Under the pieces are notes generated by a model. That model ran no database searches and had not been told where the DNA came from. It saw only the letters and a list, made by a program, of their open reading frames with translations. The translations under genes were made by a program, and so were the position numbers. A stretch of DNA of 64,000 bases from Magnetospirillum gryphiswaldense MSR-1 v2 (GTDB taxonomy: Bacteria > Pseudomonadota > Alphaproteobacteria > Rhodospirillales > Magnetospirillaceae), in contig NC_023065.1 of NCBI RefSeq assembly GCF_000513295.1, positions 1,302,001-1,366,000 on the forward strand, written 5' to 3'. How positions within the stretch are numbered: the stretch's first letter is position 1; the number at the start of each line of letters is the position of its first letter. Shown piece after piece: positions 1 to 64,000 of the stretch.

Positions 1-625
1 CCCGCCACCACGGATTGCCCTTGTGCAGGACCGGCGGGTCGCAGGTGATGGTCAGCACCTGCACCGGACAATCGGCGGTGATGGCCAGATTGGCGAAGCC
101 GCGTTGCAGCTTGGGCCGGGTGCCGGGGATGGTGCGGGTGCCTTCGGGGAAGATGATCAGGTTGAGCCCTGCGTGCAGGTCGCGGGTGCAGGCGGCGACC
201 AGGTCTTCCGGCTCCAGATCGTTGCGGATGAAGCCGGCGCCGCCCACGGTCAGGCGGTAAAGCGGATGCCGCCACAGCCCGGCCTTGACGATGCATTGCA
301 CCTTAGGCGTCGCCGCGATGATCATCACCACATCCAGCAGCGACGGGTGATTGGCGACGATCAGGGCGCCTTGCAGGTGACGCAGCCGTTCGCCGCCCTT
401 GATGTCGATATCGGCCACCCGCAAGACCTTGATGGCAGCGCAATAAAGCCGAAACGCCAGATGCATGGCGTAAAGGATGCGGCGCTGCCGGGCCTCGGCG
501 GAGCGGGTGACCAGATTGATGGCCGGAAACACCGTCACCGCCATCAGCGTGCCGCCGACGGCGATCAGCGACAGGAACAAGGCGGTGCCGAAACCGCGCC
601 ACAGCTGGCCAGGATCAAGCCGCAT
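1..625 (-). CDS. PlsC-type 1-acyl-glycerol-phosphate acyltransferase (C-terminus off window)
   Basis: Membrane-bound acyltransferase that would move an acyl chain from acyl-ACP or acyl-CoA onto a lysophospholipid-like acceptor. Translating the minus strand from ATG 625 gives an N-terminal hydrophobic segment (about residues 10-35), then the two family hallmarks: NHPSLLD (the HX4D catalytic motif) and FPEGTR. About 208 codons are present before the window edge, so the C-terminus is missing. The ATG lies inside the 3' end of the upstream ketosynthase-like gene (11-nt overlap), indicating translational coupling. Pairing of a short ketosynthase with this acyltransferase is typical of aryl-polyene or related lipid clusters; that context is inference. 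Housekeeping PlsC cannot be excluded. Confidence 0.85.
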   Translation of the reverse strand, partial: MRLDPGQLWRGFGTALFLSLIAVGGTLMAVTVFPAINLVTRSAEARQRRILYAMHLAFRLYCAAIKVLRVADIDIKGGERLRHLQGALIVANHPSLLDVVMIIAATPKVQCIVKAGLWRHPLYRLTVGGAGFIRNDLEPEDLVAACTRDLHAGLNLIIFPEGTRTIPGTRPKLQRGFANLAITADCPVQVLTITCDPPVLHKGNPWWR

Positions 626-1310
626 GGGACCACCGCCAAGCATGACGCCCACCCTGGACGGCGACGTCGATATCTTGCTCCAGCACCGACAGGAACGACC
701 GCGCCAGGCACTGGCCGGCAGTCCCGGTGCCGGGGTGCAGATCCATATGGACAACCCGCGCCACAGGCGATTCCGGCGGCACCAGCAGCACGGCCAGGGC
801 CACCGGCGCCGGGACGTCATCGTCGTCCAAGGCGGTGTACAGGGACGGCAACGGCTCGTCGAAATAAAGCAACAGGGCGGGTGCCGCCTGCTCGGCGACG
901 AAACCGGCTGCTTCCAGCAGGCCATAGCCGAAAGAATCCGGGCCGGCGGCCACCGCCGAGTGGCCCTGGCGGTTGCCGGTGGCGATGGACAGCAGCCCGG
1001 CCAGGGCATGATGCACCGCCAGACTGAATTCAGCCGGCGACACCTCGCCGCTTTCGGCCAGGGCATTGAGCAGATCGAAGGTGCGGACGTATTCGCCATG
1101 GCGCGAGGCCAGGATCAGGCGCGGCTCGCCATCGGTGGGCAGGACCGTCCAGGCGGCCTCCAGCGCTTTGCGCCCGATGGCCGAGACGCGGCGGCGCAAC
1201 AGGGACGGCAAAGCCGGGCGGGCGGGCGGCACCATACCGCCCACGGCCAGGACATCGGCATGTCCATCCCAGGCCGCCCAAGCGGCAACGCGCACGCAAA
1301 CAGACACCAC
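615..1310 (-). CDS. Beta-ketoacyl synthase-like protein (chain-length-factor type)
   Basis: Protein of 231 residues resembling the short beta-ketoacyl-synthase N-terminal-like family (PF13723), often called chain-length factor in aryl polyene clusters. Visible features are the opening VCVRVAAWAAWDG, a proline/arginine-rich linker, and a central HHALAGLLSIATGN segment that matches the region where true ketosynthases carry the active-site cysteine. No cysteine is seen there, so it is probably non-catalytic. The start is a GTG; a purine-rich ribosome site lies directly upstream (1311-1320), and the second GTG (1307) has better spacing. It overlaps the acyltransferase gene downstream. It may begin an operon leaving the window to the left. 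Confidence 0.7.
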   Translation of the reverse strand: MVSVCVRVAAWAAWDGHADVLAVGGMVPPARPALPSLLRRRVSAIGRKALEAAWTVLPTDGEPRLILASRHGEYVRTFDLLNALAESGEVSPAEFSLAVHHALAGLLSIATGNRQGHSAVAAGPDSFGYGLLEAAGFVAEQAAPALLLYFDEPLPSLYTALDDDDVPAPVALAVLLVPPESPVARVVHMDLHPGTGTAGQCLARSFLSVLEQDIDVAVQGGRHAWRWSHAA

Positions 1311-1529
1311 CCTCTCCCCCGGATGCCGGTCAACTGATCACACGACCAGGGATTTAGCACGCAAGGAAGCCTTAGTCGAACGACATTACAACCATCACGA
1401 AAAGTCGCCCACCCACTCCACATTTCACATACAAAGCGCAGTAATCTACTAAATGATAGATTTATGGTTGACATGGACTAAGCACATGGGCACCCTGATC
1501 GCAGACAAATTCATCGGAACGGATCGACC

Positions 1530-1835
1530 ATGAAGCGCCCATTCTTCATTCTCGCCCTCGGCCTGCTGGCCACCGCCCCCCATCCCGCGTCCGCCACCGA
1601 TCAACTGCCCAACCAGGGCAGCGTCCTGGCCGGCCCCTGCGCGTCGTGCCATGGCAGCGACGGTAGCGGCGCCGGCGCCATTCCGGCCTTGAAGGGTCGC
1701 CCCGCCTCGGTCCTGCTCGACCAGTTGAAGGCCTTCCGCTCGGGCGCCCTGCCCTCGACGGTCATGGGCCGGCTGGCCAAGGGCTATTCCGACGATCAGC
1801 TGTCGCAGCTGGCCGCCCATTTCGGCGACAAGTAA
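1530..1835 (+). CDS. fccA: Monohaem cytochrome c, small subunit of flavocytochrome c sulfide dehydrogenase
   Basis: Exported class I cytochrome c of 101 residues that would take electrons from the flavoprotein FccB and pass them to the periplasmic cytochrome pool. A Sec signal peptide (residues 1-22, ending ASA) is followed by a single CASCH haem site near residue 37, and STVMGRL supplies the probable distal methionine. Diheme FccA of purple sulfur bacteria is about twice as long, so this is the short monohaem form. It lies 13 bp upstream of fccB on the same strand, which is the main reason for calling it FccA rather than a free cytochrome c553. Confidence 0.85.
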   Translation: MKRPFFILALGLLATAPHPASATDQLPNQGSVLAGPCASCHGSDGSGAGAIPALKGRPASVLLDQLKAFRSGALPSTVMGRLAKGYSDDQLSQLAAHFGDK

Positions 1836-1848
1836 GGAGCGCCCGACC

Positions 1849-3129
1849 ATGACCACCCGTCTTTCCCGCCGCTCCTTCGGCCTGCTGGCCGGCGCCGCCG
1901 CCCTTACCGGCCTATCCGCCTGCGCCGCCCGTCCGCCGGCCAAGGCCCGCGTCGTGGTCATCGGCGGCGGCTTCGGCGGCGCCACCACCGCCAAGTATAT
2001 CCGCCGCCTCGACCCGGCCATCGACGTCACCTTGGTCGAACGGTCCAAAAGCTTCGTCACCTGCCCGTTCAGCAACGCCGTCATCGGCGGCTTGCAGGAT
2101 ATTTCCACCATCACCCATTCCTATGATGCGCTGTCCGAGCGCTGGGGCGTGGACGTCATCCACGATGAAGCCATCGCTGTCGATACGGTGAAGAAGATCG
2201 TGGCGCTGAAGGGTGGGCGCCAATTGTCCTATGACAAGCTGGTGGTGGCCCCAGGAATCGATTTCAAATGGAACGCCATCGAAGGCTACGACGAAAAGGC
2301 GGCGGAAATCCTGCCGCATGCCTGGAAGGCCGGGGCCCAGACCATCACCTTGCGCCGTCAGCTCGAAGCCCTGGAAGATGGCGGTGTCGTCGCCTTGTCG
2401 GTGCCGGCCAACCCCTATCGCTGCCCGCCCGGCCCCTATGAGCGGGCCAGCCTGATCGCTCATTACCTGAAGACGACAAAGCCCAAGTCCAAGCTGTTGA
2501 TCCTTGACGGCAAGGACAGCTTTTCCAAGCAGGGCCTGTTCCAGGATGCCTGGGCCAAGATGTATCCCGGCCTGATCGAATGGGTGCCGCTGTCCAAGGA
2601 CGGCAAGATCACCAAGGTCGACGCCGCCGCCCGCGTGCTGGAAAGCGAATTCGGCACCAAGCACAAGGTGGCGGTGGCCAATGTCATTCCGCCGCAACAG
2701 GCCGGCGCCATCGCCCATGTGGCCGGGCTGGTGGACAAGTCGGGCTGGGTGCCGGTGGATGCCAAGACCTTCGAGGCCAAGCAGGCCAAGGACGTTTACG
2801 TGGTCGGTGACGCCACCATCGCCGCTCCGCAGCCCAAATCGGGCTTCATCGCCAACGCCCACGGCAAGGTGGTGGCCGCCACCATCGTCAATGCCGTGAA
2901 CGGCAAGGGGCAATTGGAACCGTCGTGGGCCAACACCTGCTATTCGCTGATCGCCCCCGATTACGGCATCACCGTCGCCGGCGTGTACCGGGTCGGCGAC
3001 AAGGGATTGGAAGAAGTGCCCGGTTCCGGCGGCGTCAGCCCCAAGGACGCCGATGCCCAGTTCCGCGCCCTGGAAGCCCGTTATGCCCGGGATTGGTACA
3101 AGTCCATCACCACCGACACCTGGGGCTGA
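1849..3129 (+). CDS. fccB: Flavocytochrome c sulfide dehydrogenase, flavin subunit
   Basis: Periplasmic FAD protein of 426 residues that oxidises sulfide to sulfur or polysulfide and reduces the cytochrome subunit. A twin-arginine signal (SRRSFGLLAG) is followed by the dinucleotide-fold glycine motif VVVIGGGFGG near residue 37. C72 in TCPFSNAVIGG is at the place where the Allochromatium enzyme binds FAD covalently. C192 (RCPPGPYERA) and C364 (NTCYSL) match the redox-active cysteine pair. The C-terminal FCSD domain is complete. The Tat signal fits export of a folded flavoprotein. It follows fccA and is closed by a hairpin terminator at 3138-3164. All key residues are present. Confidence 0.93.
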   Translation: MTTRLSRRSFGLLAGAAALTGLSACAARPPAKARVVVIGGGFGGATTAKYIRRLDPAIDVTLVERSKSFVTCPFSNAVIGGLQDISTITHSYDALSERWGVDVIHDEAIAVDTVKKIVALKGGRQLSYDKLVVAPGIDFKWNAIEGYDEKAAEILPHAWKAGAQTITLRRQLEALEDGGVVALSVPANPYRCPPGPYERASLIAHYLKTTKPKSKLLILDGKDSFSKQGLFQDAWAKMYPGLIEWVPLSKDGKITKVDAAARVLESEFGTKHKVAVANVIPPQQAGAIAHVAGLVDKSGWVPVDAKTFEAKQAKDVYVVGDATIAAPQPKSGFIANAHGKVVAATIVNAVNGKGQLEPSWANTCYSLIAPDYGITVAGVYRVGDKGLEEVPGSGGVSPKDADAQFRALEARYARDWYKSITTDTWG

Positions 3130-3137
3130 GGAAAACC

Positions 3138-3164
3138 GGCGACGGCACCGCCCGTCGCCTTTTT
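3138..3164 (+). terminator. Rho-independent terminator after fccB
   Basis: The 8-bp stem GGCGACGG / CCGTCGCC with a 6-nt loop is followed by five T residues. It lies 9 bp after the fccB stop and separates fccAB from the sulfate permease operon. Confidence 0.85.
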
Positions 3165-3173
3165 CCGGCCCGA

Positions 3174-3207
3174 TAAACCTAATTTCCGATAGACTTCTAT
3201 CTTAGGA
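3174..3207 (+). promoter_or_regulatory. Inverted repeat overlapping the sbp/cysP ribosome-binding site
   Basis: The perfect palindrome GATAGA-CT-TCTATC (3188-3201) is flanked by CCTAA on the left and TTAGG on the right, so a longer hairpin with an asymmetric internal bulge can form. The right arm runs into the AGGAG ribosome site (about 3204-3208) of the sulfate-binding protein. It could be a repressor operator or an RNA hairpin that hides the ribosome site. A related but weaker TCTA...TAGA pair is seen upstream of fccA near 1445-1460. No known riboswitch class is recognised. Confidence 0.45.
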
Positions 3208-3216
3208 GCCGAATAA

Positions 3217-4260
3217 ATGACCTGGTTTCTGATCCAAGACATCAAGCGTGCCGCCATCGCCGCCGCTGCCGCCACCGCCATCGCCGCCGCCATCGCGGTG
3301 GCCATTCCCGGCGCCCAGGCGGCCGAGCCCAAGACCTTGCTGAACGTGTCCTATGACCCGACGCGCGAGCTTTACCAGGAATTCAACGCCGCTTTCGTCA
3401 AGTCGTGGAAAGCCAAGACCGGCGAGGATTTGAAGATCAACCAGTCGCATGGCGGCTCGGGCAAGCAGGCCCGCGGCGTCATCGACGGCCTGGAAGCCGA
3501 CGTGGTCACCCTGGCGCTGGCCTACGACATCGACGCCATCGCCGAAAAGGCCAAGCTGCTGGGGCCCGATTGGCAGAAGCGTTTGTCCTATAATTCGTCG
3601 CCCTACACCTCGACCATCGTCTTCCTGGTCCGCAAGGGCAATCCCAAGAACATCAAGGATTGGGACGACCTGATCCGCTCCGACGTCCAGGTCGTCACCC
3701 CCAATCCCAAGACCTCGGGCGGCGCGCGCTGGAACCATCTGGCCGCCTGGGGCTATGCCCTCAACAAGTGGAACAACGATCAGGCCAAGGCCGAAGATTT
3801 CGTCGGCAAGATCTACAAGAACGTTCCGGTGCTCGATACCGGCGCGCGCGGCTCGCTGACCACCTTCGCCCAACGGGGCATCGGCGACGTCTTCCTGTCG
3901 TGGGAAAATGAAGCCATCCTGGCCAACCGCGAATTCGGCGGCGGCTTCGAGACCGTCATCCCCAGCCTGTCCATCCTGGCCGAGCCGCCGGTGGCGGTGG
4001 TCGACAAGGTGGTCGACCGTCGGGGCACCCGCACCCAGGCCGAGGCCTACCTGAAGTTCCTCTATTCACCCGAGGGCCAGGAAATCGCCGCCAAGAACCA
4101 CTATCGTCCGCGCGATCCCGATATCGCCAAGAAGTACGCCTCCGACTTCCCCAATGTGCGGCTGTTCACCATCGACGACGTCTTCGGCGGCTGGGGCAAG
4201 GCACAGAAGGAACATTTCGGCGATGGCGGCATCTTCGACCGCATCCAGGCCAAGAAGTAA
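3217..4260 (+). CDS. cysP: Sulfate/thiosulfate-binding periplasmic protein
   Basis: Periplasmic solute-binding protein (347 residues) that delivers sulfate or thiosulfate to the CysTWA transporter. An alanine-rich Sec signal peptide ends near AQAAEP (about residue 36). The mature part carries family signatures: [13 protein letters not shown] near the N-terminus, the [12 protein letters not shown] anion-binding loop, the [12 protein letters not shown] strand, and [13 protein letters not shown]. Sbp and CysP cannot be separated reliably by eye. It starts an operon with cysT, cysW and cysA; an AGGAG site lies 9 nt before the ATG. The organism's sulfide-oxidising genes lie just upstream. Confidence 0.92.
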
Positions 4261-4267
4261 ACCAACC

Positions 4268-5092
4268 ATGACGGCCAAAACCGTTCGCGTCATCCCAGGG
4301 TTCTCGCTAACCCTGGGATTGACCATAGGCTATCTGTCGCTGGTGGTGCTGATCCCGCTGGCCGCCTTGATCCTGAAAGCCGCCGGCATGACCGCCCAGC
4401 AATGGCTGGGCACCTTGACCGATGCGCGCGTGCTGGCCTCGTTCCGACTGTCGTTCGGCGGTGCCGCCATCGCCGCCCTGGTCAACGGAATCTTCGGATT
4501 GCTGGTGGCCTGGGTGCTGGTGCGCTATCCGTTTCCCGGACGCAAGGTGATCGATGCCTTCATCGACCTGCCCTTCGCCCTGCCCACCGCCGTCGCCGGC
4601 ATCGCGCTGACCGCGCTTTACGCCCCCAACGGCTGGATCGGCAGTCTGCTGCCGTTCAAGGTCGCCTTCACCCCCTTGGGCGCCATCATCGCCATGATCT
4701 TCATCGGTGTCCCCTTCGTCGTGCGCACGGTCGAACCGGTGTTGCAGGACGTCGACGCCGAATTGGAGGAAGCCGCCGCCTGTCTGGGCGCCAGCCGGGT
4801 GCAGACCTTTGTCCGCGTCATCCTGCCGTCCATTGCCCCGGCGCTTCTGACCGGCATCTCGCTGGCCTTCGCCCGTGCGGTGGGCGAATACGGCTCGATC
4901 ATCTTCATCGCCGGCAATCTGCCCGGCGTGTCGGAGATCGCGCCGTTGCTGATCGTCACCAAGCTGGAACAATACGATTACGTCGGCGCCACCGCCATCG
5001 CCAGCCTGATGCTGGCGGTGTCCTTCGCCATGCTGCTGGCCATCAACATGCTGCAAAAATGGAACCGCCAACGCCTGGGGGGATTGTCATGA
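4268..5092 (+). CDS. cysT: Sulfate ABC transporter permease CysT (CysU)
   Basis: Inner-membrane permease of 274 residues forming half of the sulfate/thiosulfate channel. The ATG at 4268 was chosen because it follows the cysP stop by 7 nt and gives the expected N-terminus (PGFSLTLGLTIGYLS); a longer reading frame upstream overlaps cysP. Six hydrophobic segments are visible, and the EAA coupling loop appears as EEAAACLGASRVQTF. It overlaps cysW by 4 nt (ATGA), so the two permeases are translationally coupled. Confidence 0.92.
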   Translation: MTAKTVRVIPGFSLTLGLTIGYLSLVVLIPLAALILKAAGMTAQQWLGTLTDARVLASFRLSFGGAAIAALVNGIFGLLVAWVLVRYPFPGRKVIDAFIDLPFALPTAVAGIALTALYAPNGWIGSLLPFKVAFTPLGAIIAMIFIGVPFVVRTVEPVLQDVDAELEEAAACLGASRVQTFVRVILPSIAPALLTGISLAFARAVGEYGSIIFIAGNLPGVSEIAPLLIVTKLEQYDYVGATAIASLMLAVSFAMLLAINMLQKWNRQRLGGLS

Positions 5093-5931
5093 GCCGCGCC
5101 GCCACCCGCGACCCCGTCCTTGTCCGCTGGCTGCTGATCGCCGTCGCCATCGCCTTCCTGGCCCTGTTCCTGGTGCTGCCCCTGGCCGCCGTGCTGACCG
5201 AGGCCTTGCGCAAGGGGGCCGATGCCTATTGGCGATCCCTGGGCGGCGACGACACCTTGGCCTCGATCCGCCTGACCCTGCTGGTCGCGGGCATCGCCGT
5301 GCCGCTCAATCTGGCCTTCGGCCTGGCGGCCAGTTGGGCCATCGCCAAGTTCGACTTTCCTGGCAAGGCCTGGCTGATCTCGTTCATCGACCTGCCGTTT
5401 TCGGTGTCGCCGGTGATCTCGGGGCTGATCTACGTGCTGTTGTTCGGCGCCCAAAGCGCCCTGGGGCCGTGGCTGATCGAACACGACGTCAAGATCGTCT
5501 TCGCCGTGCCCGGCATCGTCCTGGCCACCATCTTCGTCACCTTCCCCTTCGTCGCCCGCGAGTTGATCCCGCTGATGGAGGAACAGGGCCGCGACGAGGA
5601 GGAAGCCGCCCTGACCCTGGGCGCCGGCGGCTTGCGCACCTTTTGGGCCATCACCCTGCCCAACGTCAAATGGGGATTGCTGTACGGAGTGTTGCTTTGC
5701 AACGCCCGCGCCATGGGCGAGTTCGGCGCCGTTTCCGTGGTGTCGGGCCACATTCGCGGCCTGACCAACACCATGCCCCTGCATGTGGAGATCTTGTACA
5801 ATGAATATGATTTCGTCGGCGCCTTCGCCGTCGCCTCGCTCCTCGCGCTTCTGGCCCTGGTCACCCTTGGCGCCAAGACCACGCTTGAATGGTGGCACCG
5901 CGACGAACTTGCCGCCTCGGGAAAGCATTGA
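5089..5931 (+). CDS. cysW: Sulfate ABC transporter permease CysW
   Basis: Second membrane half of the sulfate/thiosulfate importer, 280 residues. The ATG overlaps the cysT stop by 4 nt. It shows the family's hydrophobic segments, the conserved [13 protein letters not shown] stretch, the EAA loop [17 protein letters not shown], and the C-terminal [15 protein letters not shown] and [14 protein letters not shown] elements characteristic of CysW. cysA follows 4 nt after the stop. Confidence 0.92.
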
Positions 5932-5935
5932 CGCC

Positions 5936-6967
5936 ATGATCGAAGTCAACCATCTGTCCAAACGCTTCGGCAGCTTCAACGCCCTCGACGACATTTCCTT
6001 GCGCATCACGCCGGGCAAGCTGGTGGCGCTGCTGGGGCCGTCGGGGTCGGGCAAGACCACGCTGCTGCGCATCCTCGCCGGGCTCGACCACGCCGATGGC
6101 GGCGCCGTCCATCTGAACGGCCTGGACGCGTCGTCGCTCAAGACCCGCGACCGCCGCGTCGGCTTCGTCTTTCAGCATTACGCCTTGTTCCGGCACATGA
6201 GCGTGGCCGAAAACGTCGCCTTCGGCCTCAAGGTGCGCAAGGGCCCGGACAAGCCCGGCAAGGCCGAGATCAACGACCGCGTCGCCCGCCTGCTCGATCT
6301 GGTGCAATTGTCCGGTCTGGCCGGGCGTTATCCGTCGCAATTGTCGGGTGGCCAGCGCCAGCGCGTCGCCCTGGCCCGCGCCCTGGCGGTGGAACCGCGC
6401 CTGCTGCTGCTGGACGAACCCTTCGGCGCGCTCGACGCCCAGGTGCGCAAGGATTTGCGCCGCTGGCTTCGGCAATTGCACGACGACATGGGGCTGACAT
6501 CGGTTTTCGTCACCCACGACCAGGAAGAGGCGCTGGAACTGGCCGACGAAGTGGTGGTGATGAGCAAGGGGCGTATCGAGCAGATCGGCACCCCCGCCGA
6601 CATCTACGACAACCCGGCGACGCCCTTCGTCTTTCAGTTTCTGGGCAATGCCAACCGGCTCGACGCCCGGGTCAAGGACGGTATCGCCCAGGCGGCCCAT
6701 TGGCAGGTGGCGGCCCCCGGCATCGCCGACGGACCGGCCCAGGCCTTCATCCGCCCGCATGAGATCGAGGTCGATCCCAACGGCAACGATGCGGTGATCC
6801 GCCATCAGGTAGTGCTGGGGCCGACGGTGCGCCTTGACCTGCAACTGCCCGGCGGCGCCCACGCCGAGGCGGTGATCGACCGCGAATCCCATGCCCGCCT
6901 GGGGCTGGAGCCGGGGCGTCAGGTCGGCCTGGGGGCCCGTCGGGTGGTGGTTTTCGCCGTACCTTGA
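5936..6967 (+). CDS. cysA: Sulfate/thiosulfate import ATP-binding protein CysA
   Basis: ATPase that powers the CysTW permease, 343 residues. The ABC elements are complete: Walker [10 protein letters not shown] (residues about 35-43), Q-loop FVFQHYALF, signature LSGGQRQR, Walker [13 protein letters not shown], and the switch histidine in [11 protein letters not shown]-terminal TOBE-like regulatory domain follows (IRPHEIEV onward). The ATG at 5936 fits the alignment; the open frame extends further upstream inside cysW. It ends the operon; the next gene starts 64 nt later. Confidence 0.93.
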
Positions 6968-7031
6968 CGATAAAGCCGGATTGGTCGAGGCTTGCGGCCA
7001 TGATTTGCCGCATCACCTTGCCCACTTCGTC

Positions 7032-9431
7032 ATGACCGCCAGAACGACCACCATTTCGTCCACCGGCGAATTCACCGATGGTCATTTGGAGGCGGGATTC
7101 AACCAAGGTTCGGTGTCCCGCGCCCGCGCCAGCGCCCGGCTGTGCGTCATGGCCACCACCATGACCAGCATCGGCTTCGCGCCCCTGGACGTGATGATGC
7201 TGGACGGCGACACCCTGGCCTTTTTCCTGGGTGACCGTCTGCTGATCGCCCTGTGGTGCCTGGCCGTCATGATCGCGCTGGCCCGTCCGGCCAGCTATGG
7301 CCGGGTGGTGGCGCTGACCTATGTCCACCAATATGTCTTCTTCACCCTGAACGCCCTGATCTTCAATCACCCGGTGCTGCTGCGCCACGGCGGCGCGCTG
7401 ATGCCGCTGATCGCCATCACCTTGTTCATGTTCCTGCCCGGCAGCTTCCGCGCCTCGGCCTTGCTCAGCGCCTTCGCCGCCGGCATCAGCCTGCTGTTCT
7501 GGGGCGGGTTGCGGCCCCAGCCCGAGGCGCTTTTGGACCTGGGCATCATCTTCATGCTGACCGTCGTCGCCTATGTGGTCGGCGGTCTGGCCCGCAGCCA
7601 GTCCGGGCGCATGCAGCGCGAGGAATACCTGCATATCGAGCGCGAGCGCCAGACCAACCACAATCTGATGCAGGCGAAAGAGGCGGCCGAGGCCGGGGCA
7701 CGGGCCAAGGCCGACTTCCTGGCGGTGATGAGCCACGAAATCCGTACCCCCATGAACGGCGTCTTGGGCATGGTCCGACTGGTTCTGGAAAGCCCGCTGG
7801 CCGAAAATGACCGCAGCCGGCTGGAAACCGCCTGCCATTCCGCCGAAGGCCTGCTGACCATCCTGGACGACATCCTGGACCTGTCCAAATTGGAATCCGG
7901 CTCGTTCCGGTTCCATCACGCCCCCTTTCAACTGCGCCCGTTGCTGGCTGGGGTGATCGCCCTGATGGATGTGCGGGCGGCGGAAAAGGGGCTGACCCTG
8001 ACCTTGGATGTCGCCCATGACATCCCCGATTGGCTGGACGGCGATGGCGGGCGGTTGCGCCAGATTCTGTTCAACCTGATCGGCAACGCCGTCAAGTTCA
8101 CCCAGGCCGGCGGCGTCACCATCACCGCCCGCCGCCGGGACGACGCGCCCGACCGGGTCGGGGTGGAATTTTCCGTCACCGATACCGGGCCGGGCATCGA
8201 TGACAGCCAATATCCCCGCCTGTTCCAGCCGTTCAGCCAGGCCGATGCCTCGATCAGCCGGCAGTTCGGCGGCACCGGCCTGGGACTGGTGATCTGCAAA
8301 CGGCTGGTCGAGGGCCTGGGCGGCAGTATCGGCGTCGACAGCACCCCCGGCAAAGGCAGCCGCTTCTTCTTCCGCCTCGACTTCGCCCCGGCGCGGGCGC
8401 CGCAAGCGGGAACGATATCGCCCCCCGCCATGGCGCCGTTGACGCCATTGACCGTCTTGCTGGCCGAGGACAATCCGGTCAACCAGCACGTCGCCCAAGC
8501 CATGCTGGAAAGCGGCGGCCACCACGTCACCGTCGCTGTCGACGGCGCCCAGGCGGTGGAGATGGCGGCACGCGGTGGTTTCGACCTGATCTTGATGGAT
8601 ATGCAAATGCCCAAGATCGACGGGCTGGAAGCCACCCGCCGCATCCGCGCCCTGCCCGGACGGGCCGGATCGGTACCGATCATCGCCCTGACCGCCAACG
8701 CCCTGCCCGGCGATGCCGCCCGCTGCCGCGCCGCCGGCATGGACGGGCATATCGCCAAACCCATGGAGCGCCGTACCCTGGAAGCCGCCATGGCCCAAGC
8801 CACCGGCACCGATCTTTGCGCCGATCTGCTGTTGGTGGGGGAGGACGATGATGCCATTCGCCGCCGGCTGTCGCGCCTGGGCCACCGGGTGTTCAGCGCC
8901 GCCACCCCCGCCATCGCCACCAACATGCTGGCCGCCCGCCCCTTCGACGCCGTGCTGACACTGAGTCCAGGCGATCATGACGCCTTGGGCGGTTTCATCG
9001 CCGATCATGACGCCTTGGGCGATTTCATCGCCACGCTGCCCCTGCCGCCACCCTTGCACGCCCTGACCACGGAGATGACCGACGGCACCCTGGCCGCCAT
9101 CATCGCCGACCTTACCACCGCCCCCACCCGGCTCGAGGAAATGCTGGGCCCCGACCATATGACCAGGATCTTGACCCTGTTCGTCGCCAGCGCCCGTGAA
9201 GCCCTGACGGCGCTGGAAGCCGGTATCGATGGCGAATCCCTACAGGCCTTGGCCCACCGCATCAAGGGCAGCGCCGCCAGCCTGGAAATGACCGCGTTGG
9301 CCGCGGCCGCCGCAAAGGTGATGCAAGGAAATGCATTGGATATAGGCGCGCGCCATGACTTGCAGACCGCCTTGCAAAAGGCCATTGTGTCGGTCGAGGC
9401 GAAGTTTTGCGCAAAAAGCCCCGAAAATTGA
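7032..9431 (+). CDS. Hybrid sensor histidine kinase with membrane sensor, receiver and HPt domains
   Basis: Complete phosphorelay kinase of 799 residues from the ATG at 7032. Domain order: N-terminal multi-helix membrane region (about residues 55-190) with no large periplasmic domain; coiled linker; HisKA with SHEIRTP (H235); HATPase with FNLIGNAVKF and GTGLGLVI; receiver with LILMDMQMP (D523); a second degenerate receiver lacking the acidic pocket (LLLVGEDDDAI); and a C-terminal HPt with LAHRIKGSA (H742). A 30-bp in-frame tandem duplication (8971-9030) repeats ADHDALG inside the degenerate receiver. The signal is unknown. The response regulator 27 bp downstream is the likely final phosphate acceptor. 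Confidence 0.9.
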   Translation: MTARTTTISSTGEFTDGHLEAGFNQGSVSRARASARLCVMATTMTSIGFAPLDVMMLDGDTLAFFLGDRLLIALWCLAVMIALARPASYGRVVALTYVHQYVFFTLNALIFNHPVLLRHGGALMPLIAITLFMFLPGSFRASALLSAFAAGISLLFWGGLRPQPEALLDLGIIFMLTVVAYVVGGLARSQSGRMQREEYLHIERERQTNHNLMQAKEAAEAGARAKADFLAVMSHEIRTPMNGVLGMVRLVLESPLAENDRSRLETACHSAEGLLTILDDILDLSKLESGSFRFHHAPFQLRPLLAGVIALMDVRAAEKGLTLTLDVAHDIPDWLDGDGGRLRQILFNLIGNAVKFTQAGGVTITARRRDDAPDRVGVEFSVTDTGPGIDDSQYPRLFQPFSQADASISRQFGGTGLGLVICKRLVEGLGGSIGVDSTPGKGSRFFFRLDFAPARAPQAGTISPPAMAPLTPLTVLLAEDNPVNQHVAQAMLESGGHHVTVAVDGAQAVEMAARGGFDLILMDMQMPKIDGLEATRRIRALPGRAGSVPIIALTANALPGDAARCRAAGMDGHIAKPMERRTLEAAMAQATGTDLCADLLLVGEDDDAIRRRLSRLGHRVFSAATPAIATNMLAARPFDAVLTLSPGDHDALGGFIADHDALGDFIATLPLPPPLHALTTEMTDGTLAAIIADLTTAPTRLEEMLGPDHMTRILTLFVASAREALTALEAGIDGESLQALAHRIKGSAASLEMTALAAAAAKVMQGNALDIGARHDLQTALQKAIVSVEAKFCAKSPEN
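8971..9030 (+). repeat. 30-bp in-frame tandem duplication in the kinase gene
   Basis: Two adjacent 30-bp units (8971-9000 and 9001-9030) differ at only two positions and encode GDHDALGGFI and ADHDALGDFI. The near-identity suggests a recent slippage or unequal exchange event that adds ten residues without breaking the frame. Confidence 0.9.
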
Positions 9432-9458
9432 ATTTCCCTTCATTCATGACTGCATCTG

Positions 9459-10130
9459 ATGACCGCAGATACCATTCTTGTCGTTGAAGACGCCCCAGAA
9501 TCCTTGGAAATGGTTGCCGGCTACCTGGAACAGCAAGGGTATTCATGCTTGCGTGCCGCCAATGGCGCCCAGTTGCGCGCCGCCTTGCAAAAGTCCCAGC
9601 CGGCCCTGATCATCCTGGACATCAACCTGCCCGATGCCGACGGCATCGCCCTGGCGCATGAGTTGGATTTGGGCAAGCGCGGCGGCTTGATCTTTCTGAC
9701 CAGCCGCGACGCCGACGAGGACGAGATCAATGGCCTGGAAGCCGGTGGCGACGATTACATCATCAAGCCGGTCAATCTGCGCACGCTGCTGGCCCGTGTC
9801 CGCAACGTGCTGCGCCGGTCGGGCGAGTCCATCCTCACCTTCGACGGCTGGACCCTGGATGTGATCCGGCGCGAATTGTTCCGCCCCAACGGCCAGATGC
9901 TGGAACTGACCTCGGGCGAGTTCAACATCCTGGCCGCGCTGGCCGCCCAGCGCCCACAGCCGCTCAGCCGCGATTTCCTGCTCGACGTCATCAGCAACCG
10001 CGACCCGCGTCAGGTCAGCGACCACACCGTCGACACCCTGGTCGCCCGCCTGCGCCGCAAGATGCGCGACGGCGACACCGAAGCCCCCATCGTCACCGTG
10101 CGCGGCCTGGGATACGCCCTGGCCGGATAG
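9459..10130 (+). CDS. OmpR-type response regulator
   Basis: Two-domain response regulator of 223 residues. The receiver has the acidic pair E10/D11, phosphoacceptor D54 in LIILDINLPDADG, the switch position in LTSRD, and lysine in IIKPVNL. The C-terminal winged-helix DNA-binding domain (about residues 125-222) has the typical LTSGEFNIL start and VDTLVARLRRKM recognition helix. It sits directly after the hybrid kinase with HPt, so the two form one signalling system. Target genes are unknown. Confidence 0.92.
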   Translation: MTADTILVVEDAPESLEMVAGYLEQQGYSCLRAANGAQLRAALQKSQPALIILDINLPDADGIALAHELDLGKRGGLIFLTSRDADEDEINGLEAGGDDYIIKPVNLRTLLARVRNVLRRSGESILTFDGWTLDVIRRELFRPNGQMLELTSGEFNILAALAAQRPQPLSRDFLLDVISNRDPRQVSDHTVDTLVARLRRKMRDGDTEAPIVTVRGLGYALAG

Positions 10131-10195
10131 ATGTTTGATCCCGGCGCGCCGGCGCGATACCATGCGGGCGGATACCGGAACCATCGGAGAAGAAA

Positions 10196-10363
10196 ATGAA
10201 GATCGTTCTCGCGGCTGCCGCCGTCGCCCTGCTCGCCGCCTGCTCCCCCTATGAAGCCGCGCTGGAAAGCCGCATCACCCCGCGCCCGCAGGCGCCGGTG
10301 ACCAAGGCCGATGCCGCCGCCCTCACCCCCTATGACACCGCCGCCTATTTCAAGGGCAAATAA
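10196..10363 (+). CDS. Small predicted lipoprotein
   Basis: A 55-residue ORF with a lipoprotein signal: MKIVLAAAAVALLAACSPY has a basic start, a hydrophobic core and a lipobox LLAAC with the cysteine at residue 16. The short mature part is rich in alanine and proline and ends YDTAAYFKGK. An AGGAGAAGAAA ribosome site precedes the ATG. No family is recognised. The clear signal and ribosome site make it a believable gene despite its size. Confidence 0.65.
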   Translation: MKIVLAAAAVALLAACSPYEAALESRITPRPQAPVTKADAAALTPYDTAAYFKGK

Positions 10364-10387
10364 GCGTCCCCACTCGGATGGGGGAGT

Positions 10388-10416
10388 GACGGCGCCGATG
10401 GCGCCGTCTATATATT
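10388..10416 (+). terminator. Hairpin between the lipoprotein and TSUP genes
   Basis: A perfect 9-bp stem GACGGCGCC / GGCGCCGTC with a 3-nt loop (10388-10408) is followed by an AT-rich stretch rather than a clean T run. It could end the lipoprotein transcript or act in the leader of the exporter gene. Confidence 0.45.
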
Positions 10417-10443
10417 AGGGCAAATTAATTCAAGGATTGCCCC

Positions 10444-11343
10444 TTGCCCATCTACCTGCCCATCGCCGGCCTGTCGGTCAATCTGTATGCCCTGCTGGCC
10501 TTGGGTGGTGGCGTCGGCTTTCTGTCGGGGCTGTTCGGTGTCGGCGGCGGTTTTCTGCTGACGCCCTTGCTGATGTTCCTGGGCGTGCCGCCGGCGGTGG
10601 CGGTGGCCACCGGCGCCAATCAGGTGGTCGGCGCCAGCGTCTCGGGCCTGATCGCCCATTGGCGGCGGCGCAATGTGGACGTGCGCATGGGCGCGGTGCT
10701 GACCATGGGCGGCTTCGCCGGGTCGGGCCTGGGCGTGATCTTGTTCGGCTGGCTGAAAAGCCTGGGCCAGATCGATCTGGTCATTTCCATCTGCTATGTG
10801 GTGTTCCTGGGCTTCATCGGCGGCACCATGGCGGTGGAATCGGTGGGCGCCTTGTTGAAATCCGGCGGCGGCGGCGTGCTTCGCAAGCGCCATCGCCATC
10901 CCTGGCACAGCCTGCCCTTCAAGATGCGCTTTCCCCGCTCGGGTCTTTACATCAGCGCCCTGATCCCGCTGGGCGTCGGCGTCTTCGGCGGCGTGCTGGC
11001 GGCGCTGATGGGGGTGGGCGGCGGCTTCGTCATGGTGCCCTTGATGATCTATGTGCTGGAGATGCCGACGGCGGTGGTGGTCGGCACCTCGCTGTTGCAG
11101 ATCATCTTCGTCACCGCCAACGTCACCTTGCTGCAAGCCATCACCACCCACACGGTGGACGTGGTGCTGATGCTGACCTTGCTGATCGGCGGCGTCATCG
11201 GTGCCCAGTTCGGCGCCCGCCTGGGTGGACGCATGCGCGGCGAGCATCTGCGTCTGGCCCTGGCCCTGATCGTGCTGGCGGTGTGCCTGCGCCTGGGCTG
11301 GGATCTGGCCACCCCACCCGCCGACATCTACGGTCTGAATTAA
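10444..11343 (+). CDS. TauE/SafE (TSUP, DUF81) membrane permease
   Basis: Membrane protein of 299 residues in the TSUP family, whose studied members move sulfite, sulfoacetate or other organosulfur anions. Two homologous halves are visible, each opening with the glycine-rich motif GLFGVGGGFLLTPLL (about residue 29) and ALMGVGGGFVMVPLM (about residue 181). About eight hydrophobic segments are present, with a basic loop between the halves (LRKRHRHPWH). The start is TTG, preceded by AAGGAT. Substrate is inferred only from family and from the sulfur genes nearby. Confidence 0.85.
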   Translation: MPIYLPIAGLSVNLYALLALGGGVGFLSGLFGVGGGFLLTPLLMFLGVPPAVAVATGANQVVGASVSGLIAHWRRRNVDVRMGAVLTMGGFAGSGLGVILFGWLKSLGQIDLVISICYVVFLGFIGGTMAVESVGALLKSGGGGVLRKRHRHPWHSLPFKMRFPRSGLYISALIPLGVGVFGGVLAALMGVGGGFVMVPLMIYVLEMPTAVVVGTSLLQIIFVTANVTLLQAITTHTVDVVLMLTLLIGGVIGAQFGARLGGRMRGEHLRLALALIVLAVCLRLGWDLATPPADIYGLN

Positions 11344-11854
11344 CCGAACAGATCGGGCTGGCGCGGCGGCGGTTGATCAACCACCGCTGTGATCGGCGTT
11401 TCCACCACCTGGGGCGCGCCGCCGTGCAGCCAGCGTTCATCGACCAGAAGCGGCATACGGTCGTGCACGGGGGCGATATCGGGGGTGGCGACGCCGGTCA
11501 AGATGACGAAAGTGTCGCCATCCCTGAGCCCGGCAAAGGATAAAATCCGGCCATCGCTGGGCGTCAGCCGCATCTTGACCTTGGCCGCATCCCATTCCCA
11601 CCAGGCGCTGGCAGGCACCAGCAGGCGATTCCCGAGCAGGCGGCGGAAGGTGGGCTTGTCCCGCACCGTCTCGACCCGGGCATTGATCAATGGGGCGTTG
11701 TCCCATTCCACCTTCAGCCCCCAGCGCAGCATATGGGCGCCGTCGGGCGCCACCACCACGGCCCGGTCGGTGGGGCGGAACTCGGTAACATTGGGCCAAG
11801 GCGGCGGCAGGCGCAGGTGAAATCGCGCCATGATCTCGGCCACGGGATGGTTTA
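11340..11854 (-). pseudogene. SRAP-domain (YedK/HMCES-like) gene, 3' part, split by IS630
   Basis: SRAP proteins crosslink to abasic sites in single-stranded DNA through the N-terminal Cys2. This fragment has the family blocks LINARVETV, WWEW and VHDRMPLLV but lacks the start. Joining it to 12923-12941 across the IS630 element, with one copy of the TA target, restores one continuous frame beginning MCSRFQLNHPVAEIM, 177 residues in all, with Cys2 present. The original ATG lay inside tlyA. The remaining fragment is open into the IS, which supplies an ATG at 11879 and nine foreign residues; that version would not have Cys at position 2 and is probably inactive. Confidence 0.88.
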
Positions 11855-11862
11855 GAGCATTT

Positions 11863-12375
11863 TCACATCGAGCGTCCATATCCGTCGTGGGCGAAGAAAT
11901 TGGCGCATTCCTCGGGCGGAAACAGGTCGATGAGTTTTCCGATCACGTCCCATAAGGTGTTGATGGTGCGGGCTTGCGCCTTTCGCAGCAGGCTCTTGAG
12001 CTTGGCGAAGGCGAGCTCGATGGGATTGAGGTCTGGGGAGTAGGGCGGCAGATACCGCAGGGTGGCCCCTCGGGCTTCGATGAGTTGCTTGACCCCTGCC
12101 ACCTTGTGGGCGGGCAGATTGTCCATTACGACGATGTCGCCGGGCCGCAAGGTCGGAGCCAGGACCTGCTCGACATAGGCCAGGAAGATCGCGCCATTCA
12201 TCGCCTTGTCGATGACGAAGGGGGCGGAGATTCCGTCATGCCGGAGCGCCCCGACGAAGGTGGTCATTTTCCAATGACCGTGCGGCACCGCAGCCAGCAG
12301 CCGCTGACCGCGCGGCGCCCGTCCGTAGCGCCGGGTCATGTTGGTCGATGCCCCGGTTTCATCAAGGAAGACCAA
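11863..12375 (-). CDS. IS630 transposase, catalytic DDE frame (OrfB)
   Basis: Catalytic half of the transposase; the coordinates give the stretch from its first internal ATG, and the true fusion product enters this frame by -1 frameshifting at about 12470. The DDE triad is visible as [16 protein letters not shown] and YSPDLNPIE. The frame is intact to the stop at 11863, close to the left end of the element, so the copy may be active. Confidence 0.88.
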
Positions 12376-12428
12376 GCGGGTTGGGTCCAGCGCCGGCTGC
12401 TCGGCTCGCCAGGCGATGCGTCCTTCGG

Positions 12429-12824
12429 CTACGTCGGGACGTTCCTGCTCGGCAGCATGCGCACTCTTTTTTTCAGACTGAGGTCGAGCCGCTCAAGCGT
12501 GTTCCACAGGCCGCCGACGCTGATCGACACGCCCAATTCGGCCAGAACCCAGGCGCGCAACTCAGCCAGCGTGGCATCGGGCTCGACCTTGATCTGCGCC
12601 TGCAACGCCTCAAGGTGAGCCGCCAGCTTCTGTCCTGGCCGCCCAGGCCGTGGCTTCACCGTCGTCTCGCCGGTGGCCCGGCGGCGGCCTTGGGCCTTGT
12701 AGATGTACGAAACGCTCACCCGGAACAGCGGCGCCACCTCGTAGGCGCTCATGCCGCTGTCCACAGCCGCCAAAACTCTATCGCGCAAGTCCTGAGAATA
12801 GGACTGCCCTGAGCGCCACGTCAT
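12429..12824 (-). CDS. IS630 transposase, N-terminal frame (OrfA)
   Basis: DNA-binding half of the transposase, 131 residues. It starts [18 protein letters not shown] and shows the helix-turn-helix region typical of IS630 ([14 protein letters not shown]) and a basic GRPGQK linker. Near the end an A7 run (12467-12473 on the plus strand as T7) sits at codons LKK. A -1 slip there joins this frame to the catalytic frame, giving [14 protein letters not shown] and on into FLDETG. Without the slip, translation stops at 12429. Confidence 0.88.
12467..12473 (-). other. Slippery A7 run for -1 frameshifting in the IS630 transposase
   Basis: Seven A residues in transcript sense, read CTG AAA AAA AGA in the first frame. 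A -1 shift links the helix-turn-helix frame to the DDE frame without a stop in between, as is usual for many IS630 elements. Confidence 0.75.
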
Positions 12825-12919
12825 CGCATCATCCTCGGGAGCGTTGTTACCGAAGATGTTGAATCACAAAATGACCTCAGGGGGAATCCTCTACCGATTC
12901 CGCTCGGCGTGAAACCGCT

Positions 12920-13675
12920 CTAGTTGGAAGCGGGAACACATTTGCGACCAACCATCAGGAATTCCTTGTTGCCCTCCGGCCCCTTGATCGGGCTGTCACA
13001 CAGGCCGATCACTTCCCAGCCGGGATTGCTGGGCAGCCAAGTGGTGATGCGCTCGCACACCTCGGCGTGCAGTTCCGGTTCACGCACCACGCCGCCCTTG
13101 CCGACCCGGCCCTTGCCCACCTCGAATTGCGGCTTGATCAGCGCCACCAGGATGGCGCCGTCGCCAGCCAGAGTGAGGGCGGCGGGCAGCACCGTTTCCA
13201 GGCCGATGAAGCTGGCGTCGCACACCACCATGTCCACCCGTTGGGGGATTTGCTCGGTCGTCAGATAGCGGGCATTGGTGCGTTCCAGCACGATGACGCG
13301 ATCGTCGCTGCGCAGTTTCCAGGCCAATTGCCCATGACCGACATCGACGGCATAGACGCGGGCGGCGCCCCGGCTCAGCAGCACGTCGGTGAAGCCGCCG
13401 GTGGAGGCGCCCACATCCACCGCCACCTTGCCCGTGGGGTCGATGGCGAAGCGGTCCAACGCCTCGACCAGCTTCAAGCCGCCGCGCGACACCCAAGGGT
13501 GATCCTGGCCCTTCAGTTCGATACCAGCATCCTCGGCCACCTGGGTGCCGGCCTTGTCGATCTTCTTGCCGCCGACGATGACCAGCCCGGCCATGACCAG
13601 GGCCTGGGCCCTGGCCCGGCTTTCAGCCAGACCGCGATCCACCAGCAATTGATCTATGCGAACGCGCAATCCCAT
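12920..13675 (-). CDS. tlyA: TlyA-family rRNA 2'-O-ribose methyltransferase
   Basis: S4-domain plus FtsJ-type methyltransferase, 251 residues from the ATG at 13675, chosen because it gives the standard opening MGLRVRIDQLLVDRGLAESR. The S4 RNA-binding region covers about residues 3-60; the SAM-binding motif is VAVDVGASTGGFTDVL, and the later DASFIGLETVLP and LIKPQFE blocks are typical. Known members methylate 16S and 23S rRNA; some were misnamed haemolysins. The stop codon is formed at the IS630 junction (TA from the target plus G from the element) and leaves the protein unchanged. Confidence 0.9.
   Translation of the reverse strand: MGLRVRIDQLLVDRGLAESRARAQALVMAGLVIVGGKKIDKAGTQVAEDAGIELKGQDHPWVSRGGLKLVEALDRFAIDPTGKVAVDVGASTGGFTDVLLSRGAARVYAVDVGHGQLAWKLRSDDRVIVLERTNARYLTTEQIPQRVDMVVCDASFIGLETVLPAALTLAGDGAILVALIKPQFEVGKGRVGKGGVVREPELHAEVCERITTWLPSNPGWEVIGLCDSPIKGPEGNKEFLMVGRKCVPASN
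12923..12941 (-). pseudogene. SRAP gene, 5' fragment (start codon and Cys2) inside tlyA
   Basis: Read on the minus strand from 12941, the sequence encodes MCSRFQ and then the first base of the next codon, where the IS630 begins. MC-x-R-F is the hallmark N-terminus of SRAP proteins. The fragment overlaps the last codons of tlyA in another frame, so the two genes were originally overlapping and probably co-translated. Confidence 0.85.
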
Positions 13676-13771
13676 CAGACATAGCCCCATGCGAAAATCG
13701 GGTATGGCAATTACCCTTGGCTTCACCGACAATCAATCAAACACCAATAAGGGACGTCCGACGAAACGCCA

Positions 13772-14704
13772 ATGGCTACCTTGCTGTTCACGCACCCCGT
13801 CTGCCTGAAACACGATACAGGCGACTACCACCCCGAATGCGCCGACCGTCTGAAAGCGGTCCTCGCCGGTCTCGAAACCGAGGAATTCAGCCTGTTGCAG
13901 CGCGAGGAAGCGCCCCAGGCCAGCCGTGAACACTTGCTGCGCGCCCATTGCCCCCATCACGTCGACCACGTGCTGTCGTCGGTACCCGAACCGGGCGAGT
14001 TTTTCCACATCGATCCCGACACCATCTTGTCGTATCAGTCGGGCGACGCCGCCTTGCGTTCCGCCGGGGCCGGCTGTGCCGCCGTCGACGCGGTGGCGAC
14101 CAAGCAGGCCCGCAACGCCTTTTGCGCCGTGCGCCCGCCGGGGCACCACGCCGAGCGCGACGCCGCCATGGGCTTTTGCCTGTTCAACAATGCTGCCGTA
14201 GCCGCCCTGCACGCCCGTGACGCCCACGGCTTCAAGCGTGTCGCCATCGTCGATTTCGACGTCCATCACGGCAACGGCACCCAGCATATCCTGTGGGACG
14301 AGCCGGGCATGTTCTATGCCTCGACCCACCAGGAACACGCCTATCCCAATACCGGTCTGGCCGAGGAAACCGGCGGCGTCGGTCGCATGGTCAACGTGCC
14401 CTTGCCTGCGGGCTGTGCCTCGGACGATTTCCGTCAGGCCTTCGCCGACATGCTGGTCTACAAGCTGCGCGAGTTCGCCCCCGACTTCCTGATCATCTCC
14501 GCCGGCTTCGACGCCCATGCCGCCGATCCGCTGGCCCATCTGCGGCTGAAGACCAGTGATTTTAAATGGGCGACCGAGCAATTGCTGGAGGTGGCCGCCG
14601 AAACCGCCGACAACCGGGTGGTGTCGGTGCTGGAAGGCGGCTACGACATCGAGGCCCTGGCCGCCTCGGTCAAGGAACACGTGCGCGCCTTGATGGGCAT
14701 GTAA
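13772..14704 (+). CDS. Histone deacetylase-family protein (acetoin utilisation/acetylpolyamine type)
   Basis: Zinc hydrolase of the arginase/deacetylase fold, 310 residues. Visible landmarks: HPVCLKHDTGDYHPECADRL at the N-terminus, RPPGHHAERDAAMGFCLFNN (catalytic histidines), the metal-binding IVDFDVHHGNGTQ, and a later ISAGFDAHAADPL aspartate. These are the active-site residues of class II-like bacterial deacetylases. Substrate cannot be read from sequence; acetylpolyamines or acetyl-lysine proteins are the main options. The gene converges on the ROK kinase gene across a palindrome-rich spacer. Confidence 0.9.
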   Translation: MATLLFTHPVCLKHDTGDYHPECADRLKAVLAGLETEEFSLLQREEAPQASREHLLRAHCPHHVDHVLSSVPEPGEFFHIDPDTILSYQSGDAALRSAGAGCAAVDAVATKQARNAFCAVRPPGHHAERDAAMGFCLFNNAAVAALHARDAHGFKRVAIVDFDVHHGNGTQHILWDEPGMFYASTHQEHAYPNTGLAEETGGVGRMVNVPLPAGCASDDFRQAFADMLVYKLREFAPDFLIISAGFDAHAADPLAHLRLKTSDFKWATEQLLEVAAETADNRVVSVLEGGYDIEALAASVKEHVRALMGM

Positions 14705-14947
14705 TGAGTAATTCGGGGAAAAGTCCTTCGCTGCGCTCAGTGTACTTTTCCCCGTTGATGTAACCGGAGAAAAATAGGCTTGGGGCGGCCCTGCGCCTAT
14801 TTTTCGCTTTTACGTTTTACCGCCTTTGCCGGGCAAAGGCGGGAGAAAGACCGAAATCCGCGCGGAAAGCTCGCTTGAGCACGGGTTTGCTTTGTGAAAA
14901 ACGGGAAAAAGTACACCGAGGCGAAGCCGAGGGACTTTTCCCCGAAT
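14705..14947. repeat. Cluster of four palindromes between convergent genes
   Basis: Four hairpins fill this 243-bp spacer. (1) 14715-14753: arms GGGGAAAAGT / ACTTTTCCCC. (2) about 14769-14807: arms AAAAATAGGC / GCCTATTTTT. (3) about 14822-14844: arms CCGCCTTTGC / GCAAAGGCGG. (4) 14903-14943: a reversed relative of hairpin 1 with arms GGGAAAAAGT / ACTTTTCCCC. Hairpins 1 and 4 share the core AAGTCC...CGC...AC and recur after the IclR gene at 50586. They probably act as two-way terminators. Confidence 0.8.
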
Positions 14948-15853
14948 TCACCATAACCACGCCGCCCCGCGCACGCCGGACGAATCGCCGTGCGTGGGCG
15001 GCAGCAACTTCGTCTCCACCGTATCCGAGAACACGTATTCCCCCCACAAGCGGGGCACGTTGCGGTACAGCCGCGCCATGTTGCCGACGCCGCCGCCCAG
15101 CACGATCACCTGCGGGTCAACAATGTTGATCACCCCGGCCAGGGCGCGGGCCAACCGGTCCTCGTAGCGGGCCAGCACGCCTTCGGCCAGATCATCGCCC
15201 CGTTCGGCCAAGACGATGATCTCGGGCACCCGCAGGCCGTGGCCGTGCTGACGTTCCAGACCGGGGCCGGACAGAAAGGTCTCGATACAGCCGGCCTTGC
15301 CGCAATAGCACATATGCCCCGGTATTTCGTCGGCCTGCGGCCAGGGCAGCGGGTTGTGGCCCCATTCACCGGCAATGGCGTTGGCGCCGGCCAGCAGCCG
15401 GCCATGCACCACCACGCCGCCGCCGACCCCGGTCCCCAGGATGACGCCAAAGACGATGGCGGCCCCCTGCCCCGCCCCATCGGTGGATTCGGACAGGGCG
15501 AAGCAATCGGCGTCGTTGGCCAGCCGCACCGGACGGGCCAAGGCAGTCGCCAGATCGCGGTCGAAAGGCCGCCCGATCAACCAAGTGGAATTGGCGTTCT
15601 TGACCAGACCGGTCTTGGCACTGATGGTGCCGGGGATGCCGACGCCGACGCTGCCGCCCCGACCCAACCGGCTTTCCAGCCCCAGCACCAGATCGCGGAT
15701 GGTAGCGACGGTGCCGTCATAATCACCGCGCGCGGTGGCCACCCGCAGGCGGTCAAGCTCGGCACCGCTGTCACGGTCAAGGGCGATGGCTTCGGTCTTG
15801 GTGCCACCCAAATCGATGCCGATACGAAGGGTGGGCTTGCGATCGTCGTTCAT
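14948..15853 (-). CDS. ROK-family sugar kinase (fructokinase-like)
   Basis: Cytoplasmic ATP-dependent hexose kinase of 301 residues. The N-terminal phosphate loop IGIDLGGTKTEAIAL, the catalytic aspartate in LANDADCFAL, the GTGVGGG phosphate-binding stretch and the zinc motif HMCYCGKAGCIETF are all present, as in Mak/NagK-type ROK kinases. No DNA-binding domain, so it is an enzyme rather than a ROK repressor. Substrate (fructose, glucose or N-acetylglucosamine) is not resolved. It is divergently arranged with the MBL hydrolase gene. Confidence 0.88.
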   Translation of the reverse strand: MNDDRKPTLRIGIDLGGTKTEAIALDRDSGAELDRLRVATARGDYDGTVATIRDLVLGLESRLGRGGSVGVGIPGTISAKTGLVKNANSTWLIGRPFDRDLATALARPVRLANDADCFALSESTDGAGQGAAIVFGVILGTGVGGGVVVHGRLLAGANAIAGEWGHNPLPWPQADEIPGHMCYCGKAGCIETFLSGPGLERQHGHGLRVPEIIVLAERGDDLAEGVLARYEDRLARALAGVINIVDPQVIVLGGGVGNMARLYRNVPRLWGEYVFSDTVETKLLPPTHGDSSGVRGAAWLW

Positions 15854-15926
15854 GATCCAAATTTAACCTGTTGCCGCATTGCGTCAAATCGGTATCTTGA
15901 TGCGTAAAATATGGAGCAAGCCCCCG

Positions 15927-16958
15927 GTGACCTACGTCCAGCTCGACCATCCCTTCCCCATTCCCCCCGATACCGCCAGCGTGCGGGAAGTGGCGCCGGG
16001 AATCCTGTGGATTCGCATGCCGCTGCCCTTCGCCCTTGACCACATCAATCTGTGGGCCTTGGCCGACGGCGATGGCTGGGTTGTGGTCGATACCGGCGTG
16101 GGCAACGACGAGACGCTGGCCCATTGGGATTCCTTGCTGGCCGGGCCCTTGGGCGGCAAGCCGATCACCCGATTGATCTGCACCCATTTCCACCCCGACC
16201 ATATGGGGCTGGCTGGACCACTATGCCAGCGCTTCGGCATCCGCCTGACCGCCACCATCGGCGAATGGACCTATGGCCGCATGCTGATGCTGGAAGGCGG
16301 CGAGGATTATATCGACAATCAGGTCGATCATTACCGCCGTTGCGGCTATGACCGGGACTTGCTGGAGGGCGTGCGCGAGCGGTCCGGCGGTTACAAGGAC
16401 CGCATCAGCTGGATACCGGCCAATGTCTCGGTCATCCGTCATGGGGATCGGCTGACCATCGGCGGACGGGCTTGGCAGGTATTCACCGGCAACGGCCATT
16501 CGCCCGAACATGCCTGCCTATATTGCCCGGATTTGAACGTGCTGATTTCCGGCGACCAGATTTTGCCGCGCATCTCGCCGGTGGTCGGCGTCTGGCCGCA
16601 AGAGCCGGATTCCGACCCGCTCAGCCAGTTCATGGACAGCCTGGAACGGCTGAAAGCGGCTTTCCCCGCCGATTGTCTGGTCCTGCCGTCACACAAATTG
16701 CCGTTTCGCGGCCTGCATGAACGGGCCGACGAATTGCTGGCCCATCACCACCAGCGGCTGGCCCTGGCGTTGGAATGCTGCACCCAGCCCAGCACGGCGC
16801 TTGAGGTGCTGCGCCGCCTGTTCCAACGCCCGCTCGACCCGCATCAGACCGGCTTCGCCGCCGGTGAGACGGTGGCGCATCTGAACCACCTGATCCACAG
16901 CGGGCAAGTGGTGCGCAGCGAGGATGCGGACGGGGTGTGGATTTATGGCAAAAGCTAG
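15927..16958 (+). CDS. MBL-fold metallo-hydrolase
   Basis: Metallo-beta-lactamase-fold hydrolase of 343 residues. The metal motif THFHPDHMG near residue 85 gives the full HxHxDH set, and later ligands appear as GNGHSPEHA, SGDQILPRISP and LPSHKLPF. A C-terminal helical or winged domain follows (about residues 250-343), as in RNase Z-like or GloB-like larger relatives. The GTG at 15927 is preferred because GGAG lies 10 nt upstream; an ATG at 15900 is the alternative. Substrate is unknown. Confidence 0.82.
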   Translation: MTYVQLDHPFPIPPDTASVREVAPGILWIRMPLPFALDHINLWALADGDGWVVVDTGVGNDETLAHWDSLLAGPLGGKPITRLICTHFHPDHMGLAGPLCQRFGIRLTATIGEWTYGRMLMLEGGEDYIDNQVDHYRRCGYDRDLLEGVRERSGGYKDRISWIPANVSVIRHGDRLTIGGRAWQVFTGNGHSPEHACLYCPDLNVLISGDQILPRISPVVGVWPQEPDSDPLSQFMDSLERLKAAFPADCLVLPSHKLPFRGLHERADELLAHHHQRLALALECCTQPSTALEVLRRLFQRPLDPHQTGFAAGETVAHLNHLIHSGQVVRSEDADGVWIYGKS

Positions 16959-17143
16959 GCCCCCCTTCCCAGCCGCCACGCCCGTGCATAATGGCAGCGC
17001 ATGGATCATCTCACGGACACCTTCGCGCAAATGATCCAGCTTGCTCAACACCCTCCGGTATGCAATACCTGAATTCTGTGTCGCAACGCCGGATGACGCA
17101 GGCATCTCGGTGCGACTTGGGCTGAGGATTCGGGAAGGCAGCA

Positions 17144-18127
17144 ATGGCGTTGATCACCCGGCGCGGACTTTTTCATACCGCCTTCAGCTTTGCCGTCACT
17201 GCCGCAATGGCCCCGTTGAGTGCCGTCGGGGCAGAGCCGGCGCCGCGCCGGATCGCCTATGTGGTATCCGACCTGCGAATCCCGTTCTGGGACATCATGT
17301 GGCGAGGCATCCAGTCACGGGCGGCGGCGTTGGGCTATCAGGCCCAAGCGTATAGCGCGGACAACAACGCCAGATCCGAGATCACCAATCTGGTCAACGT
17401 CATCAGGTCAGGGGTCAGTGGGATCATCCTGTCGCCGACCAATTCATCAGCCGCCGTCACCTTGCTTAAGCTCGCCAACGATGCCTCCATACCTGTGGTG
17501 GTGGCTGACATCGGCGCCGATGGCGGCGAGTACGTCAGTTATATCTCGTCTGACAACCGCGACGGCGCCTATCGCATCGGGCGCGTCCTGGCCGCCAAAC
17601 TGAAGGCCCTGGGCTGGGCCGACGGCAGAGTGGGTATCATCGCCATCCCGCAGAAGCGTGCCAATGGCCAAGCCCGCACCGCAGGGTTCATGCAGGCCAT
17701 GGAAGAAGCCGGACTCAAGGGAGCCGGCATTCGCCAGCAGGTGGATTTCTCCTACCAGGAGACCTTCGACCACACCCGCGATCTGCTGGCCACCGCGCCC
17801 GATATCCGGGCCATCTGGCTTCAAGGTTCGGATCGTTACCAAGGCGCGCTTGACGCCATCGCCGCCGCCGGACGGACGGGGCAGGTACTGCTGATGACCT
17901 TCGACGCCGAGCCGGAGTTCCTTGAGATGATCCCCCGGGGCACCCTGGCCGGGGCGGGAATGCAACAGCCCTTCCTGATGGGGGAGAGAGCGGTCGAGAC
18001 CATGGCCCGGCACCATAACGGCCAACCGGTCGAGCGTGAGCAGAAGTTGCCAGTCCTGGCGGTGTCCGAGGACAATATCAAGGCAGAGATGTCCACCATA
18101 CGGCGTAACGTGTTGGGACTGAAGTGA
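17144..18127 (+). CDS. Periplasmic substrate-binding protein, probable sensor partner of the next kinase
   Basis: Type I periplasmic binding protein (RbsB/TorT-like), 327 residues, with an N-terminal export signal containing ITRRGLFHTAFSF and cleavage near VGAEP. The first lobe starts RRIAYVVSDLRIPFWDIMWRG, and the hinge pieces GIILSPTNSSAA and QGSDRYQGALDAI are typical. No ABC permease or ATPase gene is near. Its stop overlaps the GTG start of a membrane histidine kinase by 4 nt, so the pair is translationally coupled. I infer a ligand-loaded sensor role, as in LuxP/LuxQ, ChvE/VirA or TorT/TorS, rather than transport. Confidence 0.85.
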   Translation: MALITRRGLFHTAFSFAVTAAMAPLSAVGAEPAPRRIAYVVSDLRIPFWDIMWRGIQSRAAALGYQAQAYSADNNARSEITNLVNVIRSGVSGIILSPTNSSAAVTLLKLANDASIPVVVADIGADGGEYVSYISSDNRDGAYRIGRVLAAKLKALGWADGRVGIIAIPQKRANGQARTAGFMQAMEEAGLKGAGIRQQVDFSYQETFDHTRDLLATAPDIRAIWLQGSDRYQGALDAIAAAGRTGQVLLMTFDAEPEFLEMIPRGTLAGAGMQQPFLMGERAVETMARHHNGQPVEREQKLPVLAVSEDNIKAEMSTIRRNVLGLK

Positions 18128-20073
18128 CGCGCTCCAACTATTCCATTTTCACCGTCATAGGACTGGTCATTGTATCCACCGTAGCGGCGGTAATGATCGC
18201 CAGCGGAGTGGCCAATTTCCTTTATGCCAAAAGTGTCATTTCCGCCCAACTGCGCGAACACACCGAAGCCAAGGCAAATACCACCGCTCGAAGCGTTGCC
18301 CCTTACATGCAGGCCTATGCGGTCAACGACTATCTCGGCATCCTGGCGCATGAGATGGAGGAGGAATACCGCGCCATAACGGTTCGGGATATCCGCATGG
18401 CCGAACTCACCGGGCAAAAAGAATTCGTCTCGGGCAAAGTGAGGGTGCCCCCCGGTGCCGTGACCGACTACGATCAGGGCACCCCCAGCCACCATGCCGT
18501 GACCGCCAATTGCTTCCATACCCACCGGGCACCGGTTCTCGCCGATACCGGCCAAGTCATTGGCGAGGTCACGGTCTGTGCATCGGACCAATTGGTCCAA
18601 CGTGAACTCGAGCGCACCATCCGCAACTCGGCGATCAACCTGACACTGGTTGCGACGATCCTGATCGTGGTTTTGTTCCTGGTTATCTCCCGGGTGGTCA
18701 TCGCGCCAATCACCGGCATAGCGGCCTCGGTGTCGCGGGTCGACCAGCTTGGCATTCCAATCAATCCCGCCGCCATGACGGGCGCGCGGGAAATCGTCAT
18801 TCTCGCCAGCGGCTTCAACCAGATGGTCGCGGTGATCCGCGCCTCGATTGAAAAGCTCGACCAGAACCGCAAAGAACTGGAACGCCATCAACTGGCCTTG
18901 TCAGCCGCCGACCAGGCTCAGCGTGAAATCATCTGGGGAACCCATGCCGGAACCTGGGAATGGAACGTCGAGACCGGTGAGACCAAGTTCAATGAACGTT
19001 GGGCCGAGATCGTCGGCTACTCGCTTAGTGAACTGCAACCGGTCAGCATCGCCACCTGGCTGCGCTTCGTCCATCCCCAGGACCAGCTTCGCTCGGAGGC
19101 CGAACTAAAGCAGTGCTTCCTGGGTGAACGCGAGGTCTACGAGTGCGAATGCAGGATGCGCCACAAGAGTGGCGACTGGGTGTGGGTGCTCGATCGCGGC
19201 AAGGTCGTGGAGTGGACGGCAGACGGACAGCCGTTGCGCATGTCCGGCATCCATCTCGACATCACCGAACGCAAACAGGCGGAAGCCGAGCGCGAGAGGA
19301 TCAAGAACAATCTACAGCGCTCAAACGAGGATTTGGAACAGTTCTCCTACGCCATCTCCCACGACCTGCAAACTCCATTACGCAACGTTTCAAGCTTCCT
19401 GCAATTATTGCAGCGACGGTGCGGCAGCCAAATATCCTCCGACGCCAACGAGTACATTGAGTTTGCGGTCAGTGGCGCCAAACATATGTCGGAGATGATC
19501 CACAGCTTGCTTGAATATTCCCGGGTAAGTTCACAAGGGCAGACGTTCGAGCCGATGGAGTTGGACGACGCCCTGCGGGTCGCCTTACAGGATCTGTCGG
19601 CCACCCTCGCCGAAAAGAACGCCACGGTCACCGCCGAGCCGCTGCCCAGAATCATGGGCGATCCGCTGCAATTGGCGCGCTTGTTCCAGAATCTGATCGG
19701 TAACGCCGTCAAGTATCACCCCCCTGATGCGGTGCCGAAGGTGGCGATCACCGTGCAGCGGATGGACGAGGAATGGGAAATTGCCGTCGCGGATAACGGG
19801 ATCGGCATCCCGCCCGACCAGATCGAGCAACTGTTCAAAGTATTCCGGCGGCTGCACACCTCCCAGGAATACGAGGGTCACGGTGTCGGTCTGGCTGTGT
19901 GCAAGCGTATCGTCATGCGGCATGGCGGGCGCATCTGGGCGGAATCCGAAGGCGCCGGCCACGGCAGCCGGTTCGTCTTCACCCTGCCTGTCATGGCCCA
20001 GCCGATCAGGACGCCGCCGGAAGCCTCGACCGCTGACGGTGCGAGGGATATTCCGACCGTGTCATCGACATAA
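18124..20073 (+). CDS. Membrane sensor histidine kinase (HAMP-PAS-HisKA-HATPase)
   Basis: Kinase of 649 residues starting at a GTG inside the stop of the binding-protein gene. Transmembrane helix about residues 8-32; periplasmic domain about 33-175; second helix about 176-198 (NLTLVATILIVVLFLVIS); HAMP about 199-255; PAS fold about 270-390 with the PAC ending GIHLDITERKQ; HisKA with YAISHDLQTPLRN (H413); ATPase with NLIGNAVKYH, DNGIGIPP and GHGVGLAVCKRI. The DLQTPLRN H-box is the subtype seen in phytochrome-like kinases. No response regulator lies next to it. Confidence 0.9.
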   Translation: MTRSNYSIFTVIGLVIVSTVAAVMIASGVANFLYAKSVISAQLREHTEAKANTTARSVAPYMQAYAVNDYLGILAHEMEEEYRAITVRDIRMAELTGQKEFVSGKVRVPPGAVTDYDQGTPSHHAVTANCFHTHRAPVLADTGQVIGEVTVCASDQLVQRELERTIRNSAINLTLVATILIVVLFLVISRVVIAPITGIAASVSRVDQLGIPINPAAMTGAREIVILASGFNQMVAVIRASIEKLDQNRKELERHQLALSAADQAQREIIWGTHAGTWEWNVETGETKFNERWAEIVGYSLSELQPVSIATWLRFVHPQDQLRSEAELKQCFLGEREVYECECRMRHKSGDWVWVLDRGKVVEWTADGQPLRMSGIHLDITERKQAEAERERIKNNLQRSNEDLEQFSYAISHDLQTPLRNVSSFLQLLQRRCGSQISSDANEYIEFAVSGAKHMSEMIHSLLEYSRVSSQGQTFEPMELDDALRVALQDLSATLAEKNATVTAEPLPRIMGDPLQLARLFQNLIGNAVKYHPPDAVPKVAITVQRMDEEWEIAVADNGIGIPPDQIEQLFKVFRRLHTSQEYEGHGVGLAVCKRIVMRHGGRIWAESEGAGHGSRFVFTLPVMAQPIRTPPEASTADGARDIPTVSST

Positions 20074-20201
20074 GAGCATTTGCCGCTGATCGGTGGACGC
20101 GGGCGGCAAGAAACGGCATGGGGTCGTCCGGCCCCTTGGGCCTAACCAAGCCGTGATGCCCCAGACCTAAAGTTCCGACAATTATCCTCGGGCAAAAAGC
20201 C

Positions 20202-20531
20202 TCAAGCGGCGCAGGCGCCGCCGTTATCCTTGGCGCAATAAAGACCGTACAGGGTGTTGATGACGGCGCTGGCCTCGGCCCCCGACAGCGAATAATAGAT
20301 GGTCTGGGCCTGACGGCGGGTCTGCACCAGATTGTCGCGGCGCAGGCGCGCCAGATGCTGCGACAGGGCCGATTGCGACAGACCGATCAGCCGCTCCAAC
20401 TCGCCCACCGACTTTTCACCATGCAAAAGCTGGCACAGGATCATCAGCCGGTGTTCATTGCTCATAGCCTTCAGCAGGGTGCTGGCACGCCGCGCGCTAT
20501 CTTGGAGCTTATCCAATTCCATTTCCGACAC
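20202..20531 (-). CDS. ArsR-family repressor of the SqrR/BigR persulfide-sensing type
   Basis: Winged-helix repressor of 109 residues. The recognition helix is LSQSALSQHLARLRRDNLV. Two cysteines, C33 in RLMILCQLL and C99 in LYGLYCAKD, are 66 residues apart, the same spacing as the C41/C107 pair of Rhodobacter SqrR and C42/C108 of BigR, which form a polysulfide bridge when reactive sulfur is present. The metal-binding motif of ArsR/SmtB (ELCVCDL) is absent. A third cysteine, C107, is at the tail. It would therefore control sulfide oxidation genes; fccAB and the SQR gene in this window are candidates. Start ATG 20531 follows a clear promoter. Confidence 0.85.
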   Translation of the reverse strand: MSEMELDKLQDSARRASTLLKAMSNEHRLMILCQLLHGEKSVGELERLIGLSQSALSQHLARLRRDNLVQTRRQAQTIYYSLSGAEASAVINTLYGLYCAKDNGGACAA

Positions 20532-20558
20532 CCTTATACCACTTGCAATCGGTCATAT

Positions 20559-20586
20559 ATCATACCACTCATTCTTGATGTTTCAA
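20559..20586 (-). promoter_or_regulatory. Sigma-70-type promoter of the SqrR-like gene
   Basis: On the minus strand TTGAAA (-35, 20581-20586) and TATGAT (-10, 20559-20564) are separated by 16 bp, about 28 bp before the start codon at 20531. The match is good, but the transcription start is not proven. Confidence 0.65.
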
Positions 20587-20598
20587 TATTAGCGCGCA

Positions 20599-20625
20599 GA
20601 GTATTTTCCAGAATACTCGGAAAAT
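20599..20625. promoter_or_regulatory. Overlapping inverted repeats upstream of the SqrR-like gene
   Basis: GAGTATT-N6-AATACTC (20599-20618) overlaps a second pair, ATTTTCC-N9-GGAAAAT (20603-20625). The first is a candidate ArsR-family operator just upstream of the promoter; the second could form an alternative hairpin in the dxs 3' region. Which one functions is unknown. Confidence 0.45.
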
Positions 20626-20674
20626 AGCCGATTATTGAACACAGAATTATGTGTTGTATACCAAGGCAGCCCGG

Positions 20675-22588
20675 TCAGGCGCTGGCCACCGCCGCCGACT
20701 GCCCCAAGGCCGCCAGCACGCAGGCGACGATGTGCGGGGCATTGAGACCGGCCAGATCGTATTGCTTGAGCGGCGCTTCGTGTTCCAGGAAAACATCGGG
20801 CAACACCATGGGCCGCACCTTCAGGCCGCGATCCAGGGCACCGGAATGGGCGAGGAAATGCAGCACCTGGGCGCCGAATCCGCCGATCGAGCCTTCCTCG
20901 ATGGTCACCAAAACCTCGTGCTCGCGCGCCAGACGCAAGATCATGTCCTGATCCAACGGCTTCATGAAGCGGGCATCGGCGACGGTGGTGGACAGCCCGC
21001 GCGCCGCCAGTTCGTCGGCGGCCTTCATCGCCTCGCCCAGGCGGGTGCCCAGCGACAACAGGGCGACGCGGCTGCCTTCACGGATGATACGGCCCTTGCC
21101 GATGGGCAGCACCTCGCCGCGCACCGGCAGGTCCAGGCCGACACCTTCGCCGCGCGGATAGCGGAAGGCGGACGGACGATCATCCAAGGCCTTGGCGGTG
21201 GCCACCGCATGCATCAACTCCAGCTCGTCCGCCGGGCTCATCAACACGATGTCGGGCAGACAGCCGAGATAGGCCAGATCGAAGGCGCCGGCATGGGTGG
21301 CGCCGTCGGCGCCGACCAGACCGGCCCGGTCGATGGCGAAGCGCACCGGCAGCTTCTGGATGACCACGTCATGCACCAACTGGTCATAACCACGTTGCAG
21401 GAAGGTGGAATAGAGCGCACAGAACGGCTTGAAGCCCTCGCAGGCCAGACCGGCGGCGAAAGTCACCGCGTGCTGTTCGGCGATGCCGACGTCGAAGCAG
21501 CGATTGGGAAAGCGCTCGGCGAATTTGTCCAGGCCGGTGCCGGCGGGCATGGCGGCGGTGATGGCGACGACGCGGTCGTCATTTTCCGCTTCGGCCAGCA
21601 AGGCTTGTGCGAACACCGAGGTGTAACTGGGCGCGTTGGCCTTGGGCTTGGCCAGGGCGCCAGTGACCACGTCGAACTTGCCGACGCCGTGATACTTGTC
21701 GGCGGCCTGTTCCGCCGGCGGATAGCCGCGGCCCTTCTTGGTCACCACATGGATCAGTACCGGCTTGTTGTCCTCGGAATCGCGGACGTTCTTCAGTACC
21801 GGCAGCAGATGGTCGAAATTGTGGCCGTCGATGGGGCCGACGTAATAAAAGCCCAGTTCCTCGAACAACGTGCCACCGCCGGAAACGAAGCCGCGGGCAT
21901 ATTCCTCGGCCCGCTTGGCCGCGCGCTCCAGGGGCGGCGGCAGCATGGCCGCCAGATCCTTGGCGAAGTGGCGAATGGACAGATAAGGCCGCGACGACAG
22001 CAGACGCGACAGATAGGCGCTCATGGCGCCGACCGGAGGGGCGATGGACATGTCGTTGTCGTTCAAGATGACGACCAGACGCGAATCCATGGAACCGGCA
22101 TTGTTCATGGCCTCATAGACCATGCCGGCGCTCATGGCGCCGTCACCGATGACGGCGATGACGTTGAAATCCTCGCCCTTGAGGTCGCGCCCCACCGCCA
22201 TGCCCAATCCCGCGGAAATGGACGTCGAGGAATGGCCGGCGCCAAACGGGTCGTATTCGCTTTCCGAACGCTTGGTGAAGCCCGACAGCCCGCCGCCCTG
22301 ACGCAGGGTGCGGATGCGTTCCTTGCGCCCGGTCAGGATCTTGTGCGGATAGCACTGATGCCCCACGTCCCAGATCAGCTTGTCGACGGGGGTCTGGAAA
22401 ACGTGATGCAGGGCCACGGTCAGCTCGACCACGCCCAGACCGGCGCCCAGATGACCGCCGGTGATGGACACCGCCTCGATCATTTCCTGGCGCACTTCAT
22501 CGGCCAGTTGGCGCAATTGCTCGGGCGTGAAGGCGCGGGTATCGGCGGGACAATCGACGCCGTCGAGCAGACGTTGGGAAGTGCTCAT
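20675..22588 (-). CDS. dxs: 1-deoxy-D-xylulose-5-phosphate synthase
   Basis: Thiamine-diphosphate enzyme that condenses pyruvate and glyceraldehyde 3-phosphate in the first step of the MEP isoprenoid pathway; 637 residues. Landmarks: [34 protein letters not shown], the TPP motif [20 protein letters not shown], and the C-terminal transketolase block with [18 protein letters not shown] and [11 protein letters not shown]. The ATG at 22588 is preferred because AGGA lies 7 nt upstream; an in-frame start further upstream lacks this. It follows ispA and xseB on the same strand, the usual alphaproteobacterial order. Confidence 0.95.
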
Positions 22589-22598
22589 GGTCATATCC

Positions 22599-23501
22599 TT
22601 ACACGCTGCGGGTGACGACATAGCGGGCCGTCAGCCTCAGCAAATGGGCAGCATCGCCGAAGGGGTCCAAATGGCGGCAGGCCTGTTCGGCCAGCATGTC
22701 CGCCTGAGCGCGGGCGTGCTCGACCCCCAGCAGGGAAACAAAGGTGGCCTTGCCGGCATCGGCATCCTTGCCCAATTTCTTGCCCACCTGCATCTCGTCA
22801 CCCTGCACATCCAACAGATCGTCGGCAATCTGGAAGGCCAGACCCAGATCGTGGGCGTAATTCTTCAAGGCCAGCCGCAACGACGACGGTGCCTTGCCCA
22901 GGATGGCCCCGGCTTCGCAGGCGAAACCGATCAGCCGACCGGTCTTCATTTGCTGCAAGCGGGTGATGTCGGCCATATCCATGGTCAATTGCGCCGCCTG
23001 CAAATCGACCATCTGGCCGCCGACCATGCCCATGCCGCCAGCGGCGTGGGCCAGTTGCCACACCAATTCACAGCGCACCGCGGGATCGGGATGGGTGGAC
23101 TCAGCCGCCAGCACTTCAAACGCACGCGATTGCAGGGCATCACCGGCCAGAAGTGCGGTGGCCTCATCGAACTGACGATGACAGGTGGGGCGGCCCCGGC
23201 GCAGATCGTCGTCATCCATGCACGGCAGATCGTCGTGGATCAGCGAATAGCAATGCACCATTTCCAAGGCGCAGCCGACCCGCAACGCCGCCGCCGGCGA
23301 CACGTTGAACAAGGACGCCGCCTGCACGGTCAGGAACGGGCGCAGCCGTTTACCACCGTCCAGGGCACTATAGCGCATGGCATCGTGGACGCGGCGCTCG
23401 GGCCCGTCGGGCACGGGCAGCAGATGGGCCATTTCGTCATTGACGGCAGCCGCGTTGGCGGCCAGGGCCTCGAGCAGAATGTCGGACACGTGCGGGGTCA
23501 C
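22599..23501 (-). CDS. ispA: Polyprenyl (farnesyl/geranyl) diphosphate synthase
   Basis: Short-chain trans-prenyltransferase, 300 residues. The first aspartate-rich motif is [10 protein letters not shown] and the second is QIADDLLD; the GGKRLRP substrate loop is also present. Residues around the first motif fit the farnesyl type. The GTG start overlaps the xseB stop by 4 nt. It supplies the prenyl diphosphates made from the MEP pathway that dxs starts. Confidence 0.93.
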
Positions 23502-23743
23502 TCGATGCCGGCGGGTTCAAGCCCGATGGCGCCATCGCCGCCCAGCACGATCTTATCGACCTTGGCCTGGGCCTCCTTCAGCTTGGCTTCGCAGTGACGC
23601 TTCAAAAGCGCGCCGCGCTCATAGGCGCCGATGGCGTCGTCAAGCCGGGTCGAGCCGGTCTCCAGCTTGCGCACGATGGCGTCAAGTTCAGCCAGCGCGT
23701 CCTCGAAACTAAGCGTGGCGATGTCGGGCGGCAGGTCGGCCAT
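23498..23743 (-). CDS. xseB: Exodeoxyribonuclease VII small subunit
   Basis: Small subunit of exonuclease VII, 81 residues from MADLPPDIATLSFEDALAEL. The helical pattern LDAIVRKLETGSTRLDDAIGAYERG and LLKRHCEAKLKEAQAKVDKI is characteristic. The longer reading frame upstream has no fitting sequence, so the ATG at 23743 was chosen. It forms a tight operon with ispA and dxs. Confidence 0.92.
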   Translation of the reverse strand: MADLPPDIATLSFEDALAELDAIVRKLETGSTRLDDAIGAYERGALLKRHCEAKLKEAQAKVDKIVLGGDGAIGLEPAGIE

Positions 23744-23854
23744 GGCGCCAATGTCTCTCTTATTATTCTGGGGTTCCTGAATGAAGGGGGGAAGTTTACG
23801 GATGCAAGACAGCAAAGGCAAGCAAACCGGTTGATTGAATTCGCATCACCGCCA

Positions 23855-23882
23855 TTGACAGCGGGGGGCCGGTTTGTATAAA
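23855..23882 (+). promoter_or_regulatory. Strong sigma-70-type promoter of rpsD
   Basis: TTGACA (23855-23860) and TATAAA (23877-23882) are separated by 16 bp, about 115 bp upstream of the rpsD start. This leaves a leader of roughly 105 nt that could hold S4 autoregulatory structure; none was identified with certainty. Confidence 0.8.
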
Positions 23883-23996
23883 AGCCCCTTTCTTCCCGAG
23901 AATGTGGGCGCGTCATGCGTCCCGCCCCAGGTGAAACTGGATCAGGCCTATCGGGACAAACCCCAACCGGCAACAGCCGGGACCAAAGGAAGTACC

Positions 23997-24614
23997 ATGA
24001 CCAAGCGTATTGAAGCGAAATTCAAGATCAATCGCCGCCTGGGCGTCAATCTGTGGGGCCGTGGCAAGAGCCCGCTGGCTCGCGGCAAGGAAACCCCGCC
24101 CGGCCAGCATGGCGCCCGCCGCAAGAAGCCCTCTGACTTCGGCACCCAGCTGATGGCCAAGCAGAAGCTGAAGGGCTATTACGGCAACATTTCGGAAAAG
24201 CAGTTCCGCAAGCTGTATGACGAGGCCGTGCGCCGTCGTGGCGACACCTCGGAAAACCTGATCGGTCTGCTGGAGCGTCGCCTGGACGCCGTCGTCTACC
24301 GCATGAAGATGGCCGTCAGCCCCTTCCAGGCCCGTCAGGTCATCAACCACGGCCACATCCACGTGAACGGCAAGCGCCTGAACATCGCTTCCTATCAGGT
24401 GAAGGACGGCGACATCATCAGCGTCAAGCAGAAGTCCAAGGATCTGGCCATCATCCTGGAAGCCGCCCAGTCGCCGGAACGTGACGTCCCCGACTATCTG
24501 GAAGTCGATCACAAGGAAATGAAGGGCACCTTCATCCGCGCCCCCAAGCTGTCGGACGTGCCCTATCCGTGCCAGATGGAACCCAATCTGGTCATCGAAT
24601 TCTATTCGCGCTAA
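23997..24614 (+). CDS. rpsD: 30S ribosomal protein S4
   Basis: Primary 16S rRNA-binding protein S4, 205 residues. The start [21 protein letters not shown] follows GGAAGTACC. The S4 RNA-binding domain ([27 protein letters not shown]) and C-terminal LVIEFYSR are complete. The last four codons and stop form the left attachment site of a 5.6 kb element; because the duplicated core includes the stop codon, the protein is intact after insertion. Confidence 0.97.
24602..24614 (+). repeat. attL: 13-bp core overlapping the rpsD stop
   Basis: CTATTCGCGCTAA encodes the final Tyr-Ser-Arg-stop of S4 and is identical to the copy at 30222-30234. Just inside the element, GCATTACC-N9-GGTAACGC (24618-24642, 7 of 8 bases paired) may be a recombination arm or excisionase site. 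Confidence 0.82.
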
Positions 24615-24662
24615 CACGCATTACCAAATTCTGCGGTAACGCAGGGTTTGAAGCGTAACAAG

Positions 24663-24697
24663 AAGCTGTCTGGCACATGGTGTTGGGCAGCTTTTTT
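24663..24697 (+). terminator. Element-borne replacement terminator for rpsD
   Basis: AAGCTG / CAGCTT arms with a 19-nt loop, followed by a run of T, about 50 bp after the rpsD stop and inside the element. It would end rpsD transcription now that the native terminator has been moved 5.6 kb away. Confidence 0.7.
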
Positions 24698-24711
24698 GTT
24701 GGGCGGGTGAG

Positions 24712-25173
24712 ATGACGCAACACGCGCAAAATGCAAGGATACTGATTATTGACGACAACGTTGCGGAAGCGACGTTGACCAAGCTGACGCTACAGGCGGA
24801 CAGGATTGGCTACAGCATTGAGCACGTGACGGACGGCTATACGGGTATTGATAAGCTGAAGCAAGCTGCGCTGACAGAACGCGCGTATCATATTGTAATA
24901 GTTGACGTAAATATGCCGGTTATTTCAGGTTGTGAAACGCTTGAGATAATACGCAACACGGGTGAAATTGCGGACACATACGTGGCAATTTTGACAAGCT
25001 TGCAGTGCAAGACAGATTGCCCACGCGACTTGTATTTATGTCACGCAAAGAAAGCTGACATATACTTGCACAAAAAAACGACGCTTGATGATTTTGAGGC
25101 TGAGCTTTTACAGCTAAAGACTGACTACGAAAAATGTATGAAGATGACTGCGGCTAACGCCAAAGATATATAG
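24712..25173 (+). CDS. Single-domain (CheY-like) response regulator on the integrated element
   Basis: Receiver-only protein of 153 residues. Acid pocket residues sit in ILIIDDNVAEA, the phosphoacceptor is D65 in IVIVDVNMPVISG, the switch residue is in AILTSLQ, and the lysine in IYLHKK. A short charged tail follows (about residues 130-153). No output domain. Codon use is unlike the surrounding chromosome. It is the first gene inside attL, 65 bp before the integrase. Its sequence is only loosely like the second receiver at 26576, so the two are not a recent duplication. Its kinase is unknown and may be chromosomal. Confidence 0.85.
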   Translation: MTQHAQNARILIIDDNVAEATLTKLTLQADRIGYSIEHVTDGYTGIDKLKQAALTERAYHIVIVDVNMPVISGCETLEIIRNTGEIADTYVAILTSLQCKTDCPRDLYLCHAKKADIYLHKKTTLDDFEAELLQLKTDYEKCMKMTAANAKDI

Positions 25174-25238
25174 GTCATTCTTTAGATAACAAGACGCTAT
25201 ACTAACACGTAGCTAACAGGCACTTTTAAGGTGCAGCT

Positions 25239-26456
25239 ATGGACGTTGGACAGCGTGAAATTGAACTGCGTGGCGGTCGGATTGTGCTGTACACGCTGGC
25301 GAGCGACAAACGGGGCATTTGGCAGGCGCGTTTTAGACTTGGCACGGAACGCACGTTGGTGCGGCGCAGCATGAAGACGACGGACTTGGCGGAGGCGAAA
25401 CGGACGGCGGAGGAGCTGTACGAGGAGCTGCGCTACAAGCAACGCAACAATCACCCGTTAAAAGATCAAACATTCAAACAACTTGCGGACGATTACGTTC
25501 GGAAGGCACAGCGGGAGACGCTGGAAGGACGCTTGAGTAAGGGACGGTTGGTGCTGGTTGAGGGCACGCTAAAACGCTACTTGCTCCCATTTTTCGGCAA
25601 AAAACCGATCAACAGCATAACGACGGCGGACTTTAACGACTACGACGACTGGCGGCTGGACTATTGGACGAAGGGCTACGGTGCGGACAGGAAGGTAGCA
25701 ACGGCGGCGACAACACCATCGGCGAAAACGCTGGTGATGGAACAGAGCATGTTACGGCAGATTTTGAAGCACGGGCTGGAACAAGGGTCTTTGAAGCAAT
25801 TGGCGTTTATGAAGGCGAAGCGGGCAAAGACGAACAGGCGCGGCGCTTTTGACGTGAAGGAATACAGGCTGTTGATATGGACGGCACGGCAGCGCACGCG
25901 ATCTGCGGAGCATCCACGTGTGAAACGAGACAGGCAGCTTTTGGAACTTTACGTGCGGCTGCTGGTTGGGACGGGCATGCGGGTTGGCGAGGCGCGTGGA
26001 CTGACTTGGCGGGACGTTGAACTGATACACACGGGCAACGGCAAGCAAACGGAAACGCTGCGGCTGTGGGTGGATGGCAAGACGGGCAAGCGGGCGGTGA
26101 TCGGGACGCGAGCGGCGAAGAACACGTTGAAGAAGCTGCTGGCACATTATGGTTGGAAGGACTTGGACGAGGCGCGGGCAAAGGGAAACGGGCTATTTAC
26201 GAACAACAACGGCGAGGACATACACACGTTTGAGGTGGGCTTTAAGAATTTGATGGCGGCGGCAAACTTGGACACGGACAGGCACGGCAACGCGAGAACG
26301 CTTTATAGCCTGAGACACACCTACGCGACGTTTAGGCTGCTGTACGGGGGCACGGACGTTTACTTGCTGGCTAGGAACATGGGAACGAGCGTGCTGATGA
26401 TTGAACAGCATTACGGGCATGTAAGCACGACGCTGGCGGCGGACAAGCTGATCTGA
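25239..26456 (+). CDS. Tyrosine recombinase/integrase
   Basis: Site-specific recombinase of 405 residues that would integrate and excise this element at rpsD. N-terminal arm-binding region (about 1-65), SAM-like core-binding domain (about 75-200), catalytic domain from about 210. Catalytic residues: R248 in GTGMRVGEARGL, R359 in LYSLRHTYAT, nucleophile Y392 in IEQHYGHV. The usual first box-II histidine is Y356 and the usual GH is MGT, variations common among proteobacterial island integrases. The frame is intact. It is separated from attL only by the first response regulator gene. Confidence 0.93.
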   Translation: MDVGQREIELRGGRIVLYTLASDKRGIWQARFRLGTERTLVRRSMKTTDLAEAKRTAEELYEELRYKQRNNHPLKDQTFKQLADDYVRKAQRETLEGRLSKGRLVLVEGTLKRYLLPFFGKKPINSITTADFNDYDDWRLDYWTKGYGADRKVATAATTPSAKTLVMEQSMLRQILKHGLEQGSLKQLAFMKAKRAKTNRRGAFDVKEYRLLIWTARQRTRSAEHPRVKRDRQLLELYVRLLVGTGMRVGEARGLTWRDVELIHTGNGKQTETLRLWVDGKTGKRAVIGTRAAKNTLKKLLAHYGWKDLDEARAKGNGLFTNNNGEDIHTFEVGFKNLMAAANLDTDRHGNARTLYSLRHTYATFRLLYGGTDVYLLARNMGTSVLMIEQHYGHVSTTLAADKLI

Positions 26457-26575
26457 AAACGGGCGGCGAGAAAAATGAATGAATTGTGATGGGATAGATA
26501 CATTTTAAATGCGGAAATACACATACTTTTAAGCTACCGTAATATGGACATAAGAAACTTGACAGGCGCAAAATA

Positions 26576-26992
26576 TTGCAAGCGACTAGCAAAATCAAAG
26601 TGCTATTAGTTGACGATAGCGTCCCATATTCGCACTTTGTACGAGAGGCGATACTGCAGACGAAGCACGAGTGCGAGATTGAGCTTGCACATAACGGGCT
26701 TGAGGCGCTTGAAAAATTGAAGCTGCGAGAAAATACCGACGAACAGTACGATATTGTTATTACTGACCTAAATATGCCCATTATGAGCGGTTTTGATTTA
26801 ATACGCGCAATTAGACAATCGCATACATTAAGAAATTTAGCTGTGGCTGCAATATCATCGCAATCACGTTCGGACATTTCCAAACTTATACTGGCGCTTG
26901 GCGCTGATACATTTTTTGAGAAGAAAGGCAACATGAATAGCGTTGCGCACGATATGGACTTGGCGTTGCAGAAGCTGGTTTTGAAAAAATAG
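26576..26992 (+). CDS. Second single-domain response regulator on the element
   Basis: Receiver-only protein of 138 residues beginning at a TTG. Key residues: D13/D14 in LLVDDSVPYS, phosphoacceptor D64 in IVITDLNMPIMSG, switch serine in AAISSQS, lysine in TFFEKKG. The N-terminus reads directly into the fold, so little is missing. It flanks the integrase on the other side from the first receiver gene. Receiver-only proteins usually act as phosphate shuttles or by binding a partner; here the partner may be another element protein. Confidence 0.82.
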   Translation: MQATSKIKVLLVDDSVPYSHFVREAILQTKHECEIELAHNGLEALEKLKLRENTDEQYDIVITDLNMPIMSGFDLIRAIRQSHTLRNLAVAAISSQSRSDISKLILALGADTFFEKKGNMNSVAHDMDLALQKLVLKK

Positions 26993-27321
26993 GGCGGGCA
27001 ACGCAGAGGGGCTTGTGTTGGGAGACACAAGATATGAACAGCGCAATAGATGCTGGATTAAGCAAAAATAACAAAATAATAATATAGACAGAACCTAAAA
27101 AAACGCGCAACGACGCTGAAGATCATTGAAAAAATGACCGAATGCGATGAAGCGCGTTTTATTTTTTCATTGCGTATTTTGGAAGCGGTTGACGGCAGTG
27201 ATAGAACGGGCAATTGGCGAACATACTTACTGTATGTTGGTGGGACAGATCGGGGCGGATTGCGGCGATAACCAGGTCAGATTTTTTGAAAGATCGGCGA
27301 CCACGCTGCATAAATAGTGGC
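26993..27321. other. Intergenic stretch with hairpin and palindrome
   Basis: AT-rich spacer without a convincing gene. It holds a hairpin AAACGCGC (27101-27108) / GCGCGTTT (27152-27159) followed by TATTTTTT, usable as a terminator with a large, partly paired loop, and the first copy of the AACATAC-N5-GTATGTT palindrome at 27220-27238. Confidence 0.6.
27220..27238. repeat. Palindrome copy 1 (AACATAC-N5-GTATGTT)
   Basis: Perfect 7-bp arms with spacer TTACT, preceded by GGCG. Related copies at 29249-29267 and 29315-29337 share the preceding GGCGAAC context and the 5-nt spacer. Likely binding site of a dimeric protein used across the element. Confidence 0.7.
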
Positions 27322-27585
27322 ATGAAGGCACGAGAGATAATTGACGCTGACGCTTGGCTGGCGCGGAAAAAGGAACGCAGGGGCGAGACGATAAGCGACG
27401 AGAGACGGCAATTGATGGCAATGATTTACAGCGACGCGACGCTGGAACGGGAACAGGTGGAGCTGGAACGGGCGAAACTTGAATTGGGGCAGATAAAGGC
27501 TGAGATAATAAAAATTAGGGCCGAAGCTGTTAAAAATCTGTCTTCGGCAAATACAGATGCAGTAAATGTTACTAAACTACAATAA
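27322..27585 (+). CDS. Small charged helical protein of unknown function
   Basis: ORF of 87 residues from ATG 27322 (MKAREIIDADAWLARKKERR). The second half, EREQVELERAKLELGQIKAEII, has a regular heptad-like pattern suggesting a coiled coil. No family is recognised. The ribosome site is weak (AGTGG). An upstream start at 27214 would run through the palindrome and is unlikely. Its position between the integrase block and the rep gene fits an element-specific accessory protein. Confidence 0.5.
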   Translation: MKAREIIDADAWLARKKERRGETISDERRQLMAMIYSDATLEREQVELERAKLELGQIKAEIIKIRAEAVKNLSSANTDAVNVTKLQ

Positions 27586-27801
27586 TAAAATCCGAAACAA
27601 CCCCATTAAAACTGGCTAAATTGCTGGACTTTTTGGGAATTGTTTGGAAATAACATTTTCTACAGTTTGTAATGTATAATACCTTACTTTACCAATATCT
27701 CAATTCTGTTCAATTCCACATCAGTATCCAAAACCATAAAACCTCAACTCTCTCTTCCACTCAAATCGTAATTTCAAATTCAATATCCAAGCACAGCTTG
27801 G

Positions 27802-28689
27802 TTATTTCAGTCTCCTTGTTATTAATCCCTGAAATCCTCCGCATCTATCAACGGCCATAACTACCGACTTGGCTATTGGATAGCTATAGAGAGACGAATA
27901 CTGAGTGCGAGTGAATTGTTTTTCGTCATCGTCGCTTGCGACACTCTTTGAATGCTGCAACCTGAACTTAAGCATGTAGGTTGCCATATTATGTAAATTT
28001 TCATCGTGCGTTTTGTCTTTATGAAGGTCCGTAAAGTCTACTTGATGGCTGCCATTGTAGTATTTTCGTATTTCGCGCTCTATGTCGTATTTTGGATTTT
28101 GGAACGACGGAATATACATAACTGCATGAAAATGAAGGAGAAAACATGCATTTTTAGCGTCCTTGTCGTATCCGAGCGCCGATAGCGTATTTACTTTTCT
28201 ATCCGATAATTCTTCATCTCCTGCGATTGCATCAATCTCAAATGCCCCAATAAATCGTATATTGTCATCGGCACAATCCTGTATCTTGTCAAACAAATTG
28301 TCCATATCCTTCCGCAGCTTTTTAATAAGATCGCTGTTTATATCCAATGGGTTGTAATGGACAGAATGCAATATTGTAAGCAATCTCAACTTGTCTGCGC
28401 TTACACTTCCAAACTTATCAATCACATATTTTGCAAATAATTCTTGTTTCTTATGTCGGCACATCGGACAGAATGGCTGATTGCATTTTTGGCTTGCGGA
28501 GCAATTCATAATTCGCAAAGCAAGCGCTGTAGCTTTTTTGTCAGAAAAGTCTCGGCACAAACTTTCAACAACATACTTCCGTTGCCTTATCTTACTGTCT
28601 GCGCGATCGCCGATTTTATTCTTGTATCTGTATTTCTGCTCAAATACAGATTTGTCGGCAATTTTATCTAAAGTGACTTTCTCGCCCAT
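27802..28689 (-). CDS. HUH-type rolling-circle replication initiator (Rep_1-like)
   Basis: Protein of 295 residues with the motifs of plasmid rolling-circle initiators. Zinc-finger-like block C63-X5-C69-X4-C74-X2-C77 (NQPFCPMCRHKK), as in pC194/pUB110-type Rep; motif I LRLLTILHSVHYN; motif II with H186-F-H188 in CFLLHFHAVMYIP, the metal-binding HUH pair; motif III MATYMLKFRLQ with Y238 and K241, the nicking tyrosine and partner lysine. It would nick one strand at a double-strand origin. Low GC. Assignment is by motif order, not by database search. A 34-residue ORF lies 9 bp upstream in the same direction. Confidence 0.78.
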   Translation of the reverse strand: MGEKVTLDKIADKSVFEQKYRYKNKIGDRADSKIRQRKYVVESLCRDFSDKKATALALRIMNCSASQKCNQPFCPMCRHKKQELFAKYVIDKFGSVSADKLRLLTILHSVHYNPLDINSDLIKKLRKDMDNLFDKIQDCADDNIRFIGAFEIDAIAGDEELSDRKVNTLSALGYDKDAKNACFLLHFHAVMYIPSFQNPKYDIEREIRKYYNGSHQVDFTDLHKDKTHDENLHNMATYMLKFRLQHSKSVASDDDEKQFTRTQYSSLYSYPIAKSVVMAVDRCGGFQGLITRRLK

Positions 28690-28698
28690 TGCGGCAGC

Positions 28699-28803
28699 CT
28701 ACTTTGAATACTTGACGGTAAGAAAAATTGCATATAGCGCAAGCGCGTTAATATCCACTCGCTTTCCATCAAATCCATATTCCACTAAAGTTCCTTGTTT
28801 CAT
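28699..28803 (-). CDS. 34-residue ORF directly upstream of rep
   Basis: Encodes MKQGTLVEYGFDGKRVDINA followed by LALYAIFLTVKYSK. A strong ribosome site GGGGAGTGAAAA stands just before the ATG, better than the one for rep itself, and the stop is 9 bp before the rep start. It could be a leader peptide that couples translation of rep, or a copy-control protein. No family is recognised. Confidence 0.55.
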   Translation of the reverse strand: MKQGTLVEYGFDGKRVDINALALYAIFLTVKYSK

Positions 28804-28843
28804 TTTTCACTCCCCTAAAATATATGCGCTACATGCGCAGCGG

Positions 28844-28867
28844 TATTTATGATCTTTGGCATAAATA
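28844..28867. promoter_or_regulatory. Operator-like inverted repeat between rep and the divergent gene
   Basis: TATTTATG (28844-28851) and CATAAATA (28860-28867) form perfect 8-bp arms with an 8-bp spacer in the 98-bp region between the rep leader ORF and the divergent small gene. Position and symmetry suggest a repressor site controlling both directions. Confidence 0.55.
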
Positions 28868-28901
28868 ATATCGGTAATTCAAAAATATATTTGGAGGAAT
28901 T

Positions 28902-29180
28902 ATGAACGCATTACAAAACGCATATATAACCTTAAAAACCAATAACTTAACCGAAGGTCAATACGACTTTAGCAGAAAGTGGCTTGGACGTGATCGGAGC
29001 TATTATGGCAGCATGAAAGCGCGGCAACGGCAAGCGGGGCTGCGGACGATGCTGACATTGGCTGGAAATTTGACGAAGGCATTGGTCAGGGCAAAAGCGG
29101 AACAGCGCGGCAAGGACGCGGCGATATTGGAGAAACTGAGTGGGCGAATTTGGGACAGCGTGATGGTGGGACGGTGCTGA
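28902..29180 (+). CDS. Small DUF6626-like protein
   Basis: ORF of 92 residues with an excellent ribosome site (GGAGGAATT before the ATG). The pattern NALQNAYITLK...FSRKWLGRDRSYYGSM resembles small alphaproteobacterial proteins I know as DUF6626; the family name is from memory. The arrangement of helices with a conserved WLGR-SYY core could be a compact helix-turn-helix, which would make it a candidate binder of the neighbouring palindromes. Function is not known. Confidence 0.6.
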   Translation: MNALQNAYITLKTNNLTEGQYDFSRKWLGRDRSYYGSMKARQRQAGLRTMLTLAGNLTKALVRAKAEQRGKDAAILEKLSGRIWDSVMVGRC

Positions 29181-29199
29181 TTTGCGTCCACGTCCAGCA

Positions 29200-29337
29200 T
29201 GTTGTCGTGTAACACGACACTTCCCTGGCGCTGAACGACATGGGGGCGAACATACATGCTGTATGTTGGCCGATGTTGTCGTGTAACACGACACGTCGCT
29301 GGACGACATGGGGGCGAACTTACGTGACGTAAGTTCG
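29200..29337. repeat. Two direct repeat units, each with two palindromes
   Basis: Unit A: TGTCGTGTAACACGACA (29203-29219) then AACATAC-ATGCT-GTATGTT (29249-29267). Unit B: the same 17-bp palindrome (29277-29293), then CGAACTTAC-GTGAC-GTAAGTTCG (29315-29337). Both units share ACGACATGGGGGCGAAC between the palindromes; unit B has a short deletion before it. Spacing of about 74 and 66-69 bp is near six to seven helical turns, compatible with iteron-like or regulatory sites. Confidence 0.85.
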
Positions 29338-29440
29338 GGCGCGATCCGCAAAACGCATTGCACTCACCTCCTCCACTTTGATCCACGCAAAACGTCGGAA
29401 ACGCCCACAGCAGCAGCAAAACAACTTGGGGAGCTACCTA

Positions 29441-29470
29441 CACACAGCGCAGTTGAAACTGCGCTGTGTG
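29441..29470. repeat. Perfect 14-bp-arm palindrome, candidate nick or origin hairpin
   Basis: Arms CACACAGCGCAGTT and AACTGCGCTGTGTG are separated by only two bases (GA). There is no T run on either strand, so it is not a standard terminator. Such extrudable hairpins are typical of double-strand origins of rolling-circle replicons. Confidence 0.7.
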
Positions 29471-29661
29471 ACGACGAGCGGAGCTTGGCGGTTGAAATAA
29501 TATAAACCGACCGCCGAAAAACTGATCAGATTGGGCACGACTACATTATATGAAATTGCGCTGCATAGGACAACGATTACAGTTACTTATAGATATATCG
29601 GTCACTGATAGCACAACACAGACAGTACTGTATTGCAAGCGAACTGCTTGGAGTACACAAC

Positions 29662-30105
29662 ATGACTGCATTTGCGAAATTGAAACTGACCACTGCAACG
29701 CGCAAGATCGAGAAACTGAGCGCGGAACAATATGCGCGGCAACGGGTGCTTGGAAACTTGGCGGAACAGCTTGGCTTGGTTAAGGCCATGCTGGACGGCA
29801 CGGCGTTTACAGTGAAACAGACGCGATACAAGACGGACGAGAACGGCGAGCGCGTTGGATACGAGCGCAGCAAGCGGCTGCGGCAGTGGTTTTGGCAGGA
29901 CGCTGACGGCAACTGGCTGCTGGAACTGCGCTATGGTAATCGGCCATTGAAACTGAGCGGCGAGAACACTGCGGTGGTGGCTGGCACGAAGGAGCAGCTT
30001 GCGAGCGTTATTGAAACGCTGATGGAAGCTGTGCAGGTAGGCGAACTGGACAAGGCCCTGGCCATTGCAAAAAAGGAACGCTTGGCCATGCTGCGGAAAG
30101 GCTGA
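29662..30105 (+). CDS. DUF6641-like mobile-element protein
   Basis: ORF of 147 residues (MTAFAKLKLTTATRKIEKLS...). The layout, a basic start, KRLRQWFWQDADGNW, then a beta-rich LLELRYGNRPLKLS part and a helical, lysine-rich tail, resembles the family I know as DUF6641, found in proteobacterial phages and plasmids; the name is from memory. GGAG lies 9-12 nt before the ATG. Function unknown. It is the last gene before attR. Confidence 0.65.
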   Translation: MTAFAKLKLTTATRKIEKLSAEQYARQRVLGNLAEQLGLVKAMLDGTAFTVKQTRYKTDENGERVGYERSKRLRQWFWQDADGNWLLELRYGNRPLKLSGENTAVVAGTKEQLASVIETLMEAVQVGELDKALAIAKKERLAMLRKG

Positions 30106-30221
30106 CGGCGCAAAGGTGGTAGATTGCGACGATACTTTTGGAGTATAACAGGTATGAGGCTGATAGCTTTTTATGGCGCAATAAGTGCAGCATAAACAGT
30201 TCATTACTCGTATTCGCTGCA

Positions 30222-30234
30222 CTATTCGCGCTAA
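30222..30234 (+). repeat. attR: second copy of the 13-bp core
   Basis: CTATTCGCGCTAA, identical to the rpsD 3' end. Beyond it the sequence returns to GC-rich chromosome and an rpsD-type terminator. A nearby partial copy, TATTCGCTGC (30211-30220), may be an accessory integrase site. Confidence 0.82.
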
Positions 30235-30260
30235 TCCGGTTCGCCGGATTGCAGCACGAA

Positions 30261-30286
30261 GGCCCGGTGGAAACACCGGGCCTTTT
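30261..30286 (+). terminator. Native rpsD terminator, displaced beyond attR
   Basis: GGCCCGGTG / CACCGGGCC stem closed by a GAAA tetraloop and followed by TTTTG. It has no plus-strand gene of its own except the element's last gene, and fits rpsD before the insertion. Confidence 0.85.
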
Positions 30287-30352
30287 GTTTTGTCCGCCGC
30301 GCGAGGGCACCGCCGATCGGTTCCGATATCAGCGGGATGCCAAAAGACAAAT

Positions 30353-30384
30353 AAAAAGGCCGCGCTCCATACCGGAGCGCGGCC
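30353..30384 (-). terminator. Rho-independent terminator of the phasin gene
   Basis: Minus-strand stem GGCCGCGCTCC / GGAGCGCGGCC with a 5-nt loop followed by TTTTTAT, 21 bp after the phasin stop. Confidence 0.88.
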
Positions 30385-30404
30385 CTTTTCAACGACGCCG
30401 AAGA

Positions 30405-30752
30405 TTACTTGGCGACGGTCTTCTGCAGGGCTTCAACCTGGGCCTTCACCGGCTCGAAAGCCTGGGTGAAAACCGACTGGGTCAGCTCGGCGATGTTGCG
30501 GCTGTCGGCGACGGCGGCTTCAACGCCTTCCTTCACCAGCTTCTGCTGCAATTCGATGAATTCGGCCGGATTCTTGACGCCAGCCAAAGCCTGGATCGAA
30601 GCGGTCAGCTTCTCGGCGTTCTTGGTGGCCAGAGCCTGGTAAGCCTTGGCCAATTCCTGATAGCCGGCGATGGCGGCAGTGCCGCTCTTGGTCAGGGCTT
30701 CGGTGTTGGCCTTGGTGGCAGCGGCGATCTGTTCAAAATTGGCGGTCGGCAT
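30405..30752 (-). CDS. Phasin family protein
   Basis: Polyhydroxyalkanoate granule-coating protein, 115 residues from MPTANFEQIAAATKANTEAL with AAGGAAG ahead of the ATG. The protein is almost entirely amphipathic helix (AIAGYQELAKAYQALATKNAEKL, then VFTQAFEPVKAQVEALQKTV), as in the PF09361 phasins. It covers PHA granules and affects their size and number. Two sites resembling the PhaR operator lie upstream, supporting the call. Confidence 0.88.
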   Translation of the reverse strand: MPTANFEQIAAATKANTEALTKSGTAAIAGYQELAKAYQALATKNAEKLTASIQALAGVKNPAEFIELQQKLVKEGVEAAVADSRNIAELTQSVFTQAFEPVKAQVEALQKTVAK

Positions 30753-30782
30753 GTTGGCTTCCTTGGGCTGGGGTCGTCTTCG

Positions 30783-30849
30783 CTGCAACGCAGCATTTGG
30801 GCACAATAACGGTTTCCCACAGGAATGCAATCGAAATGTTGCGTTGCAG
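30783..30849 (-). promoter_or_regulatory. Pair of PhaR-like operators upstream of the phasin gene
   Basis: CTGC-AAC-GCAG (30783-30793) and TTGC-GTT-GCAG (30839-30849) match the CTGC-N3-GCAG form described for the PHA-responsive repressor PhaR in Rhodobacter. They lie 31 and 87 bp upstream of the start. Binding is inferred. Confidence 0.55.
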
Positions 30850-30870
30850 CAATTCTGACATCTTTGCGAA

Positions 30871-30899
30871 AGTTACCCTTCGTTACCCTTCGTTACCCG
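30871..30899. repeat. 10-bp tandem repeat upstream of the efflux operon
   Basis: GTTACCCTTC is repeated about three times head to tail, 42-70 bp before the efflux gene start. The 10-bp period equals one helical turn, so it may be a regulator-binding array or simple slippage. Confidence 0.6.
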
Positions 30900-30940
30900 G
30901 CTGTCGTTGACGGCCCACGCCAGACCTGCAAGATGGTGGC

Positions 30941-32071
30941 ATGAACAGATCACGCATCGCCCTCACCGTCGCCATCCTGGCCGCTCTTGCCGGCACCTTC
31001 TGGTATGTGGCTGGACGCAAATCCACCGCCCCCAACGCCCAGGCCGAGGCCAAGCCCGTGCCGGTGGTCACCGCCTTTGCGGTCGAACAGCCCATGCCGG
31101 TGCGGATCGAGGCGGTGGGCAATATCCAAGCCCTGGCGGTGGTCGCCATCCGCCCCCGAGTCGAAGGCGAGGTGTTGCAGGTCCATATCCGTGAGGGCCA
31201 GGAAGTGGCCCAGGGCGACGCCCTGTTCACCCTGGATGCCCGCATGGCCGAGGCCAACAAACGTCAGGCCGAGGCCAATCTGGCCCGTGACAAGGCGCAA
31301 CTGGACCGCGCCCGGGCCGATCTGGTGCGCTATACCGAGCTGTTGAAGGCCGGCAGCGCCACCAAACAGAAGGTCGAGCAATCCCAGGCCGAGGCGGCCC
31401 AGGCGGAAGCGGCGGTCAAATCCGATCTGGCGGCCATCGACAATGCCCGGCTGACCATGGGCTATGCCACCATCAAGGCGCTGGTGCCCGGTCGCACCGG
31501 CACCATCAACGCCAAGCTGGGGTCGCTGGCCAAGCCGGGCGATGCGCAATCCATGGTCACCATCACCCAGATGCGCCCCATCAACGTCGCCTTTTCGGTG
31601 GCGGAAAGCTATTTGCCGCGCATCCGCGCCGCCATGGCAGCCGGCCCCTTGGAGACGGTGGTGACCTCGACCGCCGATCCGACCTTGCGGGCGATGGGGC
31701 AGCTCAGCTTCATCGATTCGGCCATCGACACCACCACCGGCACCATCGGGCTGAAAGCCACTTTCACCAATGACGACACAAGGCTGTGGCCGGGCCAGTT
31801 CGTCAACGTCACCCTGACCCTGGGCATCGAGGACAAGGCGCTGACCATCCCGGCGGAAGCGGTGCAAAGCGGCCAGAACGGCACCTTTGTCTTCGCCGTC
31901 GATGAACAGGCCAAGGCGTCCATCGCCCCCATCCGCGTCGATCGGGTGCTCGACGGTAGCGCCATCATCACCGACGGATTGAAGGCGGGAGCCAAGGTTG
32001 TCACGCAAGGACAGATGCGGCTGGCCCCCGGCCTGACGGTGAGCGAACGCGCCCCTCAGGCGGGCAAGTGA
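30941..32071 (+). CDS. RND efflux periplasmic adaptor (MdtA-like membrane fusion protein)
   Basis: Periplasmic adaptor of 376 residues linking an RND pump to an outer-membrane channel. N-terminal signal anchor (about residues 5-24), biotinyl-lipoyl-like half motifs around VEGEVLQVHIREGQEVAQGDALFTLD, a helical hairpin (about 95-165), and beta-barrel and membrane-proximal parts to the end. It lies 1 nt from the RND pump gene. No outer-membrane factor gene is adjacent. Substrate unknown. Confidence 0.9.
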   Translation: MNRSRIALTVAILAALAGTFWYVAGRKSTAPNAQAEAKPVPVVTAFAVEQPMPVRIEAVGNIQALAVVAIRPRVEGEVLQVHIREGQEVAQGDALFTLDARMAEANKRQAEANLARDKAQLDRARADLVRYTELLKAGSATKQKVEQSQAEAAQAEAAVKSDLAAIDNARLTMGYATIKALVPGRTGTINAKLGSLAKPGDAQSMVTITQMRPINVAFSVAESYLPRIRAAMAAGPLETVVTSTADPTLRAMGQLSFIDSAIDTTTGTIGLKATFTNDDTRLWPGQFVNVTLTLGIEDKALTIPAEAVQSGQNGTFVFAVDEQAKASIAPIRVDRVLDGSAIITDGLKAGAKVVTQGQMRLAPGLTVSERAPQAGK

Positions 32072-32072
32072 C

Positions 32073-35000
32073 ATGAACTTCTCGGAAATCTTCATCCGCC
32101 GCCCCATCGCCACCTTGCTGCTGACCCTGGTCATGGTGTTCGGCGGCATCGTCGGCTGGCGGCAATTGCCGGTGGCGTCGCTGCCCAACGTTGATTTTCC
32201 CACCATCAGCGTCTCGGCCAGCCTGTCGGGCGCCAGTCCCGACACCATGGCGTCGTCGGTGGCGGCACCGCTGGAACGCGAGTTTTCCACCATCGCCGGG
32301 CTGGAGACCATCACCTCGACCTCGGGTCAGGGCAGCACCTCGATCACCTTGCAATTCGTCCTCGACCGCGACATCGATGCGGCGGCCCAGGACGTGCAGG
32401 CGGCCATCACCCGGGCCCAGCGCCGCCTGCCCGAGGAAATGACCACGCCGCCGTCCTTCCGCAAGGTCAACCCGTCGGATGCCCCCGTCGTGCTGCTGGC
32501 GCTGTCGTCGCCGACCACGCCCTTGGCCACCTTGGACGATTACGCCCAGACCATCTTGCTGCCCCGGCTATCGCGGCTGTCGGGCGTCGCCCAGGTGCTG
32601 GTCTATGGCAGCCAGAAATTCGCCGTGCGCATCCAGTTGAACCCCGACGCCCTGGCCTCGCGCGGGATTGGCGTCGACGAACTGAGCAGCGCCATCAAGG
32701 CCGCCAATTCCAATTCACCCTTAGGCGTGCTGAACGGCCCCAAGCAGCAACTGACCTTGCAATCCAACGCCCAATTGCCCAACGCGGCGGCGTTCGGCGA
32801 ACTGGCCATCGCCTGGCGCGACGGCGCCCCGGTGCGCTTGAAGGACGTGGCCAATGTGCTCGATTCGGTCGAGAACAACCGCACCGCCTCGTGGTTCAAC
32901 GGCACCCGCGCCATCGTCCTGGCGGTGCAGCGCCAGCCCGAGGCCAACACCGTCCAGGTGGTCGACGACGTCCGCGCCCTGATGCCGACCATCAAGGACA
33001 GCCTGCCCCCCACCGTCGACGTGCAGGTGATGAACGACCGCTCGCGCTCGATCCGCGACGCCATCGTCGATGTGCAATTCACCTTCGCCATCACCATCGC
33101 CCTGGTGGTCATGGTCATCTTCATGTTCCTGCGCCGGCTGTCGGCCACCCTGATCCCGACCATCGCCATGCCGGTGTCGCTGGTCGCCACCTTGGGCGCC
33201 ATGTCGCTGCTGGGCTTTTCCCTCGACAATATCTCGCTGTTGGGCCTGACCCTGTCGGTGGGGCTGGTGGTCGATGACGCCATCGTCATGCTGGAAAACA
33301 TCCAACGTCACGTGGATGACGGCATGAAGCCGTTCGACGCCGCCATCAAGGGCGCGCGCGAGATCGGCTTCACCATCCTCTCCATCACCGTGTCGCTGGT
33401 CGCCGTCTTCATCCCCATCCTGCTGATGGGCGGCGTCATCGGCCGCATGTTCCACGAATTCGCCGTGGTGGTGACCCTGGCCATCGGCATTTCCGGTCTG
33501 GTGTCGCTGACCCTGACCCCGGTCATGTGCGCGCGCTGGCTGCGGCCCGAGCACGACACCCAGGCCGGGCCGGTGGAACGCGGGCTCGAACGGGGTTTCA
33601 ACACCCTGCTGGCCCTCTATCAGCGCAGCCTGGATTGGGTGCTGGGCCACGGTCTGTCCATGCTGGCCCTGGGGATCGCCACCATCGTCGCCACGGTGAT
33701 CCTGTTCCGCGAGGTGCCCAAGGGTTTCTTCCCCACCGAGGATACCGGCCAGATCTTCATCCAGACCGAAGCGGCCCAGGACATTTCCTTCGCCGCCATG
33801 GCGGAAGAGCAAAAGCGGATGGCGGCCATCGTCGGCGCCGATCCTTATGTCGCCACCGTCACCTCGGCGGTCGGGGTCTCGGGCCTGTCCAACGCCGCCA
33901 ATTCGGGCCGCATGTTCGTCAATCTGGTGGCGCGCGACCAGCGCCCCGGCGTCGAGCAGGTGATCGGACAATTGCGCAAGAAAACGGCGGGCAACCCGGC
34001 CATCAGCGTCTTCATCACCCCGGTGCAGACCCTGAACCTGGGCGGGCGGTCGTCGAAAAGCCAGTATCAGTACACGCTGGAAGGCATCAATCAGGCCGAG
34101 CTTTACGCCTTCGCCGACCGCCTGACCACCCGGCTGATGGCCGAGCCCTTGGTCCAGGACGTCACCAGCGATTTGCAGGTGAAAAGCCCGCAAGCCCTGG
34201 TCGCCGTCAACCGCGACAAGGCGGCGGCCTTGGGCGTGCGGTTGGAAGACGTGCGCAGCGCGCTTTATTCCGCCTATGGCTCGCGCGAGATTTCCACCAT
34301 CTACGCCACCATCGCCGATTACGCCGTGATCCTGGAGATGGACCCGCGTTTCCAAGGCGATTTGTCGGCCCTGGCCAAACTGAAGGTGCGGTCCACCGAC
34401 GGGACGCTGGTGCCGTTGGACGCGGTGGCGGAAATCGGGCGCACCGTCGGGCCGCTGACCATCAACCACCAAAGCCAGTTGCCCGCCGTCACCATCGCTT
34501 TCAACCTGGCCCCCGACATCGCCCTGGGCCAAGCCGCCGACCGCATCCGCACCATCCAGGCCGAGATGGGCATGCCCGCCGGCATCACCAGCAATTTCGC
34601 CGGCACCGCCAAGGTGTTCCAGCAATCCCTCTCCAACCAGGGCATCTTGCTGCTGGCGGCGGTGGTGGTCATCTATGTCATCCTGGGGGTGTTGTACGAA
34701 AGCCTGATCCACCCGGTGACCATCCTCTCCGGCCTGCCCTCAGCGGCAGTCGGCGCGTTGGCGACGCTGATGCTGTTCCGTCAGGAATTGTCGGTGATCG
34801 CCATGATCGGCATCCTGATGCTGATCGGCATCGTCAAGAAAAACGCCATCATGATGATCGATTTCGCTCTGGAAGCGCAGCGCAATCAAGGACTTGACCC
34901 GCATCAGGCCATCCGCCAAGCCTGCCTGCTACGCTTTCGCCCGATCATGATGACCACCATGGCCGCCATCATGGGCACCCTGCCCATCGCGCTCGGCCAT

Positions 35001-35147
35001 GGCGCGGCGGCGGAACTGCGCCAGCCCCTGGGCCTGTCGGTGGTCGGCGGGTTGGTGGTCAGCCAAGCGCTGACCCTGTACATCACCCCGGTGCTGTACG
35101 TGTGGTTCGAGCGCCTGCGCCAGCGTCTATCCCGCAGCGCACCTTGA
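32073..35147 (+). CDS. RND-family multidrug efflux transporter (MdtB/MdtC/AcrB-like)
   Basis: Proton-driven inner-membrane pump of 1,024 residues. The start NFSEIFIRRPIATLLLTLVMVFGG is the usual first helix; two large periplasmic loops and 12 transmembrane segments follow. The proton-relay region GLVVDDAIVMLENI (TM4) shows the aspartate pair, and GIVKKNAIMMIDFA is the TM10 lysine region. Length matches the family. Closest in look to MdtBC-type pumps. Forms an operon with the adaptor. Confidence 0.93.
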   Translation: MNFSEIFIRRPIATLLLTLVMVFGGIVGWRQLPVASLPNVDFPTISVSASLSGASPDTMASSVAAPLEREFSTIAGLETITSTSGQGSTSITLQFVLDRDIDAAAQDVQAAITRAQRRLPEEMTTPPSFRKVNPSDAPVVLLALSSPTTPLATLDDYAQTILLPRLSRLSGVAQVLVYGSQKFAVRIQLNPDALASRGIGVDELSSAIKAANSNSPLGVLNGPKQQLTLQSNAQLPNAAAFGELAIAWRDGAPVRLKDVANVLDSVENNRTASWFNGTRAIVLAVQRQPEANTVQVVDDVRALMPTIKDSLPPTVDVQVMNDRSRSIRDAIVDVQFTFAITIALVVMVIFMFLRRLSATLIPTIAMPVSLVATLGAMSLLGFSLDNISLLGLTLSVGLVVDDAIVMLENIQRHVDDGMKPFDAAIKGAREIGFTILSITVSLVAVFIPILLMGGVIGRMFHEFAVVVTLAIGISGLVSLTLTPVMCARWLRPEHDTQAGPVERGLERGFNTLLALYQRSLDWVLGHGLSMLALGIATIVATVILFREVPKGFFPTEDTGQIFIQTEAAQDISFAAMAEEQKRMAAIVGADPYVATVTSAVGVSGLSNAANSGRMFVNLVARDQRPGVEQVIGQLRKKTAGNPAISVFITPVQTLNLGGRSSKSQYQYTLEGINQAELYAFADRLTTRLMAEPLVQDVTSDLQVKSPQALVAVNRDKAAALGVRLEDVRSALYSAYGSREISTIYATIADYAVILEMDPRFQGDLSALAKLKVRSTDGTLVPLDAVAEIGRTVGPLTINHQSQLPAVTIAFNLAPDIALGQAADRIRTIQAEMGMPAGITSNFAGTAKVFQQSLSNQGILLLAAVVVIYVILGVLYESLIHPVTILSGLPSAAVGALATLMLFRQELSVIAMIGILMLIGIVKKNAIMMIDFALEAQRNQGLDPHQAIRQACLLRFRPIMMTTMAAIMGTLPIALGHGAAAELRQPLGLSVVGGLVVSQALTLYITPVLYVWFERLRQRLSRSAP

Positions 35148-35217
35148 TTTTTTCACAATTCGGTCGCTTGCTTGCCATCATCGGGTGGCGTACTTCCTTG
35201 GCCAAACGAGGGACGCC

Positions 35218-35391
35218 ATGACCGAACAACACGACGAATTCCACACCTGCCCGGCCTGCAATCAGCGCACCCGTCACCGGGTCAGCCGCGACCGTAAGCT
35301 GGCCCCGGTGCTGTGGTGCCAACGCTGCTTCCATGTGCACATGGAAGCGCCGCCGCCCCCACTTGTCGAGCCGGCCCGGCAAGTGGCCTAA
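35218..35391 (+). CDS. Zinc-ribbon miniprotein
   Basis: ORF of 57 residues starting MTEQHDEFHTCPAC. Two CxxC knuckles (CPAC and CQRC) about 24 residues apart, with nearby histidines, indicate one zinc ribbon. The ATG at 35218 follows GAGGGACGCC. No known family is certain. It may bind RNA or a protein partner. It converges on the DUF5368-like gene across a two-way terminator. Confidence 0.6.
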   Translation: MTEQHDEFHTCPACNQRTRHRVSRDRKLAPVLWCQRCFHVHMEAPPPPLVEPARQVA

Positions 35392-35397
35392 ACAAAA

Positions 35398-35434
35398 ACG
35401 CCCGCCGGTTTCAACCGACGGGCGTCTTGTTTTC
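35398..35434. terminator. Two-way terminator between convergent genes
   Basis: Outer arms ACGCCCG / CGGGCGT and inner arms CGGT / ACCG with one mismatch. T runs lie on both strands outside the stem, so it can serve both genes. Confidence 0.75.
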
Positions 35435-35443
35435 AAGCAAGGC

Positions 35444-35794
35444 TCAGCCGCACTTGCGGCAGCCCACCAGACCCTGAACGGCATAAGTCAGGATGGTGGT
35501 GCCGGCCAGGCCGATACCCCAGATCAGACCGATCAGCAGCCAATCCACCGGCCCGCCGGCATCGGTGAAGCCGGACACGGTGAACTTGGCGGCCAACACC
35601 AGGGCCAGCACGCCGCCAACCAGACCCATCAGTTCCGAACGCACCAGCCGGCGGCTGTCGAGGCGGCCTTCGCGCAGGAAGACCACGACAAAACCGATCA
35701 GGCCGAACAAGGCCAGGGCCACCAGCAGCCACAGCACCGGGCCCAGCATTTCCTGGAACACCAGGACGAAGACGAAGGGATCGAGATCCTTCAT
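35444..35794 (-). CDS. DUF5368-like inner-membrane protein next to the SQR gene
   Basis: Membrane protein of 116 residues with three hydrophobic helices (about 14-38, 54-74, 82-107). It opens MKDLDPFVFVLVFQEMLGPV and ends VQGLVGCRKCG, with two cysteines in a CXXC pair at the tail. I recall this sequence pattern as DUF5368, often next to sulfide dehydrogenase-like flavoproteins; the name is from memory. It lies 20 bp downstream of the SQR gene and may anchor that exported enzyme to the membrane. The CXXC could handle persulfide; both ideas are inference. Confidence 0.7.
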   Translation of the reverse strand: MKDLDPFVFVLVFQEMLGPVLWLLVALALFGLIGFVVVFLREGRLDSRRLVRSELMGLVGGVLALVLAAKFTVSGFTDAGGPVDWLLIGLIWGIGLAGTTILTYAVQGLVGCRKCG

Positions 35795-35814
35795 GGTTCA
35801 GTTCTCCCTTTTCT

Positions 35815-37152
35815 TTAGGCCTGACCGCGCAGCATGGTCAGATAGGTCGGCTTCAGCGCCATGGTCTTCATCACCCAGGTGATCCACAGCTCTTCCAACG
35901 GCGCGATGATTCCGGGGAAGGACGGCACCAGATTGTTGTCGTAGTCGAACTCGACCAGCATGGCTTGACCCAGACGGGTGATCAGCGGGCACGAGGTATA
36001 GCCGTTATAGACGCTGGTCGCCTGGGTGCCGGCAATGGAGGCCACCAGATGATCCACCGCCACCGGCACCTGCCACTTGACGCTGGCCGCCGTCTTGCCC
36101 TTGGGCACACCGGCGATGTCGCCAACGCCGAAGACATTGGCGTAACGCTTGTGACGCAGGGTCGACTTGTCCACTTCCATCCAGCCGTCACCGGCCCACG
36201 GGCCTTCCTGCCAGCGAAGCGGAGAATTGCGCACCGCCGCCGGCGCCCGCATGGGCGGAACGACGTTGATGAAGTCGTACTTGATTTCCGTCGGGCCGGT
36301 GGGCGTGCTGAACATGGCCACCTTGCGGCCCAGATCGATACCGGTCTGGATGTGGTCGTACTGCACCTTGACACCACGGTCGCGGAACAGCATGCGCACC
36401 TTTTCCGAGACGATGGGGACCGAGAACAGCGCCTTGTTGTTGGCGGCATAGATCACTTCGGCCTTGCCGCGATTGCCGCGGCGGCGCAGGTAATCATCGG
36501 TGAGGAAGGTGTATTTCAGCGGCGCGCCGGCACATTTCATCTCGGTGTTGGGGCGCAGGAACAGACCGACGCCGCCCTTGTCGGCGAATTGCGACATGGC
36601 GCCCCAGGTGGCGAAAGCGGCATCGGGGCCGGCATAAATGCTGCCCAGGCCGTCCTGGCCGATGCGGTTCACGTCCATGCCCTCGATGCTGGCATAGTCC
36701 AGGGTCAGGCCGGTGGCCACCACCAGATAATCATAGGCGACAGCCTTGCCCGAGGCGGTCACCACCTTGTTGCCGTCGGGATCGATCTCGGCCACCGCCT
36801 CTTCGATCCAGGTGACCGCTTTCGGCAGATATTCCGCCGTGGTCGAGGTGACGTAATCCTTGGGCTTGATACCGCCGGCCACCAGGGTGAAGCCGGGCTG
36901 GTAATAATGCGCCTTGCGCCCGTCGATGATGGTGATCTCGGCGCCGTCCAGGCGCTGCACCAGCCGTGATGCCATCGACAGACCGGCGGCACCGGCACCG
37001 ACGATGACGATCTTGGCGCCCTTGCCGGCCACCTTGGTGCTGGCCGCCGCCTGACGCGGCAAAACCAGACCCGTACCGGCGGCGACGCCCCCCAGACCCA
37101 TCAGGCGCAGCAGATCGCGGCGCCCCAGACGGGGATCAAGATTGGAACCCAT
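35815..37152 (-). CDS. Sulfide:quinone oxidoreductase, type II (SQOR)-like, with Tat signal
   Basis: FAD enzyme of 445 residues that would oxidise sulfide and pass electrons to quinone. The N-terminus has a twin-arginine signal, GRRDLLRLMGLGGVAAG, and FAD binding starts at KIVIVGAGAAGLSM (about residue 47). Catalytic cysteines C207 (MKCAGAPLK) and C388 (YNGYTSCPLI) correspond to those of human SQOR, and VVPPMRAPAAV and FGVGDIAG are also shared. Cytoplasmic SQRs lack Tat signals, so this form would be periplasmic, like FccB. The ATG at 37152 follows GGGAGACGG. DUF5368-like partner downstream. Control by the SqrR-like repressor is possible but no site was identified. Confidence 0.85.
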   Translation of the reverse strand: MGSNLDPRLGRRDLLRLMGLGGVAAGTGLVLPRQAAASTKVAGKGAKIVIVGAGAAGLSMASRLVQRLDGAEITIIDGRKAHYYQPGFTLVAGGIKPKDYVTSTTAEYLPKAVTWIEEAVAEIDPDGNKVVTASGKAVAYDYLVVATGLTLDYASIEGMDVNRIGQDGLGSIYAGPDAAFATWGAMSQFADKGGVGLFLRPNTEMKCAGAPLKYTFLTDDYLRRRGNRGKAEVIYAANNKALFSVPIVSEKVRMLFRDRGVKVQYDHIQTGIDLGRKVAMFSTPTGPTEIKYDFINVVPPMRAPAAVRNSPLRWQEGPWAGDGWMEVDKSTLRHKRYANVFGVGDIAGVPKGKTAASVKWQVPVAVDHLVASIAGTQATSVYNGYTSCPLITRLGQAMLVEFDYDNNLVPSFPGIIAPLEELWITWVMKTMALKPTYLTMLRGQA

Positions 37153-37230
37153 ATGGACCGTCTCCCATATTTTACTTTTCAAGCATCGAATATGAGAGAG
37201 TACTAATTGTAATGCAATACCTGTTTTGAG

Positions 37231-37878
37231 TCATTCAAAGTCGGGTTGTTGCGCCGGCGCCGCCTGGTTGAAAGCGTCGATTTGTTCACAACGTTCAGCA
37301 ATGCGCATGATGGTCGGCAGCGCCGTCAGATCGCAATTGAAACGCCGGGCGTTGAACACTTGCGGCACCAGACAGCAATCGGCCAGACCCGGCTGATCGC
37401 CATGACAGAAGACGCCGGTACGCCGGTCTGCCGCCAGCATGGCTTCCACCGCCTGAAGCCCCGTCTGCACCCAATGGCGATACCAATCATCCTTGGCCGC
37501 CTGATCCAGGCCCAAGGTGCCGCCCAGATATTGCAGCACCCGCAAATTGTTGATGGGATGGATGTCGCAGGCGATGGCCTGGGCGATGGCGCGGACCCGG
37601 GCCCGGCCCAGCGGATCGGCGGGCAGCAGCGCCGGGTCGGGATGGGTTTCGTTCAGATATTCCAGGATCGCCAGGGATTGGGTCAGCACTTGACCGTCCA
37701 CCGCCAGCGCCGGCACCAGCCCTTGCGGGTTGAGCGCCAGATAATCCGCCGATTTATGCTCGCCGCCGTTCCTGACCAGATGCACCGGCACCGCTTGGTA
37801 ATCGATGCCCTTGAGGTTAAGGGCGATGCGCACCCGATAGGCGGCGGACGAGCGGAAATAGGTATAAAGCCTGATCAC
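37231..37878 (-). CDS. maiA: Maleylacetoacetate isomerase (zeta-class glutathione transferase)
   Basis: Glutathione-dependent cis-trans isomerase of 215 residues that converts maleylacetoacetate to fumarylacetoacetate. The active-site segment RSSAAYRVRIALNLKG replaces the usual SSCSWRVRIAL form, so the common cysteine of the SSC motif is absent. The glutathione-binding NPQGLVPAL and QSLAILEYL and the C-terminal helical domain are present. Its start overlaps the stop of the FAH gene by 4 nt. A maleylpyruvate isomerase role (gentisate pathway) is also possible. Confidence 0.87.
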   Translation of the reverse strand: MIRLYTYFRSSAAYRVRIALNLKGIDYQAVPVHLVRNGGEHKSADYLALNPQGLVPALAVDGQVLTQSLAILEYLNETHPDPALLPADPLGRARVRAIAQAIACDIHPINNLRVLQYLGGTLGLDQAAKDDWYRHWVQTGLQAVEAMLAADRRTGVFCHGDQPGLADCCLVPQVFNARRFNCDLTALPTIMRIAERCEQIDAFNQAAPAQQPDFE

Positions 37879-38885
37879 AGCTTGACCACCTGTTGACAGA
37901 TGTCGCCGAAGATATTGTTGCCGTCGGCATCATCCATACGGATGCGGACGCTATCGCCGAACTTCAAAAAGCCGGTCTTGGGCGCGCCCGCCTCGATGGT
38001 TTCGTACATGCGGACCTCGGCGATGCAGCAATAGCCGATGCCGCCATTGTCGATGCTGGAGCCCCACAGATCGCCTTGCTTGTTGGACACGGTGCCGGAA
38101 CCGATGATGCTGCCGGCCTCGAGTTCGCGCGTCTTGGCCAGATGGGTAATCAGTTGCGGGAAATCGAAGGTCATGTCCTGGCCGGCATTGGGGCGCCCGA
38201 ACGGCTTGTCGTTGATGTCGACCACCAAGGGCAGGCTGACCTTGGCGCCATCCCAGGCGGCGCCCAATTCGTCGGGGGTGACGGCGACGGGGGAAAAGGC
38301 GCTGGCCGGCTTGCTTTGCACGAAGCCGAAGCCCTTGGCCAGTTCGGCCGGGATCAGGTTGCGCAACGACACGTCGTTGACCAGCATGACCAGACGGATG
38401 GCCTGGGCGCATTGCTCGCGGCTGGCGGCCATGGGCACATCGCCGGTGATCACCGCCACTTCCGCTTCCAGGTCGATGCCCCAATCCTCGGTCACCGCAA
38501 CGATCGGGTCGCGCGGACCGACGAAGGAATCCGAGCCGCCCTGATACATCAGCGGATCGGTATGGAATTCCGGCGGCAAGGTGGCGCCGCGCGCCTTCCG
38601 GACCAGTTCCACATGATTGATATAGGCCGAGCCGTCGGCCCATTGATAGGCGCGCGGCAGCGGCGAGGCGCAAGCGACGGGGTCGAAGGGAAAGGCCTCG
38701 GCATTGCTGCCGGCGTTCAGACCGACGGACACCGCTTCCAGCTTGGGGGCCAGAGTGTCCCAATCATCGAGCGCCGCCTGCAAGGTGCGGGCGACATGAG
38801 GGACGGCGACGCAGCGGGACAGATCGCGGCTGACCACCACCAGGGTGCCGTCGCGTCCGCCTTGCTTCAGGGTGGCAAGCTTCAT
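37875..38885 (-). CDS. Fumarylacetoacetate hydrolase family protein
   Basis: Metal-dependent C-C bond hydrolase of 336 residues. The C-terminal catalytic fold shows the acidic metal ligands in WGIDLEAEVAVITGDVP and the later VMLVNDVSLRNLIPAELAKGFGFVQSKP, GSGTVSNKQGD blocks of bacterial fumarylacetoacetases. It would release fumarate and acetoacetate (or pyruvate in the gentisate version). Coupled to maiA by a 4-nt overlap. Confidence 0.88.
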   Translation of the reverse strand: MKLATLKQGGRDGTLVVVSRDLSRCVAVPHVARTLQAALDDWDTLAPKLEAVSVGLNAGSNAEAFPFDPVACASPLPRAYQWADGSAYINHVELVRKARGATLPPEFHTDPLMYQGGSDSFVGPRDPIVAVTEDWGIDLEAEVAVITGDVPMAASREQCAQAIRLVMLVNDVSLRNLIPAELAKGFGFVQSKPASAFSPVAVTPDELGAAWDGAKVSLPLVVDINDKPFGRPNAGQDMTFDFPQLITHLAKTRELEAGSIIGSGTVSNKQGDLWGSSIDNGGIGYCCIAEVRMYETIEAGAPKTGFLKFGDSVRIRMDDADGNNIFGDICQQVVKL

Positions 38886-38926
38886 GCCTTGGTCTTCCTT
38901 TTCATCTTACGCATCTTCCCCTTCCG

Positions 38927-39019
38927 TCACTCCCGCGAAGGCGGGAGTCCAGAGGGTGCACCTCCACCTTTTCCGCGACTCCTGGATACCCGCCTGCGCG
39001 GGTATGACGACGAAAAAGG
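38927..39019. repeat. REP-like inverted repeat (GGCGGGA family)
   Basis: The left part GTCACTCCCGCGAAGGCGGG continues AGTCCAGAG, and the right part reads CTGGATACCCGCCTGCGCGG before GTATGACGA. Each half contains its own hairpin and the halves are inverted copies. This is the common alphaproteobacterial dispersed palindrome; it sits between DUF2783 and FAH genes on the same strand. Confidence 0.85.
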
Positions 39020-39053
39020 TGGAAGCGGCCATCAATTCATATGCCTAACGAAG

Positions 39054-39278
39054 TTACACGTCTTCGCGGGCGGCCTTCATGGCCTCGGCCAACACATCCA
39101 TATCGCCGATATGGTTGGCCAACAGCAAGATCAGCTTGGCGTTGACCATATTGCTTTGTTCGTCCGACAGATCGCGGTGGGTTTCGATCAGCATCTCATA
39201 GAAATCGTCGTTGGGGCTGAACTCGCGGAAGTAACGCTTGCCGGTCTGGTGAAAGTTGGGGGTGGTGATCAGCGACAT
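39054..39278 (-). CDS. DUF2783-like small protein
   Basis: ORF of 74 residues, MSLITTPNFHQTGKRYFREF with later DDFYEMLIETHRDLSDEQS. I know this pattern as DUF2783, typically encoded beside flavin monooxygenases and MBL hydrolases of aromatic degradation; the name is from memory. The ATG at 39278 follows GGGAGAAATCC. Mostly helical, no metal or catalytic motif seen. Possibly a small partner of the monooxygenase. Confidence 0.75.
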   Translation of the reverse strand: MSLITTPNFHQTGKRYFREFSPNDDFYEMLIETHRDLSDEQSNMVNAKLILLLANHIGDMDVLAEAMKAAREDV

Positions 39279-39294
39279 TTGGATTTCTCCCGGA

Positions 39295-40947
39295 TCAGGC
39301 GTTGCAGGTGGCGCGAGCGATGGCGGCGCGGATAAGGCCTGCATCGAACTTGCGCCAACGGGCGGTGACATGCTGGTCGGGACGCAGCAGATGCACGGTG
39401 CCGGGCTTGGCATCGTAAATCTTGGCGAAGGTGCCCTTGACGTCCTCGAAGGCGATCATCCCCGCCGGCGCCTTGCCGCCGGGCGGTACCACGGCGATGG
39501 TGGTGACCGGGATGGAATCGGACAACAGGGCATCGGCACCGGCAGGCGCCGCCTCGGGGGCATAGACCAGGGCGATGAATTTGTTGCCCACGTGGTCGAG
39601 CAGCCAACCATCCTTGCCGTCGACGCGGATGGAGGCGTCTTCCATGGGGGCGCCGGGGATCATGTCGCCCATGAAACCGTCCACGTCCGGGGTATTGAGA
39701 CGCGATTCGGCATAGAAGCACGGCACCGACAGGCGACCGGAATTGACCAGGGCACGGGCGAACGGATGCTTGCGTGCCAGCCCCAGGGTGGCATTGCGGA
39801 AGGTCAGCGAGGTCTTGGATTTGGGGGTGATGAAATCGGTGGAGCGGGTCGAGTTCATCAGGTTTTCGTCGGCGCCCCAGGTGCGCTCGGCGCTATAGGT
39901 GTCGAGCAGGGTTTCCGGCGCCTTGCCGTCCATGACCAGCTTCAGCTTCCACACCAGATTGTCGGTGTCCTGAATGCCGGAATTGGCGCCACGCGCGCCG
40001 AACGGCGACACCTGATGGGCGCAATCGCCGACGAAGAAGACGCGACCATGACGGAACTCGTTCATGCGTCGGCATTGGAAAGTATAGACGCTGACCCATT
40101 CCAGCTCGAACGGACGGTCGTCGCCCAGCATGGCCTGGATGCGGGGGATGACCTTTTCCGGCTTCTTTTCCTCTTCCGGGTCGGCCTGCCAGCCAAGCTG
40201 GAAGTCGATGCGCCAACAATTGTCGCTTTGCCGGTGCAACAGCACCGACTGGCCGGGATGGAACGGCGGATCGAACCAGAACCAGCGCTCCGGCGGAAAT
40301 TCTGCTTCCATCACCACGTCGGCGATGAGGAAACGGTCCATGAAGATCTTGCCGTCGATATCCAGGTTGAGCATGGAGCGGATGGGCGAGCGCGCCCCGT
40401 CGCCGACGATCAGCCAATCGGTTTCCAGGGTATAGAAGCCGTCGGGGGTCTGCACCTTGACGGTAACCTTGTCGCCCGCCGGCTCGACACCCACAACCTT
40501 GTTCTTCCAGCACAATTCGACGTTGTCGAACTGCTTCAAGCGGTCGATCTCGTATTCTTCCAGGTAATATTGCTGGAGATTGATCATGCCCGGACGCTTC
40601 TGGTCGGCGTTGGGCTTCAAGTTGAAATTATAGACCTCTTCCTCACGGAAGAAGGTGCGGCCCACATTCCAGCTCACCCCCTTGTCGACCACCGGATCGC
40701 CGACGCCCAGACGGTCCAGCACCTCCAGCGCCCGCTTGGCGTAACAGACGCCGCGCGAACCGACCGAGACGGTGTCGTCGTCATCGAGGATGACCACCGG
40801 CACGCCCTGTTGGGCCAGATCGATGGCGGCGGCCATGCCCACCGGGCCGGCGCCGACCACCACCACCGGATAGCGCGGAATAGTATCGCCGCCGGCCCCG
40901 GTGGGCAGACGGAAATCGAACTTGGGATAGCTGTAGGTCTTGAGCAA
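39295..40947 (-). CDS. FAD-dependent aromatic monooxygenase (MhpA-like, class A)
   Basis: Flavoprotein hydroxylase of 550 residues using NAD(P)H and oxygen to hydroxylate a phenolic acid. FAD fold at PVVVVGAGPVGMAAAIDLAQ (about residue 28), DG motif in WLIVGDGARSPIR, GD motif in VFFVGDCAHQVSPFGARGANSG, and a C-terminal thioredoxin-like domain. It resembles 3-(3-hydroxyphenyl)propionate hydroxylase. The TTG at 40947 has AGGAGAG upstream; longer starts lack one. With FAH and MaiA downstream, the likely product is homogentisate- or gentisate-like, but no ring-cleavage dioxygenase is in the window. Confidence 0.85.
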   Translation of the reverse strand: MLKTYSYPKFDFRLPTGAGGDTIPRYPVVVVGAGPVGMAAAIDLAQQGVPVVILDDDDTVSVGSRGVCYAKRALEVLDRLGVGDPVVDKGVSWNVGRTFFREEEVYNFNLKPNADQKRPGMINLQQYYLEEYEIDRLKQFDNVELCWKNKVVGVEPAGDKVTVKVQTPDGFYTLETDWLIVGDGARSPIRSMLNLDIDGKIFMDRFLIADVVMEAEFPPERWFWFDPPFHPGQSVLLHRQSDNCWRIDFQLGWQADPEEEKKPEKVIPRIQAMLGDDRPFELEWVSVYTFQCRRMNEFRHGRVFFVGDCAHQVSPFGARGANSGIQDTDNLVWKLKLVMDGKAPETLLDTYSAERTWGADENLMNSTRSTDFITPKSKTSLTFRNATLGLARKHPFARALVNSGRLSVPCFYAESRLNTPDVDGFMGDMIPGAPMEDASIRVDGKDGWLLDHVGNKFIALVYAPEAAPAGADALLSDSIPVTTIAVVPPGGKAPAGMIAFEDVKGTFAKIYDAKPGTVHLLRPDQHVTARWRKFDAGLIRAAIARATCNA

Positions 40948-41060
40948 TTTTCTCTCCTCCCTGATTTGGTTGCAAGCGCCCGGGGTTGGTCCCCGGTTGT
41001 CGCTATGGAGCACTTTCACGCGAAGCGTGGAGATGCGATGAGCCCGAGTGGCGCCTGAGC

Positions 41061-41120
41061 GGCCCGTCACGGGCCACTTTTGAAACCAAGACCAGTTTTC
41101 GCTTTAGCTGAAACTGGTCT
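41061..41120. terminator. Hairpins after the MBL gene
   Basis: AGACCAGTTT / AAACTGGTCT (41089-41120) overlaps the stop of the MBL gene, and GGCCCGT-C-ACGGGCC (41061-41075) follows downstream. Neither has a clear T run. They may attenuate transcription into the monooxygenase gene or stabilise the 3' end. Confidence 0.45.
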
Positions 41121-42084
41121 AGACTTCCTTTTGCAAGGCCGTCCACATTTCCTTGTCGCGCTCCGCCGTCCAGATGCGCGGATGATCGATGCCGCTGGCC
41201 TCGTCGACGGCACGGGTGACGTCGAACGGCAGGCAATGTTCATAGATGAAGACATGGCCGAACTTGGGGTCCATGGCCTTGCGGGTGTGCTTCATGGCGG
41301 CGAACAGGTCCATGCCCTGCGCCACCGCTTCCTGGGCCGACCGGTAAAGGGTGGTGACGAAATCGCTGGTGTAATCCAGGCCCTTGGCTACTTCCGCCGG
41401 GTTCATCAGCGCCGGGCCGCGACCGGGGATCAGCTTTTCGGCGCCAAGCGCGCGCAGCGCCGCCAAGGTATCGGGCCATTGGCGCAGATGGGCGTCGCCG
41501 GTGTAGCAGGCGGCCTCGCATTCTACCAGATCGCCCGAGAACAGCACCTTCTCGCTCGGCAGCCAGACCACGGTGTCGCCCTTGGTGTGACCAGCGCCCA
41601 GATGCTTGATCTGCACTTCCAGCTTGCCCATGTAAAGGGTCATGGACTCCTTGAACACCAAGGTCGGCCAGGTCAGGCCGGGCACCGATTCGAAGTTCTG
41701 GAACAGGCGGGGAAAGCGGTCGTATTCCGACTTCATGTCATGCTCGCCGCGCTCGACGATCAGGTCGTAGGTACCCTGGCTGGCGATGACCTGCTGGCAA
41801 CCCTCGGCGAAATAGGCCGAGGCGCCCAGCACGCGGACGGCGTGATAATGCGACAGCACCACATACTTGATCGGCTTGTCGGTGATCTTGCGGATTTCGG
41901 CGATCAGGCGACGCGCCATCACCGGGGTGGCCAGGGCATCGACGATCAGCACGCCGTCATCGCCGATGATCACGCCGGCATTGGGATCACCCTCGGCGGT
42001 ATAGCCCCAGGCATGGTCCGACAATTGGGTGAAGGTGGTCTTCTTTTCTTCCAGATCGGCCACCGAGGCGAATTGCTTGCTCAT
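41119..42084 (-). CDS. MBL-fold hydrolase with altered metal motif
   Basis: Metallo-beta-lactamase-fold protein of 321 residues from ATG 42084 (GGAGACAGG upstream). The motif that is normally HxHxDH reads H79-Y-H81-A-V83-R84, so the aspartate and histidine of the second metal site are missing. Later GAGHTKGDTVVWLP and FSGDLVECEAACYTGD are kept. A single metal ion or a changed reaction is therefore expected. First gene of the aromatic operon; likely a ring-fission or ester hydrolase, substrate unknown. Confidence 0.8.
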   Translation of the reverse strand: MSKQFASVADLEEKKTTFTQLSDHAWGYTAEGDPNAGVIIGDDGVLIVDALATPVMARRLIAEIRKITDKPIKYVVLSHYHAVRVLGASAYFAEGCQQVIASQGTYDLIVERGEHDMKSEYDRFPRLFQNFESVPGLTWPTLVFKESMTLYMGKLEVQIKHLGAGHTKGDTVVWLPSEKVLFSGDLVECEAACYTGDAHLRQWPDTLAALRALGAEKLIPGRGPALMNPAEVAKGLDYTSDFVTTLYRSAQEAVAQGMDLFAAMKHTRKAMDPKFGHVFIYEHCLPFDVTRAVDEASGIDHPRIWTAERDKEMWTALQKEV

Positions 42085-42399
42085 GAAAACCTGTCTCCGT
42101 TGTCCCCTTGGGTCATGAGCGTAATTCTGAAATACGGAATCAGTTCCGTCAACAGGAAACGCACTGCAGCACGGATGACTTAGCCGAACGGTCAATGCAC
42201 CAAAGACGGCCAGGGCCAGTCACAGCCTGATGACCTGTGTTTGCGGGAAACGCTCGTCTCCATGGGGAGACACATGTCGACAAAAATCCCTGAATGCGTG
42301 TATTATCAAAATATTGGTATCGCATTACATACAAAAATGCGGGCATAGTGCGGCTGACGCGAAACATCACTTCGGTGATTGGCTTTTATGGGGGGACAC
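42085..42399. other. Divergent promoter region
   Basis: 315 bp between the divergent MBL and collar-protein genes. Visible: GTCTCC-ATGG-GGAGAC palindrome near 42268-42283 and a small hairpin ATCAC-TTCG-GTGAT (42366-42379) in the leader of the collar gene. No confident -35/-10 pair was found. Confidence 0.4.
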
Positions 42400-42897
42400 A
42401 TGAATCGCAAGAAAACACGCATCAGTTTGGCCGCCGCCACCTTGGCACTGGGGACCGGCGTCTCGATGTTTTCAGCTCCGGCATACGCCTGTGGGGAAGA
42501 TACGTATCTGGGCTCGATCTGTGCCGTCGCCGCCAAATATTGTCCGAGCGGCTTCCTGCCCGCCCAAGGCCAGTTGCTGTCCACCAGCCAGAACCAAGCG
42601 CTGTATTATTTGCTGGGCAACACTTACGGTGGTGACGGCCAAACCACCTTCGCCTTGCCCGACCTGCGCGGACGCACGGTCACCGGGGTTGGAAGCGGCC
42701 CCGGCCTCACTCCGGTTCCTCTGGGACAACGACGCGGTCAGGAAGGCGTCACCTTGACCCCGGCCCAGGTTCCAACCGCCAACGGTCCGCTGAGCTCGGG
42801 TAATCAGGCGGCGACGCAAACCGTCCCCACCCTGCCGCCGCAATTGGGGCTGACCTACTGCATTTCCACTGGAGGCCTCTTCCCGCCGCAACCGTGA
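42400..42897 (+). CDS. Exported phage tail-collar domain protein (microcystin-dependent protein-like)
   Basis: Protein of 165 residues with a Sec signal peptide (MNRKKTRISLAAATLALG, cleavage after APAYA about residue 30). The mature part has the tail-collar (PF07484) sequence LGSICAVAAKYCPSGFLPAQ then LPDLRGRTVTGVGSG. Four cysteines (CGED, SICAV, KYCPSG, TYCIS) could form two disulfides. No phage genes are near, so this is a stand-alone secreted collar protein, a group found in many bacteria with unknown role. ATG 42400 follows a GGGGGG site. Confidence 0.82.
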   Translation: MNRKKTRISLAAATLALGTGVSMFSAPAYACGEDTYLGSICAVAAKYCPSGFLPAQGQLLSTSQNQALYYLLGNTYGGDGQTTFALPDLRGRTVTGVGSGPGLTPVPLGQRRGQEGVTLTPAQVPTANGPLSSGNQAATQTVPTLPPQLGLTYCISTGGLFPPQP

Positions 42898-42928
42898 TCA
42901 GGAAGGCAAACGCAAGGGAGATGGGTGA

Positions 42929-43339
42929 TCAGCGCTTCTTGTCCACCAGCTTCAGCATGGTTTCCAGGCTGATGGAGGCGAAGGTGGCGCGGGCGATGTC
43001 CTCGATCTCGGTCAGCACCTCGCACAGGGCGCCGCCGCCGGGGGTGCCGTCGCCGTCCTCGCGCTCGCCCCGGGCCAAGGGGTCGATGGTCTCGAACAAC
43101 TGGATCACGTCCAACAAAGTGGTGCGCTTGACCGAGCCGGAAAAGCGATAACCGCCGCCGGCGCCACGCACCGCCTCCAGCAGACCGGCGCGACCGAGCG
43201 AGCGCAGCACCTTGGCCAGATGGTTGGTGGAAATGCCGTATTTGTCGGCGATTTCGTGGGCCGACATCTGCCGACCGGGGTCACCGGCCAGTTCGAGGAT
43301 GGCGAACAGGGCGCAGCGGGTGGCTTTTTGCAGCTTCAT
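42929..43339 (-). CDS. Rrf2-family transcriptional regulator
   Basis: Winged-helix regulator of 136 residues beginning MKLQKATRCALFAILELAG. The recognition helix is ISTNHLAKVLRSLGRAGLLE and the wing RGAGGGYRF. The region where IscR/NsrR/RirA have three cluster cysteines has only C106 (GGALCEVLTEIED), and C9 is at the start, so an Fe-S cluster of the IscR type is unlikely; a thiol-based sensor similar to CymR is an alternative. Overlaps the GNAT gene stop by 4 nt. Confidence 0.88.
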   Translation of the reverse strand: MKLQKATRCALFAILELAGDPGRQMSAHEIADKYGISTNHLAKVLRSLGRAGLLEAVRGAGGGYRFSGSVKRTTLLDVIQLFETIDPLARGEREDGDGTPGGGALCEVLTEIEDIARATFASISLETMLKLVDKKR

Positions 43340-43833
43340 GACCCGGCCAGCTCCATTTCCAACTGAATGAACGGCCCGGCCATCATGCCCTGGCTGCGGA
43401 AAAAGCTCATGGCCAGGGTGTTGTCGCGGGCCAGCATGGTGCGGATGATGCTGACGCCGGCTTGGCGGAAGCTGTCGCACACCGCCTGGAACAGGGTCTG
43501 CGCCACATAGCGGGTGCGCACTTCCTTGTGGATGCCCACCGCGAAAACCCAGCCGCAGGGCGGCGAACCGAATTCCCAGGCGCGGATTTCACCGACGATG
43601 AAGCCGATCACCGTCTCGCCCTGGCAGGCGCACAGGAACAGGCGGTTGAGATGGGCCAGCCCCGGATCTTCCGCCGGCTGACGGACATAGCGGTCGTGGA
43701 TGTCTTCCCAATAACCGGGCTTTTCAATGCCGGTAATGGAAACGTCGATGGCGGCCACCTGGGCAATGTCGCCTTGGGTGGCCGTCCGCAACGTATATGC
43801 GCTGTCCCCGCCGCGCATCAGGATTTCGGGCAT
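43336..43833 (-). CDS. GNAT-family N-acetyltransferase
   Basis: Acetyl-CoA-dependent acetyltransferase of 165 residues. The fold's conserved strand and loop are seen in VIGFIVGEIRAWEFG and VFAVGIHKEVRTRYVAQTLFQAV (the acetyl-CoA pyrophosphate loop in altered Q/RxxGxG/A form), then ARDNTLAMSFFRSQGM. It may modify a protein N-terminus, an amino acid or a small amine. It is coupled to the Rrf2 gene (4-nt overlap), so the regulator and enzyme are made together. Confidence 0.85.
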   Translation of the reverse strand: MPEILMRGGDSAYTLRTATQGDIAQVAAIDVSITGIEKPGYWEDIHDRYVRQPAEDPGLAHLNRLFLCACQGETVIGFIVGEIRAWEFGSPPCGWVFAVGIHKEVRTRYVAQTLFQAVCDSFRQAGVSIIRTMLARDNTLAMSFFRSQGMMAGPFIQLEMELAGS

Positions 43834-43917
43834 CTTGTCCGCTCCGCCTTCGTTGACACTGTTCTAGGACACCTGGCGGGGCGTTGACAATTGTAAAAAG
43901 CCCATTCCCCGAGGGGG

Positions 43918-44868
43918 TTAAGCCTGGTGCTTGCGATAGGCGATGCATTCCTCGCAAACGGTGCCCACCACATTCTCGTCCAGGTTGGCCTGACGCAACT
44001 TCTGGAACGCTTCGGAATGCCACGCCTGCATGAAGCCGGACTGGTTCAGATCGCCCATGTCGAAGCGGCCATCATGGTCGAAACAGCAGGCGGCCAGATG
44101 ACCATCCCAGGTGACGTGGCCTTCGGTGAACAGCGACCAGCACGGCAGCGGCTGGCGCATGGCGTCGGCGCGGCCCACATTGCCGGCCACCGGCATGGTG
44201 CCGCGTTCGCCGGTGGTCAGGCCGGCCTGACCGTAAAGCGGCAGCCAATAATGCTGGTCGACATAGGGCAGGATGCTGTCCACCGCGCGTTCCATGCGTT
44301 CGCGCTGCTCGCCGTCATACTGGATGGACGAGGCGAACAGACCGCAGCGCTGACCGGTCCGTTCCGCCACCTCGTCGCGGATGGCCTTGGCCGCCTGGAT
44401 GTTGGCAACCACGTCGTCGAAGCAATCGACGCGGGTGATTTCCTTGGCCTGGGCCGGATCGGCCCAATTGAACGAGAATTTCAGCGAATCGAGCCCGGCC
44501 TCGAAGCAGTCGCGCAGCCGGTCGGGGGTGGCCAGCCGGCCATTGGTGGTCAGGAAGATATAAGGATAGCCGAAACGCTGCTTGGCCACGGCGATGGCCT
44601 CGGCCAACCGGGGATACAGCATGGATTCGCCCAAATAGAACATACCCAGTTCCTCGACCCCGGCTTCGCGCATCTCGCCCATCAGCCGCACCAGGAAATC
44701 CCAGTCCATGTCGCGCTTGTCGCGTAAGCGCTGGCTGGTGGCGCAAAAAAAACAGGCCAAGTCGCAGCGCGCCGTCAGCTCGATCTTGACGCTGGGCGGG
44801 CATGGCGGCATGGCCGTGCGGTAATGGGCCGGGATCAGGGTGATGTTGTCGATGCGTTGGGTGATCAT
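43918..44868 (-). CDS. Radical SAM protein with SPASM-like C-terminus
   Basis: Radical S-adenosylmethionine enzyme of 316 residues. The cluster motif is C35-DLA-C39-FF-C42, followed by the GE motif in LGESMLYPRL. The C-terminal region has extra cysteines (LPCWSLFTEGH, LAACCFDHDGRF, GTVCEECIAYR) in a SPASM-like pattern that can bind auxiliary clusters, as in peptide- or cofactor-maturing enzymes. No substrate peptide gene was found adjacent. The ATG at 44868 has GAGG upstream. Confidence 0.85.
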   Translation of the reverse strand: MITQRIDNITLIPAHYRTAMPPCPPSVKIELTARCDLACFFCATSQRLRDKRDMDWDFLVRLMGEMREAGVEELGMFYLGESMLYPRLAEAIAVAKQRFGYPYIFLTTNGRLATPDRLRDCFEAGLDSLKFSFNWADPAQAKEITRVDCFDDVVANIQAAKAIRDEVAERTGQRCGLFASSIQYDGEQRERMERAVDSILPYVDQHYWLPLYGQAGLTTGERGTMPVAGNVGRADAMRQPLPCWSLFTEGHVTWDGHLAACCFDHDGRFDMGDLNQSGFMQAWHSEAFQKLRQANLDENVVGTVCEECIAYRKHQA

Positions 44869-45116
44869 GGGCAACCTCGGGTCATGGGATCGCCTGTTCA
44901 TATCCCGCCCCAGCCCCGCCAGATGTGACGATGGACAAGCCGCCGCCTCACTCCATGCCGCACTGCAATAAAGTGCAGCACAATAGTCGGAATAATATTT
45001 GAAATTGCCACTTAATATTCACCAAGCAGGTTTGCGAAAAAATCGATGATCGGCCATTGGCGATGTGCAAAAGCGGGTGTACCATCTTTTCGCCCTTACT
45101 GAATGACGGGGGGTCG
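44869..45116. other. Divergent spacer before the hydrogenase operon
   Basis: About 250 bp holding a small hairpin CTGCA-N6-TGCAG (about 44962-44977) and AT-rich sequence. No convincing FNR, sigma-54 or NifA site could be confirmed, although hydrogenase genes are often under such control. Confidence 0.35.
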
Positions 45117-46247
<1,131 letters not shown>

Positions 46248-46249
46248 TC

Positions 46250-46837
46250 ATGGTAAAGCCGGAAAATCTTGGCCGCATCATCGATGAACACCCGTTTTTC
46301 CAAGGCATCGACGCCCCCTTGCGCGAGCTTCTGATCGGCTGTGCCGCCAACGAACGCTATGATGCCGGTCAGTTCCTGTTCCGCCAGGGGCAAAGCGCCG
46401 AGAAGTTCTTCCTGATCCGCGCCGGCACCGTGGCGGTGGAAATCGACCAGCCGGGCCGCCCGCCCATCATCATCGAAACCATCGCCGAGGGCGACATCGC
46501 CGGTTGGGCCTGGATGGTCGCGCCCTATCAATCCACCTTCGACGCCCGCGCCATGAATTTGGTCCGCGCCCTGTCCTTCGACGCCCAATGTCTGCGCCGC
46601 AAGATGGAGGTCGACCCGGCCTTGGGCTTCGAGGTCATGCGCCGCTTCGTCCCGGTCATGGCTCATCGTCTGGCCGCCGCCCGCCTGCAAATGCTGGATC
46701 TGTACGGCCCGACCAAAAAGCCCAAGGCGGCCAAGCCCGCCAAGCCGGAAAAGGCCGAAGCCAAGAGCAAGGGCAAGAACCGCGCCGCCGACGCCCGGCT
46801 GGAAAAAGCCACGGGCAAGAAAAAGAAGGACGGCTGA
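46250..46837 (+). CDS. Cyclic-nucleotide-binding domain protein in the hydrogenase operon
   Basis: Protein of 195 residues: a Crp/cNMP-type beta-roll (about 8-130; [50 protein letters not shown]) followed by a helical part and a lysine/alanine-rich tail (about 150-195). There is no helix-turn-helix, so it is not a Crp-type transcription factor. The core arginine expected in the phosphate-binding cassette is not clear. Its place between the HydB- and HydG-like genes suggests a regulatory or assembly role for the enzyme. Confidence 0.82.
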
Positions 46838-46839
46838 TC

Positions 46840-47676
46840 ATGAACGCCATCCCGCATGACCCCATGGTGCCGGTGCCGTTCCGCATCGAGAAGGTGCGGC
46901 GCGATCTGTCCGACACCTTCACCATGGAAATGGTGCCGGAAGCGGGCGGTGATTTCACCTTTCGCCCCGGCCAGTTCAACATGCTGTACGTGTTCGGTGT
47001 CGGTGAGGTGCCTATTTCCATTTCCGGCGATCCCGCCGACCGCTCGGTGTTGGTGCACACCACCCGCGCCGTCGGTACGGTGACCGAGGCGCTGGACGCG
47101 CTGAAGCCCGGCGATGTGTTGGGCGTACGCGGCCCCTTCGGCACCGCCTGGCCGGTGGAGGCCACCTTTGGTCACGATCTGGTCTTCGTCGCCGGCGGCG
47201 TCGGTCTGGCCCCGCTTCGCCCGGCCATCTATCAGGCCATGGCCCACCGCGAACGCTTTGGCCGCGTCATCGTCCTTTATGGCGCCCGCACGCCCGAAGA
47301 CATCTTGTACAAGAAAGAGCTGGAACGCTGGCGCGGGCGCTTCGACCTGGATGTGCTGGTCACGGTCGACCGCGCCACCGGTAAATGGGGCGGCAATGTC
47401 GGGGTGGTCACCAATCTGGTGACGCGCGGCGGCTTTGATCCGCTCAACACCGCCAGTTTCGTCTGCGGCCCCGAGGTGATGATGCGTTATGCCGCCGCCG
47501 CCCTGGAAAAAAAGGGCGTCAGCCGTGACAAGATCTGGGTGTCGGTGGAACGCAACATGAAGTGCGGCTGCGGTCTGTGCGGCCATTGCCAATGGGGCCC
47601 CCATTTCACCTGCAAGGATGGGCCGGTGTTCCGGTATGACACCATCGCCGACCTGTTCCAGATCAGGGAGCTTTAG
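46840..47676 (+). CDS. [NiFe] hydrogenase (group 3b) FAD/NAD(P)-binding subunit, HyhG/HydG-like
   Basis: Diaphorase subunit of 278 residues that exchanges electrons with NAD(P)H. Ferredoxin-reductase fold: FAD motif [13 protein letters not shown], nucleotide-binding [14 protein letters not shown], and a C-terminal 2Fe-2S motif [14 protein letters not shown] with a later cysteine in FTCKDG. Matches sulfhydrogenase gamma and dihydroorotate dehydrogenase electron-transfer subunits; context selects the former. Lies 3 nt after the cNMP gene. Confidence 0.9.
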
Positions 47677-47678
47677 CC

Positions 47679-48455
47679 ATGTCCGAACGCAAGCGCCCCA
47701 AACTGGCGGTGTGGAAGTTTTCCAGCTGCGACGGCTGCCAGTTGAACCTGCTGGATTGCGAAGACGAATTGCTGGCCCTGACCGAGGAAGTGCGCATCAG
47801 CTATTTCCTTGAAGCCACCCGCAAGGTGGAGAAGGGCCCCTATGACGTGTCTTTGGTGGAAGGGTCCATCACCACACCGCACGACATCAAGGCCATCCGC
47901 GAGGTGCGCAAGCAATCCAAGCTGCTGATCACCATCGGCGCCTGCGCCACCGCCGGCGGCATCCAGGCGCTCAGGAACTTCAAGAACGTCAAGGAATTCA
48001 TCCGCACGGTCTATGCCCACCCGGAATATATCGACACCCTGACCACCTCGACCGCCATTTCCGACCACGTGCCGGTGGATTTCGAACTGCGCGGCTGTCC
48101 GGTCAACAAATACCAGATGCTGGAAGTCCTGAACGCCGCATTGAACGGTCGCAAACCCAACATCCCCCGTCATTCCCAATGCATCGAGTGCAAGGAAAGC
48201 GGCACCGTCTGCCGCATGGTCGCCGCCGGCACCGCCTGCCTGGGTCCGGTGACCCAGGCCGGTTGCGGCACGCTGTGCCCCGGCAAGGATCGCGGCTGCT
48301 ATGGCTGCTTCGGCCCGATGGAAACGCCCAACACCTCCGCCTTGGCCGCGCAATTGCTGGCCCTGGGGCAAACCGGTCGCGACGTCCATCGCCTGTTCCG
48401 CACCTATAACGCCAATGCCGATGCATTCCGTAAGGAGAGCGACAGCCATGGCTGA
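47679..48455 (+). CDS. [NiFe] hydrogenase (group 3b) small subunit
   Basis: Small iron-sulfur subunit of 258 residues that relays electrons from the NiFe site. The proximal cluster region is [13 protein letters not shown] with [10 protein letters not shown]; further cysteines in [33 protein letters not shown] and [11 protein letters not shown] supply the other clusters. No Tat signal, so the enzyme is cytoplasmic. Two nucleotides follow the gamma gene; overlaps the large subunit gene by 8 nt. Confidence 0.92.
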
Positions 48456-49740
48456 CATCCGCACCATCAAGGTCGAGGCCCTGGCCCGGGTCGAGGGCGA
48501 GGGCTCCCTGCACGTCAAGATCCGCGACGGCATCATCAAGGAACTGCATTTCGGCATCTTCGAGCCGCCGCGCTTCTTCGAGGCCTTCCTGCGCGGTCGC
48601 GACTTCCGCGAGGTGCCCGACATCACCGCCCGCATCTGCGGCATCTGCCCCATCGCCTATCTGATGGGGGCCAGTCAGGCCATGGAAGACATCCTGGGCA
48701 TCCAGGTGACCAAGCCCATCCGTGATCTGCGCCGCTTGGTCTATTGCGGGGAATGGATCGAAAGCCACGCGCTGCACGTCTATATGCTGCACGCCCCCGA
48801 CTTCCTGGGGCTGGCCGACGCGCTGGAACTGGCCAAGGTCGACCGCACCTTGGTGGAAAAGGCGCTACGGCTGAAGAAGATCGGCAATGAGATTTTGGAA
48901 ACCATCGGTGGCCGCGCCATCCACCCCGTGGGTCTGCGGGTCGGCGGCTTTTACAAGGCGCCGTCGAAACGGCACCTGCGCGCCTTGGAGGAAAACCTGA
49001 AATGGGCGGTGGAAACCTCGATCGCCACCGTCAAGCTGGTGGGCGGCTTCGACTTCCCCGATATCCAGCAGGATTATAATTTCATGGCGCTGCATCACGC
49101 CGATGAATACGCCATCCATGAAGGCCGGCTGATCACCTCGTCCGGCCTGGATTTCCCCGTCTCGCAATTCCTCGATCACATCGAGGAAGAACACGTATCG
49201 TGGTCCAACGCCCTGCACGGCAAGCCCAAGGACGGGCTGGCCCATCACGTCGGCCCCCTCGCCCGCTATAACCTCAACTACGCCCAATTGGGCAAGACCG
49301 CCAAGGCGGCGGCCAAGGCGGCGGGATTGGGGACAGTGGTCAGAAATCCGTTCCAGTCCATCGTCGTCCGTGCCGTCGAACTGGTGCAGGTGTGCGAGGA
49401 TGCGCTGAAGATCGTGCAAAACTACACCGAGCCGGATGCCCCTTACGTGGATGCCCCGGTCAAGGCCGGCGAAGGCCATGGCTGCACCGAGGCGCCGCGC
49501 GGCATCTGCTATCACCGCTATCGCATCCATGCCGACGGATCGGTCCAAGATGCCCGCATCGTCCCGCCCACCGCGCAGAATCAAAAGGTGATGGAACTGG
49601 ACCTGCGCAAGGTGGTGCAGGCCAATCTGCACAAGTCCGACGACGAGATCAAATGGCGGGCGGAACAGGCGATCCGCAATTACGACCCCTGTATTTCCTG
49701 CGCCACCCATTTCCTTAAACTGGAGATGGATCGCGGCTGA
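48448..49740 (+). CDS. [NiFe] hydrogenase (group 3b) large, catalytic subunit
   Basis: NiFe active-site subunit of 430 residues. The four cysteine ligands are in the N-terminal [12 protein letters not shown] and C-terminal DPCISCATH motifs. After the last histidine a 9-residue tail (FLKLEMDRG) remains, the usual site of maturation-protease cleavage. The short C-terminus and gene order place it in group 3b, bidirectional NAD(P)-linked enzymes. No hyp or protease gene is in the window, so maturation genes must lie elsewhere. Confidence 0.93.
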
Positions 49741-49801
49741 CCTTGCCAAGACCGCGCATCACCGGTATCTCCTTTGATGGTTCAGGGGAGATACGCGGTC
49801 C

Positions 49802-50590
49802 ATGAGTGAAGCCAACGAAGGCAAACACGGCGTCCAGTCCATCGAGATCGGCATGCAGGTGCTGCGGGCCCTGGCCGGTGGGGAACGCGCCATGATGCTG
49901 AAGGATATCGCCGCCGTCGCCGGCATGCCGGCGTCCAAGGCGCACCGCTATCTGGTCAGCCTCATCCGGGCCGGCATGGTCGAGCAGGACCGCGAAACCT
50001 CGCTGTACGATCTGGGGCCGCTGGCCCTGCATGTGGGTCTGGCCGCCATCGACCGCCTGGATCGCATCCAATTAGGGCTTAACGCCATCGCCGAGTTGCG
50101 CGACCGCGTCAACGAAACCACCGCGCTATCGGTGTGGAGCGAGAACGGGCCGGTGATCGTGCGCGGCGAGCGCCCGCGCCGCGCCATCACCGTCAACGTC
50201 GTCACCGGTACCGCGCTTGAAGTGCTGTCATCGGCGTCGGGCCAGATTTTCGGCGCCTATCTGCCGCGCCCGCAGGTACAAGGCCTGATCGAAGCCGAAC
50301 TGGCCGAGGGCCGCGCCCCGGCCAATGCCAATTCCTGGCCGGCAATCGAAGCCATGTTCGATCAGGTGCGCCAAACCGGGATCAGTGCCGTCTCCGGCTA
50401 TCATCTGGTGCCCGGCGTCGAAGCGGTGGGCGCCCCGGTGTTCAACGCCGCCGGCGACATCACGCTCACCATGCTGGTGGTGGGCATTCAGGGCATGTTC
50501 GACATGCGCCCCGAGGGGCAGGTGGTACGCGAACTCAAGCAAGCGGCCAATCTTCTGTCGGAACGATTAGGCAGCGCCCGACGCTCGTGA
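49802..50590 (+). CDS. IclR-family transcriptional regulator
   Basis: Regulator of 262 residues: N-terminal winged helix (about 10-70; MLKDIAAVAGMPASKAHRYLVSL) and C-terminal ligand-binding domain (about 85-255; NETTALSVWSENGPVIV, VGAPVFNAAGDITLTM). IclR proteins usually control catabolic genes for small acids. It follows the hydrogenase operon by 62 bp but may be an independent unit. The stop codon lies inside a strong palindrome. Confidence 0.9.
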   Translation: MSEANEGKHGVQSIEIGMQVLRALAGGERAMMLKDIAAVAGMPASKAHRYLVSLIRAGMVEQDRETSLYDLGPLALHVGLAAIDRLDRIQLGLNAIAELRDRVNETTALSVWSENGPVIVRGERPRRAITVNVVTGTALEVLSSASGQIFGAYLPRPQVQGLIEAELAEGRAPANANSWPAIEAMFDQVRQTGISAVSGYHLVPGVEAVGAPVFNAAGDITLTMLVVGIQGMFDMRPEGQVVRELKQAANLLSERLGSARRS

Positions 50591-50626
50591 AAAAGTCCTT
50601 CGCTTCGCTCAGCGGACTTTTTCACG
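50586..50626. terminator. Two-way terminator palindrome between the IclR and rnj genes
   Basis: Arms CGTGAAAAAGTCC and GGACTTTTTCACG, 13 bp perfect, with a 15-nt loop TTCGCTTCGCTCAGC. It includes the IclR stop codon and sits between convergent genes. Its core matches the palindromes at 14715 and 14903, so it belongs to a repeated family. Confidence 0.85.
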
Positions 50627-50635
50627 CGTTACCAA

Positions 50636-52309
50636 TCACACGCGCACCAGATGCACGGTGGTGATGGGCTTGTGGTTCAGCATGCTCTTCAACTCGCGGC
50701 GCACGGCGCGACGCACCGCCTCGGCGGCCACCGCGTCGTCCTGGCGGGCCTTCAGCGGCAATTCGTCAAAGGCTTCACGCGCCGCCTCGACCACGGCATC
50801 GTGCTCCTCGGCGAAATGTTCGGCATCCAGCAGACCCAGGGCGGTCACCTGCGGCTCGCTCAACAGCTTGCCCTTGCGATCGGCGACGATGGTGCAGACG
50901 CATGAGCCGTTGAACACCATGCGGCGGCGGTCGCGCAGCACCGCCGAATCCAGACGGACCAGACGCGGGCCGCCCTCCAACGCCTGACCGTCCACGGCCA
51001 AACGCCCGACCGGGACATGGTCGATCACTTCCGCCGGGCCGGGAGCCAGGCGGACCATGGCGCCGTTCTCGATGGCCAGGGTCTGTTCCACCCCACAAGC
51101 CGTGGCCAGGGCGCAATGTTCCTTGACGTGGCGGGCCTCGCCATGGACCGGAATGGCGATCTGCGGGCGCACATACTGGTACATGGCCTGCATTTCATCG
51201 CGGGCCGGGTGGCCGGAGACGTGGATGGGCTCGTCACGGTCGGTGACCACCTCGACGCCCATGCGCACCAGATCGTTTTGCAGCTTGAAGATGGGCTTTT
51301 CGTTGCCGGGAATGATGCGCGACGAAAAGATCACCACGTCGCCCTTGCTCAGTTTGACGTTGGGATGGTCGTTGCCGGCGATGCGGGCCAGCGCCGCGCG
51401 CGGCTCGCCCTGGCTGCCGGTACACAGGTACAGCACCTTGTCGGCGGGCAGATGGGCGGCATCGTGATCGTTGAGGAAGGGGGCGATATCCTTGAGATAG
51501 CCCAACTCGCGCGCCGCCTTCTCGATGCGCCACAGCGACCGCCCGACCAGGGCGACCGAGCGGCCATTGGCCTCGGCCGCCAGGGCCACGCTTTCCACCC
51601 GCGCCACGTTGGTGGCGAAGCAGGAAATGGCGATGCGGCGATCGTAACGCGACAGCAGGCCGATCAGGTTGGCGCGGACCTCGGCTTCCGAGCCGGAATG
51701 GCCGCGGGTGAAGACGTTGGTGGAATCGCCGACCATGGCCAAAACCCCTTCATTGCCGATGCGGCGCAGGGTTTCGGTATCGGCGGGGGCGCTGATCAGC
51801 GGGTCGGGATCGAACTTCCAGTCGCCGGTATGCAGCACGGTGCCGGCCTTGGTGCGGATGGCCAGCGAATTGGGCTCGGGAATGGAATGGGTCAGCGACA
51901 CCATTTCGATGTTGAACGGCCCGACGTCGAAGCGCCCACCCAGGGGGATGACATGCACCGGCACTTGCCGTTGCAGCCCCACTTCATGCAGCTTGCCCAT
52001 CAGGATGGCGGCGGCGAACGGGGTGGCGTAGACCGGGCATTTCAGCCGCTGCCACAAATAATGCACGGCGCCCACATGGTCTTCATGGCCATGGGTGATG
52101 ACGATGCCGGCCAGTTTGTCGCGCCGTTCCTCGATCCAGGCCGGGTCGGCCATCACCACGTCGATCATCGGCATGGTATCGTCGCCGAAGGTCACCCCCA
52201 CATCGACCATCAGCCATTTGCCGTCATGGCCGTACAAATTCATGTTCATGCCGATTTCACCGGCACCGCCCAAAGGCAGGAAAATCAGTTGGTCCTTACC
52301 CGGATTCAT
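50636..52309 (-). CDS. rnj: Ribonuclease J
   Basis: 5'-3' exonuclease and endonuclease of the MBL/beta-CASP fold, 557 residues. Metal motif [12 protein letters not shown] (about residue 70), beta-CASP parts with [11 protein letters not shown] and [12 protein letters not shown], and the late [11 protein letters not shown] histidine. ATG 52309 overlaps the coaX stop (ATGA); the long in-frame extension upstream belongs to coaX in another frame. In alphaproteobacteria RNase J follows nuoN-birA-coaX, as here, and takes part in rRNA and mRNA maturation. Confidence 0.95.
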
Positions 52310-53088
52310 GCTTTTTCCGATCGGGAATTGCGGCGGTGGATTTCCAAAAGCCCGCGCAAGGTCAGGTCCGAGGCCAGTTCGTTGATGACCGGCGTCGATT
52401 CGGCGAACAAAGGCGCCAATCCGCCGGTGGCCACCACCAGCATCTTGGCCCCGAACTCTTCTTCCATGCGCTTCACCAGCCCTTCGATCAGGCCGACATA
52501 GCCCCAGAAGATACCCGACATCATCGCCGGGACGGTGGCCTTGCCGATCACCTGCTTGGGCCGCCCGATGGCGACGCGCGGCAGCTTGGCGGCGGCCATG
52601 TGCAGGGCCTCCAGCGACAGGTTGATGCCAGGCGCAATGGCGCCACCGCAATAATTGCCCAGGCCGTCGACCACGTCGAAGGTAGTGGCAGTGCCGAAAT
52701 CGATGACGATCAACGGCCCCTTATAGAACTTGTGCGCCGCCACCGCGTTGACAAGACGGTCGGCGCCAACTTCCTCGGGCCGGTCCAGCAGCACCTTGAT
52801 GCCCAGATCCACCCCTTCGTCGCCGACCACCTGCGGCTCGCAGCCGAAATAGCGCCGGCACAGGGTCTTCAGGTTGAAGACGATGGCCGGGACAACGCTG
52901 GCGATGATCACCGCCGAGATATCCTCGCGCTTCAGATTCTCGGTGGTCAGCAATTGCATCAGCCACACCCCCAATTCATCGGCGGTGCGGTCGGTATGGG
53001 TGGATGCGCGCCATTCGCCGCGCACCTGTTCGCCGTCGAACACGGCAAAGACGATATTGGTATTGCCGGCATCAATGGCCAGAAGCAT
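52306..53088 (-). CDS. coaX: Type III pantothenate kinase
   Basis: First enzyme of coenzyme A synthesis, 260 residues, ATP-dependent and of the ASKHA fold. The start [19 protein letters not shown] carries the phosphate motif with D6 and N9/N11; the [15 protein letters not shown] and [14 protein letters not shown] blocks (with catalytic aspartates) are typical. Type III enzymes need a monovalent cation. Overlaps rnj by 4 nt and lies 14 bp after birA. Confidence 0.95.
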
Positions 53089-53102
53089 GGCGGGCCTCCA
53101 GG

Positions 53103-53849
53103 TTAGCGGGCATCGGGGAAAAAGACATCCCCGGCGAGAATACGGCGGAAACCCGACGCGCCCTGATCCAAAAGCAGCGCGCCCTCTTCGTCAAGTCCGG
53201 CGAAAATACCGGTTTGCGTATCGGTCTCCAGCCGCACCACCGTCGGCTGGCCCAATCCACGGGCGCAGTTCAGCCAGGCCTGACGCACCGGGGCAAAGCC
53301 TTGCCCGCGCCAAGCCTGAACCAATGGCAGAAAATCAGTGCAAAACGCCGCCAGAACATCATCCGCCGTGCCGGAAAATCCCAGATCGGCCAAGGCGCAG
53401 GCCGGATGGTTGAGCCCCACCGGCGGCGGCGCGGCGACCACGTTGACGCCGATGCCCAGCACCAGCCAGTCTGTCCCCGCCGATTCCAGCAACATGCCGG
53501 CACATTTGCGCCCCGCCGCCATCACGTCATTGGGCCATTTGGCCTGGAATTGCCCCTGCGGCAGCAAAGTGCTCAACGCCGACACCAGGGCAGCGGCGGC
53601 GGCGAAACCCAATTGGGCGGCACTCGACAGCGATTGAATGCGGATCAGCAGGGAAAAATGCAGATTGCCGGCTGGGCTGACCCAGGCCCGGCCCCGACGG
53701 CCGCGCCCGGCGCTTTGGCTTTCGGCCGACACCACAAGAAAATCGGCGGCGGCACCGGATTGGGCCAACCGCCGAGCTTCGTCGTTGGTGCTGCCGACGC
53801 TGTCCAGACTGATCAGTCCGAACGGCGCCGGCAACCGTGCCGATATCAT
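53103..53849 (-). CDS. birA: Biotin--[acetyl-CoA-carboxylase] ligase
   Basis: Biotin protein ligase of 248 residues without the N-terminal DNA-binding domain found in E. coli BirA, so it is enzyme only. The biotinyl-AMP loop is [20 protein letters not shown], followed by [13 protein letters not shown] and [10 protein letters not shown]. It biotinylates carboxylases. The ATG at 53849 overlaps the nuoN stop by one nucleotide. Confidence 0.93.
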
Positions 53850-55309
53850 CAACCGGCGGCCGGGAACAACACCAGGGCGGCAGCCTTGGCGCTGTTGAGC
53901 AGCGGGCCGGGAATGGCGATGAAGACGATATTGACGATGGTCGCCACCGCCAGCACCAGACCCAGGGCCTTGCTGCCGGAACGGTCCATGCTTTCCACCG
54001 CTTCGTCGAAATACATCACCTTGATGATGCGCAGATAGTAATAGGCGCTGACCACACTGGTGACCACGCCGATGATGGCCAGGGTGTAAAGCCCGGCATC
54101 GACGGCGGCCTTGAACACATAGAACTTGCCGATGAAACCGGCCAAGGGCGGAATACCGGCCATGGAGAACATCAGCACCGCCATGGCGGCGGCCATGGCC
54201 GGATTGGTCTTGCCCAGGCCCGCCAGATCGTCGATGCCTTCGACCATACGGCCCTTCTGGCGCATGGACAGGATGACGGCGAAGACACCCACGTTCATGG
54301 ACAGGTAGATGGCCAGATAGATCAGCACGCCCTGAATGCCGTCGGCGAAACCGGCGGCGATGCCCACCAGCATGAAGCCCACATGGCCGATGGAGGAATA
54401 GGCCATCAGACGCTTGATGTTGTTCTGGGCGATGGCGGCGAACGAGCCGACGAACATGGAGCCCAGGGCGATGAAGGCGATGACCTGACGCCACTGGTCC
54501 GACAGCTCGCCGAACGGGCCGGTCATGACCCGCACCAACAGCGCCATGGCGGCGATCTTGGGGGCGACGGCGAAGAACGAGGTCACCGGAGTCGGCGCCC
54601 CTTCATAGACGTCGGGGGTCCACATGTGGAACGGCGCCGCCGAGATCTTGAAGGCCAGACCGGCAAGGACGAAGACCAGACCGGCGACAAAGCCCAGATG
54701 CGGATGCACCGCATGGTCGCCGCCGAACAGCTTGGCCAGACCATCGAACGAGGTGGTGCCGGAGAAGCCGTAAACCAGCGAGATGCCGTAGAGCAGCATG
54801 CCCGAGGCGAGCGAGCCCAGCACATAATACTTCAGGCCCGATTCGGTCGCCTTGGCGCTGTCGCGGTGATAGGCGGCCAGCACGTAAAGCGACAACGACT
54901 GGATTTCCAGACCCAGGTAAAGGGCCAGGAAGTCGTTGGCCGACACCATCATCATCATGCCGACCGTGGCCAGCAGGATGAGGATCGGGTATTCGAACCG
55001 GCCCAGCTTTTCCTTTTCCAGGAAGTTCAGCGACATGGCGGCGGTGATGGCCGACGCGGCCAGCAACAGCACCTTGGTGAAGACGCTGAACGGGTCGAGC
55101 ACGAACAGACCGCCGAAGGTCAGCGTCCGTTCAGAACCGCCGACCGCCCAGGTCAGCAGCATGGCGCCGACCAGGACCAGCACCGCCAAGGTGGTGGTCG
55201 AGGCGGTGCCCTCGCCCTTGCGGAACACGCCCAGCATCAACAGAGCCATCGCCGCCAGGACGACGAGAAGCTCCGGCAGGACCGGAATGAGGTCGAGAGA
55301 TTCGGTCAT
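53849..55309 (-). CDS. nuoN: NADH-quinone oxidoreductase subunit N
   Basis: Antiporter-like membrane subunit of complex I, 486 residues, about 14 transmembrane segments. The conserved lysine and glutamate of the proton channel lie in segments around [17 protein letters not shown] and SLYVLAAYH, and [19 protein letters not shown] is the TM8 lysine region. Last nuo gene, coupled to birA. Confidence 0.95.
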
Positions 55310-55321
55310 ATCCAGTTCCCC

Positions 55322-56836
55322 TTAACGAGCCGCGACGGACAAGGATTCGGCGGCGGCGCGCGCCAGTTCGTAATTGTCGATGAGCTTGGCCACCGAGGCG
55401 TGCATCGGCTCGAGGAAGGTGATCGGGTAGATACCCATCCAGATGACGATGACGATCAGGGGGGCGAACATCAGCACCTCGCGCGGGCTCAGATCCAAGA
55501 TGGACTTGAGATCGTCGCGGGTCAGACGCCCGAACACCACCCGGCGGTACAGGTAAAGCGCATAGGCGGCGCCCAGCACCAGACCGGTGGCGGCGAACAG
55601 CGCCACCCAGGTATTGACCTGGAACACGCCCAAGAGCACAAGGAATTCGCCGATGAAACCACCGGTACCCGGCAGACCGACCGAAGCCATGGTCATGAAC
55701 ATGAACACCAGGGCGTATTTGGGCATGCGCTCGGCCAGACCGCCGTAACGGGCGATCTCGCGGGTGTGCATGCGGTCATAGACCACGCCCACGCACAGAA
55801 ACAAGGCACCCGAGACGACGCCGTGCGACAGCATCTGATAAAGCGCGCCTTCCACACCCTGGGTGGTCATGGAGAAGATGCCGATGGTCACGTAACCCAT
55901 ATGGGCCACCGACGAATAGGCGATCAGCTTCTTCATGTCTTCCTGCACCAGCGCCACCAGCGAGGTGTAGATCACCGCGACGATGGACAAGGTGTAGACC
56001 AGGGGGGTGAAGTATTCGGTCGCCAGCGGGAACATGGGCACCGAGAAGCGGATGAAACCATAGGCCCCCATCTTCAAGAGCACGCCGGCCAGGATCACCG
56101 AACCGGCGGTCGGCGCTTCCACGTGGGCGTCGGGCAACCAGGTGTGCACCGGCCACATGGGCACCTTGACCGCGAACGAGGCGAAGAACGCCAGCCACAG
56201 CCACAATTGCATGGCCTGCGGGAAGGAATGCGCCATCAGGGTCGGGATGTCGGTGGTGCGGGCGTCGAAGTACATGGCCAGCATGGCCACCAGCATCAAC
56301 ACCGAACCGAGCAGGGTGTAAAGGAACAGCTTGTAGGCGGCATAGACGCGCCGCGCCCCGCCCCACACGCCGATGATGATGAACATGGGCAGCAGCACGC
56401 CTTCAAAGAAGACGTAGAACAGGACCATGTCCAACGCGCAGAACATGCCGACCATCATGGTTTCCAGAACCAGGAAGGCGACCATGTATTCCTTCACCCG
56501 CTTCTCCACCGCGCCGACGGACGACAGGATGCAGATGGGAGTGAGGAAAGTGGCCAGCAGCACGAACCACACCGAGATGCCGTCGACACCCATGGAATAG
56601 GTGATGGCGGTGCCGGGCAGCCAGACGGCGCTTTCCTTCAGCTGGAACTCAGCCGAGGCGGCGTCGAAATAGCCCAGAATGAACAGCGAGACGACGAAGG
56701 TCGCCACCGAGGTGAGCAGCGCCACGTTGCGGGCATTGCGCGCCACCACCTGGGCTTCGCCGCGGATCGCCAGGATGAACAACGCCCCCAACAGCGGCAG
56801 GAACGTCGTCAACGAGAGCAGAGGCCAGTCGGTCAT
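55322..56836 (-). CDS. nuoM: NADH-quinone oxidoreductase subunit M
   Basis: Second antiporter-like subunit of complex I, 504 residues. It shows [15 protein letters not shown] (with the channel glutamate), [26 protein letters not shown] (TM7 lysine) and [19 protein letters not shown] (TM8). Lies 12 bp upstream of nuoN. Confidence 0.95.
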
Positions 56837-56850
56837 TGTCTTCCCCAGAC

Positions 56851-58785
56851 TTAGCGCGCGTTGAACATATACCAGGTGACGAACACCGCCACGCCGATCA
56901 ACATCACGAAGGCGTAGTGGTACAGGTACCCGGATTGCAGCTTGCCCACCTTTTGGGCGATCGACTTGGTGGCGGCGGCGACGCCGTCGGGACCGACACC
57001 GTCGATCAAGGCGCCGTCACCTCCCTGCCAGAAGCCGCGGCCCAACTTGAAGGCCGGCTTCACGAACAGGAAGTCGTACAGTTCGTCGAAATACCACTTG
57101 TTCAGCAAGAACAGGTAGACGCCACGGAAGCTGTTGGCCAGGGCCGGCGGCACCGAGGGGAAGAACATGTACAACAGATAGGCCAGGGCGATACCTGAGG
57201 CGGCGACGATGGTCGGCGTCAGGGCAACCCACTTTTCCACATGGTGGAAGTTTTCCATGGCGCCATGGACATCGGACAGCACCTTGATGGAACCGCGCCA
57301 GAAATCGTGCTGGACGTGGCCGACGAACATTTCGTAGCCCAGCCAACCCGAGAACACCGCACCGACCGCCAGAACCATCAGCGGGATGATCATGATCGCC
57401 GGGCTTTCATGCACGTGCGCCATGACGTGTTCGTCGGCGCGCGGCTTGCCGTGGAAGGTCAGGATCAGCAGACGCCAGGAATAGAAGGCGGTCAGGAAGG
57501 CGGCGCTGACACCCATGACATAGGCGAACTGCCCGGCCAGGGAATGCGACGCCCAGGCCGCTTCCAAGATGGTGTCCTTGGAATAATAGCCGGCGAAGAA
57601 GGGCACGCCCGCCAAAGCCAGCGAACCGATCCACATCAACGCCCAGGTGATCTTGACGTTCTTCCAGATACCGCCCATGCGGCGGATATCCTGCTCGTCG
57701 CTCATGGCGTGGATCACCGAACCGGCGCCCAAGAACAGCAAGGCCTTGAAGAAAGCGTGGGTCATCAGGTGGAAGATGGCCGCCTGATAGGCCGACACGC
57801 CGATGGCGAAGAACATGTAGCCCAACTGCGAGCAGGTGGAATAGGCGATCACCCGCTTGATGTCGTTCTGGACGCAGCCGACGGTGGCGGCGAAGAAGGC
57901 GGTGGCGGCGCCGACCAGGGTGACCACGGTGAGCGCGGTGCTCGAATACTCGAACAGCGGGCTCATGCGGGCGACCATGAAGACGCCGGCGGTGACCATG
58001 GTGGCGGCGTGAATCAGCGCCGAAACCGGGGTCGGGCCTTCCATGGCGTCGGGCAGCCAGGTGTGCAGACCCAGCTGGGCCGACTTACCCATGGCGCCGA
58101 CGAACAGCAGCAGGCAGCAGATGGTGATGGCGTTGGCTTCGATGCCGAAGAAGGTGACGACCGCATTGGCCTTTTCCGGCGCGGCGGCGAAGATGCCGGC
58201 GAAGGTCACCGAATCGAACAGGAAGTAGAGGCCGAAGATGCCGAGCGCGAAGCCGAAATCGCCGACGCGGTTGACGACGAAGGCCTTGATGGCGGCGGCG
58301 CAGGCCGACGGCTTCTGATACCAGAAACCGATCAGCAGGTAGGACGCCACGCCCACGCCTTCCCAGCCGAAGAACAGCTGGATCAGGTTGTCGGCGGTCA
58401 CCAGCATCAGCATGGCGAAGGTGAACAGCGACAGATAGGACATGAAGCGCGGAATGGCCGGATCATGGCTCATGTACCCTACCGAGTACACGTGGACCAT
58501 GAACGATACCCAGGTGACGACGATCATCATCACCGCGGTCAGGGTGTCGAACTTCAGCGCCCACGACACGTCCAAGGTGCCGGACTGGATCCAGTGCAAC
58601 ACCTGGATGGTGACGAAATTGCCGTCGATGGCCACTTCCTTGAAGATCAGGGCCGACGACAAGGCCGACACGCCCAACAGCGTGCAGGTGACGATTTGCG
58701 CACCACGGTCACCGATGAAGCGGCCAAACAGGCCGGCAACGATCGAGCCCAGCAGCGGCAGGAAAACTGCGGCGACGTACATCAT
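56851..58785 (-). CDS. nuoL: NADH-quinone oxidoreductase subunit L
   Basis: Largest antiporter-like subunit, 644 residues, with the long C-terminal lateral helix typical of NuoL (about residues 500-600). Signatures: [55 protein letters not shown], and [21 protein letters not shown]. Starts at a double ATG (58785 or 58782). Confidence 0.96.
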
Positions 58786-58792
58786 CGCTTGA

Positions 58793-59104
58793 TTACCCCT
58801 TCAGCTGGCTGATTTCCTCGACCGCGATCGTGCCGCGGTTGCGGAAGAAGACGACGAGAATGGCCAGACCGATGGCCGCCTCGGCGGCGGCGACGGTCAG
58901 GATGAACATGGTGAACACCTGGCCGACCAGATCGTTCAGATAGGACGAGAAGGCGACGAAGTTCAAATTCACCGCCAGCAGCATCAGTTCGATGCTCATC
59001 ATGATGATGATGACGTTCTTACGGTTCAGGAAGATGCCGAAGACGCCCAGCGTGAACAAAATGGCCGCCACCGTCAGGTAGTGGGAAAGACCGATCTCGA
59101 ACAT
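58793..59104 (-). CDS. nuoK: NADH-quinone oxidoreductase subunit K
   Basis: Small complex I membrane subunit, 103 residues, three transmembrane helices. The conserved glutamates are in [19 protein letters not shown] and [21 protein letters not shown], part of the proton path. Start overlaps the nuoJ stop by one nucleotide. Confidence 0.95.
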
Positions 59105-59715
59105 CAGATGCCTCCCCCGGTGCTGACTTTGCGGATTTCGACGGAATTGGCGGCGGTACGGCCCACCTGATCGTAGATCTTCTGCTTGCGCACGCCGGTG
59201 CGCGACCGGTGCGTCAGCAAGATGGCGCCAACCATGGCCACCAGCAGCACCACGCCCGAGGCCTGGAACAGGTAGACATACTTGGTGTAGATCAGACGGC
59301 CCAGCGCCTCGGTGTTGGTCATCTCACTGACCGCCGGGATCGGCGCCGCCAGCAGGGCTTCGACGTCGGGGGCGAAGGCCCAGCCGCCGAACATCACCGC
59401 CAGCTCGACCAGCAGCACCAGACCGATGACGGCGCCGGTGGGCAGGTACTGGGCGACGCCTTCACGCAGGCGCAGGAAGTTGATGTCCAGCATCATGACG
59501 ACGAACAGGAACATCACCGCCACGGCGCCCACATAGACGACCACCAGGACCATGGCCAGGAATTCCGCGCCCAGCAGCAGGAACAGGCCGGCCGCGTTGA
59601 AGAAGCACAGAATGAGGAACAGCACGGAATGGACCGGGTTGCGGGCCGAGATCACCATGACCCCGCTCGCCACCGCCAAACCGGCGAACATGTAGAAAAT
59701 CAATGCCGCGATCAT
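59104..59715 (-). CDS. nuoJ: NADH-quinone oxidoreductase subunit J
   Basis: Membrane subunit of 203 residues with five hydrophobic helices. The pi-bulge TM3 region is [22 protein letters not shown] basic, cytoplasmic tail follows the last helix ([12 protein letters not shown] onward). Confidence 0.95.
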
Positions 59716-59728
59716 GCCATCCCCCTCA

Positions 59729-60217
59729 TCAACGGTACGGCGCGTCGGCGGCGATACGCATGGCCAGTTCGGCCTCCCAGCGATCGCCGTTCGCGAGCAG
59801 TTTTTGCTTGTTGTACATCAGCTCGGCCCGGGTCTCGGTCGCGAACTCGAAATTGGGCCCCTCGACGATGGCATCCACCGGGCAGGCTTCCTGGCACAGA
59901 CCGCAATAGATGCACTTGGTCATGTCCAGGTCATAGCGCCGGGCGCGGCGCGAACCGTCGGGCCGGGGCTCGGCCTCGATGGTGATGGCCTGGGCCGGAC
60001 AGATGGCCTCGCACAGCTTGCAGGCGATGCAGCGTTCTTCGCCGTTGGCATAACGGCGAAGCGCATGCTCGCCACGAAAGCGCGGCGACATCGGAATCTT
60101 TTCGTAGGGGTAATTGGTGGTCACCGAGGGTTTGAACATATAGCGGAAGGTCAGCGCCAAGCCTTGAACCAGCTCGGTCAGCAGGAACGCCCGCGCGGTG
60201 CGGTCGAGAAACGCCAT
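59729..60217 (-). CDS. nuoI: NADH-quinone oxidoreductase subunit I
   Basis: Peripheral subunit of 162 residues with two 4Fe-4S clusters: [16 protein letters not shown] and [19 protein letters not shown]. The ATG at 60217 is preferred over the GTG three bases earlier because of spacing to AAGGAG. It carries electrons toward the quinone site between NuoG/NuoF and NuoB. Confidence 0.95.
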
Positions 60218-60229
60218 CACACTCTCTCC

Positions 60230-61261
60230 TTAACCCTGACCCGGCAGCCAACCGAAGGCGACGAGAACGCCCGAGGTCAACACCACCCAGAACAGCGAGA
60301 ACGGCAGGAAAATCTTCCACCCCAGACGCATCAGCTGGTCATAGCGATAGCGCGGGAAGGTGGCACGCACCCACAGGAAGATGAACAAAACAGCGCAAAT
60401 CTTGAGCGCGAACCAGATGATGCCGGGAATCCAGTTCAACGGCGCGATATCCATGGGCGGCAGCCAGCCCCCCAGGAACAGCACCGTGGTCATGGCGCTC
60501 ATCAGGATCATGTTGGCGTATTCACCCAGGAAGAACAGGGCGAAGGTCATGGCCGAATATTCGACGTTGTAACCAGCGACCAGTTCCGATTCCGATTCGG
60601 CCAGATCGAAGGGGGCGCGGTTGGTTTCCGCCAGGATCGACACCACGAAGATGATGAACATGGGGAAGTGCGGAATGATGAACCACACCGTGTCCTTCTG
60701 CTTCAGCACGATGTCCGACAGGTTGAGCGACCCCACGGTGATCAGCACCGAAATGATCACCAGACCCATGGACACTTCGTACGACACCATCTGTGCCGCC
60801 GAGCGCATGCCGCCCAGGAAGGCGTATTTCGAGTTCGACGCCCAGCCCGACATGATGATGCCGTAGACGCCAAGCGACGAAATGGCGAACAGGTAGAGCA
60901 CGCCGACATTGATGTCGGCAACCACCCAACCCTGATCGAACGGAATGACCGCCCAGGCGATCAGCGCCAGGATGAAGGTCAGCATCGGCGCAATGACGAA
61001 AACCACCTTGTTGGCCCCGGAGGGGAAGATGGTTTCCTTCAGGAACAGCTTGGCGCCGTCGGCCAAAGGCTGCAGCAGGCCGAAGGGGCCGACCACGTTG
61101 GGGCCCTTGCGCAGCTGGATGGCGCCGATGACCTTGCGTTCGGCATAGGTCAGATAGGCGACCGCCACCAGCAGCGGCAGGACGATGGCGACGATCTGAA
61201 GAACGATGACGATCAGACGCCACAGTTCCGGGGGCAAAAGCCCAGAGAGCATATCAACCAT
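60230..61261 (-). CDS. nuoH: NADH-quinone oxidoreductase subunit H
   Basis: Membrane subunit that shapes the quinone chamber, 343 residues. Signatures: [45 protein letters not shown], and [28 protein letters not shown] 61261 overlaps nuoG by 8 nt; a GGGGAC ribosome site precedes it. The in-frame ATG at 61252 is an alternative. Confidence 0.95.
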
Positions 61262-63329
61262 GGGTCCCCGTCTTCTTCTTGCTGTTGCAGCCACAGCCGC
61301 CGCCGAATTCCGCCGTGCATTCCGCCATGGTCTTGGAGGCGCGGCTGATCGGGTCGACCATATAGAAGTTGTCGATGGCCGAGGCCAACGGCTTGTCGGT
61401 CAAAGCACCAGCGGTGCCGACACCGGTCCAGGCAGCGGCCTTGACCACGCCTTCGCTGGCGAACACTGGATTGCTGGCGACCATGCGCTCGCGCAGTTGC
61501 TTGACGGTGTCGAAGGCCAACGGCTTGTCGAGAGCGTCGGACAGGGCGCGGATCACCTTCCAGTCTTCCTTGGCCTCACCCGGCGGGAAGATGGCCAGAC
61601 GGGTGCGCTGCACCCGGCCTTCGGTGTTGACGTAGGTGGCGCTCTTTTCCGTGTAGGCGGCGGTGGGCAGGACGACGTCGGCGCGATGGGCGCCGGCATC
61701 GCCATGGGTGCCCAGGTAAACGACGAAAGCGTTACCGAAGCCCTTCATGTCCACTTCGTCGGCACCGGCCAGGAACACCACCGAGATGTCGCCCGAGGCG
61801 GCGCCGGCGATGATACCGGCGGTATCCTTGCCGCCGGCCTGGGGCACGAAGCCCACATCCAGGCCGCCGACGCGGGAAGCGGCGGTGTGCAGCACGTTGA
61901 AGCCGTTCCAGCCGTCCTTGATCACGCCCGAGGCTTCGGCCAGCTTGCCGGCCAGGGCCAGGATGGCGGCGCCGTCCCCACGGGCCAGCGCGCCCTGACC
62001 CAGGATGATGGCCGGCTTGGCCGCGTTCTTTAGCACCTCGGCGAAGGGATGGGTCCCGACGACGATGTCGGCCAGGATGGAGGCCTGCTCGCCCAGCCAG
62101 TCATGCTTGAAGGTCAGATCGGTCTTGGGGCCGATCACCGCCGCCTTGAAGCCGCCCTTCAGCCAACGCTTGCGGATACGGGCATTCAACACCGGCGCCT
62201 CGACGCGCGGGTTGGAGCCGATGATCAGCAAGGCGTCAGCTTCTTCGATGCCGGCGATGGTGCTGTTGAACAGATAGCCGGCGCGGTTGCCGGGGGCCAG
62301 CTTGGCGCCGTCCTGACGGCAATCCATGTTGCCCGAGCCCAGGGCGATCAGCAGATCCTTCAGGGCCTGCATGGTCTCGACGTCGGTCTGGTCACCGGCG
62401 ATGGCGGCGATCTTCGACCCGGCCACGCCCTTGACCTTGCCAGCGATGGCGGCGAAGGCGTCGGACCACGAGGTGGCCGCCAGCTTGCCGTCCTTGCGCA
62501 CGTAAGCACGGTCCAGGCGCTGACGCTTCAGGCCGTCGACGGCGAAGCGCGAGCGATCCGACAGCCATTCCTCGTTGATGTCGTCATTGACGCGGGGAAG
62601 GATGCGGATGACCTCGTTGCCACGGGTATCGACGCGGATGGCCGAGCCCAGGGCGTCCATGGCATCGACGCTTTCGGTCTTCTTCAGTTCCCAGGCGCGA
62701 TAGGTGTAGCTGGCCGGCTTGTTGGTCAGCGCGCCCACCGGGCACAGATCGATCAAATTGCCCGACAGTTCCGACGACACGGCGGCGCCGACATAGCGCC
62801 CGATTTCCAGATGCTCGGACCGGCCCAGGCCGCCCAGCACCGGAGTACCGGCGATTTCGGAAATGAAGCGGATGCAACGGGTGCACTGGATGCAGCGGGT
62901 CATCCAGGTCTGGATCAGCGGACCGTAATTCTTGTCCTCGACCGCCCGCTTCTCTTCCTGATAGCGGCTGCGATCGCCGCCATAGGTCATGGCCTGATCC
63001 TGCAGGTCGCATTCACCGCCCTGGTCGCAGATGGGGCAATCCAGCGGATGGTTGATCAGCAGGAATTCCATCACGCCCTGACGCGCCTTGCGCACATTGG
63101 CGTTGTTGGTGTGCACCACCATCCCCTCACCCACCGGCATGGCGCAGGAGGCGACGGGCTTGGGCATCTTTTCCACTTCCACCAGGCACATGCGGCAATT
63201 GCCGGCCACGGCCAGACGTTCGTGATAGCAAAAACGCGGGATCTCGATGCCGATGGTTTCGGCGGCCTGGAGGATGGTCACCCCGGCTTCGACTTCGATC
63301 TCGGTTCCGTCGATCGTCAGTTTGGGCAT
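61254..63329 (-). CDS. nuoG: NADH-quinone oxidoreductase subunit G
   Basis: Large iron-sulfur subunit of complex I, 691 residues. N-terminal 2Fe-2S ligands ([22 protein letters not shown]), the HX3CX2C cluster site and a ferredoxin-like [10 protein letters not shown], followed by a molybdopterin-fold domain without cofactor. A long cysteine-rich tail ([16 protein letters not shown]) ends it. Follows nuoF by 16 bp. Confidence 0.95.
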
Positions 63330-63345
63330 GTTGTCTCTAACCTCC

Positions 63346-64000
63346 TCAGGCCGCGCTGGAATTGCGGGCCCGGATCTTCTTTTCGATCTCGGGGCGGAAA
63401 TTGCGGATCAGACCCTGGATCGGCCAAGCGGCGGCGTCTCCCAGGGCGCAGATGGTGTGGCCTTCCACCTGCTTGGTCACCTGCTGCAACAGGTCGATTT
63501 CCTCGATGGTGGCGTCGCCCTTGTCCATGCGTTCCATCATCCGCCACATCCAGCCGGTGCCTTCGCGGCACGGCGTGCACTGGCCGCAGCTTTCGTGCTT
63601 GTAGAAGCGCGACAGCCGGGTGATGGCGCGGACGATGTCGGTGGACTTGTCCATGACGATGACCGCCGCCGTGCCCAGGCCCGATCCGGCCTCACGCAGG
63701 CCGTCGAAATCCATCGGGCAATTCTCGATCACTTCACGGGTCAGCACCGGGGTCGAACAACCGCCGGGGATGACACCCATCAGATTGTCCCAGCCGCCAC
63801 GGATACCGCCGCAATGCTTGTCGATCAGCTCGCGGAAGCTGATGCCCATTTCCTCTTCCACATTGCACGGCTTGTTCACATGGCCGGAAATGCAGAACAG
63901 CTTGGTGCCCGAGTTCTTGGCCCGGCCCAGGCCGGCGAACCAAGCGCCCGAGCGGCGCAGGATGGCAGGGACAACGGCGATGGATTCGACGTTGTTGACG
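63346..64000 (-). CDS. nuoF: NADH-quinone oxidoreductase subunit F (N-terminus off window)
   Basis: C-terminal half of the NADH- and FMN-binding subunit, about 217 codons seen. Continuous frame to the window edge ([17 protein letters not shown]...). The N3 cluster ligands are [15 protein letters not shown] and the later [16 protein letters not shown] cysteine. The N-terminal FMN/NADH region is beyond position 64000. Confidence 0.95.

What the first reader, a model, noticed from the sequence alone, without database searches (positions are those of the whole stretch)
24602..30234. A 5.6 kb integrated element uses the 3' end of rpsD as its attachment site
Seen: a 13-bp direct repeat containing the S4 stop codon bounds a region with different composition and a tyrosine integrase; an orphan GNRA-loop terminator typical of a ribosomal gene lies just past the right repeat. 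Known: tyrosine integrases mostly choose tRNA genes; ribosomal-protein 3' ends are used by some Firmicutes elements. Inference: this element targets rpsD in an alphaproteobacterium and restores the gene by carrying the last codons and a new terminator.
Basis: partly seen in the sequence, partly recalled or inferred. Interest (0 to 1): 0.82.

Follow-up and report, generated by a model that had tools for sequence, protein, structure and literature searches.

The report
Tandem-forming mobile element beside rpsD
A 5.6-kb mobile DNA element has inserted at the very end of the gene for ribosomal protein S4 without damaging it, and close relatives in related bacteria stack copies there with a swapped replication gene.

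Summary
A 13-bp repeat holding the S4 stop codon bounds a low-GC 5,620-bp unit with a tyrosine integrase. In same-genus relatives rpsD runs straight into the hairpin that here lies past the right repeat. Integrases 70-100% identical lie after rpsD, or in a unit array there, in six further genomes; a 35-40% relative does so in G013 and again in G149. Element DNA is 96-98% identical to four other-genus genomes whose rpsD is 82-83% identical: recent transfer. Four genomes hold two or three units in tandem, G034 probably too. Each left end brings its own terminator.

It works like streptococcal integrative mobilizable elements; rpsD is a known target in Streptococcus agalactiae (PMC4129442, PMC7487436, passages read). 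The conjugation ATPase family PF03135 was found in 0 of 8 hosts, so the transfer route is open.

The parts
23997..24614 (+). rpsD (ribosomal protein S4), integration target; reading frame intact
   Evidence: Pfam; 61-genome search
24602..24614 (+). attL: 13-bp repeat holding the S4 stop codon; core ATTCGCGCTAA 24604-24614
24625..24650 (+). left-end hairpin, 11 pairs
   Evidence: 90.8% of cells paired over 12 left ends
24661..24697 (+). element-borne intrinsic terminator for rpsD (hairpin plus T run)
   Evidence: 97.6% of cells paired over 12 left ends; standard-pair changes on one side only; shuffle control not exceeded
24712..25173 (+). REC1, single-domain response regulator (slot between attL and integrase)
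   Evidence: Pfam Response_reg 45.5 bits; conserved DD/D/T/K by eye
25239..26456 (+). tyrosine integrase, 405 aa
26576..26992 (+). REC2, single-domain response regulator, on a ~750-bp segment missing in the G029 first unit, G150 first unit and G034
   Evidence: Pfam 62.7 bits
27220..27238 (.). palindrome B (AACATACTTACTGTATGTT) at the border of the REC2 segment
27322..27585 (+). ORF87, small conserved protein
27802..28689 (-). probable HUH rolling-circle replication initiator (Cys63/69/74/77, H186-F-H188, Y238xxK241 invariant)
   Evidence: no solved-structure match
28902..29180 (+). DUF6626 protein, divergent to the Rep gene
   Evidence: Pfam PF20331 44.5 bits; phrog_33694
29203..29335 (.). 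palindrome block: A 29203-29219 and 29277-29293, B 29249-29267, C 29317-29335
29662..30105 (+). ORF147, conserved protein of the family
   Evidence: phrog_31551 E 2.5e-25
30222..30234 (+). attR: right copy of the 13-bp repeat
30259..30286 (+). displaced original rpsD terminator
   Evidence: such a hairpin directly after rpsD in element-free relatives

Best explanation
A mobile, plasmid-like integrative element. Its tyrosine integrase recombines a circular attP with an 11-13-bp core at the 3' end of rpsD. The core carries the last S4 codons and the stop, so S4 is unchanged. A terminator brought by the element ends the rpsD transcript; the old terminator is pushed 5.6 kb downstream. Excised circles are probably copied by rolling-circle replication from the HUH Rep. 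New arrivals insert at the same core and build tandem arrays, in which units decay or exchange modules (Rep, response regulators). Shown by comparison: site, empty site, use of the same site by related elements, left-end terminator, recent transfer between genera, tandem units, module exchange. Inferred: excision in this strain, Rep activity, termination in the cell, what the response regulators do, route of transfer.
For: Empty sites in relatives. rpsD adjacency, or a place in a unit array, of every integrase 70% or more identical that was found, plus the G013/G149 lineage. Junctions with the expected attP arrangement between units in G029 (two), G034, G149, G150, G157. Int DNA 95.7-98.4% against rpsD 81.6-83.2% in G029, G034, G149, G150. 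Terminator at 14 of 14 left ends seen. Rep: HUH and Tyr motifs invariant in 9 of 9; Rep_1 matched below cut-off in 5 of 9, best E 0.0019; AlphaFold pLDDT 81.6; viral-model matches to E 7e-6, of which in the 50 rows shown only two weaker ones (E 0.015, 0.018) carry replication-protein names; in G057 the same slot holds a different HUH Rep, PF23343, above its cut-off.
Against: No excised circle was observed for the window copy. For the window Rep itself no Rep family of Pfam matches even at E 1, and no solved structure matches. No excisionase was recognised. Terminator pairs never change on both sides and the shuffle control is not exceeded. G034 shows no Rep: its three element contigs end in that stretch. 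Against G157 the Int DNA is 85.8% and rpsD 83.5%, so that pair shows no recent transfer. The tree is a quick one and warns that the join of the G013/G149 lineage to the window lineage may be a long-branch effect.
Confidence: 0.78

Rival explanations
1. Integrative mobilizable element proper (a stronger form of the best explanation): the HUH Rep also acts as relaxase and the element moves by borrowing a conjugation channel.
For: Streptococcal IMEs do this with rolling-circle-type relaxases at ribosomal-gene 3' ends, with tandem accretion, and Rep_1 plasmids are mobilised by ICEBs1 (passages of PMC5357655, PMC5704250).
Against: VirB4 family PF03135 found in 0 of 8 host genomes (the control rings in only 1 of 14 named genomes, so other conjugation types could be missed). 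No coupling protein was recognised among the seven ORFs searched; no oriT search was made.
Confidence: 0.35
2. Phage satellite (PICI-like): packaged by a helper phage.
For: Small size, tyrosine integrase, rpsD used by GBS PICI; DUF6626 and ORF147 match PHROG families.
Against: No primase, terminase, capsid or AlpA-type gene was recognised among the seven ORFs searched; tblastn found no relative of ORF147, Rep or DUF6626 in 50,697 phage records; scans of viral contigs for close relatives of Rep, ORF147 and Int confirmed none.
Confidence: 0.15
3. An immobile relic: integrated long ago and now only decaying.
For: Internally deleted units in G029; decayed unit junction in G157:C18.
Against: The window's element genes are open, and its Int is 95.7-98.4% identical in four other-genus genomes whose rpsD is 81.6-83.2% identical.
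Confidence: 0.1
4. Chance 13-bp repeat around unrelated low-GC DNA.
For: Short repeats occur by chance (one search lists many).
Against: p about 0.001, empty sites and the same core in eight genomes, one base changed in G013.
Confidence: 0.01

Closest known systems
Streptococcal IMEs at rpsI, rpmG, rplL, rpmE 3' ends (PMC5357655, PMC5704250; passages read)
   Same: Tyrosine integrase, ribosomal-gene 3' end, rolling-circle-type initiator gene, tandem accretion, module exchange.
   Different: Alphaproteobacterial hosts, rpsD, 3.8-6.1-kb units against a mean of 10 kb there, no coupling protein recognised, response regulators as recurrent cargo; mobilisation untested.
SagCI / GBS PICI1-2 in rpsD (PMC4129442, PMC7487436; passages read)
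   Same: Same target gene; SagCI at the same (3') end.
   Different: About 15 kb with a DNA primase for the PICIs, Firmicutes; integrase relationship not tested here.
Small rolling-circle plasmids with Rep_1 (PF01446) initiators
   Same: HUH motif and catalytic Tyr; cysteine cluster before them (comparison partly recalled).
   Different: Integrated with its own integrase; profile similarity only below cut-off.
DUF6626/ORF147 islands of Magnetospirillum relatives
   Same: Related integrase, DUF6626 and ORF147 together in 9 of 21 loci scanned; palindrome A in 2 of the 8 that had been chosen by DUF6626 (L071-L078).
   Different: Other sites; extents not measured; no full-length relative of this Rep found in 55 family genomes outside rpsD units.

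Membership tests
Tyrosine-integrase integrative element at a gene 3' end | direct repeats reconstituting the target gene and a matching empty site | tested here: met
Tyrosine-integrase integrative element at a gene 3' end | integrase with the catalytic residues | tested here: inconclusive
   R248, K281, R359, Y392 invariant in 6 of 6 (residue roles recalled), but by my reading the two usual His (His/Trp) positions read Y356 and N380; Pfam match over cut-off
HUH rolling-circle Rep (Rep_1) | HUH motif and catalytic Tyr | tested here: met
   H186-F-H188, Y238 invariant in 9 of 9
HUH rolling-circle Rep (Rep_1) | Pfam match over cut-off or fold match to a solved Rep | tested here: not met
   below cut-off only. 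So it is called Rep-like, not filed as Rep_1
IME | mobilisation by a conjugative element (relaxase/oriT function) | not testable with these tools
   no VirB4 family match in 8 of 8 hosts
PICI / phage satellite | primase and packaging or regulatory hallmarks | tested here: not met
   none among the seven ORFs searched
ICE / AICE | own conjugation or FtsK-like transfer gene | tested here: not met
   none among the seven ORFs searched; overlapping antisense ORFs of up to 224 aa were not searched
GBS rpsD PICI | integrase of the same family | not tested
   the streptococcal integrases were not fetched

The most novel reading that the evidence does not exclude
The rpsD units are one branch of an undescribed family of integrative rolling-circle elements in magnetotactic and related Rhodospirillales, marked by DUF6626 and ORF147. 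In it the replication initiator is swapped as a cassette so that units sharing one site carry unlike Reps (incompatibility escape), and stand-alone receiver domains, replaced over and over by other receivers, wire the element's excision or replication to the host's two-component kinases.
Probability: 0.3. Interest if true: 0.7.

Novelty: new variant of a known kind. Interest (0 to 1): 0.5.

Why it matters
It extends ribosomal-gene 3' ends as landing sites with tandem stacking, known from streptococci, to Alphaproteobacteria that include magnetosome-forming species. It gives a natural series (empty site, single unit, arrays, deleted units, swapped Rep) for testing how integrative plasmids share a site. 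Its recurrent response-regulator cargo raises a testable question about mobile elements listening to host signalling.

Tried and rejected
Chance repeat: rejected. tRNA or known RNA target: no tRNA in 20000-35000, no Rfam family at gathering score in 24000-31000. Defence island: only two weak PADLOC matches, E 0.0053 and 0.017. Known plasmid or phage: no hit for Rep, ORF147 or DUF6626 in phages and none for Rep in plasmids; viral-contig scans for close relatives of Rep, ORF147 and Int confirmed none. Structure of ORF147: model pLDDT 81.4, no solved-structure match at E 0.001; its role stays unknown. Covariation of the terminator: no pair changed on both sides, shuffles not exceeded. Rep incompatibility: co-resident Reps are 53, 41 and 45% identical in 3 of 3 arrays with two Reps, but only 7 of all 36 Rep pairs exceed 65%, so 3 of 3 is expected about half the time (and my arithmetic); kept as an idea only. 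Whether deletion target intA2 (1.22 kb) of PMC7860042 (passages read; rpsD has 0 occurrences in its main text) is this integrase could not be settled.

My notebook (entries) says REC in 12 of 13 units; recounted it is 13 of 14 (G034 counted as two units), 17 sequences, of which one (G149|2242) lost the acceptor Asp.
Full report
WHAT WAS CHECKED. rpsD (23997-24614) ends in CTATTCGCGCTAA, and the same 13 bp recurs at 30222-30234; no other exact copy lies in the window. A script puts the chance of such a match for a random 30-mer of this window's flanks at 22 of 20,000. The unit between has GC 0.47 against 0.57-0.68 in bins wholly outside. In relatives, rpsD runs straight into a hairpin like the one that in the window lies past the right repeat. 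In 6 of the 10 same-genus rpsD loci examined the window's joined flanks align across the junction; in the other 4 they stop near the stop codon, though by eye a hairpin follows there too. None of the 10 matches this integrase in the 1.5 kb held. Two same-genus genomes (G003, G009) had only partial rpsD hits and were not examined. Beyond about 60 bp the right flank does not align, and the phasin gene was not found beside rpsD in any locus.

RELATIVES. In 61 genomes (own included) and then 317 genomes of the order, integrases 70-100% identical were found in G029, G034, G149, G150, G157 and G057, all after rpsD or in a unit array there. G013 and the first unit of G149 carry a second lineage (72% to each other, 35-40% to the window's) at the same site. 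From contig length I recall, without a call, that the window may be M. gryphiswaldense MSR-1 and G150 M. magneticum AMB-1. Of 79 named loci, S4 lies within the DNA held in 4, from those same four genomes. On a quick tree of 76 integrases the 10 rpsD-unit rows form one group (SH-aLRT 96, no bootstrap), but the program warns that the join of the G013/G149 pair to the other eight may be a long-branch effect; an eleventh rpsD neighbour, G197, stands apart. For many 'other' rows only 1.5 kb of flank was held, so that label means no S4 gene within the DNA held. Of 25 class-wide loci (385 genomes) only the window's own had S4.

MOBILITY. Against G029, G034, G149 and G150 the integrase DNA is 95.7-98.4% identical while rpsD is 81.6-83.2%; against G157 the figures are 85.8 and 83.5%, so that pair shows no recent transfer. 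The Int protein of G034:C5 is 100% identical over 405 residues though from another genus. Unit-unit junctions show the core with an element right end on its left and an element left end on its right: two in G029, one each in G034:C138, G149, G150, G157. G034:C138 could come from an array or a free circle; the others are arrays on one contig. G029 holds one longer unit and two internally deleted ones. 17 of 22 att sites hold ATTCGCGCTAA exactly.

TERMINATOR. The 12 aligned left ends carry an 11-pair hairpin (90.8% of cells paired) and then a stronger hairpin with a T run (24661-24697; 97.6%). Standard-pair changes are one-sided and the column-shuffle control is not exceeded, so this is conservation, not covariation. 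The G013 and G149 first-unit left ends have a different hairpin plus T run, judged by eye.

REPLICATION PROTEIN. The 27802-28689 product has four invariant cysteines (63, 69, 74, 77), an invariant HFH and an invariant YMLK in 9 of 9 homologs. Pfam's Rep_1 (5 of 9 members, best E 0.0019; not the window's own) and Zn_Tnp_IS91 (6 of 9) match below cut-off. An AlphaFold model (pLDDT 81.6, pTM 0.79) finds no solved structure at E 0.001 but viral models to E 7e-6, two of them at 0.001 or better; the only named ones in the 50 rows shown are a microvirus replication initiator (E 0.015) and a Rep fragment (E 0.018). In G057 the slot holds a different HUH Rep, PF23343 REP_ORF2-G2P at 33.4 bits, over its cut-off of 27.8. 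In 55 genomes of the family, full-length relatives of this Rep occur only in the rpsD units (9 in 6 genomes); three weak partial hits lie elsewhere, and beside one of these (G010) lie DUF6626 and an ORF147-like gene. None was found in G034, whose three element contigs all stop in that stretch.

MODULES AND CARGO. Units are mosaics with sharp borders. The two G157 units share Int at 98%, DUF6626 at 100%, ORF147 at 93%, but Rep at 45%. The second unit of G149 matches the window at 99/97/97% with Rep at 46%. REC2 lies on a segment that the first units of G029 and G150 and both G034 contigs lack, ending at palindrome B. 13 of 14 units carry one or two single-domain response regulators; only G057 showed none. 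Eight are close to REC1 (74-99%), the two REC2 copies are 98% alike, and otherwise identities run from 13 to 53%; 16 of 17 keep the acceptor Asp. The host has at least 142 receiver-domain matches in 4.37 Mb, about one per 31 kb, so this is more than background, though shared descent makes the units non-independent.

READING. The element is best read as an integrative, probably rolling-circle, plasmid-like element. It resembles the streptococcal integrative mobilizable elements with rolling-circle-type relaxases (passages). I do not file it as an IME: mobilisation could not be tested, and the conjugation ATPase family PF03135 was found in 0 of 8 hosts, with a control that rings in only 1 of 14 genomes. 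rpsD is already a known target in S. agalactiae (passages). In the held open-access library I found no paper with both Magnetospirillum and rpsD, none with Alphaproteobacteria, integrase, attachment site and ribosomal protein S4, none naming DUF6626, and three with rpsD, integrative, attachment site and ribosomal protein, of which I opened one (PMC7487436); subscription papers are not covered.

Noticed in passing
29203-29219, 29277-29293; G029, G034, G150, G157, G018, G149: Palindrome TGTCGTGTWACACGACA: 2 sites in the window genome, both in this element; 2-18 in six relatives, 0 in G005 and G011; the backwards-pattern control gives 0 in all nine. Most sites looked at lie in islands with integrases, ORF147 or DUF6626; role unknown.
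   Followed up: partly
L071, L072, L074, L078, L185, L186, L191, L193, L194: Nine of 21 loci scanned pair this type of integrase with both ORF147 and DUF6626 away from rpsD; several also hold a 188-aa tyrosine recombinase (by eye; Pfam match for the L071 one).
   Followed up: partly
L024:6455-6515 (G029): One extra C just before the core shifts the S4 frame, giving a C-terminus [20 protein letters not shown] that runs into the element; real change or sequencing error.
   Followed up: no
L220 (G197:C9), rpsD 3553-4167: Genes that look by eye like a tailed prophage (no family search run), with an integrase from another branch, lie directly after rpsD; no right-hand repeat found in the 20 kb read.
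   Followed up: partly
L186:4640-5046 (G157:C18): A decayed unit-unit junction of an rpsD-type element, beside a REC gene, sits inside a different island.
   Followed up: partly
G000:C1:681098, 1878206, 3883809: Three integrase genes with identical scores in the window genome, possibly copies of one repeated element.
   Followed up: no
30353-30389: A 16-bp inverted repeat, 94% complementary, between the rpsD side and the phasin gene; probable terminator.
   Followed up: no
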